Shown: positions 1 through 64,000 of the stretch, piece by piece | Numbering within the stretch: the first letter of the stretch is position 1 | How the letters are laid out: each line of letters begins with the position of its first letter | The notes under the pieces: model-generated | Seen by the model: the letters and a program-made list of their open reading frames with translations, nothing else | The model's database searches: none | What the model was told of the DNA's origin: nothing | NCBI GenBank assembly: GCA_017744735.1 | Contig: JAGIAR010000006.1 | Coordinates: forward strand, 62,001 to 126,000 | Source: Novosphingobium sp. | Lineage (GTDB): Bacteria; Pseudomonadota; Alphaproteobacteria; Sphingomonadales; Sphingomonadaceae | Direction: 5' to 3' | DNA: 64,000 nucleotides | Program-made: the position numbers and the translations under genes

Positions 1-983
1 GGTCCTTCTGCAAGATGCGCGGTCGCACGCAGCAGATCGCCGATCGGATGATCGCTCCAGACCTGGTCCGCGGCGACCCGCTTGCCACCCGGGAGGCTCG
101 AGAAGCCGGGCAGATCCGCAAAGGGCAGTGCCTTGAGCTCGGCTGGACGCAGCAGGGTTGCGCCGGGCGGTGACGATAGCATTGGGGCAAGCTTTTTCCT
201 GGCTCCCTCGACCGAGCCGGCGCTGGCCACCGCGCGCACGGTGATTGCCGGGCGGCCGGTGTGAACGTCCGGTCCGATCAGGCAGATCAGTTCGACGGTC
301 GAATCCGCCGCGGCGCCCGCCGTGTCGAGCCACTCGGCGATATGCGGCGCGGAGCCGGCATCGAATGCGGTATCGACCACAAAGGCCGCCGCCGGCAGTT
401 CATGGAGCACCAGCTCATAGCCCGTGACCGCAGCAAAGAAGGCGCAGCCCGCCCCCCGCGCTGCCCAGAACAGATCGGCGAATTCGTCCGCCGTCGCGAC
501 GACGATCTCGCCGGCCGCCGTGACCATTTCGATGGCCGTGACATTGGCGCAGGCCGGGCCCCATTCGCCGTAGTTCCAGCCGATCCCGCCCGCCAGCACA
601 TAGCCGCTCAGCGCGACATCCGCGCAATGTCCGATGGGAAAGGCCAGGCCATGACCGGCCAACTGCCGGATCAGCCGACCGCCCTTGACCCCCGCACCCA
701 CCCTGGCGCGGCGGGAAACTGCATCGATCTCGACCCGGTCGAGCGCACCGATATCGACCAGCAAGCCCTCGTCGCGCAGCGCCGCCCCCTGATAATTGTG
801 GCCGCTGCCCCGCAAGGCAACCCGCTGCCCCCGCCGGGCAGCGTCGCGAATTGCGGCAGCAACCTCTTCCGTCGACACCGGGAGCACAACCGCATCGGGC
901 GAACGCCGCTCGGGCGAGCGGACGTTCCAGATAAGCCTGCGCAGCAGATCGTCGAAGCCCGGCGCTCCACGTTCGATCAGCAT
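1..983 (-). CDS. FAD-binding PCMH-type oxidoreductase, berberine-bridge-enzyme-like (3' part beyond window)
   Basis: The reading frame is open from an ATG at 983 to the window edge, so the C-terminal part is missing. About 327 residues are visible. The N-terminal half is a p-cresol methylhydroxylase/vanillyl-alcohol-oxidase-type FAD domain. The segment RGSGHNYQG carries the His normally bonded to the flavin 8-alpha carbon, and IGHCADVALSGYVLAGG carries a Cys in the position of the second covalent link, followed by GWNYGEWGP. Both linking residues are present, so bicovalent FAD is expected. Such enzymes oxidise alcohols, aldehydes or sugar-like and alkaloid substrates with O2. The gene lies just downstream of the aldehyde dehydrogenase on the same strand, with about 60 bases between them, which suggests a shared transcript and an alcohol/aldehyde oxidation role. 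The substrate cannot be read from sequence, and no strong ribosome-binding site is visible. Confidence 0.8.
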   Translation of the reverse strand, partial: MLIERGAPGFDDLLRRLIWNVRSPERRSPDAVVLPVSTEEVAAAIRDAARRGQRVALRGSGHNYQGAALRDEGLLVDIGALDRVEIDAVSRRARVGAGVKGGRLIRQLAGHGLAFPIGHCADVALSGYVLAGGIGWNYGEWGPACANVTAIEMVTAAGEIVVATADEFADLFWAARGAGCAFFAAVTGYELVLHELPAAAFVVDTAFDAGSAPHIAEWLDTAGAAADSTVELICLIGPDVHTGRPAITVRAVASAGSVEGARKKLAPMLSSPPGATLLRPAELKALPFADLPGFSSLPGGKRVAADQVWSDHPIGDLLRATAHLAEG

Positions 984-1043
984 GCCGCACCGAAAGGCAA
1001 TGCGATCAGGCCAGCAACGGAGCGCAGCGGTTCCGGCACCATG

Positions 1044-2513
1044 CTACGGCATGTATACGGTCTTGGTCTCGAGATAGGTTTCGAGGCCCTCGATCCCGCC
1101 CTCGCGGCCGAGGCCGGACTGCTTGAATCCGCCGAACGGCATTTCGATGTCGACCACCATTCCGTTGATCGTGATGCTGCCGGTGCGATACTCGCGGGCG
1201 ATCGCGAAGCCGCGCTCGGGATCCTGCGTATAGACCGCGCCGTGGAGGCCATAGTCCGAATGGTTCGCCTTGGCGATCATGTCGGCCTCGTCGCCATATT
1301 CGATAAACGACACCACCGGCCCGAAGATCTCCTCGCGCGCGATGGTCATGTCCGGATCGACATCGGTGAAGATGGTCGGCTCGATGAAGAAGCCGCGATT
1401 GAGATCGGCCGGGCGGCCACCGCCCAGCGCGAGCTTGGCGCCTTCGGCCTTACCCTTCTCGATATAGCCCTGCACCCGGTCCAGCTGGCGCTGCATCGCG
1501 AGCGGGCCCATGCCGCTGTCGGCCTGGAACGGATCGCCGACCTTCACCTTCGACACCGCATCGGCATAGGCGCCGACGATCTCGTCCTTCCGGCTGCGCG
1601 GGACCAGCACGCGGGTCAGCGAGAAGCAGACCTGGCCGGTGATCGGCATCGAATAGGGCACCAGGCTAGGCAGCACCTGCGCGATGTCCGCATCGTCGAG
1701 GATCAGCGCGGCACTCTTGCCGCCGAGCTCAAGGCTGACGCGCGCGAGCCGTTCGGCCGCGACGCCCGCGATATGCTTGCCCGCGCCGGTCGAGCCGGTG
1801 AAGCTGATCTTGTCGATCCCGGGGTGGCGGATCAGATGATCGCCGACCTCGCGGCCCGCGGGAAGCATGTTGAACACGCCCTTGGGCAGCCCGGCCTGCT
1901 GGATGCATTCGGCCAGGATGTGCGCGTCGATCGGGGTTTCCGGCGAGGGCTTGGCCACGATCGTGCAGCCTGCGGCAAGCCCTGCGGCGACCTTGTAGAT
2001 CAGCAGCACCAGCGGCGCGTTCCACGGGGTGACGCAGGCGGTCACGCCAACCGGCTCGGCCACCACGCGGACCTTGCCGCCCGAAGAGCGGGTGCGCTCG
2101 TCGATGAAGGGATAGGTATCGCACTGATCGGCATAGAAATTGAACAGGCCGGGGCATTGATAGCTCGCCTTGCCGGTGAAGCCGATCACCGCGCCGACCT
2201 GGCCGGTCCAGGCTTCGGCCAGCTCGGGCATGCGCGCGGTCAGCAGGTCGGCGACCTTGCGCAGGTATACTCCGCGCTCGGGCGGGGACATGCGCGGCCA
2301 CGGGCCCTTGTCGAACGCCTCACGCGCAGCGGCGACCGCCGCATCGACATCGGCCAGGCTGGGCTCGACATAGGAAAGCAGCTCTTCCTCATTGTGCGGG
2401 GCGACCACCGTCAGCGTCTGCGTGCCGGTGGCGCGGCGCCATTCGCCGTCGATGAACAATTGCTCGGCACCGCGCGCAGCGATGCCCGCGAGGGTCTTTT
2501 TCAGGTTTTCCAT
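1044..2513 (-). CDS. Aldehyde dehydrogenase (NAD(P)+-dependent)
   Basis: 489 residues from the ATG at 2513, chosen because GGAGAG sits a few bases upstream; an in-frame ATG at 2543 would add ten residues but has no such site. The protein has the full aldehyde dehydrogenase layout: nucleotide-binding FTGSTGAGKHIA, general-base glutamate in LELGGKSAAL, catalytic cysteine in GQVCFSLTRVLVP, and a C-terminal EEIFGPVVSF and PFGGFKQSGLGREGG. Length is normal for the superfamily. It should oxidise an aldehyde to the acid in the cytoplasm. Together with the flavoprotein oxidase downstream, the Old Yellow Enzyme and the TonB receptor nearby, it suggests an island for catabolism of an oxygenated small molecule. 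The exact substrate is not evident. Confidence 0.93.
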   Translation of the reverse strand: MENLKKTLAGIAARGAEQLFIDGEWRRATGTQTLTVVAPHNEEELLSYVEPSLADVDAAVAAAREAFDKGPWPRMSPPERGVYLRKVADLLTARMPELAEAWTGQVGAVIGFTGKASYQCPGLFNFYADQCDTYPFIDERTRSSGGKVRVVAEPVGVTACVTPWNAPLVLLIYKVAAGLAAGCTIVAKPSPETPIDAHILAECIQQAGLPKGVFNMLPAGREVGDHLIRHPGIDKISFTGSTGAGKHIAGVAAERLARVSLELGGKSAALILDDADIAQVLPSLVPYSMPITGQVCFSLTRVLVPRSRKDEIVGAYADAVSKVKVGDPFQADSGMGPLAMQRQLDRVQGYIEKGKAEGAKLALGGGRPADLNRGFFIEPTIFTDVDPDMTIAREEIFGPVVSFIEYGDEADMIAKANHSDYGLHGAVYTQDPERGFAIAREYRTGSITINGMVVDIEMPFGGFKQSGLGREGGIEGLETYLETKTVYMP

Positions 2514-2756
2514 CGTCTCTCCGGGAATTGCGCTTACCGGCACGAAATGGGCGCGCCGGGGCCTTTACGCAACACATTGCTTGGGTGCGTCTGCAGTTTT
2601 GGCGCACGTCGGTCGCCTGCGAGACCGGGACATCATGAATGGCAAGCGCGAAAACGGATCAGTGCGGGGACCACTCGCGATACGCGAGCGCTTCCCAGGC
2701 CTAACGAGCGCGCAATCTTCTGCTCGCCGACGCAGCTAGCTTCGAATGAGGCGCGA

Positions 2757-3644
2757 TCACCAGTTGGGCTGGATACCGTACTGGTAGAAATCGAACACGG
2801 CGTTGATCGTGCGGATCTTGCCGTCGGCGACCTGAAAGGTCTCGAACACCCCGACGCTTGTGGGCCGGCGGAACATCGGCGGCAGCACGATCTCGCCCAC
2901 ATTTTTCACATTGACCTTGGTGATCGTGCCGGGCTGATCGAAGCAGCACATGCCCAGCACCGTACTCTGCTCTTCGTCGATCACCGGGAAGCGGCGGCTG
3001 CGAATGCGCGGAATGTAATCGAAGAAGCCGCTGTCCATCTGGTCGTGTAGCCCCATCTCGAACAGATTGAGCCCCTGTTCGGCCGTGCTCGACCCGAAGT
3101 TGGACGCCGGCGCGAGCACGGTCTGCACGCCGTTCTCCATGCGGATGCAATCTTCCCGAGCGGGAATGATCGAACCCGAGTTGCGCTCGATGCCGGTGAA
3201 GTAGGAATCGGCTGCGTCGTGCAGTTCCTCGCGCGAGGCGCGCGAGCCTTCCGGCACGGGTCCGAAATGCATCGGCGTGCCGCGCATCCCTTCGGGCTTG
3301 AAGATCATCGAGCCTTCGCGAACCACCAGGCTCTCGATCTCGGTCACTTCGCCGCCCTCGAGTCTGAGCCGGGTGCCGAGACCGACAGGCTCGCCATGCT
3401 CGAGCCCCAGCCCGAGGATGGCGGCGGAAGAGCTCACCGGATCGAGAAGGACGATCTGCGGCTCTTCCGTGCCGGTCGCGGTGCTCCACAGTCCTTCGGG
3501 GAGCGGGAGCACCTGCATGTTCTCGGTATAGCGGACCTTGCCGGACAGGGGCAGCAGTGCCGGATTACGGGCCGCCAGAGCGGCGCGGTAGGTTTCGACA
3601 AGCTCGGCCAGTTGCTCCCGTCCGATCGTGGGCGCTTTGTTCAC
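2757..3644 (-). CDS. SnoaL-like / DUF8021-type protein
   Basis: 295 residues from a GTG start at 3644 with AAGGA five bases upstream; the nearby ATG is followed by an immediate stop, which supports GTG. The centre of the protein (roughly residues 130-270) contains AADSYFTGIERNSG and ends in FDFYQYGIQPNW, resembling the cone-shaped SnoaL/NTF2-like fold of the DUF8021 family. That family is usually found beside oxidoreductases, and its members act as cyclases, isomerases or hydrolases, or have no known activity. There is no signal peptide or membrane segment. It sits between the TonB receptor and the aldehyde dehydrogenase on the same strand, with 243 bases before the dehydrogenase start. The family call comes from memory of motifs, and the function is unknown. 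Confidence 0.7.
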   Translation of the reverse strand: MNKAPTIGREQLAELVETYRAALAARNPALLPLSGKVRYTENMQVLPLPEGLWSTATGTEEPQIVLLDPVSSSAAILGLGLEHGEPVGLGTRLRLEGGEVTEIESLVVREGSMIFKPEGMRGTPMHFGPVPEGSRASREELHDAADSYFTGIERNSGSIIPAREDCIRMENGVQTVLAPASNFGSSTAEQGLNLFEMGLHDQMDSGFFDYIPRIRSRRFPVIDEEQSTVLGMCCFDQPGTITKVNVKNVGEIVLPPMFRRPTSVGVFETFQVADGKIRTINAVFDFYQYGIQPNW

Positions 3645-3678
3645 GACATTCCTTTCAATTTGCTGGCGGCAGGATCGT

Positions 3679-6189
3679 TCAGAAGCTCTTCTTGACCGTT
3701 ACCGCCCATTCCCGCGGGCGGCCGGGCTGCCCGGACACCAACCCGGCACCCTGCGAGACGAAGTCCATCACGGTGAGGAGATAGTACTTGTCGAACAGGT
3801 TGGTGACCTCGAGCGAGATCTCCAGATCGCTGTCGGGATTGGCCCACGTCAGCCGTGCGTTTGCCATCGTGTAGGCATCGATGAGGTTGGTCGAACGGTT
3901 GGCGGCAGCGCCATAGACCTTGCCTTGATAGGACAGGTCGATACGCGGGGTAAGCGTTCCCGCGCTGCCCAGGTCGGCGGTGTACTGCGCACCGACCGCC
4001 CATTTCCAGCGCGGCGTGTAGACCGGATAATCGCCGAACTGCGGCCCGTTCGGATTGCCGGGGCCACCGACGGTCGCCGAACCGTAGGTCGCGAACTTCT
4101 TGTAATCGAAGTCCACGAAACTGACCGATCCATCGACCAGCAGGCCCTTTACCGGCCGGACGGTCGTTTCGACTTCGAAGCCCTTGATATCCGCATTGCC
4201 GGCATTGACGGTGAGCGAACAGGGCACGCCGTAGCCATCGCCCACGATCGCGGTGCAGTTGGTCAGCGCGAGCTGGATGTTGGAGTATTTGCTCAGGTAG
4301 GTCGCGATATTCAGCCGCACCTTGCGGTCGAACAACTCGCTCTTCCAGCCGAGTTCATACGAGGTCAGCGTCTCCGGACCGAAGGAAAGCACCTGCCGGT
4401 CGTTGAATGGGCGCGGACTGATGCCGCCGCCCTTGAAGCCGGTGGAAACCTGTCCGTAGATCGATATGTCCGGGGTGATTTCGTACTGCGCATTGAGGCG
4501 GTAGTCCCAGCGCGTGCTTTCGGGCCCGTCGTAAATTCCGGTTCGGCCATCGAGCACTGCGATCGAAGTGCCAGCCGGCAGCGGAGACCCGTCGGGCGAG
4601 CGCCGGCTGAAGGTGTAGGCCTTGTATTCGTTGGTGTAGCGCAGCCCGGCGTTGAACGACAGTTCGGGGGTTACCTGCCAGGAAACATGTGCGAAAGCCG
4701 CAGCCGTCTTGGCCTTGGTCACGTCATCGTTCGCAAACAGCGGCAAGCCGGAATAGCGGATGTCCACGATCGCGGCGTTGACCGACTTCTGGGTAAGATA
4801 GAAGCCGCCCAGCGTATAGTTCACCGCATCGTCGAACAGCTTGCCCGACAGGCGCAGTTCCTCGCTCGCCATCCAGAATCTGAGGTCGTTGGTGTTGTTG
4901 GTATGCGCAAGCGGCGAGAGATCGTCGTCGTTGTCGAAAGTGGTGTGATACGAGCGATAGGCGCTGATCGAATTGAGCGTCATGCTATCGTTGAGCTCGT
5001 ATTCGAGCTGTCCCGACACGCCCCAGCCCGAATAGTCGAGCATGCCGTCGAAGGCTGTGGCCTGGCGCACGCCGCCGGTATTGGCGAAGGCGCCACCGGG
5101 GCCGGAGGAGTAATCCGCCGGCGCGAGGTAACTGGCGAAGTTGCAGTAAGGCCCGCACAGGAAGCGATTGTCGTAGGGAATATTGCCCCCGTACGGATTG
5201 ATGTCGGTCGCGCCGTAGGGGCTCGTCGACGGGCGATCGACGAAGTTGGGGCTCACCCGCACGCCGTTCACCGAACGGTCGAGCAGCACCGCACCGGCCG
5301 AGCGATGATCCTCTTTGGTGAAGTCGCCGATGATGTTGATGTCGAGCCGGTCATTGGGCTGGAACCGGAGCTGGCCGCGCAGGGCCTTGTAATCCTTGTC
5401 GCCCTCCATCGAACGGACGCAGTTCTTGAAGGCGGGTACCAGCGCGGGAATGCCGCCTGCCGGGTTCACCGGAAGGGTCACGCCGTCCCCGTTCACGAAG
5501 GTGGCAGAGCCTCCGGCGGGATAGAGGCAACCGAAATCGTAATTGGTGATGTAGCCGCCCTGGCGCTTCATCACGCCCGAAAGGCGCGCGCTGACGGTGT
5601 CGGTCAGCGCGAAATCGACCGCGCCGCGCAGGTCGATCCGGTCACGGCTGCCGTAGGTTCCCGAGATGAAGCCGGAATTGCTGCCGGTGGGACGCTTCGA
5701 ATACATCTTCACCGCACCGCCGATCGAATTCTTGCCCGCCAGCGTCCCCTGGGGACCGCGCAGGATTTCCACGCGATCGACATCCAGCAGGTCGAGGATG
5801 GAACCGGTCAGGGTCGGATAATAGACATCGTCGACATACATGCCCACGCCCGGCTCGAACGCAGGGTTGAAGTCGTACTGACCGACGCCGCGGATATTGG
5901 CGGTGAGCGACGGGCCGAACGACGCGCCCTGCGGCTTGAGGGTCACCGACGGCGCCTGGTTCGCAATGTCGGCGATGCTCGTCTGGCTCCGCGCGTCGAG
6001 CATGTCCCCCGATACCGCGGTGATCGCGAGAGGAGTCTTCTGGACATTCTGTTGCCGGAACTGCGCGGTGACCAGGATCTCGTCCGTCGAGTTGTCGGCG
6101 GCACCCTTATCGTCCTGAGCCAGGACAGGCGCGCTGCTGACAAAAAGAGCCACGGTCAAGGCCATGGCGCTGACACTGTTCCTAACCAA
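3679..6189 (-). CDS. TonB-dependent receptor (probable TTG start)
   Basis: Outer-membrane, TonB-energised importer. I place the start at a TTG (6189): AAGGGGAG lies seven bases upstream and the product then begins with VRNSVSAMALTVALFVSS and cleavage near SAPVLAQ, a clean signal peptide. The upstream ATG at 6309 would add 40 basic, non-hydrophobic residues in front of it. Length is 836 residues. A TonB-box-like segment (DEILVTAQFR) is followed by the plug domain with DVDRVEILRGPQGTLAGKNS, then the 22-strand barrel ending in the typical aromatic C-terminus (VTVKKSF). The class resembles the receptors sphingomonads use for aromatic, terpenoid or siderophore-like substrates; the cargo is unknown. 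It is divergent from the Old Yellow Enzyme gene across a 295-base intergenic region. Confidence 0.9.
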   Translation of the reverse strand: MVRNSVSAMALTVALFVSSAPVLAQDDKGAADNSTDEILVTAQFRQQNVQKTPLAITAVSGDMLDARSQTSIADIANQAPSVTLKPQGASFGPSLTANIRGVGQYDFNPAFEPGVGMYVDDVYYPTLTGSILDLLDVDRVEILRGPQGTLAGKNSIGGAVKMYSKRPTGSNSGFISGTYGSRDRIDLRGAVDFALTDTVSARLSGVMKRQGGYITNYDFGCLYPAGGSATFVNGDGVTLPVNPAGGIPALVPAFKNCVRSMEGDKDYKALRGQLRFQPNDRLDINIIGDFTKEDHRSAGAVLLDRSVNGVRVSPNFVDRPSTSPYGATDINPYGGNIPYDNRFLCGPYCNFASYLAPADYSSGPGGAFANTGGVRQATAFDGMLDYSGWGVSGQLEYELNDSMTLNSISAYRSYHTTFDNDDDLSPLAHTNNTNDLRFWMASEELRLSGKLFDDAVNYTLGGFYLTQKSVNAAIVDIRYSGLPLFANDDVTKAKTAAAFAHVSWQVTPELSFNAGLRYTNEYKAYTFSRRSPDGSPLPAGTSIAVLDGRTGIYDGPESTRWDYRLNAQYEITPDISIYGQVSTGFKGGGISPRPFNDRQVLSFGPETLTSYELGWKSELFDRKVRLNIATYLSKYSNIQLALTNCTAIVGDGYGVPCSLTVNAGNADIKGFEVETTVRPVKGLLVDGSVSFVDFDYKKFATYGSATVGGPGNPNGPQFGDYPVYTPRWKWAVGAQYTADLGSAGTLTPRIDLSYQGKVYGAAANRSTNLIDAYTMANARLTWANPDSDLEISLEVTNLFDKYYLLTVMDFVSQGAGLVSGQPGRPREWAVTVKKSF

Positions 6190-6305
6190 TTTCCTACTCC
6201 CCTTAATTCGTTTCGTTTTTTGCCCCACCCCTTTTCTGGACGGCGGGGTGTGCGGCCGGCTGTAGCCAGACTCGGGGAAACTCCTTAGGCCAATTCCGTC
6301 ATTTC

Positions 6306-6327
6306 GCAAGTCCAGTTATGCACTTGC
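6306..6327. promoter_or_regulatory. Inverted repeat between divergent receptor and OYE genes
   Basis: GCAAGT-N10-ACTTGC, a perfect 6-bp dyad within the AT-rich part of the 295-base intergenic region (6190-6484) that separates two divergent genes. The position fits a transcription-factor operator, possibly for the TetR regulator at 7.7 kb. No second copy was noticed, so assignment to a regulator is inference. Confidence 0.35.
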
Positions 6328-6484
6328 AAAACTTTTTTTGGCTTATATCCTTAGATTGCGAGAAATCAGTCACATATATTTTTCGCGCTTTTGAAGCAAA
6401 AGCCCGCCTGTACCAGCGCAGTGACAGACGCGCTCGGTCGGAGAGGGTGAACGAAGGCGGCCCGCCGTCGCCGACAGGAAAGGA

Positions 6485-7669
6485 ATGCCGGCGCCGCACC
6501 TGCCGGCTGACGGGCAAGCACGCAGAATGATCGATATCGAACCCCTTTTCGCACCCATCGCCTTGGGCGGCACAATACTGCCGAACCGCTTCGTCCTGCC
6601 CGGAATGCAACGGGGCTGGTGCAGCGACGGCGCGCCTACTCACCTTCTCACCGAATATTATCGTCGCAGGATAGCAGGCGGGGTCGGACTGATCGTGAGC
6701 GAATCCGTTGCGATCGATCATCCATCCGCCACCCAGTCGGATTCTTTTGCCAGGCTCGACGACCGCACGGCAGGCGGGTGGGGAAAATGCATTTCGGCGG
6801 TAAGGCAGGAGGGCGGCAAGATCTTTCTGCAACTGTGGCACGAGGGAGGCGTGCGTACCGAGGGCGGCTCCGGTCCTTTGTCCCACCACCCCACGCTGAG
6901 TCCTTCCGGCCTAGCCGCAGCCACGCGCCCGAATGGGCGGGCCGCGACGATCGAGGAGATCGCAGCCATCCGCCAGGCCTTTGTGCAAGGCGCCGTGCTG
7001 GCGCAGGAAGCCGGTGCCGACGGGGTCGAGGTCCACGCCGCTCACGGCTATCTGCTCGATCAGTTCTTGTGGGCCGCGACCAACCGGCGGAAGGACGAAT
7101 ATGGCGGATCGGACATCCGCAACCGGGTGCGCCTGCCCGCCGAGATAGTTGCCGGCATCCGGGCTGCCTGCGGCCCGGATTTTCCCATCTCGCTGCGTTT
7201 TTCGCAGTGGAAGGAAGCAGATTATGCGGCACGCGTGGTCGATACCCCCGCAGAGCTCGAAACCATGCTCGCCATCTTGAAAGCGGCCGGCGTGTCGGCG
7301 ATCCACGCTTCCACGCGTCGTTTCTGGGAACCCGAGTGGTCCGAAAGCCCTCTGTCGCTGGCCGGCTGGTGCAAGCGGCTGAGCGACATTCCGGTCATTA
7401 CGGTGGGCAGCGTCGGGCTGGACACGGACGTGATGGAAAGCTTCCAGGGCAAGGAACCCCGCGCACAGGTTCGCAAGGGCGTAACGGAATTGCTTCGGCG
7501 CTTCAGCGGCGGCGAATTCGACATGGTTTCGGTCGGGCGCAGCCAGATCGCGGACCCCGAATGGGTCTCGAAGGTGCATCGGCTCGAATTCGACCGTATT
7601 CGGCCCTTTAAGCGCTCGGACATGCGCATGTCCGACAGCGACGTCGCGGCGGAGGCGAGGCGGTTCTGA
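6485..7669 (+). CDS. Old Yellow Enzyme family NADH:flavin oxidoreductase
   Basis: 394 residues from the ATG at 6485, which has AGGAAAGGA immediately upstream; an internal ATG at 6527 (MIDIEPLF) would match where the family usually begins and may be the true start. The TIM barrel is recognisable: PIALGGTILPNRFVLPGM at the N-terminus, LQLWHEGG, the active-site VHAAHGYLLDQFL followed by NRRKDEYGG, ISLRFSQWKE, and the FMN-phosphate region DMVSVGRSQIADPEWV. Such enzymes reduce activated alkenes (enones, nitroalkenes) or act as dienoyl reductases with FMN. It is monocistronic, divergent from the TonB receptor, and converges on a TetR gene only nine bases away. A role in saturating a ring or side chain of the imported substrate is plausible. 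Confidence 0.9.
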   Translation: MPAPHLPADGQARRMIDIEPLFAPIALGGTILPNRFVLPGMQRGWCSDGAPTHLLTEYYRRRIAGGVGLIVSESVAIDHPSATQSDSFARLDDRTAGGWGKCISAVRQEGGKIFLQLWHEGGVRTEGGSGPLSHHPTLSPSGLAAATRPNGRAATIEEIAAIRQAFVQGAVLAQEAGADGVEVHAAHGYLLDQFLWAATNRRKDEYGGSDIRNRVRLPAEIVAGIRAACGPDFPISLRFSQWKEADYAARVVDTPAELETMLAILKAAGVSAIHASTRRFWEPEWSESPLSLAGWCKRLSDIPVITVGSVGLDTDVMESFQGKEPRAQVRKGVTELLRRFSGGEFDMVSVGRSQIADPEWVSKVHRLEFDRIRPFKRSDMRMSDSDVAAEARRF

Positions 7670-7677
7670 TCGCGGCG

Positions 7678-8331
7678 TCAGCCGACCCGGACTGCCCTCG
7701 CCAATTTGGCGAAATGATTGTCGTATTCCGGTTCGAGCAATCCGGTTTTGGCAAAGGCGAGCGAAGCATGAAAATATCGCATGTCGCGGGTCTTGCGAAA
7801 CGGGTTCCTGGCGGTGGATCGCGGCGCGTTGCCCATGGTCATCGCGCCGATCAAACGGATTCGCATCCGCAAGGTGCTCCGCTTGAGGTGGGGCAGCAGG
7901 CTGGCGCAGATTTCGAGAACCTTATCGTTGATGATCACGATATTCTTCAGCAACGGCTCGCGCACCTCATCGCTAGCATGCGACGCGATCTCGTCCAGCA
8001 CCACCAGCGCCCGTTCGTCCGGTGTCAGTGCCGCCGACCGCCAAAGGGGGCGCAGCCAAAAGATAAGCAGGTGGTCCAGGGCGAGGTCTCCCTCGGGAAG
8101 CGGGCTGTCGAGCATGCGCCATTCTTCGAGCATCGGCCCCTGGTTGAGCCGGCACAGCTCTGCAAGCAGCCCATCTACGCCGCCGAAATGGTATGTGATG
8201 AGAGTGGAGTTCTGGCCGGACACCGCCCCGATCCGGCGGCTCGATAGCGCATTGAGGCCCTCGACTATGATTATCTGCTCGGCGGCGCGAAGGAGTGCGG
8301 TTCGCGTGTCGTCGGTTGTTGCGCGCTTCAT
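7678..8331 (-). CDS. TetR/AcrR family transcriptional regulator
   Basis: 217 residues. The N-terminal 50 residues form a TetR helix-turn-helix: RTALLRAAEQIIIVEGLNAL, SSRRIGAVSGQNSTLITYHFGG (recognition helix with the usual YHFG ending), then DGLLAELCRLN. The rest is an all-helical ligand-binding domain with no recognisable specificity. It is transcribed divergently from the MFS transporter across about 150 bases that contain a repeated TTCCTGCGA element, so autoregulation and control of the transporter are likely. It could also govern the OYE/TonB receptor pair next door. The inducer is unknown. Confidence 0.88.
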   Translation of the reverse strand: MKRATTDDTRTALLRAAEQIIIVEGLNALSSRRIGAVSGQNSTLITYHFGGVDGLLAELCRLNQGPMLEEWRMLDSPLPEGDLALDHLLIFWLRPLWRSAALTPDERALVVLDEIASHASDEVREPLLKNIVIINDKVLEICASLLPHLKRSTLRMRIRLIGAMTMGNAPRSTARNPFRKTRDMRYFHASLAFAKTGLLEPEYDNHFAKLARAVRVG

Positions 8332-8377
8332 GCCCCACTCCTCAATTCAGGCCGGCTTGTCGCGCAGCGAATACCCA

Positions 8378-8454
8378 TTCCTGCGAACAAGGAAAAACCG
8401 CAAGGTTCGACGAGCGCAGAGCATGCCGCGAACGACGGCTGGCCTTTCCTGCGA
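8378..8454. promoter_or_regulatory. Direct repeats of TTCCTGCGA between tetR and MFS genes
   Basis: TTCCTGCGA occurs at 8378-8386 and again at 8446-8454 in the short divergent promoter region. The first copy also forms a dyad, TTCCT-N7-AGGAA. These are candidate binding sites for the adjacent TetR regulator. The second copy ends about 27 bases before the MFS start codon, so binding there would block its promoter or leader. Confidence 0.35.
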
Positions 8455-8481
8455 CAAACATAAATAGCCCGGAGAGGGGTA

Positions 8482-9888
8482 ATGACAAAACAAACCAAAG
8501 AAGCAAACATTATCAATGTCATGCCCGGGAGATGGGCCGCGCTCGCGCTGCTGTTTATCGTCTATCTTACCAGCAGCATGGACCGGACTATCGTTTCGAT
8601 CGCCGGCGAGCCGATCAAAAACGAACTGCATCTGAGCGATTGGGAGTTGGGCCTGCTGAACGGCTTCGCCTTCTCTTTGCTCTATATCGGGCTGGGCATT
8701 CCACTGGCCCGGCTGGCCGATCGCGGCAATCGGGTGAACATCATGGCGCTCTGCCTGTGTGCATGGTCGGCGATGACTGCGCTATGTGGGATGGCTGCCA
8801 ACTTCACACAACTCGTCGCATTCCGGATGGGGGTTGGCGTAGGGGAAGCGGGCTGCCTGCCCACATCCCATTCTCTGATCAGCGACTATTTCCCCTCCTC
8901 GCAGCGGACCACCGCTCTTGCCCTGTTCGGACTGGGCCTGCCTCTCGGTGGATTGAGCGGGATGATCGTCGGGGGGCTCATCGTGGATTCCTTTGGCTGG
9001 CGAGACGCTTTCGTAATCCTTGGCCTGCCCGGCCTGGTACTGGCGCTGATTCTGAAATTGAGCCTGCGCGAGCCGTCGCCAAAGGATCACGGCGGCAGCG
9101 CCGTCTCGGTCTTGGCCGAAGAACAGAAGACCGAAACGCTCGGCCATGTCCTGGCCTTCCTCGTCCAGTCGGCCCCCGCCCGAAACATCCTTCTCGGGGT
9201 GACTCTTGCGACGATGTTCACCAGCCCCAGCATAACCTTTCTGGCGCCCCTTATGGTCCGCGGATTCGGCCTTTCCTATGCGCAGATCGGCCTCTTGTTG
9301 GGCATTGCGCAGATGGGGGGCATCGCGCTTTCCACTTTCCTCGGCGGAGTCCTGTCCGACTGGCTGGGGAAGCGGGACAGGCGCTGGTATCTATGGGTGC
9401 CTGCGGGCAGTCTGGTTTTGGGCGGACCGCTGTTTGCGCTAGCCTATGCTCAAACGACGTGGCCGCCCTTCATCGCCATTCTTTTCGTCGCATCGCTGGC
9501 CGGCGCGGCCTATCTGCCGCCGAGCTACGCGATGCTCTATACACTGGTGAGGCCCAAGTGGCGCGCGACGACTGCGGCCGTGACCGGCGTGTTGATGAAC
9601 CTGATCGGGCTCAGCGTCGGTCCGATTCTCTGCGGCATGTTGATCGATCTACTCACGAGCCACAATCTCGCGCAGGCAGGCCACGCAACGCTGGCGGCAG
9701 CTTGCGTGCATGGCGGCGCCGGAGCACTGAGCGACCCGGCGCAGGCCACGCAATGCTTGCAAGCCAATCTGGCCGCGACGCGCTTGGCCTTGATCGCGTT
9801 CTCGGCAGGACTGATCTGGCCGCTTCTCCACTTCCTGCGCGCGGCAAGAGCGCTGCCACCGGCCCCGGATTTGCTCGGCGCGGGATAA
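8482..9888 (+). CDS. MFS transporter (spinster-like, sphingomonad type)
   Basis: 468 residues with twelve predicted membrane segments. The start ATG follows GGAGAGGGGTA. The first helix (LALLFIVYLTSSMDRTIVSI) contains the D-R-T/N motif seen in spinster-like MFS proteins, and the loop between helices 2 and 3 has IPLARLADRGNR, the signature MFS loop. Helix 4 holds RMGVGVGEAGCLPTSHSLI, typical of the family in sphingomonads, where members sit in catabolic clusters and are thought to move organic acids or aromatic compounds across the inner membrane. The direction of transport cannot be read. A long hydrophilic loop near residue 220 separates the two halves. It is divergent from and probably regulated by the TetR gene. 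Confidence 0.88.
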   Translation: MTKQTKEANIINVMPGRWAALALLFIVYLTSSMDRTIVSIAGEPIKNELHLSDWELGLLNGFAFSLLYIGLGIPLARLADRGNRVNIMALCLCAWSAMTALCGMAANFTQLVAFRMGVGVGEAGCLPTSHSLISDYFPSSQRTTALALFGLGLPLGGLSGMIVGGLIVDSFGWRDAFVILGLPGLVLALILKLSLREPSPKDHGGSAVSVLAEEQKTETLGHVLAFLVQSAPARNILLGVTLATMFTSPSITFLAPLMVRGFGLSYAQIGLLLGIAQMGGIALSTFLGGVLSDWLGKRDRRWYLWVPAGSLVLGGPLFALAYAQTTWPPFIAILFVASLAGAAYLPPSYAMLYTLVRPKWRATTAAVTGVLMNLIGLSVGPILCGMLIDLLTSHNLAQAGHATLAAACVHGGAGALSDPAQATQCLQANLAATRLALIAFSAGLIWPLLHFLRAARALPPAPDLLGAG

Positions 9889-10126
9889 CGGCGGCGGTCT
9901 GCCCCCCGATGTCGCCAGTCAGAGGGGTCCGGCTCGTTCATGATGCTTGTTTGAGTTGACCGGCGATCTTGGCAGAGGGTCGTGCCCACCCCGTTTCGAC
10001 GCCGCCCACGCCACAGGTGTCAATTTGTGCTAAGCATCGGGACCTTTCAGCCGTTCTACCGGTTGACCGAGGGATCCGGGATTCCTGGTGCGTTGACTTA
10101 AGCAGGATCGTTACAGAGGTGAACGC

Positions 10127-10516
10127 ATGGGTGCGCAGGCAATTCTCCTTGTTGAGGATGAAATTCTTATCCGCATTTTAGTGGCCGACTTGCTCCGTGA
10201 TGCAGGTTACGAGGTCGCAGAGGCGGCAAGCGGCGAGGACGGCTTGCGCTTACTGGAGTCCGGCGGTGATTTCGATCTGCTCATGACGGACATCAAAATG
10301 CCGGGCGCCCTCGATGGGCTCGCACTTGCGACCCACTGGAAAAATCTGTTTCCGGGGCGCCCCGTTCTGGTCTCTTCCGGTCATCTGACAGCCGACCGCA
10401 TGCATCCCGCCGACGAGCTTATCGTCAAACCCTATTCGGACGCCAGGCTGCTGGCGACCGTCGAGCGACTTATAGGACCCCCATGCCAGCCAAGAGCGCC
10501 GAGACTTACTGCGTAA
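10127..10516 (+). CDS. Single-domain response regulator (receiver only)
   Basis: 129 residues, essentially one CheY-like receiver domain with no output domain. The acidic pair VEDE (residues 9-12), phosphoacceptor Asp55 in LLMTDIKMPG, and the conserved lysine in IVKPYSD are all present, so it should be phosphorylatable. The C-terminal tail is a short proline/arginine-rich stretch. The start has CAGAGGTG upstream. It overlaps by 34 bases the next gene, also a receiver, in a different frame, so the two are translationally linked. No histidine kinase is nearby. Such orphan receivers in alphaproteobacteria often relay phosphate in stress or polarity circuits, but no partner can be named here. Confidence 0.88.
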   Translation: MGAQAILLVEDEILIRILVADLLRDAGYEVAEAASGEDGLRLLESGGDFDLLMTDIKMPGALDGLALATHWKNLFPGRPVLVSSGHLTADRMHPADELIVKPYSDARLLATVERLIGPPCQPRAPRLTA

Positions 10517-10884
10517 TCGTTGCCGACAGCGATGTTCTCATACGCAATTCCTTGGCGGAGTATCTGAGAGCGTGTGGATACCAGGTGATCGAGGCAGCAA
10601 GTTCCGATGAGGTGGTGACCGTTGCTCGCGCCGGCTCGCACGCACTAGGTGCGATACTCGCGGATATCGAATTGCCCGGAACGATAGGCGCCTTCGAGCT
10701 TCGGAGTTGGGTGAGGTCGCAGATGGTTGGCGTCGATGTCCATCTGGCCGGCACTGTCTCGAAAGCCGCAAAAGCGGCCGGGGAACTCTGCGAAGAGGGC
10801 CCACACCTGAAGCGCCCCTACGATCCCCAAAGCGTTGTCGAATTCATCAAGCGTCTCCAGGCGAGGACTTCCAAACCTGAATGA
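10483..10884 (+). CDS. Single-domain response regulator, second of an overlapping pair
   Basis: 133 residues forming one receiver domain. The acidic residues are in VIVADSD (13-17), the phosphoacceptor Asp61 is in AILADIELPG, and the lysine is in HLKRPYDP. The region after the fourth strand (VDVHLAGTVSK) is more divergent than in its upstream neighbour. It starts inside the 3' end of the preceding receiver gene (34-base overlap), which implies coupled translation. The paired arrangement suggests the two receivers compete for or relay one phosphoryl group, but that is inference. No DNA-binding or enzymatic output domain is attached. Confidence 0.85.
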   Translation: MPAKSAETYCVIVADSDVLIRNSLAEYLRACGYQVIEAASSDEVVTVARAGSHALGAILADIELPGTIGAFELRSWVRSQMVGVDVHLAGTVSKAAKAAGELCEEGPHLKRPYDPQSVVEFIKRLQARTSKPE

Positions 10885-10981
10885 GGCGGCGGGGCGCCCA
10901 AGGCTGCCAGTCCTGTATTGCTGACCAAAGGAGGTTGGGAGCGGTTGCTCCGGGAGCGCTCTGCGGTCTATTGCTCGGCCG

Positions 10982-11389
10982 ATGCGCACCTTACGCACCC
11001 TGCTGTTCAGCCGCCGCCGGCTCGCACTGACGCTGGTTGCGCTGGTGCTGTGCATGAAGGCGCTGGTGCCGGCCGGCTTTATGCTGTCCGACCCGGCCCA
11101 TTCGCTGACAGTGACGATCTGTACCGGGACCGCGCAGACCTCTACCCAGCAGATCGCGTTGCCCGCCAAGGACGGCGAGCGGGGGGACGGTACAGGCCAC
11201 GGCAAGGGCGACACGCAATGTTCGTGGGCCTCACATTCGCACGCCGCGACCGGCGGCGGCTATGCACCGCTGCTCGCTGCCGCGCTCGCCTTCATCCTTG
11301 CGCTCGGCTTCCTGCCGGCGCCCGCGCTGCCTTTGCAGCGCACACCCTACCTCCGACCTCCCCTGCGCGGTCCTCCGGCAACGGCCTGA
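10982..11389 (+). CDS. DUF2946 family small secreted/membrane protein
   Basis: 135 residues. A basic N-terminus leads into one hydrophobic helix (LALTLVALVLCMKALVPAGFM) with the KALVPAGFM pattern of DUF2946, followed by a Cys/His-bearing middle part (CTGTAQ, GHGKGDTQCSW, SHSHA) and a second hydrophobic stretch (PLLAAALAFILALGFL). Family members frequently sit beside TonB receptors and PepSY proteins and are suspected to have a role in copper or other metal handling; a biochemical function is not established. Here the next two genes are exactly a TonB receptor and a PepSY protein, and the cytochrome oxidase operon follows, which supports a metal-acquisition role. Confidence 0.75.
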   Translation: MRTLRTLLFSRRRLALTLVALVLCMKALVPAGFMLSDPAHSLTVTICTGTAQTSTQQIALPAKDGERGDGTGHGKGDTQCSWASHSHAATGGGYAPLLAAALAFILALGFLPAPALPLQRTPYLRPPLRGPPATA

Positions 11390-11459
11390 CCAACCTTCGT
11401 TCGTCGCGTTTTCGATGGGCAGTGCGCAGCGGCGCCTGCCGCCACGCCGGAGTACCGTC

Positions 11460-13468
11460 ATGCCTACATTCTCGCGCTGCTTTGCAGCCGCCTCGCTCGT
11501 CGCCTTCTCCTCCTCGCTCCACGCGGAGGAGGCCGGCGGCACATCCACCATCACCGTTACCGCCACCCCGGACACGCAGCGGGCAACGATCGAGATCCAG
11601 CAAACGCCGGGCGGGGTTGAAGTCGTGTCCGACACGCGGTTCAAGAACACCCCGGTCCAGAACATCAAGGACATCCTCGGCTATGTTCCGGGCGTGATTG
11701 TCCAGCCGCGCATGGGCGACGATGCGCGCGTCTCGATCCGCGGGTCGGGTCTCTCGCGGGCCTACGGCGCGCGCGGCCTCGCGGTCCTGCTCGACGGAGC
11801 GCCGCTCAACACGTCCGACGGGCTGATCGACTTCTTCGAGATCGATCCCAGCGCCTATCGCTATGCGGAAGTCTCAAGGGCGCCAACGCGCTCCGTTACG
11901 GCGCCAATGCGCTGGGCGGTGCGATCAACCTGGTGATGCCGACCGGGCGCGACGCCGCGCCGCTCGACGCACGGATCGACGTCGGCGGCTTCGGTTATGC
12001 GAAGGGCCAGGCGAGCATCGGCGGCGCTTCGGGGGCGTTCGACTACTTCGTCACCACCTCGGTCCAGCGGATCGACGGCTATCGTGATCATAGCAACGGC
12101 AATGCGTTCCGCGCGAACCTCGACCTCGGCTATCAGCTGTCCGACGATGCCGTGACCCGACTCTATGTCTTCGGCACCAGCACCAACCAGCACATTCCCG
12201 GGGAAGTGAACAAGGCCGAGGCGCTCGATAGGCCCAAGGCCGCCAACCCGGTGTGGATCGACCAGAACCAGCAGCGCAACGTCGATTCGATCCGGGTGAT
12301 GGACAAGACCACCGTGGCGCTGGGCGAGACGACGCTCGACTTCGGCATGTTCTACAACCACCGTCACGTCGATCACCCGATCTACCAGTATCTCGACTAC
12401 ACGGTAGACGATTACGGTGGCTTCCTGCGCGCTGTGGACGACCGCGCTCTCGGGAGCATCCGCAACCGGCTCACCATCGGCGTCACTTTCCTGAACGGCA
12501 CGATCGATACGCAACAGTTCGTCAACACTGGCGGCCACAAGGGCGCGCTGACCGTCTCGATGGTCGACAAGCCAAAGAACTTCTTGGTCTACGCCGAGAA
12601 CGCGCTCCACCTGCAACCCGGCCTCGCGCTGATCGCCGGGGTCCAGTTTCTCGACGCGAGCCGTTTCCGGCACGACCGCTTCCTCGACGATGGCGATCAG
12701 TCCGGCGACCCTCGCTATAGCCTGTGGAGCCCGCGCGCCGGAATTCTGTGGTCCGTGGCCGGCGACGCGCAGCTGTTCGTGAATGTCTCGCGCAGCGCCG
12801 AAATCCCGAGCTACGACGCGAATGTCGTCACTTCGCCGAACCTGAAGGCTCAGCGCGCGACAACTTACGAGTTCGGCACCCGTGGCCACCGCGGCGCGGT
12901 GGGCTGGGACGTCTCGTTCTATCGCTCCGAGATCCGCAACGAATTGCAATGCCTGACCACCGCACCCTGGGCGCTGTGCTCGACGATCAACGCGGATCGC
13001 ACCGTGCATCAGGGTATCGAAGCCGGGCTCGACGCGGATCTTCCGCTGTCGGCCTCGGGCGACAAGCTCGCGCTGACCGCCGCCTATACCTACAGCGACT
13101 TCTTCTTCCGCCACGACGCGACCTATGGAGACAACGCGTTGCCCGGCATCCCGAAGCACTATCTGCGCGCCGAAGCGCTCTACAAGCATTCGAGCGGCTT
13201 GTACGCCGGGCCGAATCTCGAATGGGCGCCGGGGCACTATTTCGCCGACAACGCCAATACGCTGACGGTCGATCCCTATGCGCTGCTCGGCTTCAAGCTG
13301 GGCTTCGATGCGGGCAAGCACTGGTCGGTCTATCTCGAAGGCCGCAACCTGACCGACAAGCACTACATCTCCACCGTCGCGATCGCAGGGGTGGCCGATG
13401 CAACGTCGGAAATCTTCAATCCGGGCATCGGGCGCGCGTTCTTCGGCGGCGTCCGGACGAAGCTCTAG
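11460..13468 (+). pseudogene. TonB-dependent receptor disrupted by a single-base frameshift (likely metal transport)
   Basis: The start ATG (11460) is preceded by GGAG and gives a signal peptide ending SSLHAEE. The plug domain reads normally through YRYAEV, then the frame breaks at about 11873. In that frame translation ends at 11936, whereas the following frame restores the expected family sequence (KGANALRYGANALGGAINLV) and runs to 13468. One inserted base near 11873 would give a continuous 669-residue receptor, normal for the family, with a complete barrel ending GGVRTKL. A real inactivating deletion or a sequencing error are both possible; the rest of the gene shows no decay, which favours an error or a very recent mutation. 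It lies between DUF2946 and PepSY genes, suggesting copper, iron or chelate uptake. Confidence 0.75.
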
Positions 13469-13478
13469 GGAGGCAGGA

Positions 13479-14834
13479 GTGGAGCATGCCGCCCTCTATC
13501 GCATGATCTGGCGCTGGCATTTCTATGCCGGCCTGCTGGTCATGCCACTGATCCTGGTGCTGTCGGTCACCGGATCGATCTACCTGTTCAAGCCACAGAT
13601 CGACCGGTGGGAGGAACGCGCCTGGCAAGGGCTGAGCGAAAAAGGGGCGGTCTCGCCCGCGAAGCAGGTGCAGGCGGCGCTCGATGCCTGGCCCAGCGCG
13701 CGCTTCGACGCCTATCGCCTGCCGGAACGCGAGGGCGATGCGGCGGTCGTCACGGTTGCCCCCGCAGACGGCAACGCGGCACGCGACGTGTTCGTCTCGC
13801 CGCGAGGCAAGGTACTGGGCAGCCGCGATCCCGAAAAGCGCATCTCGGCGCTGGTAGCGACTTTCCACGGTTCGCTGATGCTCGGCAGGATCGGCGACTG
13901 GATAGTCGAACTGGCCGCGAGTTGGGCAATCGTGACGATCCTCACCGGCCTCTATCTCTGGTGGCCGAACGACCGGCGGCTGGCCGGGGTCCTGTGGCCG
14001 CGCCTGTCGCGCGGCGGGCGCGTGTTCTGGCGCGACCTCCATGCGGTGGCCGGCTTCTGGGTCTCGGGCCTCGCGCTGCTCATGCTCGCGACCGGCCTGC
14101 CCTGGGCGGGCGTGTGGGGGAGTGCCTTCGCGTCCGTCAGGGCGGAACTGGGGCTGGTGAAAGGGGTGCAGGAATGGAAAATCGGGAGTGGAGGGGGTGA
14201 GCACACCGCGCATCACCGCGACGCGATGGCGGGGATGGCGATGCCGGCCAGCAAGGAAGCCCGTTTCGATCCGGCGATGTTCAACCTGGTCGTGGCCGAG
14301 GCGAAGGGCGAGCATCTCGCCTTTCCCGCCTCGGTCCTACCTCCCGGCGCACCGCAGCGCTTCGGGCCGCCGACCGGCAACGTCTGGACCGCCAAAAGCG
14401 AGGCGCAGGACCGCCCGCTCCAGCGCAGCGTCACATACGGCCTTGCGAGCGGGCGCGAGCTCGCCCGCGAGGGTTTTGCCGGCAAGCACCCGATCGACCG
14501 GATCGTGAACTACGGCATCGCGTGGCATGAAGGACAGTTGCTCGGCTGGTTCAACCAGCTCGTCGGAGTGCTGCTCGCGGTCATGCTCATCACCCTCACC
14601 GTTTCGGGCTTCGTGATGTGGCGAAAGCGCAGACCGGCTGGCGGCGGCCTCGGAGCGCTTCGCGCGCCGGCCCGCCGGGTTAGCTCCAAAGGCCTCGTCG
14701 GGGGCGGAGTGGTGCTGGCCGCGTTGCTGCCGCTATTCGCCCTATCGTTTGTCGCCTTATGGCTTGCCGAACGGCTCTTGCTGCGTCGAATTGGCCCGGT
14801 GGCGGAGTGGCTCGGCCTTACAGTGGAAGCATGA
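13479..14834 (+). CDS. PepSY-associated transmembrane protein
   Basis: 451 residues from a GTG start at 13479 with GGGAGG five bases before it and only ten bases after the receptor stop. It has the four-helix layout of PepSY-TM proteins: helix 1 MIWRWHFYAGLLVMPLILVL, a periplasmic PepSY-like segment (AALDAWPSARFDAYRLPE), helix pairs around residues 150-220, and a last helix LVGVLLAVMLITLTVSGFVMW followed by an additional C-terminal hydrophobic stretch. A His/Met-rich loop near residue 250 (HTAHHRDAMAGMAMPAS) resembles copper-binding sequences. Proteins of this type act beside TonB receptors in siderophore reduction or metal uptake. Coupling to the upstream receptor and DUF2946 gene supports that, with copper the most likely metal by inference. 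Confidence 0.85.
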   Translation: MEHAALYRMIWRWHFYAGLLVMPLILVLSVTGSIYLFKPQIDRWEERAWQGLSEKGAVSPAKQVQAALDAWPSARFDAYRLPEREGDAAVVTVAPADGNAARDVFVSPRGKVLGSRDPEKRISALVATFHGSLMLGRIGDWIVELAASWAIVTILTGLYLWWPNDRRLAGVLWPRLSRGGRVFWRDLHAVAGFWVSGLALLMLATGLPWAGVWGSAFASVRAELGLVKGVQEWKIGSGGGEHTAHHRDAMAGMAMPASKEARFDPAMFNLVVAEAKGEHLAFPASVLPPGAPQRFGPPTGNVWTAKSEAQDRPLQRSVTYGLASGRELAREGFAGKHPIDRIVNYGIAWHEGQLLGWFNQLVGVLLAVMLITLTVSGFVMWRKRRPAGGGLGALRAPARRVSSKGLVGGGVVLAALLPLFALSFVALWLAERLLLRRIGPVAEWLGLTVEA

Positions 14835-14851
14835 CGCGGCCGCAAACTGAT

Positions 14852-14870
14852 TTCCCCGAAAAACGGGGAA
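14852..14870 (+). terminator. Hairpin between PepSY gene and actA
   Basis: TTCCCCG-AAAAA-CGGGGAA forms a perfect 7-bp stem with a five-base loop 18 bases after the PepSY stop codon and 52 bases before the actA ATG. It lacks the U-run of a classic intrinsic terminator, so it could instead attenuate read-through or stabilise the actA leader. Confidence 0.5.
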
Positions 14871-14921
14871 CCGATGAACAAAGCCGTCCGTATTGAAGCC
14901 ACAGACCTTGCGGCGGGAGGA

Positions 14922-15589
14922 ATGAGACGGCTCAGCTATTTTCGCCATCCGCCGACACCTGGCTTCGTCTATCCCTTGTCCTTCTCGCCATCGCCTTTCT
15001 CGCTTTCGGCGCGGGCGCACTCGACTACTCCCGATCGAGCTACATCACCGAAGTCGGCTGGGTGGGGCACCAGCAGGTCCCTTTCAGCCACAAGCACCAC
15101 GTCGCCGATGAGGGCATTGATTGTCGCTATTGCCATACCGGCGTCGAGACTTCGCCCGATGCGGGGTTGCCGAGCACGCACGTCTGCATGACCTGCCACT
15201 CGCAACTGTGGGACAAGGCCGGCGTGCTCGCGCCGGTGCGCGCAAGCCTTGCCAGCGGGCGACCGGTCCGCTGGCAACGGATCGCGCAACTGCCGGACTA
15301 CGTCTACTTCGATCACTCGATCCATATCGACCGCGGAGTCGGCTGCGTCGAGTGCCACGGCCGAATAGACCGGATGCCGCTGACGGCGCGCGCCAAACCC
15401 TTTCGCATGGGTTTCTGCCTCGATTGCCACCGCGATCCCTCCACCCGCCTCAGGCCGGCAAGCCTCGTCACGAGGATGGAGCCGCTGCCGTGGACGTCTG
15501 ACGAGCGACGCAGGTTCGGCAAGGCAGCCATGGCGCACTTCGGGATCGATCCGCGCAAGCTGGACAATTGCGGGGTGTGCCATCGATGA
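14922..15589 (+). CDS. actA: Alternative complex III pentahaem cytochrome c subunit ActA (apparent N-terminal frameshift)
   Basis: Membrane-anchored multihaem cytochrome that carries electrons from alternative complex III towards the oxidase. Five CxxCH haem motifs are visible: CRYCH, CMTCH, CVECH, CLDCH, CGVCH. Upstream in the same frame are a membrane anchor (LSLVLLAIAFLAFGAGAL) and AQLFSPSADTWLRL, the family's usual N-terminus. That frame has no ATG, GTG or TTG codon after the preceding stop at 14894. The only well-placed ATG (14922, after GGAGGA) is in another frame, so one base appears to be missing between about 14928 and 14935. Correcting it gives 222 residues. A GTG at 15062 is the first in-frame start otherwise, but it would remove the anchor. 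The stop overlaps the actB start (ATGA). Confidence 0.85.
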
Positions 15590-18285
15590 CCGACGGCACT
15601 ACCTCGATTGGGGCCCCACTTGGCCGCCGCGACCTGCTCAAGCTGCTGGGGGGTGCGATCGCGCTCGCCGGCCTCGACGGCTGCGAGCGTCTGCCGGACG
15701 AGGATGCCCTCCCCTACGCCGAAATGCCGGAGGGCGAGACGACAGGGATCGCGCGCTATTACGCCACGATCGTCGAGCATGACGGCATTGCCCAGCCGGC
15801 GATCGGCAAGACCATCGACGGCAGGCCGATCAAGCTCGAAGGCAATCCCGCCCATCCCGCTTCTCGCGGTGCGAGCGACGCCTTCACCCAGGCTGCGCTG
15901 CTGGGCCTGTACGATCCCGAGCGCTCGAAACAGCCTGCGCGAAACGCCTTCCCGTCGGGTTGGCACGAATGGGACGGAGCGATTGCCGATCTGCGACAGC
16001 GCAACGACAAGACCGCCGGCAGCGGCTTCGCGCTCCTCACCGGGCCGGTCGGGTCGCCCGCACTGCTCCGTCAGATCCAAGGCATCATGGACCGTTGGCC
16101 CGCAACGCGCTGGTACGAGCACCGTCCGCTGCCCGACATGGGCCGGAACCGCCTTGCGCTCGAACAGGCGCATGCCGTCGTGGCCTTCGATCACGACCTG
16201 CTCGGGCCGGGTCCGCTGCAAATATTCCACGCGACCGGCTGGGGCGCTCGTCGGCGGGCATTCCAGGCAGGCGACGGAAGCGCTCTGCTGTTCGTCGCCG
16301 AGCCCAGCCCGACCGTCACCGGCGTCACCGCTCAGGACCGCCTGCCCGCGCGCGAGGACCGGATGGGACCGCTCCTCGCCGCTCTGGCCGCCCGCATTGG
16401 CATGCCGGTTCCTGTCCCCACGCTGAGCACGCCCGAAGCGGGCTGGATCGAGCGCGCGGCCGGCGCGCTCATGGCCGAGCCGGGGCGCGGGCTGGTGACC
16501 GTAGGCCCGCATCATCCGCCGCAATTCGCCGCGCTGGCATTCGCGATCGACCGCCACTTGGGCAATCTGGGCGAAACGCGCTTCGCGCTGCAGCCTGCGC
16601 CCGGCGCGTCGTCGAGTCTTGCAGAGCTGACGACGGCCGCTCAGGCGGGACGGATCGACACGCTGTTCGTGCTGGATGCCAACCCCGCCTACGCCTCGAC
16701 CGACGGCGCCGGTTTCGCCGCCGCACTGGGACATATTCGCGAGAGCTTTCATGCAGGGCTTCATGCCGACGAAACTGCCGCGCTGTGCGACTGGCACGCC
16801 CCGTTGGCGCATGGGCTCGAAAGCTGGAGCGACGGCGAAACTGCCGATGGCACGGTGCTGATCGGACAGCCGCTGGTCCGCCCCTGGCTGCCTGTCCGAT
16901 CGCGCCACCGGCTGCTCGCCGACCTCATCGGGAGGGACGGGACGGATCGCGAACTGCTGCGCGCGGGCTGGCCGGATTTGACCGACGAGGCCTGGGAGGC
17001 TGCGCTGCTCGGGCGGCCGGTGGGACCCGCACCCGCCCGCGAAAAACCTGCGGCGCCGCGGAGCACCGGCCCCGCGGGCGAACCGCAAGGCGACCTCTGC
17101 GTGATCGTCCGGCCGGACCCGGCGGTGTGGGACGGGCAGTTCGCCAGCAACCCCTGGCTGCAGGAACTGCCGCGCCCGCTGACCAAGATCGCGTGGCAGA
17201 ATGCGGTTCATATCAGCCCCGCGCTGGCCCGCGAACGGGGGCTTTCCGCGGGCGATATGGTGCGGCTTTCGGTCGGCAGAGCGCGGATCGAGGGGCCGGT
17301 CTGGATTCTCCCCGGCCAGGAACGGCGTACGATCCTGCTCCATCTCGGAGGCGGCCGCCGGGCCGGGGGAAGCGTGGCCGAGGGCGCCGGGTTCGATGCC
17401 TGGCCGCTCGCCGCGGCAAACGGGCCGGTCAGCCTCGTGTCGCTCGGCCGGAACGAACCGGTTTGCACCACGCAGCATCATTTCGCGATGGAAGGGGAGG
17501 AATTCGTCCGCTTCGTCGATGGACTGGGCGACCGCCTTCCGCCCGAGCCGCCGAAAGCGAACTTCTATCCCCGCCAGCTTTCGCGTCCGGCCTGGGGGAT
17601 GGCGATCGATCTCGATCTCTGCATCGGCTGCAACGCCTGCGTGGTCGCCTGCGTGGCCGAGAACAACATTCCGATGGTCGGCAGGGAAGAAGTCGCGAAG
17701 GGCCGGGAAATGCACTGGATCCGGGTCGACCGCTACGCCGAAGGCGATCCCGAAAATCCGGTCCACGTATTTCAGCCGGTCCCCTGCATGCATTGCGAGG
17801 ATGCGCCGTGCGAAATGGGCTGCCCGGTCAACGCCACCGTTCACAGCCCGGACGGGCTTAACCTTCAGGTTTACAACCGCTGCATCGGGACACGCACCTG
17901 CTCGGCCTATTGTCCCTACAAGGTTCGCCGGTTCAACTGGTTCGACCTCACCGGAAAGGACCCGCCCGAACTGAAGGCGGTCCGCAATCCCGACGTGACG
18001 GTCCGGGGCCGCGGCGTGATGGAAAAATGCACCTACTGCATCCAGCGGATCAGCGGGGCGCGGCGCCAGGCCAAGCGCGAAGGGCGTCCGATCGCCGATG
18101 GCGAGGTGGTAACTGCCTGCCAGGCCGCCTGCCCGACCGACGCGATCGCGTTCGGCGATACCTCCGATCCGGCGACCGCGGTCAGCCAGCGCAAGGCTTC
18201 AGGGCGGGACTACGACCTGCTCCCCGATGCCAACACCCGTCCCCGCACAACTTATGGCGCACGCATCCGGAGCGGCGAGGCATGA
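15586..18285 (+). CDS. actB: Alternative complex III iron-sulfur subunit ActB (molybdopterin-like plus ferredoxin domains)
   Basis: 899 residues from the ATG overlapping the actA stop. The N-terminus has a twin-arginine-type signal (GRRDLLKLLGGAIALAG) followed by a Cys in GLDGC that may be lipidated. Residues 40-600 resemble the molybdopterin oxidoreductase fold, which in ActB proteins does not bind molybdopterin. Residues 650-880 form a ferredoxin-like domain with cysteine clusters CIGCNACVVAC, CMHCEDAPCEMGCP, CIGTRTCSAYCPY, CTYCIQR and CQAACPTDA, room for several cubane or 3Fe-4S centres. ActB relays electrons from quinol at the NrfD-like subunits to the cytochromes. It couples by ATGA overlap to actC. 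Length is slightly shorter than the roughly 1000 residues common in the family. Confidence 0.93.
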   Translation: MTDGTTSIGAPLGRRDLLKLLGGAIALAGLDGCERLPDEDALPYAEMPEGETTGIARYYATIVEHDGIAQPAIGKTIDGRPIKLEGNPAHPASRGASDAFTQAALLGLYDPERSKQPARNAFPSGWHEWDGAIADLRQRNDKTAGSGFALLTGPVGSPALLRQIQGIMDRWPATRWYEHRPLPDMGRNRLALEQAHAVVAFDHDLLGPGPLQIFHATGWGARRRAFQAGDGSALLFVAEPSPTVTGVTAQDRLPAREDRMGPLLAALAARIGMPVPVPTLSTPEAGWIERAAGALMAEPGRGLVTVGPHHPPQFAALAFAIDRHLGNLGETRFALQPAPGASSSLAELTTAAQAGRIDTLFVLDANPAYASTDGAGFAAALGHIRESFHAGLHADETAALCDWHAPLAHGLESWSDGETADGTVLIGQPLVRPWLPVRSRHRLLADLIGRDGTDRELLRAGWPDLTDEAWEAALLGRPVGPAPAREKPAAPRSTGPAGEPQGDLCVIVRPDPAVWDGQFASNPWLQELPRPLTKIAWQNAVHISPALARERGLSAGDMVRLSVGRARIEGPVWILPGQERRTILLHLGGGRRAGGSVAEGAGFDAWPLAAANGPVSLVSLGRNEPVCTTQHHFAMEGEEFVRFVDGLGDRLPPEPPKANFYPRQLSRPAWGMAIDLDLCIGCNACVVACVAENNIPMVGREEVAKGREMHWIRVDRYAEGDPENPVHVFQPVPCMHCEDAPCEMGCPVNATVHSPDGLNLQVYNRCIGTRTCSAYCPYKVRRFNWFDLTGKDPPELKAVRNPDVTVRGRGVMEKCTYCIQRISGARRQAKREGRPIADGEVVTACQAACPTDAIAFGDTSDPATAVSQRKASGRDYDLLPDANTRPRTTYGARIRSGEA

Positions 18286-19589
18286 CGTCGCCCCATCCGG
18301 TCAAGAGCGATCCCGAACGGGTTCTGCGCCTGCCGGCGGAGTTTCCGAACAAACGCATCTGGTGGGTGCTGTTCCTCTTTGCCCTGTGCCTGCTCGGCCT
18401 GTTCCTCGTCTCCGTGGCTGTGCTGTTCGCGCGGGGACCGGGGGTCTGGGGCAACAATATCCCGGTCGGCTGGGGCTTCCCGATCGCCAACTACGTCTGG
18501 TGGCTGGGGATCGGTCATGCCGGAACGCTGATCTCGGCGATGCTGCTGCTGGTCGGGCGCGAATGGCGCAACTCGCTCAACCGCTTCGCCGAGGCGATGA
18601 CGCTGTTCGCGGTCACCTGCGCGGGGCTCTATCCGATCCTTCATCTCGGCCGCCCGTGGCGCTTCTACTGGATGGCGCCCTATCCCAGCACGATGGAAGT
18701 CTGGCCGCAGTTCAAGAGCCCGCTGACGTGGGATTTCTTCGCCGTGCTGACCTATCTGATCGTCTCGGTACTGTTCTGGTATATCGGGATCGTGCCCGAT
18801 CTCGCGGGTGCGCGGGACCGGGCGACCACACGCCGCTGGGCGATCTTCTTCGGCCTCGGCGCGCTCGGCTGGCGCGGTTCGGCGCAGCATTGGCAGCGCT
18901 GGCAGAGGGCCTATCGGGTTACCGCCGCGATCGCCGTGCCGCTGGTGGTGTCGGTCCATTCCGAAATCTCCCTGCTGTTCGCCGCGGGCCCGGTCCCCGG
19001 CTGGAACTCCAGCGTGTTCCCGCCCTACTTCGTGATGGGGGCCGCCTTCTCCGGCTTTGCGGTAGTCTCCATGCTGGCGGTCTGGCTGCGGGCAATGCTG
19101 GGCCTCAAAACGCTGGTGACCGAACGCCATCTCGATATGCTGGGCATCCTGCTGCTCGCGACCGGCCTGCTCACCGCCTATGGCTACCTCGCCGAGGCCT
19201 GGACGGCCGCCTGGGCCGGAGGGCGCGAGTTGCAGACGCTGCTCGACCGCTTCGCCGGACCCTATGCATGGAGCTATTGGGGCGCCGTCCTGGCGAACTT
19301 CGGCCCGCTGCAACTGCTGTGGTGGAAACGGTGGCGCACGACCCCGCTGGTCCTGTTCGCGATCGGCACCTCGGCGGCGGTCGGCATGTGGTGCGAGCGT
19401 TACATGCTGGTGGTCAGTTCGCTCTATCACGACTGGCTGGAAAGTTCGGAGGGCCTGTTCCACGCGACCTTTTGGGACTGGTCGCTCTACGCAGGCACAA
19501 TCGGCCTTTTCTTCACGCTGTTCCTGCTGTTCGTGCGGTTCCTGCCGGTGATTTCGGTGTTCGAGATCGAGGAGGCGCGCCATGAGTGA
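18282..19589 (+). CDS. actC: Alternative complex III NrfD-like quinol-binding membrane subunit ActC
   Basis: 435 residues, polytopic membrane protein of the NrfD/PsrC family with about ten hydrophobic helices, starting from ANKRI-like region FPNKRIWWVLFLFALCLLGL. The family features GIGHAGTLISAMLLL and LHLGRPWRFYWMAPYP are present; the conserved residues in this region line the menaquinol/quinol site. VPLVVSVHSEISLLFAAG carries the other typical helix. It oxidises membrane quinol and passes electrons to ActB. The gene overlaps actB by four bases (ATGA) and actD by eight. Being one of two NrfD-like subunits in the operon (with actF) is the expected composition of alternative complex III. Confidence 0.93.
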   Translation: MTSPHPVKSDPERVLRLPAEFPNKRIWWVLFLFALCLLGLFLVSVAVLFARGPGVWGNNIPVGWGFPIANYVWWLGIGHAGTLISAMLLLVGREWRNSLNRFAEAMTLFAVTCAGLYPILHLGRPWRFYWMAPYPSTMEVWPQFKSPLTWDFFAVLTYLIVSVLFWYIGIVPDLAGARDRATTRRWAIFFGLGALGWRGSAQHWQRWQRAYRVTAAIAVPLVVSVHSEISLLFAAGPVPGWNSSVFPPYFVMGAAFSGFAVVSMLAVWLRAMLGLKTLVTERHLDMLGILLLATGLLTAYGYLAEAWTAAWAGGRELQTLLDRFAGPYAWSYWGAVLANFGPLQLLWWKRWRTTPLVLFAIGTSAAVGMWCERYMLVVSSLYHDWLESSEGLFHATFWDWSLYAGTIGLFFTLFLLFVRFLPVISVFEIEEARHE

Positions 19590-20118
19590 GCGCCCGCTTT
19601 ACGCGCTGCTCGGCGAGTTCGGGTCCGGAAAAGAGGTGCTGGCAGCCGCGAAGGCGATGCGCCGCGCCGGCTGCGGTCCGCTCGATGCGTTCACCCCGTT
19701 TCCGGTCGACGGCCTCGCGGAAGCGCTCGGCTTTTCCGATTGCACGGTCCAGACCGCCGCTTTCGTAGGCGGCGTTGTCGGCGCCGCGGCTGGCTTCGCG
19801 ATGCAGATGGCGACCAACCTCGATTTTCCGCTGTGGATCGGCGGGCGACCGCTGATCGCGGTCCCGGCCTTCATGTTGATCTGCTTCGAGTTGCTGGTGC
19901 TCGGCGCGGTGCTCGGGGCAATCGGGGCCATGTTCGTCGCCAACCGGCTTCCGCGGCTGAACCATCCGATGTTCGAAGCCCCCGAATTCGGCCTCGGCAG
20001 CGACCGGCGCTTCTTCCTCGCAGTGCTCGCCGGCCCGGGTTTCGACCGCGCCAGGGCCGGCAGGGCACTTGCGAAGCTGAAGCCGCGTGCAATCATCGAA
20101 GTGCCGGAGGTCGGATGA
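19582..20118 (+). CDS. actD: Alternative complex III subunit ActD (DUF3341)
   Basis: 178 residues. The soluble N-terminus (ALLGEFGSGKEVLAAAKAMRRAGCG) and the following DAFTPFPVDGL are DUF3341 hallmarks. Two membrane helices follow, around residues 60-80 (VGGVVGAAAGFAMQMATN) and 95-120 (AVPAFMLICFELLVLGAVLGAIG), then a soluble C-terminus (RFFLAVLAGPGFD). In the complex it packs on the membrane subunits without cofactors. It starts eight bases before the actC stop and overlaps actE by ATGA. Confidence 0.93.
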   Translation: MSERPLYALLGEFGSGKEVLAAAKAMRRAGCGPLDAFTPFPVDGLAEALGFSDCTVQTAAFVGGVVGAAAGFAMQMATNLDFPLWIGGRPLIAVPAFMLICFELLVLGAVLGAIGAMFVANRLPRLNHPMFEAPEFGLGSDRRFFLAVLAGPGFDRARAGRALAKLKPRAIIEVPEVG

Positions 20119-20609
20119 AGACCTCGCTCGCCCTTGTTGCCCTGGCTCTGCTGGCCGGATGCAACCAGAACATGGTTCAGCAACCGCGCTACGACCATTA
20201 CGAGCGCTCCGCCCTGTTCCCCGATGGGCAGGCCATGCAGGCGCCGCCGGACGGAACCGTCGACCTTGGGCAACCCGCACGGAAGCGGGCCATGGCCCAT
20301 CCGCCTGCGGTGACCGCCGCCCTCGTGGCGCGGGGCCGCGAGCGCTACGACATCTTCTGCTCGATGTGCCACGGGATCGACGGCCGCGGAAACGGAGTGG
20401 TCGTCTCGCGGGGCTTCCCGGCACCGCACAGCCTGCTGGCGGCCGACCAGACCGGACTGAGCGACCGCCAGATCTTCGACGCGATCAGCCGCGGATACGG
20501 CATCATGTATGGCCATGCAGACCGGATCCCGCCGCGGGATCGTTGGGCCATCACCGCCTGGGTGCGCGTGCTGCAGGACGCTCAGCAGGGAGCGCCGGAC
20601 GGTGCCTAG
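20115..20609 (+). CDS. actE: Alternative complex III monohaem cytochrome c lipoprotein ActE
   Basis: 164 residues. A lipoprotein signal ends ALLAGCNQ, giving a lipid-anchored periplasmic protein. One haem-binding motif, CSMCHGIDGRGNG, sits near residue 83, with a methionine ligand probably in the GIMYGHADRI region; this is a standard class I cytochrome c domain. In alternative complex III it is the exit cytochrome that hands electrons to the oxidase or a soluble carrier. Start ATG overlaps the actD stop; the stop overlaps the next start by eight bases. Confidence 0.92.
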   Translation: MKTSLALVALALLAGCNQNMVQQPRYDHYERSALFPDGQAMQAPPDGTVDLGQPARKRAMAHPPAVTAALVARGRERYDIFCSMCHGIDGRGNGVVVSRGFPAPHSLLAADQTGLSDRQIFDAISRGYGIMYGHADRIPPRDRWAITAWVRVLQDAQQGAPDGA

Positions 20610-21645
20610 GCCCATGCCTCGCCCGCGGATGGCAGCCCTCGTCGGCGGGGGGGTGTTGGCAGCGGCTGCGCTGGTCGCCTGCGTGCTGGTGCCGGGGGCG
20701 CTGGCCGGCTGGCTGGCTGCAGTCACCGCCGTCTGCGCATTGCCGGCGGGGGCGCTGGTCCTGTCGCTGATGATGCGGCTGATTCCCGGCGTCTGGGGTG
20801 AGGAGTTGCGCCTATCCACCGAAGCGATGACCCTGCTTACTCCGTGGGCTGCGCTTGCATTCGTGCCGGTTGTGGCCGGGCTGGGGGCGATCTACCCCTG
20901 GATGCGCGATGCAAAGCTGTCTGCGCTCCAGCAGCTTACCCTCACCCCGCTGTGCTTCGCGGCGGTTTCCGCGGTGCGCTTCGCCGCTCTCTGGGCGCTC
21001 GGCAGGCGGATGCGGGCCCGGCGGCGCACCCGGGCAACCGCGGCGGCCGGTCTCGTTGCGCTACCCCTGCTGGCCGGTCTCGCCGCGTTCGAGTGGCTGC
21101 TGTCGCTCGATCCGGGGTTCGCCTCCTCGGCATTCGGCCTGCAATTCCTCGAACGCGAACTGACCATCGCCTTCGCGGCGCTGCTCCTTCTGCGATTGTC
21201 GCTCGGCCGGCCGCCGGCCCGCCCTTCAGTGCTGGGCGGGCTGATGCTCACCCTGCTGCTGCTGTGGGCCTATTTCGAGTTCCTGCCGTTCTTCATCAAC
21301 TGGTCGAGCGACGAGCCGGACGGCGCGGCCTGGTACCTCGCCCGCGCGCGGGGCGGCTGGGGCGTGCTGCTCTGGATCTGGGCGGCCCTGAGCGGGGTTC
21401 CGCTACTTGCGCTGCTCTTCGCCAAGGCGCGCAACAGCGTCGCGGCGCTGAGGTGGATCGCTGGCACTGTGATCGTGGGGAAGCTGTGCGAACTCGCATG
21501 GGTCACCCTGCCGGGCTTCGGCATCCCCGCCATCGCGGTCGACGTCGCCGCGACCGGCGGACTTGCGCTGGTCTGCGCGGCCCTGCTCCCGTCGCTGCTT
21601 TACCGGCGGATCGAACGCCGCATGCCCAAGGAGGCGAATCGGTGA
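20602..21645 (+). CDS. actF: Alternative complex III membrane subunit ActF (NrfD-like)
   Basis: 347 residues from a GTG at 20602, which lies inside the actE 3' end with GGGAG about nine bases upstream; ATG codons at 20614 and 20629 are alternatives. The protein is almost entirely hydrophobic with around ten helices. Recognisable family parts are LSLMMRLIPGVWGEELRLST, LGAIYPWM, and YFEFLPFFINWSSDEPDGAAWYLARA, the last typical of ActF proteins. It is the second NrfD-like subunit and, in the structurally known complexes, is implicated in proton translocation rather than quinol oxidation. At 347 residues it is shorter than ActF proteins near 400. Confidence 0.88.
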   Translation: MPRPMPRPRMAALVGGGVLAAAALVACVLVPGALAGWLAAVTAVCALPAGALVLSLMMRLIPGVWGEELRLSTEAMTLLTPWAALAFVPVVAGLGAIYPWMRDAKLSALQQLTLTPLCFAAVSAVRFAALWALGRRMRARRRTRATAAAGLVALPLLAGLAAFEWLLSLDPGFASSAFGLQFLERELTIAFAALLLLRLSLGRPPARPSVLGGLMLTLLLLWAYFEFLPFFINWSSDEPDGAAWYLARARGGWGVLLWIWAALSGVPLLALLFAKARNSVAALRWIAGTVIVGKLCELAWVTLPGFGIPAIAVDVAATGGLALVCAALLPSLLYRRIERRMPKEANR

Positions 21646-22022
21646 CGCGCAAGCTCCATCCCGCTACCAAGCCCCAACGCGCAATCGACCCCGGGGTCGA
21701 GCCTCGTGCCAAGCGGCGCCGCGGGTACGAGGACCGCGATGCGCCCGCTGGCAAGGTCGCGCTGGGCGTGGCCGGATTCCTCGGATTGCTGGCGGCGGGA
21801 GTGGCGCTTCCGGCGTTGGCCATCCCGGCGCTCGACCGCGCGCTGCCACTCAGGGCGGCAAGAACGGACCGTCCGGTGTTTCCGCACGCATCGCTGCCCC
21901 CGCTGCTCGCCGATCCGGTCGCCCACCGCCGCAAGCTTGAGGCCGAAACGGAGGCCAGGCTCGGCGCAGCAAGAATCCGGCGCGCCGCGGCGCGGGTCGA
22001 ACGGAAGGGGCTCGAACCGTGA
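21642..22022 (+). CDS. Small single-pass membrane protein of the ACIII operon (ActG-like position)
   Basis: 126 residues from GTG (21642) in a GTGA overlap with actF, with AAGGAGG seven bases upstream. The N-terminal 40 residues are strongly basic (KRRRGYEDRD), then one membrane helix (VALGVAGFLGLLAAGVALPALA), then a charged, probably helical periplasmic tail rich in Ala, Arg and Glu. No cofactor motif is visible. Its position between actF and the SCO gene and its single helix match the small accessory subunit (ActG-like) seen in some alternative complex III operons, but sequence alone does not prove homology. Confidence 0.7.
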   Translation: MTRKLHPATKPQRAIDPGVEPRAKRRRGYEDRDAPAGKVALGVAGFLGLLAAGVALPALAIPALDRALPLRAARTDRPVFPHASLPPLLADPVAHRRKLEAETEARLGAARIRRAAARVERKGLEP

Positions 22023-22792
22023 GACGCTTTGTGGCGATACTGATCGCCGTCGCAGGGCTGGCCTCGGCGGCGTCGGCCCAGCAGTTCGATCCCTTTCACG
22101 AAGCGCGGATCGACGATCGCCGCGGCGCCTCGATTCCGCTCGACACACGTTTCGTCGACGAGACCGGCCATTCCCGAACCCTGCGGACAATAGCCGGCGG
22201 CAAGCCGCTGCTGCTGGTGCCGGTGCTGCATCGGTGCCCGAATTTCTGCAGCGTTACGCTGGCCGGGGTGACCGCGGCGATCGACGCGCTGCCGCCGCCC
22301 GGCGCGAAAAACTTCGTCACCCTGGCCTTCGGCATCGACCCGCAGGAAGGGCCCGATGCGGCGCGCAGCGACCTTTCGCGCCTTCGCGAGCAGACCGGGC
22401 GGGCACCGCCCCCCAACACCCACGCCCTCACCGGCGCGCAACCCGACATCCGCCGCGTGACCGATGCGCTCGGCTATCACTACGCCTGGGACGACCGGAT
22501 CGGGCAATATGCGCATGCGGCCGGCTTGGCGCTGATCACACCCGACGGACACCTGTCGCGCTGGTTCTACGGCCTTCGGCCCGATCCCGCGGAGCTGGCC
22601 AAGGCGCTCGATCAGGCGCAGGCGAACCGGACCGGCAGCTGGACCGAGCAACTGCTGCTGGTATGCTTCCTTTACGATCCGCAGACCGGCCGCTACACCG
22701 CCACTATCACCGACATTCTAAGGCTTGCGGGGCTCCTGACGATCGCGGCGATCGGCCTGACGATCCTTGCGCTGCGGCGGAAGACCGCGTGA
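22019..22792 (+). CDS. SCO1/SenC family copper chaperone
   Basis: 257 residues, GTG start in a GTGA overlap with the preceding gene. An N-terminal signal (AILIAVAGLASAASAQQ) and a C-terminal membrane helix (AGLLTIAAIGLTILAL) bracket a thioredoxin-like domain. The copper-binding motif is HRCPNFC (Cys73, Cys77), with the third ligand probably His166 in QYAHAAGLALI. SCO proteins deliver copper to, or reduce the cysteines of, the CuA site of oxidase subunit II, which is encoded immediately downstream. The C-terminal anchor is common in SCO proteins of ACIII-oxidase operons. No Cox11, Surf1 or haem A synthase gene is present in this operon. Confidence 0.9.
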   Translation: MRRFVAILIAVAGLASAASAQQFDPFHEARIDDRRGASIPLDTRFVDETGHSRTLRTIAGGKPLLLVPVLHRCPNFCSVTLAGVTAAIDALPPPGAKNFVTLAFGIDPQEGPDAARSDLSRLREQTGRAPPPNTHALTGAQPDIRRVTDALGYHYAWDDRIGQYAHAAGLALITPDGHLSRWFYGLRPDPAELAKALDQAQANRTGSWTEQLLLVCFLYDPQTGRYTATITDILRLAGLLTIAAIGLTILALRRKTA

Positions 22793-23733
22793 GCCCCGGC
22801 TTCCAGCTATGGCCGGCGGCGGCCTCGCAGCACGCCCGCGAGGTCGATCTGCTGATCGGCTCCTTCGGGGCGATGGTATGGCTGCTCTCGCTGCCGGTGT
22901 TCCTGCTGATGGGGTTCTTCGCGTGGCGCTATCGCCGCGGGCGCGCCGCAAACCGTCGGCATCGCCCCAATCGCAATATCTGGCTCGAGACGAGTTGGTC
23001 GGCGATCCCCTTCACGCTGACCATGGTCTTCTACGTCTGGGCGACCGGCCTGTTTCTCGACCTCCAGCATCCGCCGGCGAACGCCATGACCATCGATGTC
23101 GTCGCCAAGCAATGGATGTGGAAGTTCCAGCACCCCGAAGGCGCGCGGGAAATCAACGATCTCCACGTCCCGGTCGGTACGCCGGTCAAGCTGGTCATGA
23201 CCTCGCAGGACGTGATCCACAGCCTCTATCTGCCGGCCATGAGGATCAAGCAGGACGTCCTGCCGGGGCGCTACACGAGCGAATGGTTCACGGCCGACCG
23301 GACCGGCGTGTTTCCGCTGCGCTGCGCCGAGTTCTGCGGGGCCGACCACGCGGTAATGGGTGGGCGCCTGGTGGTGATGAGCCCGGCGCGCTTTGCCGAG
23401 TGGCTCGCGGCCAATGACGGCGGCGCGCTGTCTCCCGCCGAGCGTGGCGCAAAGCTGTACCGCGAAAGCGGCTGCGCAGCCTGCCATGATCGGGCCGCCA
23501 ATGGTCTCGCGCCGTCTTTGGAGGGCCTCTTCGGCACCAGGGTCCAGCTTGCCGACGGAAGCGTGAGGACGGCGGATGAGCAATATCTGCGGGACTCGCT
23601 GATCCTGCCCAACTCCGCAGTCACCGCCGGTTACCGACCGATCATGCCGTCATACGCCAATACCTTCGGGCCCGACGAGATCGCTGCGCTGGTCGCCTGG
23701 ATGAAAACAAGCGGGGGGAGCCGACCGCAATGA
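22789..23733 (+). CDS. coxB: Cytochrome c oxidase subunit II with fused cytochrome c domain (caa3 type)
   Basis: 314 residues, GTG start in a GTGA overlap with the SCO gene. Two N-terminal membrane helices ([39 protein letters not shown]) are followed by a cupredoxin domain. It contains the aromatic segment [10 protein letters not shown], His in [11 protein letters not shown] and the CuA loop [15 protein letters not shown], so all CuA ligands are present. Residues 220-310 add a class I cytochrome c domain with CAACHDRA and a Met in [10 protein letters not shown], defining a caa3-type oxidase that accepts electrons directly from a cytochrome of the neighbouring complex. The pairing with alternative complex III is seen in other bacteria as a supercomplex. 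Confidence 0.94.
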
Positions 23734-25379
23734 CCCGAGCCAGCAACCGTCCGCCGGTCGTGCCGCCCGAAGCTGCGCTGCCAAGCTACCTGCGCGCCGG
23801 CTACACGCTGCGCTCGTGGCTGCTCACCACGGATCACAAGCGGATCGCGATCCTCTATCTTGTCTCGATCAGCTTCTTCTTCCTGATCGGTGCGATCGCC
23901 GCCGCGCTGATCCGGCTCGAACTGCTGACACCTGCCGGCGATCTGCTGACCAACGACGGCTACAACCGCGCCTTCTCGATCCACGGGATCATCATGGTGT
24001 GGTTCTTCCTGATCCCGTCGATCCCCAACACCTTCGGCAACTTCCTGATCCCGCTGATGATCGGCGCGCGCGATCTCGCCTTTCCGCGGCTCAATCTGTT
24101 GTCGTGGTACATCTATGTCGTTGCCGGGCTGATCACGCTCTACGTGGTGCTCAGCGGCGGGGTCGATACCGGCTGGACGTTCTACACACCGTTGTCTTCC
24201 GTCTATGCGAACGGAGCCGTGGTCGCGGCGATCCTTGCAGTGTTCATCAGCGGTTTTTCGTCGATCCTCACCGGGCTGAACTTCATCGTCACGGTCCACA
24301 AGCTGCGCGCCCCGGGGATGACCTGGGGGCGCCTGCCGCTGTTCGTGTGGTCGCATTACGCGACTTCGATCATCTTCGTGCTGGCGACCCCGGTGCTGGC
24401 GATCACGCTGCTGCTGGTTGCAGCCGAGCGGCTGTTCGGGATCGGCGTGTTCGATCCCGCGCTGGGCGGCGATCCGCTGCTGTTCCAGCACCTGTTCTGG
24501 TTCTACAGCCACCCGGCGGTCTACATCATGATCCTGCCTGCACTGGGCGTGATCAGCGAGCTGATCACCTCCGCCGCCCACAAGCGCATCTTCGGCTACT
24601 GGTTCGTTGCCTATGCCTCGATCGCGATCGCGGTGATCGGGTTCTTCGTGTGGGGTCACCACATGTTCGTCTCGGGCCAGAGCTATTATGCCAGCGCGAT
24701 CTTCTCGTTCCTCTCGATCGCGGTCGCGGTGCCGAGCGCGATCAAGGTCTACAACTGGACCGCGACCCTCTACAAAGGCGACATCGAACTCAACGCCCCG
24801 CTGCTTTACGCGATGGGCTTTATCGGATTGTTCGTGGCGGGGGGGCTCACCGGTCTCATGCTCGCGATGCTGGCGATCGACGTCCACGTCCACGACACTT
24901 ATTTCGTGGTCGCCCATTTCCACTACATCATGGTCGGCGGGACGGTGACCGCCTTCTTCGGCGCGATGCACTACTGGTGGCCGAAGATCACCGGCCGGCT
25001 CTATCCCGAGGCCTGGGCGCGAGCCTCTGCGCTGGTGATCCTGGTCGGGTTCAACGTCACCTTCTTTCCGCTGTTCCTGCTCGGCTACGAAGGCATGCCC
25101 AGGCGCTACCATGTCTATCCCGAGAGCTTCCAGGTGCTGCAGGTGATCTCGTCCTGCGGGGCGCTGCTGCTCGCCGCGGGGTATCTTCTGCCCGTAGCCT
25201 ATCTCGGCTGGTCGCTGTTCAGGGGCGCGAAGGCACCCGCCAATCCCTGGGGTGCGACGGGGCTGGAATGGACCACCTCCTCGCCGCCGCCGAAGCACAA
25301 CTTCATCGAACAACCGGTGGTCGAGCGCGGCCCCTACGACTATCCGATCTCCGATCCGTTGAGCCGCTCCAATGACTGA
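23730..25379 (+). CDS. coxA: Cytochrome c oxidase subunit I (haem-copper, A2-type)
   Basis: 549 residues with twelve membrane helices; ATGA overlap with coxB. Haem and copper ligands are complete: [11 protein letters not shown] (low-spin haem), [16 protein letters not shown] (CuB His and cross-linked Tyr region), WGHHMF (CuB His pair), and [14 protein letters not shown] (both haems). Helix VI reads YSHPAVY instead of GHPEVY, so the D-channel glutamate is replaced and the Tyr-Ser motif is present, the hallmark of A2-type oxidases such as the Rhodothermus caa3 enzyme. It reduces O2 to water and pumps protons. The stop overlaps coxC by eight bases. Confidence 0.95.
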
Positions 25380-25998
25380 GCAGGCAGCCGAGGAACCGTT
25401 CCACGACACTGACCGGCAGGAACAGGCCGACCGCCTCGGCATGTTGGTGTTCCTTGCAAGCGAGATCATGCTGTTCGGCGGTATCTTCGCCGCCACGATG
25501 GCTTTGCGGATCCAGCATCCGCAGGATTACATGAAGGCCGCCAGCCATCTCAGACTGGCGCTGGGCACGGCCAATACCGCGATCCTGCTGACCTCCAGCC
25601 TCGCGGCCGCCCTCGCGGTGGAAGGCGCCCGGAGCGGACGGTCCCGGTGGGCGGCCCGCGCGCTTGCGGCGGCCTGTCTGCTGGGCACGGCGTTTCTGGC
25701 CGTGAAAGGGTACGAATACGCTGGCGAATACCGCGAGGGCTTGATGCCGGGCACGGCGGCCGCCCATTTTTCCGGACCGCTCCAACGGCTGTTCATGGAT
25801 CTCTATTTTCTCGCCACCGGCCTCCATGCCTTCCACGTGCTCACCGGCATCGTCCTGATGCTCACCGCTGCGCTGAACCGGACTGCGCTGCATGATCGGC
25901 GCGCAGTGCTGATCGGCAACGTGGCGCTTTACTGGCACCTGGTCGATATCGTGTGGATCTTCCTGTTCCCGACCCTTTACCTCGCGGGTGTGCCATGA
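25372..25998 (+). CDS. coxC: Cytochrome c oxidase subunit III
   Basis: 208 residues, five-helix form of subunit III. The N-terminus is short and hydrophilic, then [45 protein letters not shown], a central helix, [24 protein letters not shown] with the conserved glycine-leucine-His-Phe-His pattern, and [22 protein letters not shown] with the typical YWHFVD-like motif. It starts eight bases before the coxA stop and its stop overlaps the next start (ATGA). The role is structural and stabilises proton uptake by subunit I. Confidence 0.94.
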
Positions 25999-26264
25999 GC
26001 ATCGCCGTGCGCCGCCTGCTGCTGGCCTGGATCGGCCTGATCGCTCTGCTGGCGCTGACGGTGGGCCTCGCCTTCCTGCCGCTGGGCGCGGCGAAACCCG
26101 CCGCGGCCTATCTGATCGCGACCGCAAAGGCCGCACTGGTGTTGTGGTATTTCATGGAACTGCGGCGGGAAGGCGGCCTGCCGCGGCTGGCCGCCGGCGC
26201 CGGGTTCGTGTGGCTGTCGGTGCTGCTCGTGCTGACCGCCGCAGATTTCCTTTCGCGAAATTGA
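25995..26264 (+). CDS. Cytochrome c oxidase subunit IV family protein (caa3 accessory)
   Basis: 89 residues from an ATG overlapping the coxC stop. Three hydrophobic helices: LLLAWIGLIALLALTVGLAFL, YLIATAKAALVLWYFMEL, and LAAGAGFVWLSVLLVLTAADFL. The middle helix with AKAALVLWYFMEL matches the prokaryotic subunit IV/CyoD-like family. It is the last gene of the overlapping series that begins at actA; the next gene starts 72 bases later. Confidence 0.88.
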   Translation: MSIAVRRLLLAWIGLIALLALTVGLAFLPLGAAKPAAAYLIATAKAALVLWYFMELRREGGLPRLAAGAGFVWLSVLLVLTAADFLSRN

Positions 26265-26336
26265 CCGGAACGCAGACCATGGCCGCCGGTTCGTATAGGC
26301 AAGGCCCGGCCCGCCGGGCGCGAACAGGGCGAACGC

Positions 26337-27029
26337 GTGACGCATTTTCCGATCGGGCTCCATCTCGCAGCATCCGCTTCGCTCGCACTGGCGGCATTAT
26401 GCGCACTGGCCATCGCGGCGGACTTGGCGTTTCGCCCGCAGAAGATGTGGATCATGAACGCGGTGTGGCCAATAACAGCGCTGTTCGGCAGCTTCATCTG
26501 GCTGGCGTTCTACTGGCGGTGGGGCCGCGCGGATCGAAAGGGCAAGGCTCCGATGTGGGCCTCGGTCGCGAAGGGGGCCAGCCACTGCGGCGCGGGATGC
26601 ACCCTCGGAGACCTCACCGTCGAATGGCTCGTGGTGGCTTTCCCTGCCATCGCCACCTGGTTCGGCTGGCCCGCGCTCTTTGCCGAAAAAACCTTCGCGG
26701 TGTGGATTCCCGACTATCTCGTTGCGTTCGCCTTCGGCATCGCCTTCCAGTACTGGACCATCGTCCCGATGCGCAAGCTGTCGCCCGGCCAAGGTCTGTT
26801 CGCCGCCGTGAAAGCGGATTTCGCCTCGATCACCGCGTGGCAGATCGGGATGTACGGGATGATGGCGCTGATCCAGTTCGGATGGTTCAGGGCCGGCTTG
26901 GGACACATCGCACCGGTGGCGAGCGTGGAATTCTGGTTCGCGATGCAATTGGCCATGCTTGCCGGCTTCGCGACCGCCTTTCCGGTCAACTGGTGGCTGA
27001 TTTCGACAGGGTTGAAGGAGCGCATGTGA
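26337..27029 (+). CDS. DUF4396 family membrane protein
   Basis: 230 residues from a GTG start. Four or five membrane helices, the first LHLAASASLALAALCALAIAAD. The motif SHCGAGCTLGDLTVEW near residue 83 and the helix DYLVAFAFGIAFQYWTIVPMR are the conserved features of DUF4396, whose function is unknown; the two cysteines and His in the motif could bind a metal. It follows the oxidase operon by 72 bases on the same strand and may be co-transcribed, so a link to copper, haem or oxidase biogenesis is possible but unproven. Confidence 0.78.
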   Translation: MTHFPIGLHLAASASLALAALCALAIAADLAFRPQKMWIMNAVWPITALFGSFIWLAFYWRWGRADRKGKAPMWASVAKGASHCGAGCTLGDLTVEWLVVAFPAIATWFGWPALFAEKTFAVWIPDYLVAFAFGIAFQYWTIVPMRKLSPGQGLFAAVKADFASITAWQIGMYGMMALIQFGWFRAGLGHIAPVASVEFWFAMQLAMLAGFATAFPVNWWLISTGLKERM

Positions 27030-27083
27030 TCGGCGCGCCGGATGCGCGCAGGGAAGGAAGAGCCGCCCGCGGCCCGCATCCGG

Positions 27084-27935
27084 CTATCCGTTGACGATGG
27101 TTCCGCCGTTGGGGTGAAGGACCTGGCCGGACATGTACGAACTGTCGTCGCACGCCAGGAACAGGAAGCAGGGCGCCACCTCGTTCGGCTGCCCCGGACG
27201 GCCCATCGGCGTGTTCTCCCCGAAATGCTCGAGCTTGCCGGGGCTAGCACCGCCGGACGGATTGAGCGGGGTCCAGATGGGCCCCGGCGCGACCGCGTTG
27301 ACACGAATTCCGTCGGACACGAGGTTCTCGCTGAGCGACCGCGTAAAGGCCGTGATCGCCCCCTTGGTCGAGCTGTAATCGAGCAGCTCCTTGCTCCCCT
27401 GGTACATGGTGACCGAGGTGCAGTTGACGATGGCGGCTCCCGGCTTGAAATGCGGCCGGGCGGCCTGGACCATAAAGAACATGCCGAAGATGTTCGTCTG
27501 GAACGTGCGGCGCAGCTGATCTTCCGAAATGTCGGTGATGTCCTTGTCGGGATGTTGCTCGCCGGCATTGTTCACGAGGATATCGATCCTGCCGAATGCG
27601 TCGAGCGTCTGCGCGATGGCCCGGTTCGCGAAGTCCCGCTCACCCACGTCCCCGCGAATGGCAATCGCACGGCGCCCTTCGCTCTCGACGATGCGTCTGG
27701 TTTCGGCGGCATCGTCGTCTTCCAGCAAATATACGATCGCGATATCGGCGCCTTCTCGCGCATAGAGTGCAGCGATCGCGCGTCCGATGCCGCTGTCGGC
27801 TCCGGTCACGACGGCGACCTTTCCGGCAAGGCGCCCGGATCCCGGATAGCGGGGTTGCCATTCGGGCTTCGGCTCCAGCGTGCTCTCGTGACCGGGCAGC
27901 GCGTCTTCGTGGATCATTTCCGCAGTATCGGCCAT
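27084..27935 (-). CDS. SDR family oxidoreductase (YghA/general-stress-protein-39-like)
   Basis: 283 residues from the ATG at 27935, chosen for its upstream GGAAGGAG; the frame is open for another 84 codons but that part has no protein-like character. After a 45-residue N-terminal extension typical of the YghA-like group, the Rossmann fold shows TGADSGIGRAIA, the NNAG segment (DILVNNAGEQHP), catalytic Ser in IVNCTSVTMYQ, and the YSSTKGA (Tyr-x3-Lys) motif. The C-terminus has MGRPGQPNEVAPCFLFL. Members reduce aldehydes or ketones, often during stress. It converges on the DUF4396 gene and is divergent from the PaoABC operon. Confidence 0.9.
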   Translation of the reverse strand: MADTAEMIHEDALPGHESTLEPKPEWQPRYPGSGRLAGKVAVVTGADSGIGRAIAALYAREGADIAIVYLLEDDDAAETRRIVESEGRRAIAIRGDVGERDFANRAIAQTLDAFGRIDILVNNAGEQHPDKDITDISEDQLRRTFQTNIFGMFFMVQAARPHFKPGAAIVNCTSVTMYQGSKELLDYSSTKGAITAFTRSLSENLVSDGIRVNAVAPGPIWTPLNPSGGASPGKLEHFGENTPMGRPGQPNEVAPCFLFLACDDSSYMSGQVLHPNGGTIVNG

Positions 27936-28161
27936 CTTCGCTTCTCCTTCCTTCCTAAGAACCTCCGGTGATCCGAAGAGTTCTCTCCGGAAGGAACGGA
28001 CCGCCGCATTTTCAGCCTCGCTGATCGACGGGTCCGACCGGGGACCGTTCTTCCAGCACGTCGCGCGGCACACGCCAATTTGGGAACAAGCCCGGCTGTC
28101 GACCTTTTGATTACCGAGAGCGGGAGGGCTGCACGCTTCTCGCGGACCAGCAAGGCCGGCC

Positions 28162-28758
28162 ATGACGCAAAATACATCCCTCCCCATTTCCAGGCGCGGT
28201 TTTATCGGCGGAGGCGCCGTCGCGATATCGGCCGCCGGCCTGAACGCCCGGGCCGAGGCAGCACCCGCGTCGGCCGTCGATCAGAATGCACCGCACCGCG
28301 CGAACGTGCGCTTTACGCTCAATGGGCGGAGCCGCGAACTGACGGCGGACACCCGCCTGACTCTACTCGATGCCTTGCGGGGTCCGCTCGCTCTGCCTGG
28401 AACCAAGAAGGGATGCGACCACGGCCAGTGCGGCGCCTGCACGGTCCATATCGACGGAAGCCGCCACTTGGCGTGCTTCACGCTGGTCGCCGGGCTAGAA
28501 GGGCGCGAAGTCACCACCATCGAAGGGCTTGCCGAGGGCGACAAGCTGCATCCGATGCAGCAGGCCTTTATCGACAACGATGCCTTTCAATGCGGCTATT
28601 GCACGCCGGGCCAGATCATGTCGGCGGTTGCCTGCGTGAAGGAAGGCCACGCGCGGACCGATACGGAAATACGCGAATATATGAGCGGCAATATCTGCCG
28701 CTGCTCGGCCTATCCGAACATCGTCGCGGCCGTGAAACAGGCGCGGGGGAAAATATAG
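28162..28758 (+). CDS. paoA: Aldehyde oxidoreductase [2Fe-2S] subunit, PaoA-like
   Basis: 198 residues. The N-terminus carries a twin-arginine signal (ISRRGFIGGGAVAISAAG), so the complex is exported folded to the periplasm. A plant-type ferredoxin cluster (GCDHGQCGACTVHIDG, then the following Cys in HLACFT) is followed by the helical second cluster domain (FQCGYCTPGQIM and NICRCSAYPNIV). All eight cluster cysteines are present. This is the small subunit of a xanthine-oxidase-family molybdoenzyme; with the two following genes it forms a PaoABC-type heterotrimer that oxidises aromatic aldehydes. It is the first gene of the operon and overlaps the next by one base. Confidence 0.92.
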   Translation: MTQNTSLPISRRGFIGGGAVAISAAGLNARAEAAPASAVDQNAPHRANVRFTLNGRSRELTADTRLTLLDALRGPLALPGTKKGCDHGQCGACTVHIDGSRHLACFTLVAGLEGREVTTIEGLAEGDKLHPMQQAFIDNDAFQCGYCTPGQIMSAVACVKEGHARTDTEIREYMSGNICRCSAYPNIVAAVKQARGKI

Positions 28759-29771
28759 TGCGCCCCTTCGAGTATCACGCGCCTCAGGACGCCATCTCTG
28801 CGGTCGCAATGGCCGGGGAACCGGCACCGTCGCATGTCACTTCCCTTACCCAATTCGTGGGCGGCGGTACCACCCTGTTCGATCTGATGAAGCTCGACGT
28901 GATGCACCCGGCCCGGCTGGTCGATATCACCCGCCTCGGCGACAAGGGGTTGCAGCAGGTGCGACGCGACGACCGGGGGCTGCATATCGGGGCCCTGGCC
29001 ACCATGGCCGCGCTTTCCGATGACGGCGCGATCGCAAAGGACTACCCGGTCCTGCGCGACACACTATGGCAGGCGGCGTCGGCCCAGATCCGGAACATGG
29101 CGCGGCTGGGCGGCAATGTTCTGCAGCGAACCCGCTGCCCCTATTTTCGCGACACGAGCTATCGTCAGTGCAACAAGCGCGATCCGGGCTCGGGTTGCGC
29201 GGCACTCGACGGGTTCAACCGCATGCACGCGGTGCTCGGCACCAGCACATCCTGCATCGCCAGCTATCCCGGCGACTTCGCGCAGGCGTTGATCGCGCTC
29301 GACGCCCATGTCGAACTGCTCGGCGCCGACGGTCCGCGCGTGATCCGCTTCGCCGATCTTCACCGGTTGCCGGAGGACGCGCCGCAGATCGAGACCAGCT
29401 TGCGGCCTGGCGAACTGATCACCGGATTCCTGATCCCCGGAGGAACCTGGCCGCGATCCACCTACGTCAAGGTGCGAGATCGGGCGTCCTATGCCTTCGC
29501 AAACGCCTCGGCGGCTGTCGCGCTAAAGCTCGATGGCGGGCGGATCGAGGATGTGCGGATCGGCCTCGGCGGAGTGGCCACCGTCCCTTGGCGCGCCGCC
29601 AGAGCGGAAGCGCTGCTGAAAGGTGCCGAACTGACCGAGGGCGCAGCGGCGGAAGCGGCCGAGGCGGAGTTCGCCGGCGCGGCGGCACGCGAGCACAATC
29701 GCTACAAGATCCCGCTTGGCAAGGCGACGCTGGTCCGCGCCCTGTTGCAGGCCCAGGCAATGGAGCTGTAA
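28758..29771 (+). CDS. paoB: Aldehyde oxidoreductase FAD-binding subunit, PaoB-like
   Basis: 337 residues from a GTG that shares a base with the paoA stop (TAGTG). The FAD domain includes VGGGTTLFDLMK near residue 34 and the pyrophosphate-binding RNMARLGGNVLQ. PaoB-type proteins carry an extra [4Fe-4S] insertion, visible here as RCPYFRDTSYRQCNKRDPGS followed by another Cys; with other cysteines nearby it supplies the four ligands. This insertion separates PaoB from ordinary xanthine dehydrogenase FAD subunits. The stop codon abuts the paoC start in TAATG. Confidence 0.92.
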   Translation: MRPFEYHAPQDAISAVAMAGEPAPSHVTSLTQFVGGGTTLFDLMKLDVMHPARLVDITRLGDKGLQQVRRDDRGLHIGALATMAALSDDGAIAKDYPVLRDTLWQAASAQIRNMARLGGNVLQRTRCPYFRDTSYRQCNKRDPGSGCAALDGFNRMHAVLGTSTSCIASYPGDFAQALIALDAHVELLGADGPRVIRFADLHRLPEDAPQIETSLRPGELITGFLIPGGTWPRSTYVKVRDRASYAFANASAAVALKLDGGRIEDVRIGLGGVATVPWRAARAEALLKGAELTEGAAAEAAEAEFAGAAAREHNRYKIPLGKATLVRALLQAQAMEL

Positions 29772-31999
29772 TGATGGCCGAGGCCACTCCTCCCGTGCCC
29801 GAACCGGGCGAGAACATGGGCAAGCCCCTGCCGCGCTACGAGGCGCGCGCCAAGGTGACCGGCGAGCCGCTTTACGCCGACGATCTGCAACTGCCGAATC
29901 CTGCGATTGCGCTGTTTGTGACCAGCGGGATCGCCAGGGGCAGGATTCTGCAGATAGACACCGCCGCCGCCGATGCGCTTCCCGGCGTGCTCAAGATCTA
30001 CACCCACCTGAATGCGCCCCGACGAGAGGTGACCAAGCACTACACCGAGGGCGGCTATGTCTCCGACAGCGCGGTGCCGCTGGGCGGTCCCGACATCGTC
30101 AACGACGGGCAGATCGTTGCGGTGGTGGTCGCGGAAGATTTCGCGACCGCGCGGGATGCCGCCCACCGCATCGCGATCCGCTACGAGGAGCGCTCGCCTT
30201 CGGCGACGTTCGGAAGCGCGGGAGCCGCAACGATCCAGCCGGACGCCCTCGCCGCAAAATCGAAGAAGGCCGGGGATTTCGCCGGTGCTTACGCTGCGGC
30301 GCCGGTGAAGATCGACGCGGAATATTCGACGCCGACGATGCATCACAATCCGATCGAGCTGTTCTCCACCGCGGCGGCGTGGAATGGCGAGCGCCTGACC
30401 GTCCACGAGCCGAGCCAGTTCGTCTGGCAACTCAAGAACGGCGTAGCTTCGGCGCTGGGTATCGACCCCGAGAACGTGGAAGTGCGCGATCCCTTCGTCG
30501 GCGGGGCATTCGGCTCGAAAGGCATGATGACCCAGCGTAGCCCGCTGATCGCGGCGATAGCCCGCGATCTCAGGCGGCCGATCCGCAACGTGGTGCTTCG
30601 CGATCAAGGCTTTACCCTGGCCACCTATCGCGCGGAAACCCGTCACCGGCTGCAACTTGGAGCGACGAGGGACGGCAAGCTGACCGCGCTGAGCCACGAA
30701 GGCTGGGAAGTGACCTCGCGGCAGGACGACTATTCGGTTGCCGGGATCGAGGCGACCACGGAGATGTATGCCTGCCCGAACATCGCCAGCAAGGTCAGCC
30801 TGGTGAAAGCCGATCGCAACACGCCGGGCTTCATGCGCTCGCCGCCGGAGACGCCCTACATGTATGCGCTGGAAGCAGCGATGGACGAGATGGCGGCCGC
30901 TCTCGCAATGGATCCGGTCGAGTTTCGCCGGATCAACGACACCAAGGTCAGCCCGGTTACCGGCGCCCCCTACACCAGCCGCTCGCTGATGGAGTGCTAC
31001 GATCGTGCGGCCGCCACGTTCGGCTGGAACCGGCGCAAGGCGGAGCCGATGGCTACGCGCGAGGGCGATTGGCTGATCGGGTACGGTTGCGCGACCGCCT
31101 GCTATCCGACCAGCATGATGGCCGCGACCGCGCGGGCGATCCTCACCCCGTCCGGCCGCGTCGAGATCCAGATCGCAGCGCACGACGTCGGGACGGGCGC
31201 CTACACCGCTATGCAGCAGATCGCCGCGCGCGAACTCGGGGTCGATCCCCGGATGGTCTCGGTGAGGATGGGCGACACCGCCTATCCGCCCGGCCCGGTA
31301 GCGGGCGGATCGATGACCACCGCCAGCGCCGGATCCGCGGTCAAGCTGGTGTGCGACAAGCTCAAGCAGCGTTTGGGCGGCGCCCTGCCCTCCGGCCGCG
31401 AGCTCGAACAGGCATTCGACCGCCTGGGCACGAGGCGGATCGAGGAATATGCGGAGTGGACCCCGCCGGGCCAGGGCAAGGAGGCCGTTCAGGCGCTCTA
31501 CAAGGGCCAGATGGGTGGCGGCGGAGGCGCGGAAGGTGGCAAGCCGAAGCCGCTGATGTATGCCTTCGGCGCCGAGTTCGCCGAGGTCCGCATCCATCGC
31601 CTGACCCGCGAGATCCGCGTGCCGCGCCTGACCGGTGCCTTTGCCGGAGGTCATATCGTCAATCCGCGCACCGCGCGCAGCCAGTATCTCGGCGGAATGA
31701 TCTGGGGCCTGGGCCAGGCGTTGCTTGAGCAGACCGAGCTCGATGAATTGCGCGGCCGCTATATCAACGACAACCTCGCCGAATATCTCGTCGCGGTGAA
31801 TGCGGATGTGCCCGAGGTCGACATCATCATGGTCCCTGAGGTGGACAGCCAGGTCAATCCGCTCGGGGTGAAGGGGATCGGCGAACTGGCGAATGTCGGC
31901 ACGGCCGCTGCGATCGCCAATGCGGTCTACAATGCGACGGGTAAGCGGATTCGCGACTTGCCGGTGACCATGGACAAGTTGCTGGACGTGCCCGCCTGA
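29771..31999 (+). CDS. paoC: Aldehyde oxidoreductase molybdenum-binding subunit, PaoC-like
   Basis: 742 residues; ATG codons at 29771 and 29774 are adjacent. The large subunit of a molybdopterin-cytosine-dinucleotide aldehyde oxidoreductase, with RYEARAKVTGEPLYADD at the N-terminus, the cofactor-contacting GGAFGSKGMM, SPPETPYMYALE, and GTGAYTAMQQIAARE. The catalytic glutamate is in GVKGIGELANVG near the C-terminus. A glycine-rich loop (MGGGGGAEGG) lies about residue 583. The enzyme should oxidise aromatic or aliphatic aldehydes to acids in the periplasm. No PaoD/XdhC maturation gene follows, so cofactor insertion must be supplied from elsewhere. Confidence 0.93.
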   Translation: MMAEATPPVPEPGENMGKPLPRYEARAKVTGEPLYADDLQLPNPAIALFVTSGIARGRILQIDTAAADALPGVLKIYTHLNAPRREVTKHYTEGGYVSDSAVPLGGPDIVNDGQIVAVVVAEDFATARDAAHRIAIRYEERSPSATFGSAGAATIQPDALAAKSKKAGDFAGAYAAAPVKIDAEYSTPTMHHNPIELFSTAAAWNGERLTVHEPSQFVWQLKNGVASALGIDPENVEVRDPFVGGAFGSKGMMTQRSPLIAAIARDLRRPIRNVVLRDQGFTLATYRAETRHRLQLGATRDGKLTALSHEGWEVTSRQDDYSVAGIEATTEMYACPNIASKVSLVKADRNTPGFMRSPPETPYMYALEAAMDEMAAALAMDPVEFRRINDTKVSPVTGAPYTSRSLMECYDRAAATFGWNRRKAEPMATREGDWLIGYGCATACYPTSMMAATARAILTPSGRVEIQIAAHDVGTGAYTAMQQIAARELGVDPRMVSVRMGDTAYPPGPVAGGSMTTASAGSAVKLVCDKLKQRLGGALPSGRELEQAFDRLGTRRIEEYAEWTPPGQGKEAVQALYKGQMGGGGGAEGGKPKPLMYAFGAEFAEVRIHRLTREIRVPRLTGAFAGGHIVNPRTARSQYLGGMIWGLGQALLEQTELDELRGRYINDNLAEYLVAVNADVPEVDIIMVPEVDSQVNPLGVKGIGELANVGTAAAIANAVYNATGKRIRDLPVTMDKLLDVPA

Positions 32000-32045
32000 C
32001 CCGGGCATCGCCCATCCTCTTCCGCTGAAGCTCCGATACTCTAAG

Positions 32046-32711
32046 TCATCCGGTTGCATCGGCTTGCGCGAACGGAAGCTCGGGAAGTGCGCCGAAGGCC
32101 AGGGCCCAGGCGCGTTCGCTCGCCAATCCCAATGCTTGCAGCACCCCGGCAGCGACATTCGCAATATGGTCCGGAGCGGCCTTTCCGTTGAGCAACGTCG
32201 TCGCCGCGGCAAGACCCGCCCCCAGCAGAATATCGCGCCCGGCTTGGGCATTCGAGATCGTGAAATCGCCCGAATCGATCCCTTCCTGGATCGTCGATGT
32301 CACACGCTCGGAAACCGAGACCGGGAAGAAGCCGATACCCATTCCGGTGTTGACCATGCCCCAACCCCATTCGCGATCCTCGATTACATGGGTAAGGTAG
32401 AAGCGGATCGCCGCGCAGGTGCGTTCGGGTGGCCCTTCCAGCTGCTCGAAAGCCAGGTGAACCGCCAGATCGAAGCGGTTACTCAGTTCTTCGAACAGCT
32501 CCCCCTGCAACGCGTCGAAACTGGGAAAATAGTTATAGAACGTGCCGCGAGCGATGCCTGCAGCCTCGCAGATATCCTCTACCCGCGTAGCGCGGCCGCC
32601 GTCGCGGCCGAACAGGCCGCGCGCCGCATCGAGCAAGCGGGCTCGGGTCTTGTGGCGGCGATTGGCCGCGATTTCCGCCCGGCGCGCGAGATCGACATTG
32701 AGCTTGGCCAT
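32046..32711 (-). CDS. TetR/AcrR family transcriptional regulator of module I
   Basis: 221 residues. The DNA-binding domain covers residues 18-65: KTRARLLDAARGLFGRDGGR, TRVEDICEAAGIARGTFYNYFPS with the typical FYNYF ending of the recognition helix, then DALQGELFEEL. The remainder is helical and ligand-binding. It is divergent from the TonB receptor-Rieske operon. The 161-base spacer contains a striking 29-bp double dyad, the obvious operator. The protein probably represses the module I operon and itself until a pathway substrate or intermediate binds. Confidence 0.9.
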   Translation of the reverse strand: MAKLNVDLARRAEIAANRRHKTRARLLDAARGLFGRDGGRATRVEDICEAAGIARGTFYNYFPSFDALQGELFEELSNRFDLAVHLAFEQLEGPPERTCAAIRFYLTHVIEDREWGWGMVNTGMGIGFFPVSVSERVTSTIQEGIDSGDFTISNAQAGRDILLGAGLAAATTLLNGKAAPDHIANVAAGVLQALGLASERAWALAFGALPELPFAQADATG

Positions 32712-32799
32712 GGGCCCTAAGATTCCTTCCCGGATGCTGGCGGGCCGCTCCCTCGCGGCCGGCGCTTGACTTAGCCGGTCTGTCCGAATATCTCAAATA

Positions 32800-32828
32800 T
32801 GACATCGGGTCATTTTGACCTGGTGTCA
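32800..32828. promoter_or_regulatory. 29-bp double-dyad operator of module I
   Basis: TGACA-N3-GGTCA-N3-TGACC-N3-TGTCA: an inner perfect palindrome (GGTCA/TGACC) nested inside an outer one (TGACA/TGTCA), centred at 32814. A half-site-like TGACATTGG recurs at 32852-32860, just before the receptor's ribosome-binding site. The size and symmetry match TetR-family operators that bind two dimers. It ends 44 bases before the receptor start codon and lies 88 bases from the tetR start. Confidence 0.75.
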
Positions 32829-32872
32829 CCTTGAATGTGCCAAATAAAAAATGACATTGGGAGAAGCGGCTC

Positions 32873-35155
32873 ATGGGTACTTGGGCAAAGGGGTACGTGC
32901 GCGTGGCTTTGGGGCTGGCGGGCATGTCGGGAGCAATCGCGGCTTATACGCCGGCATGGGCGCAGGACACCGGGACCGATAGCGCCGCCAGCCCGATCCA
33001 GGACATCATCGTCACGGCGGAACGGCGCGAGCAGTCGCTCCAGGATTCTTCCCTGTCCCTCCAGGTCCTCTCCGCCGACCAGCTTGAGAAATCGAACCTG
33101 ACGCAGGCAAGCGACCTCAACACTCTGGTCCCCGGCCTCCAGATCGGCAGCGGCGGCAATTCCCCCCAGATCTATATTCGCGGCGTCGGCGATTTCGCTG
33201 CGAGCGCACTCAGCAACCCGGCGGTCGCGGTCAATATCGACGGGGTCTATATCGGTCGCCCGCAGGCGGTGAACAGCCAGTTCTACGACCTCGCGCGAAT
33301 CGAGGTGCTCAAGGGGCCGCAGGGCACGCTCTACGGACGCAACGCCTCGGGCGGCGCGATCAACCTGATCTCCAACCGGCCATCGCTGAACGGCGTCGAC
33401 GGCTACATTGGCGTGACCTACGGCAATTACGACAACAAGCAGCTCGAAGGCGCGGTCAACCTGCCGCTGGGCGAAACGCTGGCGGCGCGCTTCGCGTTCC
33501 AGGCGGTCGATCGCGACGGCTATCTCTCCGACGGGACCGATGACGACCAGCGCGTCGCCGGCCGCCTGCGTGTGCTGTGGGAGCCGAGCGCGACGGTGTC
33601 GCTGCTGCTCAAAGCAGACTATGCGAAGGAGGACGGCAAGGGTCCGGGCTATGTGATGCTGCCGACCCCGGCCGGGACGGACAAGTGGACCTCCACCAGC
33701 AGCCCCGAGGCCAACGCGGCGCTCGCCGCCCAGCCGCCGATCGGCTTTCTGCTGCCGCCTACGGTGGATGACAGCTTCCGCGACAACAAGTTCTGGAACC
33801 TCTCGGCCGAATTGAATGCCGATCTCGGCTTCGCGACGCTGACCGTGCTGCCCGCCTACCGCCACTCCGAATATGCGGAGCGCAACTATCCGGCAGGGCT
33901 GCGCAACAGCTTTCCGGGCAACACCGCCAAGCAGGTCAGCGTCGAAGCGCGGCTCGGCAATTCGAGCGACAAGCTCGATTGGGTGATCGGCGGCTATTTC
34001 TACAACGAAAAGCAGGATTCCGAGCAGCAGATCTACCAAGGCACCTTCCAGGACAGCGTCACGCTGGCCCTGCCGAAGATCCGCAGCTATGCGGCCTTCG
34101 GCCAGGCGACCTTCAGCGTGACCGATGCGCTCCGCCTGATCGGTGGGTTGCGTTATACCTATGAGCGCAATGAGCTTAGCGGTCAGCTGCTCACCTATGT
34201 CCCACCCTTCCCCGTACCGCCCGAAGACCTGCCGGTGTTGCAGATCGCGTTCGGCGGGAAGAAGAGCTTCGATTCGCTCAACTGGAAAGCGGGCGCCGAA
34301 TTCGACCTGGCGCCCGCCCACATGCTGTTCGCCACCGCCAGCACCGGTTTCAAGGCCGGCGGCTTCAACCAGACGATCGCGCCCGACGCGACCTACGATC
34401 CGGAAAAGATCACCGCCTTCGAGATCGGTTCACGCAACGAATTCCTCGACGGCCGCCTGATCCTCAACTTCGAGGGCTTCTGGTGGAAGCTCAAGGACAG
34501 CCAGATCGCGCATGTGAAGTTCGACCCGGCGGGCAACATCAACCTCGTGACCGACAACGCCGGTCGAGCAGAGATCAAGGGCTTCAACGTCGAGCTGCAG
34601 GCGGCACTCGGCAACAACGACAGCCTGCGCTTCTTCGCCGAATACAACGACGCGAAGTACAAGGACTTCGCGTTCGAAACCGCCTACAGCATCTTCGGCA
34701 CGCAGCTGTTCAACCCGCTGTCGACCGGTTGCGCGGTGAGTGCCCCCTACCCCGGATCGACCTTCGGCACCGAAGCTGCGACGATCGACTGTTCGGGCTT
34801 CCAGATGCCCCGCGCGCCCAAATGGACCGGCGCGGCGACCTATGCGCACACGTTCGAGCTGCCCGGCGGCGATACGATCGTGTTCGATGCGACGACTCAA
34901 TTCGCGTCGAAGCGCTGGCTCGGTTTCGACTACGTCGCGCCCGAGCACGTTGACGGCTACGTCACCTTCGACGCGAACCTGACCTACACCGCGCCCGAGC
35001 GGCGTTGGTCGGTGGCCGCCTTCATTCGCAATATCGGCAAGGAAGCGGTCTATACCGGCGCGGGCGTCCACGCATTTGCACCGCCGCTGACTTATGCCAC
35101 CATCGCCCCGCCGCGGACGTTCGGCGTGCGGCTGCGGTACAACTTCGGAAAATAG
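32873..35155 (+). CDS. TonB-dependent receptor of module I
   Basis: 760 residues with a signal peptide (VALGLAGMSGAIAAYTPAWA, then QDTG). A TonB-box-like DIIVTAERREQ precedes the plug with ADQLEKSNLTQASDLNTLVP and ARIEVLKGPQGTLYGRNASG; the barrel ends FGVRLRYNFGK, a normal outer-membrane C-terminus. This receptor class is abundant in sphingomonads and is often fused operonically to aromatic catabolic genes. Here it is the first gene of an operon with a Rieske oxygenase (19-base gap), so it presumably imports the substrate of that pathway. It is under the 29-bp operator. Confidence 0.92.
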   Translation: MGTWAKGYVRVALGLAGMSGAIAAYTPAWAQDTGTDSAASPIQDIIVTAERREQSLQDSSLSLQVLSADQLEKSNLTQASDLNTLVPGLQIGSGGNSPQIYIRGVGDFAASALSNPAVAVNIDGVYIGRPQAVNSQFYDLARIEVLKGPQGTLYGRNASGGAINLISNRPSLNGVDGYIGVTYGNYDNKQLEGAVNLPLGETLAARFAFQAVDRDGYLSDGTDDDQRVAGRLRVLWEPSATVSLLLKADYAKEDGKGPGYVMLPTPAGTDKWTSTSSPEANAALAAQPPIGFLLPPTVDDSFRDNKFWNLSAELNADLGFATLTVLPAYRHSEYAERNYPAGLRNSFPGNTAKQVSVEARLGNSSDKLDWVIGGYFYNEKQDSEQQIYQGTFQDSVTLALPKIRSYAAFGQATFSVTDALRLIGGLRYTYERNELSGQLLTYVPPFPVPPEDLPVLQIAFGGKKSFDSLNWKAGAEFDLAPAHMLFATASTGFKAGGFNQTIAPDATYDPEKITAFEIGSRNEFLDGRLILNFEGFWWKLKDSQIAHVKFDPAGNINLVTDNAGRAEIKGFNVELQAALGNNDSLRFFAEYNDAKYKDFAFETAYSIFGTQLFNPLSTGCAVSAPYPGSTFGTEAATIDCSGFQMPRAPKWTGAATYAHTFELPGGDTIVFDATTQFASKRWLGFDYVAPEHVDGYVTFDANLTYTAPERRWSVAAFIRNIGKEAVYTGAGVHAFAPPLTYATIAPPRTFGVRLRYNFGK

Positions 35156-35174
35156 GCGTCGGGGAGAGGCCACG

Positions 35175-36218
35175 ATGTTTCTGAGGAACGGCTGGTACTG
35201 CGCGGGTTGGAGCGGCGAACTGAGCGAGGCGCCGATCGGGCGACGGATGCTCGGCGAGCAGGTGATGGTGTTTCGCGGCGACGACGGCGCGCCCGTTGCG
35301 CTGGAAGGCCGCTGCCCGCACCGCTTCGCCCCGCTCCATCTCGGAACGATCGAGCATGAGCGGATCACCTGCCCCTATCACGGGCTGGTGTTCGACCGCG
35401 GCGGCGCCTGCATCCACAATCCGCATGGCGACGTCCCGAAGGACGCGAAGCTGCGCAGCTATCCGGTGGTCGAGCGCGACGGGATCATCTGGGTATGGAT
35501 GGGCGACCCGGAGCAGGTCGATCCGGATGCGATCATCGACGGCAGCTTCGTGGTCGATCCCGGTTACGCGACCGTGCTCGGCTATCTGAACGTCGCCGCG
35601 CATTACCAGTTGGTGATCGACAACCTTCTCGATCTCACCCACCCGGCGATCCTGCACAAGGGCGGCCTCTCGTCCGAGGAATACATGGGGCCGAACCTGG
35701 AGCACCGGTTTCACCAGGAAGGGACCGCGATTCACTCGGATTACACGTTCGCCAACGTCAATCCTTCGCCCGGGCTCGCGCCGCTGTGGGGCAAGCGCAA
35801 GTCCGACGTACGCGCGTTCATGACGCTGCACATGCCGACCAACCTGGTGCTCGATTTCCGCATGAACGAAGTGGACGGCCCGATGGACGAAGGCCTGTTC
35901 CTGCCGACGCTGCACCTGCTCGTGCCGGAGAACGAAGAGCGGACGCACTACTTCTACGCGATGGGCCGCAACGCGCAGGTCGACAACGAGGAGCTCAGCG
36001 CGATCACTGCGAAGATGGCGCGCCACGCGTTCGAGAACGAGGACGAGCCGATGATCGTCGCGTGCCAAGAGATGATGGGCACGACCGACCTGTTCTCACT
36101 CAAGCCGATCCTGCTCAAGAGCGACGTCGCCGCGGTGCGCGCACGAATCCTCATGGACAGGCTGATCGCCAAGGAGGCTGCTGAAGCCGGCCTGGCGAGG
36201 GAAGTGGCCCCGGCATGA
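35175..36218 (+). CDS. Rieske non-haem iron oxygenase, vanillate-demethylase-like alpha subunit (module I)
   Basis: 347 residues; ATG preceded by GGGGAGAGG. The Rieske [2Fe-2S] centre is Cys47-x-His49 and Cys66-x2-His69 in RCPHRFAPLH and ITCPYHGL. The mononuclear iron site is formed from IDNLLDLTHPAILHK with His156 and His161 plus a later acidic residue. The length and the DNLLDLTH motif place it with the VanA/PobA-like group that demethylates methoxyarenes or hydroxylates ring or side-chain carbons. No reductase or ferredoxin gene is in the operon, so electrons must come from a partner encoded elsewhere. It overlaps the next gene by ATGA. Confidence 0.92.
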   Translation: MFLRNGWYCAGWSGELSEAPIGRRMLGEQVMVFRGDDGAPVALEGRCPHRFAPLHLGTIEHERITCPYHGLVFDRGGACIHNPHGDVPKDAKLRSYPVVERDGIIWVWMGDPEQVDPDAIIDGSFVVDPGYATVLGYLNVAAHYQLVIDNLLDLTHPAILHKGGLSSEEYMGPNLEHRFHQEGTAIHSDYTFANVNPSPGLAPLWGKRKSDVRAFMTLHMPTNLVLDFRMNEVDGPMDEGLFLPTLHLLVPENEERTHYFYAMGRNAQVDNEELSAITAKMARHAFENEDEPMIVACQEMMGTTDLFSLKPILLKSDVAAVRARILMDRLIAKEAAEAGLAREVAPA

Positions 36219-36664
36219 CCCTCTCCGCGCAAGACCATGCCGATCTGCAACAGCTCGCCAACCGTTACTGGGCGCTGGCCGACCTGCTCGAGGACGTGCC
36301 GCTCGCCGACCTGTTCGAGGCGGACGCGACGTTCGATCTCGGTTCGCTCAAGCTCGAAGGACTCGCTGCCATCGAGGCATTCTTCACGGATCGCGCCGCC
36401 GGGATGCGCGAGACGCAGCGCACCACGCGCCATGTCGCGACCAATTTCCTCGCCATGCCGCAAGGGGCCGACGAAGTGCGCATACGCGCAATCGGGCTGG
36501 TCTACGCCGCAAATGGCGCGCTGCCGCTCGAAGCCGCGGCGCCCTCCGGCATTGCGGATTTCGAGGATATCTGCCGGCGCCAGCCCGACGGGAGCTGGCG
36601 CTACCACTATCGCAGCGGCCGCACGGTTTTCGTCGGCCCCAATGCCGCGTCGTTCGCGCGGTGA
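36215..36664 (+). CDS. SnoaL/NTF2-like small protein (nuclear transport factor 2 fold)
   Basis: 149 residues. The pattern SAQDHADLQQLANRYWALAD, LFEADATFDLGSLKLEGLAAI and GSWRYHYRSGRT fits the SnoaL-like/NTF2-like family, also seen in the beta subunits of ring-hydroxylating dioxygenases and in small isomerases or dehydratases. It begins within the last codon of the Rieske oxygenase gene. It may be a structural partner of that oxygenase or an isomerase/lyase of the pathway; the sequence does not decide. Confidence 0.75.
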   Translation: MTLSAQDHADLQQLANRYWALADLLEDVPLADLFEADATFDLGSLKLEGLAAIEAFFTDRAAGMRETQRTTRHVATNFLAMPQGADEVRIRAIGLVYAANGALPLEAAAPSGIADFEDICRRQPDGSWRYHYRSGRTVFVGPNAASFAR

Positions 36665-36679
36665 CACAGAAGGCGCATC

Positions 36680-37642
36680 ATGTCTGACCAGACTTCAACC
36701 GCATTCCTCGGCTGCGTGCCGCACGCGCCGTTCATGATGCTGCAGGACAAGGCGCTCAACCAGCCGTTCTGGGACGCCTACGCCGAGCAGGTCGCCGCCT
36801 TCCGCGCGTTCGATCCCGAGCTGGTGTTCGTGTTCGGCGCCGACCACTACAGCGGCCAGCACATGCGCCTGATGCCGTCGTTCGCGATCGGGCAGGCGGC
36901 CGAGGCCATCAACGACGAGGGCGGCTTTCCCGGCAAGCTCGACGTGCCGAGCGAGCTGTCGCTCGCCTGCGCGACCTACGTGGTGGAGGCGGGGATCGAC
37001 ATCGCTACTTCCTTCGCGATGGAAGTCGATCACGGATTCAGCGCGGTGACCGGCCACTTCCTGGGCGCGGTCGACGCGAAGCCGGTGATCCCGGTGTTCG
37101 TCAACGCGCTCGCTGCGCCCCGCCCAACCTTCAAGCGCTGCCGCCTGCTCGGCGAGGCTATCGGCGCGTTCGCCGCCCAGCTCGGCAAGCGAGTGGCGTT
37201 CCTCGGCTCGGGCGGTCTGTCGCACGAAACCGGCGATATCTTCCCGCAATACCTTGAAGCTTCGGATCCACGCGCGCGGGAATACATCCTTCATGGCGGC
37301 GCCAAGGGCGGGCTCAGCCGCGAGACATGGATCGACGAAATGCGCGGCGGCCTTCAGTTCGTGAACGGCCTGCTGCTCGACCACACGCCCGGCGTCGGCG
37401 AAATCCGCCCGCAGTGGGACGAGGAATTCCTGCACCTGTTCTCGGCCGGGGATCTGACCGTATTCGACGCGTGGAAGGACGCCGACGTGCTCCGCGAAGG
37501 CGGCAACGGCGCGGGCGAAGTGCGCCAGTGGATCGCCGCCGCCGCCGCCGCGCAAAAAGTGGGCGTCGGCGCGATCCACATCGATCTCTACCGCCAGGGC
37601 CTGCCGATGGGCGTCGCCTCGGTCGTTGCCCACGCGGCCTGA
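36680..37642 (+). CDS. Class III extradiol ring-cleavage dioxygenase, MhpB-like (LigB superfamily)
   Basis: 320 residues, close to the 314 of MhpB, 2,3-dihydroxyphenylpropionate 1,2-dioxygenase, and similar to it along its length as I remember the family: PELVFVFGADHYSGQ, FAMEVDHGFSAV with His118, and FLGSGGLSHETGD with His182, the pair equivalent to the catalytic histidines of MhpB. It should open a catecholic ring beside the hydroxyls using Fe(II). The hydrolase and FAH-family enzyme that follow fit the next steps of an Mhp-like meta-cleavage pathway. The substrate is probably a substituted catechol such as a dihydroxyphenyl-alkanoate; the side chain is not known. Confidence 0.88.
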   Translation: MSDQTSTAFLGCVPHAPFMMLQDKALNQPFWDAYAEQVAAFRAFDPELVFVFGADHYSGQHMRLMPSFAIGQAAEAINDEGGFPGKLDVPSELSLACATYVVEAGIDIATSFAMEVDHGFSAVTGHFLGAVDAKPVIPVFVNALAAPRPTFKRCRLLGEAIGAFAAQLGKRVAFLGSGGLSHETGDIFPQYLEASDPRAREYILHGGAKGGLSRETWIDEMRGGLQFVNGLLLDHTPGVGEIRPQWDEEFLHLFSAGDLTVFDAWKDADVLREGGNGAGEVRQWIAAAAAAQKVGVGAIHIDLYRQGLPMGVASVVAHAA

Positions 37643-37644
37643 CC

Positions 37645-38328
37645 GTGGGACTCCCGCCCGTCATCCTGCTGCACGGCTGCGGCGGCTCGCCCGAGCAGGC
37701 GTTCGAGAGCGCCGGCTGGCTCGATGCGTTCGCCGCCTCCGGACGCGAAGCGCGCGCCCTGCGCCTGCCGGGCCACGGGCGCGCCGGGGTTTCGCACGAT
37801 CCCGTTGCCTATGCCGATCTGGCGGGCGCGCTGATCGGAGAATTGCCCGAGACCTCCGACCTCGTCGGCTTCTCGCTCGGCGCAAAGCTCGCGCTCGATA
37901 TCGCGGTCCGCTCACCCGGCCGCATCCGGCGCATGGTGCTCGGCGGGATCGGCGACAACGCCTTCGCGCCGGAAACCGTAGGCGATGCCGCCGCCACTGC
38001 GCTCGAGCATGGGGCGGATGCGAACACGCCTCCACCGGTGCGCGCATTCCTCGATACCTGGGATCCGCAGCTTAACGATCCGCTGGCGATCGCCGCGGTG
38101 CTGCGTCGCCCGGCCAATCCGGTCTTCACCGAAGCGCAGATCGCCGCGATCGAGATCCCGGTCGCCGTGGTCAACGGCGGCGCCGATTTCGTCGCGAGTA
38201 TGGGCGACCGCCTGATCGACGCGCTGGGAGTGAAGCAGGCCCTGCTGCCCGGCATCGGCCATTTCGACCTCACCGCACAGCCCGCCTTCCGCACCATCGC
38301 GATCGACTTCCTCAGCCAGAAGGATTGA
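37645..38328 (+). CDS. Alpha/beta hydrolase, probable meta-cleavage product hydrolase
   Basis: 227 residues from a GTG two bases after the dioxygenase stop. The oxyanion-hole segment VILLHGCGGSP, nucleophile Ser in LVGFSLGAKLAL, acidic residue in VNGGADFVAS and His in LPGIGHFDLTAQ form a complete triad. It is shorter than MhpC (about 290) and lacks much of the cap region, so it may be an esterase/lactonase-like hydrolase instead of a true C-C hydrolase. Context between a ring-cleavage dioxygenase and an FAH enzyme favours cleavage of the ring-opened product. Confidence 0.8.
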   Translation: MGLPPVILLHGCGGSPEQAFESAGWLDAFAASGREARALRLPGHGRAGVSHDPVAYADLAGALIGELPETSDLVGFSLGAKLALDIAVRSPGRIRRMVLGGIGDNAFAPETVGDAAATALEHGADANTPPPVRAFLDTWDPQLNDPLAIAAVLRRPANPVFTEAQIAAIEIPVAVVNGGADFVASMGDRLIDALGVKQALLPGIGHFDLTAQPAFRTIAIDFLSQKD

Positions 38329-38333
38329 ACCGA

Positions 38334-39287
38334 ATGAAGCTTGCCAGCTTTCACGCCCAAGGCGCCGACCGCCTTGGCATCGAGCACGACGGCGCCCTCG
38401 TCGATCTCGCGAGTTTCACCGCCTGCCCCTCCGACATGATCGCGCTGATCGAAACCGGCGACATCGCCCGGATCGCGCGTGACCTCGCGGCAGCGGATCC
38501 GTCGACGCTTGTGCGGTTCGATCCCGGCGCCGTCGAATGGCAGCCCCCTGTCCGCCGCCCGTGCAAGCTGGTCTGCGTCGCGCTCAACAACCGTTCGCTC
38601 GATGCGATCAAGGTCAAGGCGCCGACCGACCATCCGGCCTTCTTCCTCAAGCCCTTCACCGCGCTGACGGGCCACGGCACCGCGATCCGGCTGAAGAAGA
38701 GCTTCGGCTTCACCCATCCCGAGCCGGAACTGGCGGTGGTCATCGGCAAGACGCTGCGCGAGGCTTCGCCCCGAGAGGCGCTTGCGGCCGTGTTCGGCTA
38801 TTCGATCGTCAACGACGTCACCAGCATCGGCATGCGCGGCGAGGACAGTTTCACCGTCCGCGCCTATCGCACCGAGCCCGACGGCACGCGGGTGGAGGAC
38901 TTCGGCCACACCTCCTACCCCGGCCGCTACAAGGCGAGCGACACGTTCGCGCCGCTCGGCCCCACGATCACCACCGCGGACGAGGTGCCCGATCCCCAGG
39001 CATTGACGATCCGCTGCTACATGGGCGGCAAGCTGGTCGCGTCGGATCATACCGCGAATTACGTCTGGAGCGTCGCCGACGCGCTCTCGCACATCTCGCG
39101 CACGATGACGCTGCTGCCCGGGGACGTGGTCGCGATGGGTACGGCCGTCGGCACCGAGAGCAGCGATCCCGAGGCGCCGTTCCTTCCCGGCATCACCCGC
39201 TGCAACCTGAACGGTTTCGACGGCGAAATTGCAATCGAGATCGGGGGGCTCGGACGGCTTTCCAGCGTCGTGGAAACGCTGGACTAG
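38334..39287 (+). CDS. Fumarylacetoacetate hydrolase family protein (module I)
   Basis: 317 residues from the ATG at 38334. The FAH fold is clear: CVALNNRSLDAIKVKAPTDH, FFLKPFTALTGHG, then the metal-binding THPEPELAVVIGK (Glu-x-Glu), SIVNDVTSIGMRGED, DTFAPLGPTITT, and DVVAMGTAVGTES. Family members hydrolyse 1,3-diketones or act as hydratases/decarboxylases on 2-hydroxy-dienoates produced by meta-cleavage. It is the last gene of the module I operon and starts six bases after the hydrolase stop. It converges on the M24 gene across about 58 bases. Confidence 0.9.
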   Translation: MKLASFHAQGADRLGIEHDGALVDLASFTACPSDMIALIETGDIARIARDLAAADPSTLVRFDPGAVEWQPPVRRPCKLVCVALNNRSLDAIKVKAPTDHPAFFLKPFTALTGHGTAIRLKKSFGFTHPEPELAVVIGKTLREASPREALAAVFGYSIVNDVTSIGMRGEDSFTVRAYRTEPDGTRVEDFGHTSYPGRYKASDTFAPLGPTITTADEVPDPQALTIRCYMGGKLVASDHTANYVWSVADALSHISRTMTLLPGDVVAMGTAVGTESSDPEAPFLPGITRCNLNGFDGEIAIEIGGLGRLSSVVETLD

Positions 39288-39345
39288 GACATTTGCGGCT
39301 GCCGGATGTCGGGCTTAATTCCGATTGCTGCACCGTCGAGCGACT

Positions 39346-40512
39346 TCAGCCGGGTATTCTCACCGGGGCGGGGCGCCACTCGTCGGCAAGAATTTCGCAC
39401 CCGTCCGATGTGACCAGGACCGGACAACCAAAGGAAGCTCCACGGGAAAAATCCTTCGCAACGACGTGAGGCTCAAGCTCGAGAACCATCCCCGGCTCGA
39501 ACGCGATATCGAGATCTTCCACAAAGCTGGTGCCCAGCGACGTTTCGGCAATCGGGGGCTCGAAGGACAATCCCAGTCCATGAAACATGGGCCCTAGAAC
39601 CTGATGATTGCGGGCCAGGACAGGCGCTCTCATAAGCGCTTGTAACTCGCCGGCGGTAAGGCCCGGCCTCAATGCATCGACTCCGATATCGAAACTTTCC
39701 GCACCGATGTTTGCGATATCTTCCCACGCGTCATCAACCTTGCCGATGAAAAACGGCTGATTGAACTGAGCGCAATATCCCTCGAGCACCGCATCGAATT
39801 CAACGTTGACGATGTCGCCATCGTTCAGAGTTCGTCCCTTGGGCGAAGGTAGCGCGCCCCCCATTGCGCCGTGGACGGTCCGGTTCCCCGAATGAAACAA
39901 GAACAGGCTGTGCGAGGCACAGCCTCCGGCGAAAAGCGTGCTCATCAGTTCGATCTTGACGTCGAGATCGCTGACCCCGGGTTTCGCCAATTGACCGGCC
40001 GCGGCGATCGCGCGCTGACCAACTTCGCATCCTTTCCTGAAGCACTGGATTTCGTAATCCGACTTGATGCGCCGAGCTTCCGCAAGCAGCGGCGCCGCAT
40101 CGACGACCATGGCGTCAGGAAATGCATGCCTGAGCGAGTGGCAGATCTTGAAGGGAAAGTTCAAGTCGCCCTCGTAGCCTGAAAGGAGGGCCCCGAAAAC
40201 GCGACTCTCCCAGCCGTTCTCCTTGATGATTTCAAGAATTCCATCGGAAAATCGAGGATAGCCGTTTCTGTGGTCGGTCACCCAGGCCTCAGGATCATGC
40301 CCCCCGCCGAACGACAGCATCACCGGATCCCCGTCGAGGGGGAACATCAGGACACCCTCCCGCGCCATGCCGGTCAAATACTGCAAATCGGCAAGTCGGT
40401 ACAAATTCAGCCCCGTGTTTCCGACGATGATGAGGCAATCTATTCCCGCGCCGCTCATTCCCGTTCGCACGAGATTCCATCGCCGGTCTCTTTCATCGGA
40501 AAGCAGAGTCAT
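39346..40512 (-). CDS. M24 family (creatinase/prolidase-fold) protein with incomplete metal site
   Basis: 388 residues from the ATG at 40512, which has AGAGG five bases upstream; GTG at 40518 is an alternative. The N-terminal domain (LIIVGNTGLNLYRLADLQYLTG) and pita-bread C-terminal domain are both present. Of the five metal ligands of M24 aminopeptidases, Asp240, His311 (HGLGLSF) and Glu347 (LELEPHV) are recognisable. The second Asp of the DxxxxxY..D pattern is Gln249 (EGYCAQFNQPF), and the last Glu region reads FGCPVLVTSDG. A dinuclear metalloprotease is therefore unlikely; a creatinase-like metal-independent C-N hydrolase fits better. It stands alone between modules I and II. Confidence 0.8.
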   Translation of the reverse strand: MTLLSDERDRRWNLVRTGMSGAGIDCLIIVGNTGLNLYRLADLQYLTGMAREGVLMFPLDGDPVMLSFGGGHDPEAWVTDHRNGYPRFSDGILEIIKENGWESRVFGALLSGYEGDLNFPFKICHSLRHAFPDAMVVDAAPLLAEARRIKSDYEIQCFRKGCEVGQRAIAAAGQLAKPGVSDLDVKIELMSTLFAGGCASHSLFLFHSGNRTVHGAMGGALPSPKGRTLNDGDIVNVEFDAVLEGYCAQFNQPFFIGKVDDAWEDIANIGAESFDIGVDALRPGLTAGELQALMRAPVLARNHQVLGPMFHGLGLSFEPPIAETSLGTSFVEDLDIAFEPGMVLELEPHVVAKDFSRGASFGCPVLVTSDGCEILADEWRPAPVRIPG

Positions 40513-40752
40513 GGGCACCTCTTTGTCTGGCTTGTAAGGATGGAGGTCTCAGGCCGCAGGGCCTGTCGAATCGGGCAATCATGACGGGTCGGCTGGCCGG
40601 CGATCGAGGCAGCGTTGCCCGGTTGGCCGGCGCACACTCGGCAGCTTACTCGAAGCCGTTTTCATCGATAACGGATGGGATTGTTGGAAACACCTCTTGT
40701 ACGGGAAGGCCGCAACCACCGTCGCGCGTTCCATATGAAAGGCGCGACGCCC

Positions 40753-41736
40753 TCAGAATTCCTCAAGGTCCCTCGCGATAACCACCGGCCCCGGGTAGTG
40801 GGCGCCTATCTGGCGAAGATATTCGACCAGCACGTCTCCGGTCGCCTCGGGAGCAGACAGGTGCGTGACGACGACCGCCTTGGCATGGGCCAGCCCTGCC
40901 AGCTTGCCCACGTCTTCGCCGGTCAGATGGTGGGTCCGCAAATGGGTCTCGAGTGCCTTGGCTGCGGGTTCCGGCAGGTTCGGCGATGTGCGGCGGATTT
41001 CCTGCAGCGTGCGTTCGACGTCGATCATCTCGACCACCAACAGGTCGGCATCGCGGGCGATCGCCTGGAACTTGTCGCTCGGGCCGGTATCGCCGCTATA
41101 GACGATGACCCGATCGGGCAGTTCGAACCTGTAGGAAAGGGATTCGAATGCCCGGTCGTCGTCGCTCCCGGGCGCAAAGCTGTAATGGGTGTTCTTGGCT
41201 GCGACCACCCTGGCGGCCCCTAGCCTGAAGTTCGCACCGTCGCGCAGTTCGACAACCTCGATCCCCTGCCCCGGATCGACATACGGCGAGCCGGGCATGC
41301 CGTAGCCGGATTTCGCAGTCGGCAACATTGCCGCGAGAAGACCGTCCACGAGTTGCTTGGTTCCGGGTGGGCCGTAAATCGTCAGCGGGGTGTAAATATT
41401 GGTCTGGTAGCGGAGGCCGAGGATTCCGAGCAGGCCGGCCGTGTGATCGAAATGCAGGTGGCTGATCACGACCGCCTTCAACTGTGCCAGCGGCACCCCG
41501 GCCTTTGCCAGTTGCTCGGCTGCGCCGTCGCCTGCATCGACCAAATAGGCACCATCTCCGGTCAACAGCACGTTGGCCGGCTGAGAGCGCTTTGGCACGG
41601 GTATCGGTCCGCCTTGCGTTCCCAGGGTGATCCAATGACTAGCGGCCGGCTGGGTCTGCGCATGCACCGGGCAGATCGGACTGCCGAAGGCGAGAAGCAT
41701 CGCCGCAAAATACCGCAAGAAACGCATATGGATCAT
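40753..41736 (-). CDS. Secreted metallo-beta-lactamase-fold hydrolase
   Basis: 327 residues with a signal peptide (FLRYFAAMLLAFGSPICPVHA, then QTQP); starts at 41736 or at the internal ATG 41727. The zinc motif is ISHLHFDHTAGL, with later ligands in KNTHYSF, YSGDTGPSD and VVTHLSAPE, giving the complete RNase Z-like/arylsulfatase-like arrangement. ANVLLTGDGAYLVDAGDGA precedes it as in lactonases and arylsulfatases of the fold. It should be a periplasmic ester, lactone or sulfate hydrolase. Its promoter region faces that of the GST gene and contains both a module II operator and a Rieske gene relic. Confidence 0.85.
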   Translation of the reverse strand: MIHMRFLRYFAAMLLAFGSPICPVHAQTQPAASHWITLGTQGGPIPVPKRSQPANVLLTGDGAYLVDAGDGAAEQLAKAGVPLAQLKAVVISHLHFDHTAGLLGILGLRYQTNIYTPLTIYGPPGTKQLVDGLLAAMLPTAKSGYGMPGSPYVDPGQGIEVVELRDGANFRLGAARVVAAKNTHYSFAPGSDDDRAFESLSYRFELPDRVIVYSGDTGPSDKFQAIARDADLLVVEMIDVERTLQEIRRTSPNLPEPAAKALETHLRTHHLTGEDVGKLAGLAHAKAVVVTHLSAPEATGDVLVEYLRQIGAHYPGPVVIARDLEEF

Positions 41737-41746
41737 CCCGTTACCA

Positions 41747-41836
41747 TCAGGCCTGTTCCTCGCGGATCATCTTTTCCAACATCCGCCGGACGCGAGCCCC
41801 GCCCCGATCGATTCCGGGCGAGGCCGGGGCTCCTGC
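41747..41836 (-). pseudogene. 3' relic of a Rieske oxygenase gene
   Basis: Read on the minus strand, this 90-base stretch encodes PASPGIDRGGARVRRMLEK followed by MIREEQA and a stop. The intact Rieske oxygenase at 46075-47109 ends with PASLGIDQGGTRARRMLEK and LIRDESASSAA, so 15 of the 19 residues of the core are identical. Upstream of about 41836 the similarity stops abruptly at a promoter-like AT-rich segment. This is a truncated C-terminal fragment of a paralogous oxygenase gene, left from a duplication or rearrangement. It sits in the intergenic region of the metallo-hydrolase and GST genes. Confidence 0.8.
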
Positions 41837-41851
41837 AGCCCTTCCTTTTAT

Positions 41852-41869
41852 ATTCTTTTCTCTAGGAAT
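41852..41869. promoter_or_regulatory. Module II operator, GST/MBL promoter
   Basis: ATTCTT-N6-AGGAAT on the plus strand, which is ATTCCT-N6-AAGAAT on the other. It lies 46 bases before the GST start and upstream of the divergent metallo-hydrolase gene. The same 18-bp dyad recurs at 45368, 50162, 52677, 52699 and 54164. Confidence 0.7.
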
Positions 41870-41915
41870 ATTCTGACTTATCCGCAAGACCACTGGAACG
41901 CTCTGGAGACATGCG

Positions 41916-42593
41916 ATGGCCGCCAAGCTCTACATGGCCCCCTATACCTGCGCGCGGGTGACCGCGATCGCGCTGGAAGAGGCTGGAATCGAATTCGAGA
42001 CCAGTCTGGTCCGTTTCATGAAAGGCGAGCACAAGTCGCCCGAATTCAAGCGCTCCAATCCGAAGGGCAAGGTTCCAGCGCTCGAGATCGACGGCGACCT
42101 GCTGACCGAGAACGTAGCGATCCTGACCTATCTCGACGAACGTTTTCCGGAAGCGGGGCTCATGCCGGAAGCCGCTTCGCCCGGCCAACGGGCACGCAAC
42201 ACGGCCGACCTGTGCTTCTGCTCCTCGACGCTTCACCCGCTCGTCACCCGCATTCGCATGCCGATGTTTTTCGCCGGACCGGACAATGCGGTCGCCGTCA
42301 AGAGAACCGCGGAACTGGCGATGGATGAGTATTTCCAACTGGTCGAAGATCGCCTTGCCGATAAGCCGTGGTGGTACGGCGCCGACTGGTCCGCAATGGA
42401 CGGTTATCTCTACTGGATATTCTGGCGGGTGGAGGGGGCGGGCTATGACGTGTCGCGCTTTCCGCGTTTCTTGAGCCACGCCCGTGAAAACGAACGGCGT
42501 CCGGCGGTCGAGCGCGCGCTGGCCCGCGAAGAGGCATTGCAGCGGCAACTCGAGGCGGAAGGCGTGGCATTCGTACCGCCCAAGGTCGGCTGA
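41916..42593 (+). CDS. Glutathione S-transferase
   Basis: 225 residues; GGAGA lies six bases before the ATG. The N-terminal thioredoxin-like domain has the sequence AKLYMAPYTCARVTAIALEE with the Ser/Cys-type active-site region, the cis-proline segment KGKVPALEIDG and LTENVAILTYLDERFP. The C-terminal helical domain follows from residue 90 and includes WYGADWSAMDGYLYWIFW. In sphingomonad aromatic pathways such GSTs cleave beta-aryl ethers, isomerise maleyl-type products or open epoxides, so a catabolic role in module II is plausible. It is immediately followed by a convergent FAD monooxygenase gene (two bases apart). Confidence 0.88.
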   Translation: MAAKLYMAPYTCARVTAIALEEAGIEFETSLVRFMKGEHKSPEFKRSNPKGKVPALEIDGDLLTENVAILTYLDERFPEAGLMPEAASPGQRARNTADLCFCSSTLHPLVTRIRMPMFFAGPDNAVAVKRTAELAMDEYFQLVEDRLADKPWWYGADWSAMDGYLYWIFWRVEGAGYDVSRFPRFLSHARENERRPAVERALAREEALQRQLEAEGVAFVPPKVG

Positions 42594-42595
42594 GG

Positions 42596-43711
42596 TCAGA
42601 TCGGCTGCGCGAGCAGTGCGTTCATCTCCGCCCCCGCCCTGGCATTGTCTATCAGCGGCCCCAGCCCGAGCTGGCCGCGGCAGATTTCGAGCGACTTCTC
42701 GACCACGAAGCGGCAACGTTCGAGACGACGGGCGCGATAGGCGGTGAAGGCGTCTTCCGGCTCCGCGTGGCGGGCCAGTTCTTCGGCCAGCACCACCGCA
42801 TCCTCGATCGCCATGCCCCCGCCCTGGCCCAGATGGGGGGTAGTCGCATGAATTGCATCGCCCAGCAGCACGATCCGGCCCTTGTGCCACGGTCCGGATA
42901 TGAAAATCGCTTCGAGCGGACGATATACGACTTTCGCGTCCTCCGTGATCCGTTCCGCGATTTCCCGAATCGCCGGAGCGCAGCCCGCGAGTCGCTCCCG
43001 CATCCTTGCGGCAAGACCTTCGGTGGGAAAGACAGGATTGCCGGCCTCGGGAGTGGTTGCGTAGAGGTAGATGTGCTCGTCGCTCATCGGCACCAGCCCG
43101 ACGCCGGTGGGCCCGTTGTAGACCTGCATTGCGTCGAAGCCTTTCGGCCGCGGAAGATTGTAGCGCCAGACCGACTGGCCGGTGAATTCCGGATCTGGCG
43201 CTCGCGGGAAGATCAGCTTTCTCATCTGCGAATAGATGCCGTCGGCGCCGACCGCGATATCGAAACTGCCCTCGGTGCCGTCCGAAAACACCGCGTTCAC
43301 CGCCGAGCCTGCATCGGCGATTCCGGTTGCGACCGTGCCAGGCCGGATCGTCGCCCCCGCCCGCCGCGCCGCCTGGCCCAACACCCGGTGCAATGCGGGG
43401 CGCGGGATGCCCATGCTCGCCGGATAGCCTTCGATCAACGAACGCACCGGCACGCGCGCGACAAGCGACCCGCCTGGCGCATAGATTTCGGTCCATCTGT
43501 AAGCAAAGCCTGCGGCGACGTATTCTTCCGCAAGCCCGAGCCCGCCCAGGGCGCGCACCACATTCGCCTGCTGGCTGATGCCCACGCCTTCGACGCCATT
43601 GCCGTCGCTGCGCTCGATCACCGTGACGTCGAATCCGCGCTGTCCCAGCGCGATCGCTGCCGTGAGACCACCAATGCCGCCACCGACGACGAGGACCCGC
43701 AATTGTTTCAT
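42596..43711 (-). CDS. FAD-dependent monooxygenase, class A aromatic hydroxylase type (first)
   Basis: 371 residues; its ATG at 43711 overlaps the MFS stop (ATGA). The dinucleotide-binding VLVVGGGIGGLTAAIAL, the second FAD/NAD(P)H motif around VGADGIYSQMR (DG motif) and LLGDAIHATTPHLGQGGGMA (GD motif) define a salicylate-hydroxylase-like flavoprotein monooxygenase. It should hydroxylate a phenolic ring with NAD(P)H and O2. A similar enzyme is encoded at 48.1-49.2 kb; the two share the layout but are clearly diverged. It is the last gene of the minus-strand MFS operon and converges on the GST gene. Confidence 0.9.
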   Translation of the reverse strand: MKQLRVLVVGGGIGGLTAAIALGQRGFDVTVIERSDGNGVEGVGISQQANVVRALGGLGLAEEYVAAGFAYRWTEIYAPGGSLVARVPVRSLIEGYPASMGIPRPALHRVLGQAARRAGATIRPGTVATGIADAGSAVNAVFSDGTEGSFDIAVGADGIYSQMRKLIFPRAPDPEFTGQSVWRYNLPRPKGFDAMQVYNGPTGVGLVPMSDEHIYLYATTPEAGNPVFPTEGLAARMRERLAGCAPAIREIAERITEDAKVVYRPLEAIFISGPWHKGRIVLLGDAIHATTPHLGQGGGMAIEDAVVLAEELARHAEPEDAFTAYRARRLERCRFVVEKSLEICRGQLGLGPLIDNARAGAEMNALLAQPI

Positions 43712-44991
43712 GCGGACTGAAGGCCATCGGTCCTCGCTGACGACAGCCGGATCGCGAGGAGAAGGAAAGCGGCGGCGACCAGCGGCGTCGCCGCGATCGC
43801 GGCAATTCCATAGCGCAGGCTTTCGGTACCGAAGCGCGCCGAAAATGCGTCGCTGAGCACACCGACGGTAAACGGGCCGAGCGCTCCGCCAAGCAGGCCC
43901 GTCGCGGCCAGCATCATGGTCGAGGCGACCGCGCGGTCGCCCGGTCCTGCAACGGTGATTGCGTAGTTGACGCAAGGCGGGACCGCGCAGGCCAGCAGAA
44001 AATTCATCGCGAAGGCCGAGGTCATGGTGAGTAACAGGCTGGATGCAGCCGCAAACCCCGCCGCCGCGGGCGCTGCGAGCGGCAGCGCGACAAGGGGCAA
44101 TCGCAGCATGTCGATAAGCACTCCGCGCCGGCGCACCAGCCAGTCGGCGAGGACGCCGGAAAGCAGCGTGCCGAGGATCCCCGCTATCCCGACCGCCGGT
44201 CCGATAATCAGGCCGACCTGCGCCAAAGGCACGCCGTGACTCCGCTGAAGAAATGCCGGCCCCCACGCTCCAAGCACCGCACCGACCATTCCGGAGGTTC
44301 CGAACGCCAAAGCCAGCGGCACGAAACCCGGCGTGGACACGATCCGCGTGCAAGCGGCGACCAACTCGGGGAAGTAGGGGCCGTTACTGTCGCGCACGAT
44401 ATTCCGCGGGGGCTCCCGAACCGTCAGCAGGGTTACGGCCGACAGAATCACTCCTGCCGCCCCGCAGACCATGAACATCGGCCGCCAGCCAAGCGAAGCG
44501 GCAAGTATTCCCGCAAGCATCGTACCGCTGACAACTCCGACCATGCCGCTCGATTGGAATACCGCGATCGCCTTGCCCCGGGATTCGGGCCGGAACAGAT
44601 CCGGGATTAGCGACATTGCGGCGGGGAAGGCAGTCGCCTCCCCCACGCCGACCCCGATGCGGGCGAGTGCAAGGGTTCCGAAATCCTGCGCCAAGCCTGT
44701 CAGCGCCGTGGCGATCGACCAGCCCGCGATCCCGAGCGCGAGAATACGCTTGCGGTTGCCTACATCTATCAGCCGTGCCACGAACAGCCCGGCGACGAGG
44801 TTGAACAAGACGAACAGGAAGCCGCTCGCCAGCGAGATTTCGGTATCCGTGAGGCCGATTTCGCTGCGCACCGGCTCGGTCACCACGCCGAGCAATGTCC
44901 GGTCGCCGACGTTGAACACATTGGCTATAAAAAGCACGAATAGCGTCCAGCCCGCCGCGCCGCCCGCTCTCCGCCCAGATCGGGGCTTCAT
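43708..44991 (-). CDS. MFS transporter (module II, first)
   Basis: 427 residues with twelve hydrophobic helices. The N-terminal half shows ANVFNVGDRTLLGVVTEPVR and RLIDVGNRKRILALG, the MFS loop, then RIGVGVGEATAFPAAMSLIP, which resembles the spinster-like sphingomonad transporter at 8.5 kb. It is co-transcribed with a flavoprotein monooxygenase, overlapping it by four bases, so it probably imports the monooxygenase substrate or exports a product. Its nearest upstream control element is the dyad at 45368, with a possible small leader ORF between. Confidence 0.87.
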   Translation of the reverse strand: MKPRSGRRAGGAAGWTLFVLFIANVFNVGDRTLLGVVTEPVRSEIGLTDTEISLASGFLFVLFNLVAGLFVARLIDVGNRKRILALGIAGWSIATALTGLAQDFGTLALARIGVGVGEATAFPAAMSLIPDLFRPESRGKAIAVFQSSGMVGVVSGTMLAGILAASLGWRPMFMVCGAAGVILSAVTLLTVREPPRNIVRDSNGPYFPELVAACTRIVSTPGFVPLALAFGTSGMVGAVLGAWGPAFLQRSHGVPLAQVGLIIGPAVGIAGILGTLLSGVLADWLVRRRGVLIDMLRLPLVALPLAAPAAAGFAAASSLLLTMTSAFAMNFLLACAVPPCVNYAITVAGPGDRAVASTMMLAATGLLGGALGPFTVGVLSDAFSARFGTESLRYGIAAIAATPLVAAAFLLLAIRLSSARTDGLQSA

Positions 44992-45145
44992 GGCGCAAGC
45001 CGTTTCGCATCGGGTCTCGCGGACCGCAGGAACCGGGCCGCGTTCTTCCCGTAGCGTCGGCGTGGCCGGCCGACCGGAAAGTTATGTCGCCGAGAGACCG
45101 GCACGAGTGAAGCCGGCACGCGATGCATTGGGGCGAGGCGGTCCC

Positions 45146-45331
45146 TCAACGGACCCGTTCCAGATGAGGCAGTTGGGGCGCATCGAGGCCGGGAATCCGG
45201 GCCTTATCCTCCTCTTCCGGCCGGACGGGAAAGCCGAAAGCGTCGGGCTCGGCCACGCCGGACGGATAACCGGCGCCAAGGCAGAGCTTGCCCATCGCGT
45301 GCGCACCTTGGCGGAAAGGCCAGCTTGCCAT
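45146..45331 (-). CDS. Possible small ORF (61 residues) upstream of the MFS operon
   Basis: ATG at 45331 with GGGAG about nine bases upstream, ending at 45146. The predicted peptide begins MASWPFRQGAHAMGKLCLGA and contains SGVAEPDAFGFPVRPEEEDK; it has no signal peptide, membrane helix or motif I recognise. It lies 37 bases downstream of the dyad at 45368-45385 on the minus strand and 154 bases before the MFS start, and the 450-base region has no other gene. It could be a true small protein, the decayed end of a larger gene, or chance coding in GC-rich DNA. Confidence 0.35.
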   Translation of the reverse strand: MASWPFRQGAHAMGKLCLGAGYPSGVAEPDAFGFPVRPEEEDKARIPGLDAPQLPHLERVR

Positions 45332-45367
45332 CGGTATATTCTCCCGGGCGCCAACCCTAACGCACTT

Positions 45368-45385
45368 ATTCCTAGCGGCAAGAAT
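45368..45385. promoter_or_regulatory. Module II operator, tetR / MFS divergent promoter
   Basis: ATTCCT-N6-AAGAAT, identical in its arms to the copies at 50162 and 54164. It lies in the region between the minus-strand MFS operon and the plus-strand tetR gene (start 45444), so it can govern both and would allow the regulator to control itself. Confidence 0.75.
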
Positions 45386-45443
45386 ATATTGATGGGGCAA
45401 TTGCGGTTGTCGGATATTGCGCTTGCGCGTAGCACCGCAGGCG

Positions 45444-46088
45444 ATGGCAACAAGGCAGAATAAACCGGAGAAACGCGGTAAGGGCCGTCCGATGTCCAAC
45501 GCCAAGGGCGTAGGGCGCGAGGCCTTGATCGAGGCCGCCCGCGCTCTGCTGCAGGAACTGCCGCCGGCACAGGTGACCAGCACCGCCGTCGCGCGCCGCG
45601 CCGGGGCGGATCCTGCGCTGGTACGCTATTATTTCGGCAATCGCGAAAGCCTGCTGCTCGAAGTCGCCAAGCAGATCGCCGGCGAGGCCAGGCACATCCC
45701 GCCGACCGAGGGCGACCCGATCGAACTGCTGGTCGACTTCATCCGCAGCACCTTCCGTTTCACCCGTTCGGCCAAGCACATGCAGCGGCTGATGATCGAG
45801 GAGATCGACTCCGCCAGCTCCCCCCAAATGCGCGAACGGGCGCGCGAGTGGAATCAGCAGCCGGTGGATTACTACGCCAGGCTGCGGGAACTCGACGAGA
45901 AAGAGGAGTTGACCCGTTTCGACCCGCTGTTCTTGCACCTCGCGGTCGTCGGAATGAGCGACTTCTTCATCTCGGGCCGCCCGCTGATCGAGCTTCTGGT
46001 GCCCAAGGGTACCGACATGGAACAACTTTACCAGCAGTACGAAGCCTTCGTGACCCGGCTGGTGCTCGAAGGCCTCAAGCAGCGCTAG
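45444..46088 (+). CDS. TetR/AcrR family regulator, candidate regulator of module II
   Basis: 214 residues from the ATG at 45444; a later ATG at 45492 is possible. The basic N-terminus (RQNKPEKRGKGRP) precedes the TetR helix-turn-helix: REALIEAARALLQELPPAQV, TSTAVARRAGADPALVRYYFGNRE. The ligand domain includes FRFTRSAKHMQRLMIEEID. Its promoter contains the ATTCCT-N6-AAGAAT dyad, also found before most other genes of module II, which makes it the best candidate for the factor that binds it. The 3' end overlaps the convergent Rieske oxygenase gene by 14 bases. Confidence 0.88.
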   Translation: MATRQNKPEKRGKGRPMSNAKGVGREALIEAARALLQELPPAQVTSTAVARRAGADPALVRYYFGNRESLLLEVAKQIAGEARHIPPTEGDPIELLVDFIRSTFRFTRSAKHMQRLMIEEIDSASSPQMRERAREWNQQPVDYYARLRELDEKEELTRFDPLFLHLAVVGMSDFFISGRPLIELLVPKGTDMEQLYQQYEAFVTRLVLEGLKQR

Positions 46089-47109
46089 ACGCGCTTTCGT
46101 CGCGGATCAGCTTTTCGAGCATCCTCCTCGCGCGCGTGCCACCCTGGTCGATCCCGAGCGAGGCAGGCTTTTGCGACCAGAAGTCCTTCCCGCGAACATT
46201 GTCGTAGGCAGCTTCGATCATAGGCTTGTCTTCCAGGTCGAAAGCTTCGCCGAACAGATTTGCGAGCATGTGGTCGGTCTCGATCGAGTCCAGATCGTGG
46301 TACCGGGTGGACGACCAGAAATAGTGCGTCTCGTGCTCGCTCGCCGGCGTCAGGATGTGCGCCTGTGGAAGTTCGAAGCCGGTTTCGCGGGCCTGGCAAT
46401 GGCTGCATACGCCGACCGCAAGACGCATCGAAGCAGGCGCGTTCCACCGCATTTCCAGCCAGTGATCGACCAGCGAGTCCGGCGCGAACCGGCCATAGGC
46501 AACCGATGGCGGCGGGATCCCCGGCATGAACCAGTCGGAATGAAGCGTATCGCCTTCCGCCCTCACCGAATGCTCACCGGCGAAGATCACCCCCTGGCCG
46601 GCGAAGGTCCCCTTGTGGACGAACTCGATATGGCTGAGATCGAGCAAATTGTCCGTGCCGTATTCGTAATTCGCTTTCATCGCGGTGTAGCCATGGATCG
46701 TGCGGCTGAACGGCGTATCGGGCACGAAGGAAAAGTCCGGTATCAGAGAAGGATCGGCCTTCTCGCGCTCGCCCGCCCAAATCCACACAATGTCGTGGCG
46801 CTCGATGGCGGCGAAACCCTCAATGTCCGTACCGGCCGGAATACGCTCGGAAAACGGGTTGCGAATGCATTTGCCCTCGGGCGAAAAAGCCAGCCCGTGA
46901 TAGCCGCATACGAGGTTGTCTCCATCGCGCGAGCCGCGCGAAAGAGGCGCAAAGCGATGGGGGCAACGGTCGAGGACCGCCGCGATCGAACCATCGCCGA
47001 GCCGGTAAACGAACACCGGCCGATCGATGATCCGCCTCGCCAGGCCGTTTTCGCCGACTTCATGGCTCCATCCCGCCATATACCAGCAGTTCAGCAGCCA
47101 GCGGGCCAT
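46075..47109 (-). CDS. Rieske non-haem iron oxygenase, module II
   Basis: 344 residues. The Rieske centre is Cys49/His51 and Cys68/His71 in DRCPHRFAPLSRG and LVCGYHGL; the catalytic iron ligands His160 and His165 lie in GTDNLLDLSHIEFVHKG. It belongs to the same VanA-like group as the module I enzyme but differs over most of its length. It is the last gene of a four-gene minus-strand operon (dioxygenase, monooxygenase, FAH, this gene), five bases after the FAH stop. The reductase partner is not encoded here. A truncated paralogue remains at 41747-41836. Confidence 0.92.
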   Translation of the reverse strand: MARWLLNCWYMAGWSHEVGENGLARRIIDRPVFVYRLGDGSIAAVLDRCPHRFAPLSRGSRDGDNLVCGYHGLAFSPEGKCIRNPFSERIPAGTDIEGFAAIERHDIVWIWAGEREKADPSLIPDFSFVPDTPFSRTIHGYTAMKANYEYGTDNLLDLSHIEFVHKGTFAGQGVIFAGEHSVRAEGDTLHSDWFMPGIPPPSVAYGRFAPDSLVDHWLEMRWNAPASMRLAVGVCSHCQARETGFELPQAHILTPASEHETHYFWSSTRYHDLDSIETDHMLANLFGEAFDLEDKPMIEAAYDNVRGKDFWSQKPASLGIDQGGTRARRMLEKLIRDESASSAA

Positions 47110-47114
47110 CCGGC

Positions 47115-48083
47115 CTAGCCTCCCGAAGGCTCGGCGACACAGGGGTTGCGCTGGCTACCAAGCCCCGCGATCGTCGCTTCGATCACATCGCCGGGCTTGA
47201 GGAAGACCCCGAAGGCCGATCCGTTGCCATAGGGCGATCCGGTGCAGATCAGGTCGCCGGGCTCCAGCACCACGCGGCTCGCGAGATAGGCGACCTGGCG
47301 CTCGATCGAGACCATCATGTCCGAGGTGCTCTCGTCCTGGTAGACCTTGCCGTTGACCGAGAGCTTCAGGTTGAGATCGTACGGATCCTGCACCTGCTCC
47401 TTCGGCACGATCATCGGGCCGAAGGGAAGGAAGGTCGGGAAACTCTTGCCCGAGAGCCAGTCCGCCCCGATCGCCGAACCGTCGCGGCGGAAGATCAGTT
47501 CGCGCGCGGTCACGTCGTTCACCACTGCAAAGCCGGCGACGTAGTCCATCGCCTCTTCCGCTCCGATGCGATGCGCCCGCTTGCCGATCACCACGCCGAG
47601 CTCGAGCTCCCAATCGGGCTTCTCGACATCGTAGGGCAGCACGACCTCGTCGTTGGGGCCGATAACGCAGGACGGCAGCTTGAGAAACACGAAGGGCAAG
47701 GCTTTCGCGCGCTCGTCCATCATTTTCTCGACCCGCGCCTTCAACTCCTCCGGCGGCACGTTCTCGTGCTCGGCGGTGCGCATCGAGGGATCGCCCATGA
47801 TCAGCCCGACGACATGCTTCTTGTAGTTGGCGCCGGTGCAGAAGACCTGCCCGGGACGGTAGGGCGCGTGCACTTCGGCGCCCGCGAGGTCGGCGGCGCC
47901 GGCGAAGGCCACATCGTCCGCCGCCCATTCGCCCAGCCGCGGCAGCACCGCTTCCCAATCGCCGAGCAGCGCCGGCAGGTCGCGGGTCTCGCCCCAATGT
48001 GCAAGCGCCACGAAGCGCCCGTCGCGCACCAGCGCCGCCTGCGGCTTCCCGTCGACCGTGACCGTGGCCAATCCGTAAGTCAT
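47115..48083 (-). CDS. Fumarylacetoacetate hydrolase family protein (module II)
   Basis: 322 residues from the ATG at 48083, eight bases after the monooxygenase stop. The FAH core is evident: VFCTGANYKKHVVG, VFLKLPSCVIGPND, KPDWELELGVVIGK with the Glu-x-Glu metal ligands, GFAVVNDVTARELIF, KSFPTFLPFGPMIVP and LEPGDLICTGSPYGNG. Such proteins hydrolyse or hydrate the products of extradiol cleavage. It is diverged from the module I FAH protein, which lacks the YKKHV segment. In the operon it follows the type I extradiol dioxygenase and a monooxygenase, the natural order for ring hydroxylation, cleavage and product processing. Confidence 0.9.
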   Translation of the reverse strand: MTYGLATVTVDGKPQAALVRDGRFVALAHWGETRDLPALLGDWEAVLPRLGEWAADDVAFAGAADLAGAEVHAPYRPGQVFCTGANYKKHVVGLIMGDPSMRTAEHENVPPEELKARVEKMMDERAKALPFVFLKLPSCVIGPNDEVVLPYDVEKPDWELELGVVIGKRAHRIGAEEAMDYVAGFAVVNDVTARELIFRRDGSAIGADWLSGKSFPTFLPFGPMIVPKEQVQDPYDLNLKLSVNGKVYQDESTSDMMVSIERQVAYLASRVVLEPGDLICTGSPYGNGSAFGVFLKPGDVIEATIAGLGSQRNPCVAEPSGG

Positions 48084-48091
48084 CGCATTCC

Positions 48092-49210
48092 TCAGTAAGG
48101 CTGCTGGAGCTTGTGCATGGTGTCGCCGAGCATCGCATTGGCATCCATCTGATTGCCGCCGCTCATCTCGATCTCGCCGATCCGGACCGAATTCTCGACC
48201 ACCATCCGTGCGCGCTCGAAGCGCCGCGCGGTGAAGGCGTCCAGCGCCGCGGCGACATCGTCGTTGGCAGCCAGTTCCTCTGCCAGCACCAGCCCGTCTT
48301 CCACCGCCATCCCCGCTCCCGAAGCCATGTGCGGCGTCGTTGCATGGACCGCGTCGCCGATCAGCACGATCCTGCCTTGGTGCCACGGCCCCTGCAGCAG
48401 CACCCATTCGAGCGGACGGTAATTGACCAGCGAATCCAGCCCCAGCCCCGCCCTGACGGAAGGCACGTAGCCGCCGAAGGGCGCGAGCAATTCCGCCACA
48501 TGGGCGAGCTGCTCCTCGGGCGCGAACCACGGGTTGTCGGGCACGTGCTCGAGGATAAAGGCGTACATCCTGTCCGCGGACACCGGGTTGAAGCCGAGCT
48601 TGACCGGCCCTCCGAGGAACATTTCAGGGCGATCGACCTCGGCCGGACGCTCGGCGACGATCCGCCAGCAGCCCTGCCCGGTGAATTGCGGCGCAGGCGC
48701 GTCGGGAAACAGGCTGGCACGGGTCTCGGAGAAAATCCCGTCAGCCGCGACCACCAGCTCGTAGCTCTCGCTGCGGCCGTCCGAGAAGGTCGCTTCCACC
48801 GCGCCGTCGGATTGCTGGAAGCCGGTGGGCCTTACGCCCAGCGTTACCTCGACCCCCGCTTCGCGGGTGCGGCGCGACATGATCTCGTGCAGCACCGGCC
48901 GCATGATCCCGCCGCTGCGCGCCACCGGCGGCGCGGCATCGGGCACAGGCGGCGTCTCGAACATAGGGGTGCCGTCGATCCCGCGCAGGCGGATGCCTGC
49001 GCCGACGAAACCGCGCTGCCGTACCTCGTCGAGAATCCCGAGATCGTCGAACGCCCGCAGCGACAGGCCGGTCACGCTGATCCCCGCACCATAGGCGCGC
49101 CATTGCGGATCGGCGTCGACCAGTTCGACCTCCACGCCGCGGCGAACCAGCGCCAGCGCAGCGCTCATCCCGCCGACCCCGCCGCCGACGACCAACGCTT
49201 TCGAGATCAT
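48092..49210 (-). CDS. FAD-dependent monooxygenase, class A (second, module II)
   Basis: 372 residues; its ATG at 49210 overlaps the dioxygenase stop (ATGA). Motifs are ALVVGGGVGGMSAALALVRR, VVAADGIFSETRASLFP and VLIGDAVHATTPHMASGAGM. It is a salicylate/hydroxybenzoate-hydroxylase-like flavoprotein that should ortho-hydroxylate a phenol to the catechol needed by the dioxygenase encoded just upstream. Similarity to the enzyme at 42.6-43.7 kb is moderate and extends over the full length, so they are related by an older duplication, not a recent one. Confidence 0.9.
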   Translation of the reverse strand: MISKALVVGGGVGGMSAALALVRRGVEVELVDADPQWRAYGAGISVTGLSLRAFDDLGILDEVRQRGFVGAGIRLRGIDGTPMFETPPVPDAAPPVARSGGIMRPVLHEIMSRRTREAGVEVTLGVRPTGFQQSDGAVEATFSDGRSESYELVVAADGIFSETRASLFPDAPAPQFTGQGCWRIVAERPAEVDRPEMFLGGPVKLGFNPVSADRMYAFILEHVPDNPWFAPEEQLAHVAELLAPFGGYVPSVRAGLGLDSLVNYRPLEWVLLQGPWHQGRIVLIGDAVHATTPHMASGAGMAVEDGLVLAEELAANDDVAAALDAFTARRFERARMVVENSVRIGEIEMSGGNQMDANAMLGDTMHKLQQPY

Positions 49211-50112
49211 GCCGGGACCTGCCACAGACCCTTGTCCGGGGTCATTTCGGCGTGCGGAACATTGCCGGTGATGATCCTGCCGGTGCCCCACTGGTCGATC
49301 GTGTTCGGGCCGGGCTGATAGGTGGTCGGCACCCAGGTGGCCTCGTCGACGTGCTCGAGATCCGAGGTGTATTCGACCGCATTGCCGTTGGGTGTGATGA
49401 AATAGCAGAAGGTGTTGTCGCCCGCCGTGTGCCGGCCTGGCCCCCAGCTCAGATGGATCCCGCTCTCGTGCATCCGCGCCAGGCCGCGCATCAACTCGTC
49501 GACGGAAGCGACGTCGAAGGCGATATGGTTGAGCGCCGGCGGCCCGGGCAGCACCGCAATCCGGTGATGCGCCGAATTGCAGCGCAGGAAACCCATGAAA
49601 TCGCCGATCCAGTCGGACAGCCGAAAGCCCAGCGCACGCTGGTAGAATTCGACCAGCGCCGGATGGTTCGGCGAATGGAACACCACATGGCTGATCCCGA
49701 CCGGGATCGCCTCGCCCTTGCCGAGCGTGCGATGCGCCCGCTGCGCGCCACCGGTAACGACCTCCATCGCGCGGCCATCCGGATCGAAGAAGCGGAAACC
49801 GTAATCGCCGGCCAGACCTTCGACGGGACCCGGCTCGGCGATGATCTTCGCGCCCGCCGCCTTGACCTGTTCGAACAGCGCATCGACATCCTCGCGCGAG
49901 GCGGCCGAGAAGCCCACCAGATCGGTCTTGCGCTCATCGTCCCGACGCAGCCGGATGACATAGGGGTGCGGCATGCCTTCGGCTGCGAAATAGACCATGC
50001 CGTCTTCCTCGCCCACTTCGGTAAGGCCCCATGTCTGGCCGAAAAACTCCCGCTCTGCCGCGAGGTCGGGCACGGCGAGAGCCACATATTGCAGGTCGGT
50101 AACGCTGGCCAT
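49207..50112 (-). CDS. Type I (VOC) extradiol ring-cleavage dioxygenase
   Basis: 301 residues with two VOC modules. Residues 1-125 are the non-catalytic half and 137-260 the catalytic half. The iron ligands are visible as His142 (VGISHVVFHSP), His196 (ALNHIAFDV) and Glu247 (NAVEYTSD), the 2-His-1-carboxylate facial triad of BphC/catechol 2,3-dioxygenase-type enzymes. It should open a substituted catechol by meta cleavage. It is the first gene of the operon that also encodes a monooxygenase, FAH protein and Rieske oxygenase. The dyad at 50162 is 50 bases before its start. It is unrelated to the MhpB-like enzyme of module I. Confidence 0.92.
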   Translation of the reverse strand: MASVTDLQYVALAVPDLAAEREFFGQTWGLTEVGEEDGMVYFAAEGMPHPYVIRLRRDDERKTDLVGFSAASREDVDALFEQVKAAGAKIIAEPGPVEGLAGDYGFRFFDPDGRAMEVVTGGAQRAHRTLGKGEAIPVGISHVVFHSPNHPALVEFYQRALGFRLSDWIGDFMGFLRCNSAHHRIAVLPGPPALNHIAFDVASVDELMRGLARMHESGIHLSWGPGRHTAGDNTFCYFITPNGNAVEYTSDLEHVDEATWVPTTYQPGPNTIDQWGTGRIITGNVPHAEMTPDKGLWQVPA

Positions 50113-50161
50113 CAGGCGATATTCCTTATTCGAAAACGAACTTCCGGGCAGGAGGAGCACT

Positions 50162-50179
50162 ATTCCTGCCCGGAAGAAT
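50162..50179. promoter_or_regulatory. Module II operator, dioxygenase operon promoter
   Basis: ATTCCT-N6-AAGAAT with arms identical to the tetR promoter copy, 49 bases upstream of the dioxygenase start on the minus strand, in the short gap between that operon and the TonB receptor gene. Confidence 0.75.
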
Positions 50180-50189
50180 TTACAATGCG

Positions 50190-52649
50190 TCAGGGCAGCT
50201 TGGCGCTGACCCGAACGCCATAGGTGCGGGGCGGCTCGAAGGTGCCGATGAAGGCGTTCACGTTCGACACCAGAGTGACGGTGGAGAGACGGCGTTCGTT
50301 GCCGATGTTGTTGACGAACGCGGTAATCGTCCACTTGTCGTCACTGGGCCCGAATGCAAGCGAGGCGTTCGCGACAAAGGTATCGTCGGCCTCGAGGTAA
50401 GGATTGAACGCGACGTCGATCTGCGCCTTGCCGCGATAGCGGCCATCGGCATGCACGACGAACTTGTAATCGCCCATGGGGATGGTCTGTTCGCCCATCA
50501 CGTTGAACGACCACTTCGGCGAATTCAGTGCGTCCTGGCCCGAGCAGTCCACCTTGTACACCGCCACCGTGCTGCCGTTCACGCTCTGCGTCGTCGGAGA
50601 GGTGCCGCAGGCCGTGATCGGCGGCGGCCCCTGGTTGGGCACGTAATAGACGAAGCTGTCGTAGTTGCTGTGCAGGTACTGCACGCTCGCGCCGAGCATG
50701 GTGTTCTGCGCCGGCAGCCACTGCACGTCGGCATCGAAGCCGTACATCGTCGCCTGGCCGATGTTGCGGGTCAGGAACACCGTGGTCGGCGGGGTGCCGA
50801 GGTCATAGCCGAACTGGCTGACCTGCTGGTTGTGGTACTTCCAGTAGAAGCCCTCGATGTTGAACTGCACCGTGTTGTTGGCGAAGCGGTTCTTGGACCC
50901 GATCGTCCACGCGTCGAGCGTCTCGGGCTTGTAGGTCTCGAGGCCCTTGGCGAAGGCAAAACCGCCCGAATGGTAGCCGGTCTCGTAGCTCGCATAGACC
51001 ATATTGTCCGGCGTGATCTGGTACTCCGCCGCGAGCCGGTAGGTGAACTTGTTGTTGTTCAGCTTCTGGTCGTTGATCGAGATCGGCGCGTTGAGGACGA
51101 ACGGCGCAGTCTGCGAGCCGCCGAACTGCGGCGGCAGCACGTAGAGCGGCACGTTCACGACCGGGATGCCGGCATTGGCGTAGAAGTCGCGCAGTTCCTG
51201 CGCAGTATCGACCAGCGGGATGAACGGCAGATTCGGGCACGAGTTCGGCGGAACCGACGCGGGGTTGCCGCAGAACAGCAGGTAGACGTCCGAAGTCCCG
51301 TCGAACTTCTTGCGGTCGGAGGTGTAGCGCCCGGCCGCGGTCAGCTTCAGCCCAGGTGCGACCTCGTAGCTCAGCTTGCCGAACGCCGCGTAGGAATCGG
51401 TGCCGGTGGTGAAATCCTGATACGGCACCAGCGTGAACTGCGAGAAGTAGGTGTAGCTCGCGATCCGCTCGTGGAAATAGTAGCCACCGAGGAGGATATC
51501 GAGCTTGTCGCCGATATCGACCGCATAGCGCGCCTCGAGGCTGGTCTGCTTGTCCTTTTCGTTGGTCTTGGCGCCGTTCATCCCGGCGGTGAAGAGATTG
51601 TCGAGGTCCGCTTCGCGATAGGCGGGGATCACGGTGAGCGAGCCTGCGCCGACATCGACGTTGATCTCGGCGTTGACGCCCCAATAGTCGTTGTTGTTGT
51701 AGGGTACGCCCTCGATGAACTTGCCCGTGCGCCCGACCTGCGGAACGTAGAGCGCCGCGTCATAGGCCTGCGATGCGGGGCTCAGGATTCCGTTCTTGGG
51801 ACCGAACCCGCTGGGTGTGTAGGTGTAGCCCTGGAACCCGCTCATGCCGTAGTTCGCGGTGGCCTTTCCCAGATAGGTGGAGAACGATCCGACGCCGCCC
51901 TGGTGCGCATAGTCGGCGGCGATCCGGGCGTGGATCGCGGGCGAAAGCTCGGCGGCGAACTGGGCGCGGAACCCGTATTCCTTCAGATCTCCTGTGCCGT
52001 CGTCGAGATAGGCATCGTGGGCGACGTAGTTGCCCGCAACACGGAACGCGGCGTTGTCGCCGACGGCAAGGTTGGCCGCCCCCTGCAGGGTCACCGCATT
52101 GTAGTTGCCATAGCTCGCGAGAACCGACAGCGAGTTGTCGCCGAGCTTGGGCGTGTTCGGAATCACGTTGATCGCGCCGCCGGTGGCGTTGCGGCCGTAC
52201 AGCGTTCCCTGGGGGCCTTTCAGCACCTCGACCCGGGCGAGGTCGTAGAACGTGCCCGAGGTCGACGAAGGCCGGCCGATGTAGATCCCGTCGTAGTTGA
52301 AGGCGACGCCTGGATCGGAATAGGCGTTGAGAGTGGAATTGCCGACGCCGCGCACGAAGAACACCGAATAGGGTCCGCCGTTGTTGGTGATCGAGAGCGC
52401 CGGGACCAGCTTGCTGAGATCTTCCGGCCGGGCGACCGCCGCCTGTTCGAGCGCATCTGCGCTCACCACACTTATCGCGATCGGCGCGCGCTGCGCGCTT
52501 TCCTCGACGTGCTGCGCGGTCACGATGATGTCGGTGATGCCCCCTTGGTCCGCCGCGGCTGTATCCGCGTCTTGGGCGAAAGCCGCGTCGAGCGGCACCG
52601 CCGTCAAGAGCGCGACGGCGGATACACTCAGAAGAAGCCGGTTAGCCAT
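50190..52649 (-). CDS. TonB-dependent receptor of module II
   Basis: 819 residues from the ATG at 52649, chosen because it is preceded by AGGGAGATGG and begins a signal peptide (RLLLSVSAVALLTAVPLDAA, then FAQDAD). TonB-box-like DIIVTAQHVEE, plug residues ARVEVLKGPQGTLYGRNATG, and a barrel that ends YGVRVSAKLP mark a complete receptor of the same broad class as the module I receptor. Two tandem copies of the module II dyad sit 27 and 49 bases upstream. It probably brings in the aromatic or terpenoid substrate of the downstream oxygenases. Confidence 0.92.
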   Translation of the reverse strand: MANRLLLSVSAVALLTAVPLDAAFAQDADTAAADQGGITDIIVTAQHVEESAQRAPIAISVVSADALEQAAVARPEDLSKLVPALSITNNGGPYSVFFVRGVGNSTLNAYSDPGVAFNYDGIYIGRPSSTSGTFYDLARVEVLKGPQGTLYGRNATGGAINVIPNTPKLGDNSLSVLASYGNYNAVTLQGAANLAVGDNAAFRVAGNYVAHDAYLDDGTGDLKEYGFRAQFAAELSPAIHARIAADYAHQGGVGSFSTYLGKATANYGMSGFQGYTYTPSGFGPKNGILSPASQAYDAALYVPQVGRTGKFIEGVPYNNNDYWGVNAEINVDVGAGSLTVIPAYREADLDNLFTAGMNGAKTNEKDKQTSLEARYAVDIGDKLDILLGGYYFHERIASYTYFSQFTLVPYQDFTTGTDSYAAFGKLSYEVAPGLKLTAAGRYTSDRKKFDGTSDVYLLFCGNPASVPPNSCPNLPFIPLVDTAQELRDFYANAGIPVVNVPLYVLPPQFGGSQTAPFVLNAPISINDQKLNNNKFTYRLAAEYQITPDNMVYASYETGYHSGGFAFAKGLETYKPETLDAWTIGSKNRFANNTVQFNIEGFYWKYHNQQVSQFGYDLGTPPTTVFLTRNIGQATMYGFDADVQWLPAQNTMLGASVQYLHSNYDSFVYYVPNQGPPPITACGTSPTTQSVNGSTVAVYKVDCSGQDALNSPKWSFNVMGEQTIPMGDYKFVVHADGRYRGKAQIDVAFNPYLEADDTFVANASLAFGPSDDKWTITAFVNNIGNERRLSTVTLVSNVNAFIGTFEPPRTYGVRVSAKLP

Positions 52650-52676
52650 GATTCCATCTCCCTTGGATATTGTTAT

Positions 52677-52694
52677 ATTCCACAGGCTAGGAAT
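52677..52694. promoter_or_regulatory. Module II operator, receptor promoter (proximal copy)
   Basis: ATTCCA-N6-AGGAAT, an exact 5-bp-armed dyad of the same spacing as the other copies. It lies 22 bp, about two helical turns, from the second copy at 52699-52716, so two dimers could bind on the same face. Confidence 0.6.
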
Positions 52695-52698
52695 TTTT

Positions 52699-52716
52699 AT
52701 TCCGGTCAGCAAGAAT
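52699..52716. promoter_or_regulatory. Module II operator, receptor promoter (distal copy)
   Basis: ATTCCG-N6-AAGAAT. It overlaps the end of the upstream MFS gene (stop at 52706), so the receptor promoter extends into that coding sequence. Confidence 0.65.
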
Positions 52717-53917
52717 TTTTCTGCCGACTCCCGTTACTCGACCGGCATCCTCGGGGAACGGCGGCAAACAGCATTGCCGGCACCAGCAATCCGGCCCCGA
52801 CGCACAGCAGCGGCGCCTGGTATCCACCGGCCCGGTCGGCAAGATAGCCGATCCAGAGCGGGCTGATTCCGGCCGCGACCGTGAAGGCCGCATATTGCAG
52901 CGCATAGGCGCGACTGTAGGCCGCAATCGGAAAGTTGCGCGCCGTGAGGATGCCGATCAGGTCGGCCTCGGCTCCCATCGCCGCGCCCAGGGCTAGTGCG
53001 CCGGCCGGGGCCAACGCGGTGCCTCCGAGCGCGAGCGCGACGCAGCCGAGTGCGCAGACCACGCAGCTCGCCGCGCCGAGCCAGGCGGGCTCGATCCGGT
53101 CCGCCAGCCAACCGACCACGATCCGTGTCACAATCACCGACATGCCGATCAGTCCGGCGAGCGCCGCCGCGCGTTCTATCTGCAGGCCGCCTTCGCGCAG
53201 CATCGGCACGAAATGGGTCAGCATGCCGGCAAAGGCGAGCGCCATCGCGGTGAACGCGGCAAGCTGGATGAGGAACGGCCGGGATCGGCGGAGAGCGGCA
53301 AAGCCCGCGCCATCCTCCCGGTCCCTTCCGGCCGCGATCGTTGGCCGCCCAGGCAGGCCGAACAAGGCAGGCAGCAATCCCAGAGCCGCGAGTCCGGCAA
53401 GGACGACGAATCCGTTGCGCCAGCCGTGCCGCGCGATCTCGGTCCCGACCAGCGGCGGGACCAGTGCGGCCGCCAGCCCGATCCCGACCTGCGTCAGGCC
53501 AAGCGCCAGTCCGCGCGAACGCTCGAACCCAGCAACGACGGCGCGGGTGAAAGGAACCGGCGCCGACGGAGCGGCAAACAGCCCAAGCGCGACCATCGCC
53601 GCAAAATAGGCTGCGATCGAATGCACCGCCGAAAGCAGGAGGAAGCCGAGCGCCAGCGCGGCCGCACCGCCCGCCGCCACCGCTCTTGCACCGAACCGGT
53701 CGACCAGGCGACCAACCACCGGCATCGCCGCTGCGAGCGAGACGGTCGCACCGAAAAAGGCAGCACCGTAAGCCGTCCGGCTGAGGCCGATGTCCTTGCC
53801 CAGCCCTTCGACGAACAGGCCCGAATTATAGGTAAGCAGACCGGAGATGCCGAGCCCGGAGCCCAACCCAGCCGCGAGCACGACCCGCCATCCTTGCCGG
53901 AACTCTCCCATCCCCAT
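52706..53917 (-). CDS. MFS transporter, monocarboxylate-transporter-like (module II, second)
   Basis: 403 residues with twelve hydrophobic helices, beginning WRVVLAAGLGSGLGISGLLTY. The loop RLVDRFGARAVAAGG and the helix with PVPFTRAVVAGFERSRGLALGL resemble the monocarboxylate/oxalate-type MFS branch more than the spinster-like transporters elsewhere in the window. It is upstream of the receptor gene on the same strand with 56 bases between stop and receptor start. A degenerate dyad (ATTCCC-N6-GTGAAT, 53954-53971) lies 37 bases before its start and may place it in the module II regulon. It probably imports acids from the periplasm. Confidence 0.85.
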   Translation of the reverse strand: MGMGEFRQGWRVVLAAGLGSGLGISGLLTYNSGLFVEGLGKDIGLSRTAYGAAFFGATVSLAAAMPVVGRLVDRFGARAVAAGGAAALALGFLLLSAVHSIAAYFAAMVALGLFAAPSAPVPFTRAVVAGFERSRGLALGLTQVGIGLAAALVPPLVGTEIARHGWRNGFVVLAGLAALGLLPALFGLPGRPTIAAGRDREDGAGFAALRRSRPFLIQLAAFTAMALAFAGMLTHFVPMLREGGLQIERAAALAGLIGMSVIVTRIVVGWLADRIEPAWLGAASCVVCALGCVALALGGTALAPAGALALGAAMGAEADLIGILTARNFPIAAYSRAYALQYAAFTVAAGISPLWIGYLADRAGGYQAPLLCVGAGLLVPAMLFAAVPRGCRSSNGSRQKNSC

Positions 53918-53953
53918 CCCGCCGCCTTGAGCCGTGCGGCCGACCCGCGCCGA

Positions 53954-53971
53954 TATTCCCTGCCACGTGAA
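53954..53971. promoter_or_regulatory. Degenerate module II operator before the second MFS gene
   Basis: ATTCCC-N6-GTGAAT: only the outer ATTC/GAAT four bases are symmetrical, but the spacing and the position upstream of a module II gene match the other copies. A single such match could arise by chance. Confidence 0.35.
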
Positions 53972-54163
53972 TTAAGCGACCCGCCACGACTTGGCAATCC
54001 GCGGGCCCATCGATCACACTGGGTCGGGCAGCTCGATCTGGGACTTGATCGACTGACCGGAGCGTTTTTGCGGCAGCGGCAGCAAGCTTTCGAGCAGCGC
54101 CTCCTTCGCTCATGCCCTCGCGGCAGCATGAGCGCTTGCGCCGGGCAAGGTTTTTGCCGATAA

Positions 54164-54181
54164 ATTCCTTAGAGCAAGAAT
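54164..54181. promoter_or_regulatory. Module II operator, amidohydrolase promoter
   Basis: ATTCCT-N6-AAGAAT, arms identical to the copies at 45368 and 50162. It ends 26 bases before the start of the first amidohydrolase gene, in the divergent region facing the second MFS transporter. Confidence 0.75.
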
Positions 54182-54207
54182 TAAAATTTCCTGCGAGAGG
54201 AAAGCCG

Positions 54208-55272
54208 ATGGATGTGGACCGTCGTACCGTTCTGGGAAGTGTCGCGATTGGAACCGCGAGCGCTTCCTTTCCCAAGTCGGCATTCGCAGCAGGTGAGAAA
54301 CCGTATCGTCGCATCGCTTGCGAGGAGGGATTTCTTTCTCCGGGAGTATTGGCGCAGAACAAGATATCCTCCACTTCCGCTCTCCAGTTGATCTCTGCCG
54401 ATGGACCCGCGGCGTTCCTTGCCGGTCCGCTGTTGGACCTCGGCGAGGGGCGGATCGCGGCGATGGACGCAGACGGCATCGACATGCAGTTGCTGCTGCT
54501 CAGCTCTCCGGGGGTGCAGGCCTTCGACGCGGCGACCGCGGCCAGCCTTGCGGGCGAGGCAAACGATTATGCTTCTGCGGCCTGCGCCAGATATCCAAGC
54601 CGTTTCGCCGCGCTGGCCGCACTGGCGCCGCAGGATCCCGCGGGTGCGGTGCGCGAGTTGCAGCGCGCCGCCACCCTCCCCGGCATCAAGGGAGCGATCG
54701 TCAACAGCCACACCAACGGAGAATATCTCGACGCCACCAAGTATTGGCTGCTTTTCGAGGCGCTGGAAGCAATGGACCTGCCGCTCTACATCCATCCGCG
54801 CGAGCCGGCCGGATCGATGAACCAGATAATGGCCGGCCCGGTCGTGGGCGGGCCGGCGTGGGCCTATGCCGTCGAAACCGGAACCCATGTACTTCGCCTG
54901 ATCCAGGCGGGGGTATTCGACCGGTTTCCGAAGCTGCGCGTCGTGATCGGTCATATGGGCGAAGCCTTGCCGTTCTGGCTGCCGCGCATCGATAACCGTT
55001 ATCGCTTCAACCTGCGCGGGCCGTCGAAACTCGCGAGACTTCCGGGAGATTATATTCGCGAGAACGTCTGGATCACGACGAGCGGCATGAACTACTGGCC
55101 TCAACTCGAAATGACCCTGAAGGTGCTCGGCCCCGATCGCCTTCTTTATGCAACCGATTATCCGTTCGAGAAGCAGGGTGAGGCGGTCGGCTTCGTGGAA
55201 GCGATGCCGCTGGACGCAGCACAGAAGAAAGCTCTTTTCGAGGATAACGCCACACGGGTGTTCAAGCTATGA
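54208..55272 (+). CDS. Exported amidohydrolase-2 family protein, LigW/resorcylate-decarboxylase-like
   Basis: 354 residues; ATG follows GAGAGG. A twin-arginine-like signal (VDRRTVLGSVAIGTASASF) suggests periplasmic location, unusual for this group. The metal centre has Glu39 in IACEEGF, His196 (LYIHPRE), His249 (VIGHMGEALPFW) and Asp317 (YATDYPF). The His that follows the first Glu in gamma-resorcylate decarboxylase is Gly41 here, as in LigW-type decarboxylases. The RIDNRYRF segment typical of decarboxylating members is present. It should remove CO2 from, or hydrolyse, an aromatic acid. It is translationally coupled to a second exported amidohydrolase (four-base overlap). Confidence 0.85.
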   Translation: MDVDRRTVLGSVAIGTASASFPKSAFAAGEKPYRRIACEEGFLSPGVLAQNKISSTSALQLISADGPAAFLAGPLLDLGEGRIAAMDADGIDMQLLLLSSPGVQAFDAATAASLAGEANDYASAACARYPSRFAALAALAPQDPAGAVRELQRAATLPGIKGAIVNSHTNGEYLDATKYWLLFEALEAMDLPLYIHPREPAGSMNQIMAGPVVGGPAWAYAVETGTHVLRLIQAGVFDRFPKLRVVIGHMGEALPFWLPRIDNRYRFNLRGPSKLARLPGDYIRENVWITTSGMNYWPQLEMTLKVLGPDRLLYATDYPFEKQGEAVGFVEAMPLDAAQKKALFEDNATRVFKL

Positions 55273-56288
55273 GATGTTCACGCCGTTTCGTTTTGGGAGG
55301 GGCTGCGGCGACGATGCTGGGCGGATCGCTGCGTGCAACAGCTGCTCCCGGTTTCGTGACCGATGCGATCGATGTCCACCATCATTTTTTGCCACCTTTC
55401 TACAAGCCGCTCGCGAAGGGCTGGATGGACAAATTTGCGACCGGTGTCGACGCGGTAATGGCATGGAATCCCGAAGCCTCGCTCGCTGCCATGGATGAGG
55501 CACGAGTGACGCGGGCTGTCCTCTCGATCTCTTCGCCCGGCGTGCATTTCGGTGACGATGCGCAGGCGCGCGAGCTTGCCCGCGACTGCAACGATTACGC
55601 GTCGGCCTTGGGCAGTGCGCATCCAGGCCGGTTCGACTTCTTCGCCGCTTTGCCCATGCCGGATGTCGACGGAGCCATTCGCGAAGCGGAGCGGGCCCTG
55701 AAACTCGATGGCGCGAAGGGAGTGGGCCTGCTCAGCAATTACGGCGGCCGCTATCTGGGCGATCCCGATTTTCGGCCCTTGTTCGAATGGCTCGGGAAAC
55801 GGGGTGCGCTGGTCTATGTTCATCCCACGGATGCGCCCTGCTGCGCCGGACTCGTAGCCGAACTCGCTACACCGCTGATCGAATTTCCGGTCGATACAGG
55901 CCGGACAATTGCGAGCTTGCTTTGGTCCGGCACCTTCAGCGCCTTTCCGAAAGTCCGGTTCATCTTTTCGCATGGTGGCGGCGTGTTTCCGATGGTCGCC
56001 GAGCGCGTAATCGCGATGGGCTTCGTGAACAGGTCGTTGCTTGCGAAGGTACCGGAAGGAGCTGCGGCCGCATTATCGCGACTCTACGTCGACACCGCCA
56101 GTGTCACGCTTCCGGCTGCAATGGCCGCGTTACGTGCGTGGCTGCCGGAAGGGCAGATCCTTTACGGCACGGACTTTCCTTGGGGCACGCTTGCCGCATC
56201 ACGCACGGCACTTAACCGTCTGGGAATGCCGACAGAAAAACTGGCAGCCATCGAAAGTGGGAATGCGCGGCGCTTGCTCGACGAATAG
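55269..56288 (+). CDS. Exported amidohydrolase-2 family protein, ACMSD-like
   Basis: 339 residues, starting four bases before the previous stop. A twin-arginine-type signal (CSRRFVLGGAAATMLGG) directs export. The metal-binding DVHHHF (His37, His39), LVYVHPTD, IFSHGGGVFPM and YGTDFPWG are all present, so the full His-x-His-type site of aminocarboxymuconate-semialdehyde decarboxylase-like enzymes is intact, unlike in its neighbour. Both enzymes of the pair probably act on consecutive or alternative acid intermediates in the periplasm. It is the last gene before a 250-base gap with a hairpin and the convergent DeoR gene. Confidence 0.85.
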   Translation: MRCSRRFVLGGAAATMLGGSLRATAAPGFVTDAIDVHHHFLPPFYKPLAKGWMDKFATGVDAVMAWNPEASLAAMDEARVTRAVLSISSPGVHFGDDAQARELARDCNDYASALGSAHPGRFDFFAALPMPDVDGAIREAERALKLDGAKGVGLLSNYGGRYLGDPDFRPLFEWLGKRGALVYVHPTDAPCCAGLVAELATPLIEFPVDTGRTIASLLWSGTFSAFPKVRFIFSHGGGVFPMVAERVIAMGFVNRSLLAKVPEGAAAALSRLYVDTASVTLPAAMAALRAWLPEGQILYGTDFPWGTLAASRTALNRLGMPTEKLAAIESGNARRLLDE

Positions 56289-56304
56289 GTGCCGGGCGTC
56301 GCCC

Positions 56305-56335
56305 TCTCTGAATGTCCGGAGGGTGCCTCCAGAGA
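56305..56335 (+). terminator. Hairpin after the amidohydrolase pair
   Basis: GGAGG-GTG-CCTCC (56318-56330) flanked by TCTCTG (56305-56310) and CAGAGA (56330-56335) shortly after the stop codon. It can form a stable stem or two alternative stems but lacks a U-run. It may end the amidohydrolase transcript before the convergent DeoR gene. Confidence 0.4.
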
Positions 56336-56540
56336 CCGGAAGAGCAGGCGCGGGGCGGATGCCGCCATTCTGACCGGAACCTGCGACCGATGAGGTGACG
56401 ATCCGAGTTGAGATGATCGCCGGCTTCGCTAACTCCCGCGCCCGGCAGCGGGTAGGCCGCCAGGCCAAGCATTTGACAAAACCATCCGGGCCAAATTTTC
56501 TGAAGGCGTACAGGGAAGCGTCTCCGGCGTTCTCGGCGGC

Positions 56541-57311
56541 TCAGGCGATCCGGATATCGCAACCCAGCTTGCGCGCCTGTTCCAGGCTTTCTTCCGGCGC
56601 GTTCGCATCGGTGATGAGAACGTTGACATCTTCGATTCCCATGATGCGGTGAAGGCAGGTGCGGCCGAATTTGCTCCCGTCGGTGACCACGACGATCTCG
56701 CGCGCGACGCGTGCCATCTTGCGATTGAGAACCGCCTCCCCTTCGAAATGCGTGGTGATCCCGCGCTGCAAATCGATCCCGTCCACGCCGAGAAACAGCC
56801 GATCGACCCGCAGGCTGTCGAGCGCCGCCTCGGTCTGCCCGCCGTAGAAAGCCATGTTTTTGCGCCGCAACCGGCCGCCGAGCAGCACGATCTCGATATT
56901 GTCCTTGCGGGTGAGCTGGTTGAGGATGCCTGCGTCGTTGGTGAGCACGACGATGTCCCCGTCTTCGGGAAGGAAGCGGGCGATCTGGGCGGTGGTCGTG
57001 CCGGAATCGAGAATGATCGCATCGCCCGGCCTGACCATCGAGGCGGCGAGCCGGCCGATCCGCTCCTTCTCCGCAATGTGGAGCACGCGCTTGGCGTCTA
57101 CCGGGTCTTCGTCGACCAGGCCGATGACATCGGCCGCCACCGCACCGCCATAGCAGCGCACCGACACGCCGCGTTCTTCGAGGAAGGCGAGATCCTTCCT
57201 GATCGTCTGGGTGGAGACCTGGAACTGCTCCGATAGCGCGATCACCTGGACGCTTCCCTGATCGTGAAGCATGCCGATGATTTCCTGACGCCGACGACTT
57301 GTATCGCGCAT
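56541..57311 (-). CDS. DeoR/GlpR family transcriptional regulator
   Basis: 256 residues; ATG at 57311 preceded by GGAGGAA. The N-terminal helix-turn-helix (RRRQEIIGMLHDQGSVQVIA, LSEQFQVSTQTIRKDLAFLEER) is followed by the DeoR sugar-phosphate-isomerase-like domain: CYGGAVAA, ILDSGTTTAQIARFLPE, VLTNDAGILNQL, and VVTDGSKFGRTCLHRIM. It senses a phosphorylated sugar in characterised family members. It is divergent from an exported amidohydrolase and probably controls the carbohydrate genes (receptor and alpha-galactosidase) to the right. TTCGTTAT half-sites occur in its own promoter and as a perfect palindrome before the amidohydrolase. Confidence 0.9.
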   Translation of the reverse strand: MRDTSRRRQEIIGMLHDQGSVQVIALSEQFQVSTQTIRKDLAFLEERGVSVRCYGGAVAADVIGLVDEDPVDAKRVLHIAEKERIGRLAASMVRPGDAIILDSGTTTAQIARFLPEDGDIVVLTNDAGILNQLTRKDNIEIVLLGGRLRRKNMAFYGGQTEAALDSLRVDRLFLGVDGIDLQRGITTHFEGEAVLNRKMARVAREIVVVTDGSKFGRTCLHRIMGIEDVNVLITDANAPEESLEQARKLGCDIRIA

Positions 57312-57368
57312 TGTTCCTCCGCCAATCCGATCTAGCGGGAAAGTCCGCGCCGCTCCATGCGTTTTTGT

Positions 57369-57376
57369 TTCGTTAT
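57369..57376. promoter_or_regulatory. TTCGTTAT half-site in the deoR promoter
   Basis: TTCGTTAT, identical to one arm of the palindrome at 57509-57525, lies 58 bases upstream of the deoR start. It is a candidate autoregulatory element. Confidence 0.35.
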
Positions 57377-57508
57377 TCACCGCGACTGCGAGAGGTCGCC
57401 GCCGGATCGCAGACTGGGAAGCGTCGTTTTCCCGGGGGAACAGGGGTCTTTTCTCCGTGCCGGCAGCGAAGGAGAATTGGTTTGCGATAAAGGGCAATAT
57501 AACGCACG

Positions 57509-57525
57509 ATAACGAACTTCGTTAT
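57509..57525. promoter_or_regulatory. Perfect 17-bp palindrome, candidate DeoR operator
   Basis: ATAACGAA-C-TTCGTTAT, a fully symmetrical dyad 14 bases upstream of the amidohydrolase ATG, with a further ATAACG at 57499-57504. Bound protein here would cover the ribosome-binding region or promoter. The adjacent DeoR-type regulator is the natural candidate. Confidence 0.7.
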
Positions 57526-57539
57526 ATTTGGAATTGCCC

Positions 57540-58658
57540 ATGCGAACCCTGATACGGACAATCGCTTTCGCCTCTTGCCTTCCGCTGGCGGCCGTCGCCG
57601 CCCCGGTGCAGGCGGAAGACAGCTATAGCGATGCGGACTTTGTCCGCGTCGCCAAGTTCGATGCCCATGTTCACGACAATGTAAAGCGCGGCGCTTTTCT
57701 CGACATCGCCCGGAAGGATAATTTCGAGCTGCTGTCAATAAACGTCGACTATCCCGATTTCCCCCCGCTGGTCTTGCAGGCTGCTGCGGCGACTGGGCAT
57801 CGGGCGGAAGATCCGCAGCGTTTCCATTTCGCCACCGCCTTTTCGATGGAAGGCTTCGGCCTGCCTGGCTGGACCGAGCGCACCAACGCGGCGATCGACA
57901 CGGCGGTCGCTCAGGGCGCGGTCGCGGTGAAGGTGTGGAAGAACATCGGGATGGTGGTGAAGGACGCGGACGGCAAACGCGTGTTTCTCGACGATCCGCG
58001 CTTCGACGGGGTGATGGCGCATATCCAGCAGCTCGGAATTCCCCTTATCGCGCACCAGGGCGAGCCGCTCAATTGCTGGCTTCCGCTCGACCGAATGTCG
58101 ACCGACAACGATCGCAGCTATTTCCGCGAGCATCCGCAGTATTACATGTACCTGCACCCAGAGGAGCCGGGCTACGAGATGCTGATGGCGGCCCGCGACC
58201 GGTTCGTGGCGTTTCATCCCGGGCTGGCGTTCGTGGGCGCCCATATGGCGAGCCTGGAATGGAGCGTCGATCGGCTGGCGGAGTTCCTCGACCGCTTCCC
58301 CAATGCCAACGTCGATATCGCCGCGCGGATGACGCAAATCCAGGCCCAGTCGAACCAGGATTACCCGAAGGTCCGCGACTTCTTCATCAAGTACCAGGAC
58401 CGGCTGATGTACGGCACCGACATCGCCGACAATCCGCCCGATCCGGCGGCGTCGGCCGAGGAACCGCCGACTACTGACGCGGATTTCGAGGCCGAGGTCG
58501 ATCGGACCTGGCGTTCCGACTGGCGCTATCTCGCGACCCCGCTCAGCCAGCATGTCGAGGACATCAAGGCCGACCCGAAGGGCCTGGCGCTGCCGCGCGC
58601 AGTGATCGACAAACTCTATTACGCCAATGCCCGCCGGATCTTCCTGCACGGGAAGTAG
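57540..58658 (+). CDS. Secreted amidohydrolase family protein
   Basis: 372 residues with a Sec signal (IRTIAFASCLPLAAVAAPVQA, then EDSY). The metal site is HxH in KFDAHVHDN (His43, His45), His in IPLIAHQGEPLNCW, His in VGAHMASLEW and Asp in YGTDIADNPP, so it is complete and amidohydrolase-2-like. VAVKVWKNIGMVVKDADG precedes a lid region. It differs from the two amidohydrolases to its left and has no partner in an operon. The gene is preceded by a perfect palindrome and divergent from deoR. The substrate may be a lactone, ester or acid derived from a glycoside; that is a guess from context. Confidence 0.85.
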   Translation: MRTLIRTIAFASCLPLAAVAAPVQAEDSYSDADFVRVAKFDAHVHDNVKRGAFLDIARKDNFELLSINVDYPDFPPLVLQAAAATGHRAEDPQRFHFATAFSMEGFGLPGWTERTNAAIDTAVAQGAVAVKVWKNIGMVVKDADGKRVFLDDPRFDGVMAHIQQLGIPLIAHQGEPLNCWLPLDRMSTDNDRSYFREHPQYYMYLHPEEPGYEMLMAARDRFVAFHPGLAFVGAHMASLEWSVDRLAEFLDRFPNANVDIAARMTQIQAQSNQDYPKVRDFFIKYQDRLMYGTDIADNPPDPAASAEEPPTTDADFEAEVDRTWRSDWRYLATPLSQHVEDIKADPKGLALPRAVIDKLYYANARRIFLHGK

Positions 58659-58681
58659 GCTGCGCTGAAACGAGACGGCCC

Positions 58682-58701
58682 GCCCGGCCGCGAGGCCGGG
58701 C
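58682..58701. terminator. Bidirectional terminator-like hairpin
   Basis: GCCCGGCC-GCGA-GGCCGGGC: a perfect 8-bp GC stem with a GCGA tetraloop between the convergent amidohydrolase and TonB receptor genes. The location, 23 bases after one stop and 20 after the other, fits a shared transcription stop, although no U-run follows. Confidence 0.6.
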
Positions 58702-58722
58702 AGACCGGGTGCCGGCTCCGGG

Positions 58723-61632
58723 TCAGAAGCCGAAGCGGACGCCGGCGGTGAAGGTCCTGCCATAGGAGGTGTAGCCGGCACCGACGCTGCTGCCGGTTCC
58801 GACCGCGCCCGAAGCCCAGATGATGTTCGGATCGCCGTTCAGATAAGTCCGCACGATCGAATTGGTCAGATTGCGGCCCTCGAGATAGACCTTGATCTGG
58901 CTGGTGATGTCGAAGGAGGCGGTTGCCGTAACCCAGTCATAGGCCTTGGCGATCGCCGGCACGCCGTCGATCTCGGTGAAGTTCGAATAGGTGAACGAAC
59001 TCGAGTGATCCCATGACACGCTGAGCGAAACAGGACCCTTCTCGTAGAAGGGATTGATCGAGAAGGTGGTGGGGGAGATGCCGGCGATGCTGCCCACGTC
59101 CTCGCCCTCCACGCTCGAGCTGCTCCAGGTGTGGGTGAACTGGGCGCGAATGCCGAAGCCGTTCTTCAGCATGTGCTGCCAGCTGAGCTCGACGCCATAG
59201 ACGTTAGAATCGTCGCCGTTGACCGGTTCGACGACGCTGAACAGCAGGGGCTGGCAGGGATTGCCGTTAAAGCAGCCGACCGCACCGATATCGACGTTGT
59301 TGCGCTCGATCGTGGTGATGTCACCGCGCAGCTTCTTCCCGAACACCGCGACCGAGACCATGTTGGTCGGCTGGTAGTACCATTCCAGCGAGGCATCGAA
59401 CTGCCACGCCTTGATCGGCTTCAGCGTGGCGTTGCCGTCGTAGTAGATCACGTAGTTCTGATCGCTGGTGTCGTCGGTTTCGGTCGGCGCGAACTGGTTC
59501 AGGTTCGGCCGTGCGACCGTCTGCGCCGCGGCCAGGCGCAGGTGCAGCTTGCTGGTCAGCCCGATGTTGAGGTTCGCCGAGGGCAGTGGGATCGTGTAGC
59601 TTCCGCTCGCCGCCAGCGGCGTGGCGTCGGAATACTCGGTCACCGCGGAGGCTGTCGGGTTGGCGGTGTCCGCCACCGTCACCGAAACGATCTTGTTGAT
59701 TGCGGTGGATGCGTCGGTCTGGGTGTGGACCAGCCGCAGGCCGATGTTGCCGTTCCAGTTGTGTCCTTCGAACGACGCCTCGATATAGCCCGAGAAGGTC
59801 TTCTCGCCCACGACATAGGAATTGGTCGGATTGAACACCGGCAGGGTGTCGGCGAAATTGTAGACGCCTTCACCCGATGTGTAGTTGGGTGTGCCGTCGA
59901 GCGACTTGAGGCCGGCCAGCAGCGCGTCGGCGTTGATCAGCACCTGCGTGGTCGGGAAGTTCCCGCCGGCGCCGGCGAAATAATTCGGGAAATTGAACGT
60001 CGAGATGACGTTCTGCCCCATCGTCGCGAAAGTGATCGGCCCGGGTTGGCCGGGCAGGGTGTTGTAGAGTGTGCTGTACTGGTTCGAGCCGTTGGTCCAG
60101 TCGTTCGAGATGTCGCGGCGGGACTTGGAGCGCTTGAGAAAGCTGAACCCGGCATCGATGTGGGTCAGGATGCTGTCATCGACCGTATAGCTTCCGTCGA
60201 ATTTCGCGCCGGTCACGGTATCTTTCACCGAGAAGCCCGAGAGGCCGTCGTAATGCGTGCTCCACAGGCTCTGGTTGTCGAGCGCGCCGGAGGCCAGCGC
60301 GGACGCGTAATCGACCCCGCCGGGCATGGTCACGCTGATATTCGGCATCTCGCCCGGATTCGCCGAGAAGGTCAGCACGTTCTGGTTGTAGGGCGTCGGC
60401 GAAACCAGGCCCGCGGTCAGGAAGGTATCGGTGCCGCCTTCCGGCCGGTTGGCGCGAGAGGTGTAGACGTCGGCCTTGAGCAGCAGGTGCGGCGTCGCGT
60501 CCCATTCGAGATTGCCACCCACCAGATAGGTGCTGACCTCGCGGTGGACCGTCTGGTTGACGACCTCGGGATCGAAATTGTTGGCGGTGAACGAAGTGAT
60601 GTAGCCGTTCTGGACCGTGACGTTCGACCACTCGGGAAGGCCGTTCTCGTCATAGGTGAAGTCCGGGTAATAGGACTGGTTGTAGGCGACCTGTGGGTCC
60701 TTAAGCTTGGTGTACATCCCGTCGAGGGTGAAGTGCAGCGTGTCGCTGGGCCTCCATTCGAAGGTGCTGGTGAGCGCCAGCCGCTGCTTGCGATCGACCA
60801 CCGACCCGAACTGGATGCAGCACAGGCCGTTGACCGGCATTGCATCGACCGGCGGGTCGGAATCGGCGGTCGGGGCCGGGGGCCATACGCCAGGGCTGGA
60901 AGGATCCCAGGTCGAGTAGTTGAGCGCGTCGGTGCGGAACTTGGTGTCGGAATAGACGACGCCGAACAGGAAGCCGAGCGTCCCGGAGCTGTTGGTGTCG
61001 CTGACGAAGCCCGAGGCCTTGTAGCCCTTGTAGTGAGACATGTCGTTGTAATTGCCCTCTGCGCGGGCCGCGAGGTGGAACCCCGGCCGGTCGAAGGGTC
61101 GTGCGGAGCGCAGGTTCACCGTGCCGCCGATGCTGCCCTCGATCGCCGAGGCCTGCGGCGACTTGAGCACATCGGCACCCGAGATCACGTCGGAAGGCAG
61201 GATATCGAACGCGAAATCGCGCCCGTCGTCGTCGGTGGCGAGGATGCGATCGTTGAGCGTGGTGATGTTGTACTCCGAACCGAGGCCGCGCACGCTGACG
61301 TACTGGCCTTCGCCACCGGTGGTGCGGTTGATCGTGATGCCGGTGATGTGCTGCAGCGAATCGGCGACGTCGCTGTCGGGGAAGCGGCCGAGCTCCGTCG
61401 CATTCACGGAATCGAGCACGACATCGGACTTGCGCTTGATGTCGATCGACTTGTCGAGACTGCCACGAATGCCGGTGACCACGATCACATTGCCGGATTC
61501 GTCGAGGTCGGCCGTGTCCGAACTGCCCGAGGGCGCAGGCGCTGCGACCTCGCTTTGGGCGATCGCTGCGGTCGAGACGGAGGCAAGCATGATAGCGAAT
61601 GCGCGGGTAGCCGTATGGATGCGTGAAATCAT
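58723..61632 (-). CDS. TonB-dependent receptor, long Xanthomonas/Caulobacter (carbohydrate) type
   Basis: 969 residues from the ATG at 61632, preceded by AGGGGGTGA. Signal: TRAFAIMLASVSTAAIAQ. The plug has VVTGIRGSLDKSIDIKRKSD, VVLDSVNATELGRFPDSDVA and QHITGITINRTTGGEGQYVS, characteristic of the large receptors that Caulobacter and xanthomonads use for oligosaccharides. The barrel ends FTAGVRFGF. It is divergent from an alpha-galactosidase-like gene, so the pair probably takes up and cuts a galactose-containing oligosaccharide. TTTC-type repeats in the 337-base intergenic region suggest control by the DeoR protein. Confidence 0.92.
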   Translation of the reverse strand: MISRIHTATRAFAIMLASVSTAAIAQSEVAAPAPSGSSDTADLDESGNVIVVTGIRGSLDKSIDIKRKSDVVLDSVNATELGRFPDSDVADSLQHITGITINRTTGGEGQYVSVRGLGSEYNITTLNDRILATDDDGRDFAFDILPSDVISGADVLKSPQASAIEGSIGGTVNLRSARPFDRPGFHLAARAEGNYNDMSHYKGYKASGFVSDTNSSGTLGFLFGVVYSDTKFRTDALNYSTWDPSSPGVWPPAPTADSDPPVDAMPVNGLCCIQFGSVVDRKQRLALTSTFEWRPSDTLHFTLDGMYTKLKDPQVAYNQSYYPDFTYDENGLPEWSNVTVQNGYITSFTANNFDPEVVNQTVHREVSTYLVGGNLEWDATPHLLLKADVYTSRANRPEGGTDTFLTAGLVSPTPYNQNVLTFSANPGEMPNISVTMPGGVDYASALASGALDNQSLWSTHYDGLSGFSVKDTVTGAKFDGSYTVDDSILTHIDAGFSFLKRSKSRRDISNDWTNGSNQYSTLYNTLPGQPGPITFATMGQNVISTFNFPNYFAGAGGNFPTTQVLINADALLAGLKSLDGTPNYTSGEGVYNFADTLPVFNPTNSYVVGEKTFSGYIEASFEGHNWNGNIGLRLVHTQTDASTAINKIVSVTVADTANPTASAVTEYSDATPLAASGSYTIPLPSANLNIGLTSKLHLRLAAAQTVARPNLNQFAPTETDDTSDQNYVIYYDGNATLKPIKAWQFDASLEWYYQPTNMVSVAVFGKKLRGDITTIERNNVDIGAVGCFNGNPCQPLLFSVVEPVNGDDSNVYGVELSWQHMLKNGFGIRAQFTHTWSSSSVEGEDVGSIAGISPTTFSINPFYEKGPVSLSVSWDHSSSFTYSNFTEIDGVPAIAKAYDWVTATASFDITSQIKVYLEGRNLTNSIVRTYLNGDPNIIWASGAVGTGSSVGAGYTSYGRTFTAGVRFGF

Positions 61633-61969
61633 ATTCACCCCCTGTAGCGTTGCAAATTTCACTATGTTTCATTTGTGAGGCATTTCCCACCAAATGCAAC
61701 CCCTGTTTGCGCACGCGGGTTTGATATCGAAGGTTCGATGCCATTCGGACCAGAAACCGCCTTTCGCCGCGAGAGCGACGGTTTTCAGCGGGACATAAGG
61801 CAATGGCATCCGCCGCCGTCTGGCGGGGAGCGCTCCGCGCCGTGCATCAAGTCAGCGGAAGTCGAAGGGCCCTTAGTTTCATTTTCGTTTGCGTTTGTCC
61901 TCACCTCGTGCAACTTGCCCGAGAGCAAGCGCTTTCGATAGGCGCCCACCTCGTCCGAAGGGGAAGCCA
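61633..61969. promoter_or_regulatory. Divergent promoter region of receptor and glycoside hydrolase
   Basis: This 337-base intergenic region has no gene. It holds TTTCATTTG (61667-61675) near the receptor, three tandem hexamers TTTCAT-TTTCGT-TTGCGT (61877-61894) followed by TTTG, and the palindrome AAGCGCTT (61927-61934) 36 bases before the hydrolase start. TTTC-type repeats are the building block of AgaR-like DeoR operators, and AAGCGCTT is the core of many LacI-type operators, so two kinds of sugar regulator may act here. Both assignments are inference. Confidence 0.4.
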
Positions 61970-64000
61970 ATGAGCAATCCGGGACTCACGCGCAGGGCCA
62001 CGCTGGGGGGGCTGATGTGCGGCGCAGCCTTCGTCGGCGGCGCGGTGGCAATGCCCCAACTCGCGTGGGCGGCGCCGGCGCCGACCGTAAGCCTTTCGGA
62101 CGGCGTCCTGACGTTCGAGTTCGATAGCGGATTGCATTCGCGCCTGTCGCGACAAGCGGAGATGTTGACGTCGATGGAGGCCGGCGAAGGCGTCCGGCTG
62201 GCCGATGGGAAGGTGCTCGATCGCTTCGTGATGCTCGGGCACGAGGAAACACCCGTCGCCGGAGGCAGGCGCCACTCGCTGAGGGGTCTGGCGGAGGCGC
62301 AGCTGGAAAAGCGTGTCGATCTCCTGTTCCGGGACTTTTGCCCTGGCGCCGCGCTGATGACGGTCGGCTATCGCAATGTTGGCAAGCAACCCCTCGCGAT
62401 CGCCAGGTGGTGGGTTGCCGCCCACACGCTGCTCCGGCATCCCAAGGGGGCGTGGACCTTTTCCGGCGCGTCGCATCCCGACCGGCGCGATTGGGTGCAG
62501 CCGGTGGCGCGCGATTTCCAGCAGCGCAATTACATGGGGATGAACGGGTCGGACTATGGTGGCGGCACACCGGTGTCGGTGGTGTGGCGCCCCGATGTCG
62601 GCCTTGCGGTCGGCCATGTCGAAAAGGTGCCGAAGCTGATCGCGCTGCCGGTGTCTTCCCAGCCCGACGGGACGCGCATCGCGATCGAGGGCGACCAGCC
62701 GATCCTGCTCTTGCCGGGCGAATCGACCACCCTGCCGGAAACCTTCGTGATGGTGCATTCGGGCGATCATTTTGCCCCGCTCGATGCCTATCGGAGGCTC
62801 ATGGCGGAGCGGGGTCTCGCGGCTCCGCCGGTGCCCGATTCAAGCTATGCGCCGATCTGGTGCGCCTGGGGGTACGAGCGCAATTTCACCCTTGAGCAGG
62901 TCTACGGCACGCTACCCAAGGCAAAGTCGATCGGGTGCGACTGGGCGGTGCTCGACGACGGCTGGCAGAAGGCGATCGGCGACTGGACCGCAGACACCGG
63001 CAAGTTTCTGGAAGGGAATGCAGGGATCAAGGCATTCGCCGACCGCATCAAGACCTACGGCATGCGTCCCAAGCTGTGGATCTCGCCCCTATCGGCCGCG
63101 CCGGGGAGCGATCTGATGCGTGAGCATCGCGACATGTTGCTGCTCGACGCAGACGGTGCTGCGCAGAACGTAAGCTGGTGGAACAGTTACACCCTGTGCC
63201 CGGCCTATCAACCGACCGTCGAATATTTCAAGGCGGTCACGCGGCGCATCATCGGCGATTGGGGCTTCGAAGGACTGAAGATCGACGGGCAGGACCTGAA
63301 TGGTGTCGCGCCGTGCTACAACCCGGCGCACAACCACGCGCGGCCCGAGGAATCGGTCGAAAAGCTGCAGGATTTCTGGAAGGCGATCTACGACACCGCG
63401 ATTGGCATCGATCCGGATACGAATATCGAAATCTGCCCCTGCGGCGATTCCTTTGCGTTCTTCAACATCCCGGCGATCAACAACACGCCCGCTTCCGATC
63501 CGGAATCCTCATGGCAGGTCCGCCTCAAGGGCAAGACCTTCAAGGCGATGATGGGGCCTTCGGCGCCGTTTTCGGGCGATCATGTCGAGCTGAGCGATGG
63601 CGGGGACGATTTCGCCTCGACCTACGGCATCGGCGGCATCCCCTCGACCAAGTTCACCTGGCCCAAGGACACCGACGAGCCGACCGACCGGCTGCCACCC
63701 GGCGGCTTCGCGCTGACGCCGGAAAAGGAAGAGCTCTGGCGCCACTGGATCGCACTCTATCGCAGGAACATGCTGTCCAAGGGGCAATATCGCGGAGAAC
63801 TCTACGATATCGGCTTCGACCGGCCCGAGGGCCATGTGGTGGCGGCCGACGGCAAGCTGCATTATGCGTTCTACGCCACGGAATGGGACGGGCCGATCGA
63901 GCTGCGCGGCCTGGCAGAAGGCACCTACCGGCTCACCAACAGCTTTACCGGCGAGCCCCTCGGTACCGCCACCCCCACCGGCAACCTTATCGACGCCAAG
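61970..64000 (+). CDS. Exported alpha-galactosidase-like glycoside hydrolase (GH36/GH27 type; 3' end beyond window)
   Basis: 677 codons visible and open to the window edge; start after GAAGGGGAA. A twin-arginine signal (LTRRATLGGLMCGAAFVGGA) ends near QLAWAAPAP. An N-terminal beta-sandwich (residues 35-280) is followed by a TIM barrel with WCAWGYERNFTLEQ, VLDDGWQKAIGDW, LKIDGQDLNGVAP (nucleophile Asp439), NIEICPCGDSFAF and SWQVRLKGKTFKAMMGPSAP. These match clan GH-D alpha-galactosidases/alpha-N-acetylgalactosaminidases. It should cleave alpha-galactosides in the periplasm delivered by the adjacent receptor. The C-terminal domain is only partly seen. Confidence 0.85.
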   Translation, partial: MSNPGLTRRATLGGLMCGAAFVGGAVAMPQLAWAAPAPTVSLSDGVLTFEFDSGLHSRLSRQAEMLTSMEAGEGVRLADGKVLDRFVMLGHEETPVAGGRRHSLRGLAEAQLEKRVDLLFRDFCPGAALMTVGYRNVGKQPLAIARWWVAAHTLLRHPKGAWTFSGASHPDRRDWVQPVARDFQQRNYMGMNGSDYGGGTPVSVVWRPDVGLAVGHVEKVPKLIALPVSSQPDGTRIAIEGDQPILLLPGESTTLPETFVMVHSGDHFAPLDAYRRLMAERGLAAPPVPDSSYAPIWCAWGYERNFTLEQVYGTLPKAKSIGCDWAVLDDGWQKAIGDWTADTGKFLEGNAGIKAFADRIKTYGMRPKLWISPLSAAPGSDLMREHRDMLLLDADGAAQNVSWWNSYTLCPAYQPTVEYFKAVTRRIIGDWGFEGLKIDGQDLNGVAPCYNPAHNHARPEESVEKLQDFWKAIYDTAIGIDPDTNIEICPCGDSFAFFNIPAINNTPASDPESSWQVRLKGKTFKAMMGPSAPFSGDHVELSDGGDDFASTYGIGGIPSTKFTWPKDTDEPTDRLPPGGFALTPEKEELWRHWIALYRRNMLSKGQYRGELYDIGFDRPEGHVVAADGKLHYAFYATEWDGPIELRGLAEGTYRLTNSFTGEPLGTATPTGNLIDAK

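Follow-up and report, generated by a model that had tools for sequence, protein, structure and literature searches.

Conserved palindromic dyads at catabolic promoters of a Novosphingobium sp. and a TetR-family protein that probably binds them

Among the described regulators of sphingomonad catabolism, EdcR of Caenibius tardaugens is a TetR-type protein that represses the edc genes for estradiol. In the portion of the source available (PMC8700777), EdcR resembles the regulator considered here in being a TetR-type protein that serves a cluster of catabolic genes in a sphingomonad relative and in having palindromes at several cluster promoters; the EdcR palindromes overlap the -10 box, and EdcR controls operons plus edcT together. 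However, its operator (TnnCnnTACnAnTnGTAnnGnnA) and ligand domain (PF16859) differ from those of the present system (ATTCYT-N6-ARGAAT; TetR_C_29/TetR_C_3), and EdcR was rejected as the same system on these two grounds; that portion of the source also describes neither a second locus nor split copies, whereas the present system has both. In C. tardaugens, the bsd I cluster likewise brings together a TetR gene and an amidohydrolase, with palindromes proposed as operators, but these (ATAGGGCCATTG and GCATGCGGGATGC, in the available part of PMC12882949) are unlike the dyad reported here and belong to a bile-salt pathway. PheR of Sphingobium sp. SHPJ-2 is another sphingomonad repressor of aromatic degradation, with reported effects on TonB-linked functions and a reported minimal motif of GCAACG (PMC13273656, available in part); it is an IclR-family protein and was rejected as the same system because its motif differs and the regulator here matches TetR Pfam families and no IclR family. 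The available text of a paper on lignin dimers (PMC12997858) contains nothing on this cluster, and no paper on the cluster or its motif appeared among the literature matches listed, a coverage that mostly excludes subscription papers.

The window (i.e., the whole stretch of 64,000 nucleotides that was analysed) contains six strong dyads of the form ATTCYT-N6-ARGAAT and a weaker seventh (Table 1). Scanning with the strict pattern ATTCYTNNNNNNARGAAT at up to two mismatches returned seven matches (shuffles: mean 2.57, largest 7), made up of the six strong dyads and a two-mismatch site at 8377. When three mismatches were allowed, the 25 window matches (shuffle mean 17.7) were not significant as a count alone. 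An earlier note on this DNA had listed the six strong dyads, all of which are present with zero or one mismatch, and had observed that three of them (45368, 50162 and 54164) share exact ATTCCT/AAGAAT arms and that the copy at 41852 carries the same arms on the opposite strand, which is correct. The degenerate dyad that it placed before MFS2 is also present, although it begins at 53955, not 53954. Similarly, the short spacing to start codons claimed for 45368 stands for tetR, 58 bp away, but not for the MFS gene, whose start lies 376 bp away.

To score sites by a matrix, we used solely 46 sites from syntenic promoter positions in other genomes (16 before tetR, 7 before the VOC dioxygenase gene, and 12 and 11 at the receptor gene). 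The 10 clusters with no dioxygenase dyad supplied no row for that position, and nothing was drawn from the receptor promoters in L088, L089, L090 or L091, from the weaker member of the pair in L033 and L085, or from sites at the small-protein and GST genes. The matrix ranked the seven dyads as the top seven sites of the window (24.4, 24.3, 24.2, 23.1, 21.5, 15.5 and 15.2 bits), followed in eighth place by 8377 (12.6 bits). At a threshold of at least 15 bits, these seven matches compare with a mean of 0.12 (maximum 2) when the columns of the matrix were permuted symmetrically 300 times, and of 0.15 (maximum 2) in 60 order-1 Markov windows.

Table 1. Genes, dyads and predicted promoter elements of the window module
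Feature	Positions	Strand	Evidence or remarks
Dyad between MBL-fold hydrolase (40753-41736, -) and GST gene (41916-42593, +)	41852..41869		Exact match; 24.2 bits
FMO1 (FAD monooxygenase) and MFS1 transporter, now downstream of scar ORF	42596..44991	-	
Scar ORF, 61 codons, MBL2 start fused to AH3 end	45146..45331	-	Matches both ends of contig-13 operon
Predicted leftward promoter: TTGCCG (45376-45381, within dyad), 16 nt, TAGGGT (45354-45359)	45354..45381	-	
Dyad between tetR and remnant of divergent hydrolase operon	45368..45385		Exact match; 24.4 bits
Predicted tetR promoter boxes, TTGTCG and TAGCAC, 17 nt apart	45407..45435	+	By-eye reading
TetR-family regulator, likely dyad binder	45444..46088	+	TetR_N and TetR_C_29 matches; genome association
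Operon of VOC dioxygenase, FMO2, FAH1 and Rieske oxygenase	46075..50112	-	
Predicted dioxygenase boxes, TTGTAA and TAGTGC, with dyad 50162 as spacer	50180-50185; 50157-50162		By-eye reading
Dyad before dioxygenase operon	50162..50179		Exact match to strict pattern
TonB-dependent receptor	50190..52649	-	Plug and beta-barrel domains above cut-off
Receptor dyad, promoter-proximal	52677..52694		One mismatch; 15.2 bits; conserved partner of 52699
Predicted receptor -10, TAGCCT	52684-52689		Inside dyad 52677
Receptor dyad, distal, 22 bp from 52677	52699..52716		One mismatch; 23.1 bits
Predicted receptor -35, TTGCTG	52707-52712		Inside dyad 52699
Degenerate dyad before MFS2 (52706-53917, -)	53955..53972		Three mismatches to strict pattern; 15.5 bits, sixth best in window
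Dyad before amidohydrolase pair (54208-55272 and 55269-56288, +)	54164..54181		Exact match; 24.3 bits

Across the 3.53-Mb genome, the exact pattern occurs six times, four times in the window and twice on contig 13, where the dyads lie at 23184 and 23875. A genome scan had been proposed as a check against random scatter, and all six exact sites fall in these two loci; at up to one mismatch, there are 15 matches versus 3 for the reversed pattern. The looser form ATTC-N10-GAAT matches 25 times (16 of them outside both loci) versus once for its control, although that control contains stop triplets and its single match probably understates the background. Contig 13 carries a hydrolase operon, divergent from tetR in relatives, and a small-protein gene, and both of its exact dyads precede such further genes of the same ancestral cluster as the window. 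A motif restricted to the window module was therefore rejected, and the earlier idea of a self-contained regulon was not supported, because contig 13 accounts for two of the six exact copies.

The dyads recur at syntenic promoters of orthologous clusters, in line with the suggestion that they are conserved elements of one regulon. These clusters were retrieved by searching with the TetR protein itself, and the sequences compared share kinship, so that counts are not independent. A dyad precedes tetR in 17 of 19 orthologous stretches (absent in L088 and L091) and marks the receptor promoter in 18/18 (the L026 stretch is without this promoter), with tandem sites 22 bp apart in 12 of them. The syntenic check was less uniform at the dioxygenase gene, where the dyad was found in just 8 of 18 clusters and was missing in 10 (the L088 stretch is without this promoter). 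In L030, a dyad also precedes the GST gene and another (15.8 bits) lies between MFS2 and AH2. Five clusters enclose the small-protein gene, just three of them with a dyad nearby. Elsewhere, dyads occur at an unlinked small-protein gene with tetR on other contigs (G069 and G138) and at an unlinked operon containing an MFS1 homolog (G240). Sites at several promoters of one pathway, conserved across orthologous clusters, are what a TetR-controlled catabolic regulon would show, and the dyads have this distribution.

As for the protein that probably reads them, the gene product at 45444-46088 belongs to the TetR/AcrR family. It matches TetR_N (PF00440; 34.1 bits, cut-off 24) at its N-terminal helix-turn-helix and TetR_C_29 (PF17938; 34.4 bits, cut-off 26.2) at its C-terminal ligand domain, its predicted structure is all helices (mean pLDDT, 78.3), and in Foldseek the model is matched best by regulators of the TetR family, at TM-scores of up to about 0.7. 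The earlier note had named this protein as the best candidate regulator, and the candidacy is strengthened by the retention of tetR beside the dyad and by the presence of an exact dyad in 12/12 genomes with a close TetR ortholog versus 69/286 others (Fisher P = 9e-8). In one of the 12 (G199), the only exact match falls inside an unrelated open frame and is therefore probably a chance occurrence. Genuine promoter dyads in these GC-rich genomes also overlap open frames (67-664 codons; L075 was left out of this test), and open frames therefore cannot separate promoter from coding sites. With four more distant TetR orthologs added, an exact dyad was found in 14 of 16 genomes. Orthologs of TetR (at least 45%) and of the VOC dioxygenase (at least 70%) mark an identical set of 16 genomes among 298 of the family, and hence the genome test cannot tell TetR from its pathway.

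Taken together, the sequence evidence makes it likely that the dyads are operators of this TetR protein, a predicted repressor, presumably released by a pathway compound, of a predicted aromatic-degradation regulon spanning the window module and contig 13. One TetR dimer would occupy each 18-bp palindrome, with ATTC-N10-GAAT as its core, and, since the palindromes overlap apparent promoter boxes, the bound repressor would exclude RNA polymerase. The two receptor dyads, 22 bp apart, would contain the -35 and -10, the dyad of the hydrolase operon would include its -35, and that of the dioxygenase operon would occupy the spacer. In an alignment of the leftward promoter, TTG is present in 16/18 rows and TAnnnT at 16 nt in 15/18. 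Spacer bases differ by class in a manner that apparently fits these boxes: base 12 is C in all 16 tetR/MBL2 sites (15/30 others), whereas base 7 is G in 11 of 12 distal receptor sites (11/34 others) and A in 10 of 11 proximal ones (4/35 others). The dyad at 45368 had been read as lying in the promoter of tetR itself. It does precede tetR, but the best predicted tetR boxes start 21 bp beyond it, and for this reason the site looks more like an operator for the divergent hydrolase operon than like one for autoregulation. No clear promoter boxes were seen at 53955 and 54164.

That AT-rich palindromes clustered here by chance is barely credible. The pattern does have a background, as its exact occurrence in genomes without a close TetR ortholog illustrates, but seven matches against the 0.12-0.15 expected and their conserved syntenic positions argue otherwise, and chance clustering was rejected on the ranking by the relatives-only matrix and the near-zero controls. 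A more serious alternative, although still an unlikely one, is that the dyads are operators of some other cellular regulator and that the linked TetR has a different target or acts on itself only. TetR_N has 20 matches genome-wide, including three within the window, and neither linkage nor co-occurrence can prove binding when TetR and the pathway share the same 16 genomes. Nonetheless, the 45444 protein is the regulator retained beside the dyad in the clusters (though these were found with it as the query), the window's two remaining TetR proteins have predicted recognition helices that differ by eye, and in L024 a distant TetR paralog is also accompanied by variant dyads of the same shape.

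It is also conceivable, but quite improbable, that TetR binds the dyads as an activator, or in a dual activating and repressing role, instead of acting by simple repression. The boxes predicted for tetR fall outside the dyad, such that the effect there need not be repression, and two further sites offer no clear boxes. At the receptor, hydrolase and dioxygenase promoters, however, the dyads lie over what seem to be the -35, the -10 or the spacer, and a dimer bound there would keep polymerase out. Repression relieved by an inducer is the reading we prefer, and the inducer would be some pathway compound that frees the repressor. The same operator serves receptor, transporter, oxygenase and hydrolase genes, and identifying the inducer would give a lead to the substrate. 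The VOC dioxygenase is close to PDB 3b59, and some of its relatives are labelled 2,3-dihydroxy-p-cumate/2,3-dihydroxybenzoate 3,4-dioxygenase by one source; the nearest match to the Rieske protein is dicamba O-demethylase. A sphingomonad pathway present in 16/298 family genomes gains an operator and a likely regulator from this analysis.

One ancestral segment survives in two decayed copies, in the window and on contig 13, with complementary losses: the window copy retained tetR and lost the operon, and the contig-13 copy retained the hydrolase operon and lost tetR. The ancestral arrangement would have been a divergent unit of hydrolase operon, dyad and tetR, and the hydrolase operon on contig 13 may now be controlled in trans by the tetR of the window. 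It is likely that duplication of this catabolic unit was followed by reciprocal loss, leaving the repressor in one copy, the target operon in the other and the operator in both, which turned a cis-controlled pathway into a two-locus trans regulon; the orphaned operator-promoter of the window would have been reused for the transporter-monooxygenase operon, brought nearer by deletion. FMO1 and MFS1 follow the hydrolase operon in both L026 and L030. The two copies offer a natural experiment on which regulatory bases persist once a divergent promoter splits. They are 88% identical over 298 bp and retain all 12 arm bases of the dyad, and in the tetR remnant on contig 13, both tetR promoter boxes and the start codon have changed.

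A pattern search of the window bore out the positions at which the earlier note had placed six dyads (ATTCYT-N6-ARGAAT). When the 64 kb were scored with a matrix trained on 46 sites, all from other genomes, the top seven scores were these six and the degenerate copy at 53955; at the same score level, 300 permuted matrices gave a mean of 0.12 matches and 60 Markov windows a mean of 0.15. Across the genome (3.53 Mb, 18 contigs) there were nine dyads with one mismatch, including the two of the TonB-dependent receptor promoter (52677 and 52699), and six exact matches. Four of the latter lie in the window; the other two, on contig 13, speak against the note's description of the regulon as self-contained. 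A weaker dyad-like site (8377-8394, 12.6 bits) adjoins another TetR-family gene of the window (7678-8331, -).

The contig 13 locus (L016; see table) carries a three-enzyme hydrolase set. In relatives, these genes adjoin tetR in divergent orientation, usually with a dyad between them. Window positions 45300-45597 align with contig 13 over 298 columns, with 88% identity. The window copy has a complete tetR, and its hydrolase operon has shrunk to a 61-codon ORF (45146-45331, -) composed of the start of MBL2 (MBL-fold) and the end of AH3 (amidohydrolase). The contig 13 copy retains the operon, and of its tetR there remains a 5' part with single-base gaps, after which comes a short stretch matching the 3' end of FAH1; in this tetR remnant the start codon has changed from ATG to TTG and the -10 box from TAGCAC to CAGCAC. 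All 12 bases of the dyad arms are retained in both copies, and two of the six spacer bases differ between them. The pair is a clear-cut example of a divergent unit divided over two loci. In the window, the apparent promoter boxes of the hydrolase operon are also intact and now face MFS1 and FMO1 (transporter and monooxygenase), which stand after the hydrolase operon in two relatives (L026 and L030); we infer that the leftover promoter drives both genes.

Features of the second locus (L016; contig 13, 14000-33000), with positions within L016
Feature	Position	Remark
Dyad	9185	Spans the apparent Shine-Dalgarno of the 109-residue protein gene
Small-protein gene	9204-9533	109 residues, signal-like N-terminus
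Dyad	9876	Upstream of the MBL-fold hydrolase of the three-enzyme set
MBL-fold hydrolase	9930	Downstream of the 9876 dyad
FAH, fumarylacetoacetase-like	10885	Downstream of the 9876 dyad
Amidohydrolase	12162	Downstream of the 9876 dyad

Among orthologous clusters, which are mutually related and hence not independent counts, a dyad lies upstream of tetR in 17 of 19, window included (exceptions L088 and L091). Every receptor promoter with sequence (18/18) has at least one. Twelve of the 18, L033 among them, have a pair at 22 bp; the spacing is 23 bp in L034, 24 bp in L085, 46 bp in L090 and 48 bp in L089, and L088 and L091 have a single dyad each. The dioxygenase gene VOC is preceded by a dyad in only 8/18 clusters. 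In several of the others, a few dozen bases separate VOC from the end of the receptor gene upstream, so VOC may be transcribed there from the receptor promoter. The Rieske gene (46075-47109) follows FAH1 in the window and stands in L030 beside GST and MBL hydrolase genes, again with a dyad adjoining; the regulon's operons seem to exchange enzymes.

The six variable bases of the dyad proved constrained and class-specific when sites were compared. Base 12 is C in 16/16 sites of the tetR/MBL2 class (15/30 elsewhere), and base 7 is G in 11/12 distal receptor dyads (11/34 elsewhere) and A in 10/11 proximal ones (4/35 elsewhere). Such bases would be required, respectively, by the -35 TTG of a leftward promoter and by the -35 TTG and the -10 TA of the receptor promoter, boxes that are predicted from conservation. 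The predicted MBL2 -35 TTG falls within the dyad in 16/18 rows, with TAnnnT 16 nt past it in 15/18 (exceptions L033, L089 and L090). The predicted receptor boxes of the window are 17 nt apart, which the 22-bp operator spacing fits. The earlier note had also given TetR a dyad in its own promoter; a dyad does lie upstream, but the best predicted tetR boxes of the window begin 21 bp past it, making direct autorepression less sure.

The 45444-46088 protein, the candidate regulator, scores above the Pfam cut-offs for TetR_N and TetR_C_29, its predicted structure is all-helical, and the best PDB fold matches of the model are TetR-family proteins. Close orthologs (E below 1e-80) occur in 12 of 298 family genomes, all 12 of which have an exact dyad, versus 69/286 others. 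The sole exact match in one genome (G199) falls in an unrelated open frame (L097), and its cluster carries one-mismatch dyads. With four genomes holding a 45-48% TetR added, the figures are 14/16 versus 67/282. VOC at ≥70% identity occurs in the same 16 genomes, so this test cannot separate TetR from the surrounding pathway; among genomes whose VOC relative reaches only 47-56%, 7/34 carry an exact dyad, close to the background frequency.

Putative trans targets occur in relatives, where some dyads lie on a different contig from tetR. In G240 (L098), such a dyad, with TTGTCG-16-TAGGTT, precedes an MFS1 homolog and a gene that appears, by eye, to be acetoacetate decarboxylase-like. In G069 and G138 (L092 and L093), a same-sequence dyad stands at the small-protein gene. 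This gene, whose product had no match in a Pfam search, recurs alongside the pathway in relatives and is a possible regulon member. It is close to tetR in five clusters, with a dyad nearby in three (L032, L086 and L087) and none near it at 12 bits in L031 and L033. In three genomes of the genus (L016 at 9185-9206, L092 and L093), a Shine-Dalgarno-like AGGAG lies inside the dyad, which ends 1-2 bases short of the ATG; in L032 and L087 AGGAG is likewise within the dyad, which is farther upstream.

Among the papers listed in a literature search, none dealt with the cluster or motif. The nearest described case by kind is EdcR, whose operator and ligand domain both differ from those of the 45444 system. 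A second TetR gene, 28% identical, occurs in L024 (16338-20050). It is accompanied by a paralog of FAH and by two dyads of variant sequence, ATTCCTATGTAGCGGAAT and ATTCCTATATAACGGAAT, which share CGGAAT on one side. This association suggests that the TetR branch including the paralog reads ATTCC...GGAAT-type sites, L024 perhaps representing a sister regulon whose operator has shifted. The dyad motif itself may be shared by a broader branch of TetR proteins, given that L101, a cluster whose TetR is 33% identical, holds three exact dyads, at 2034, 8997 and 9919.
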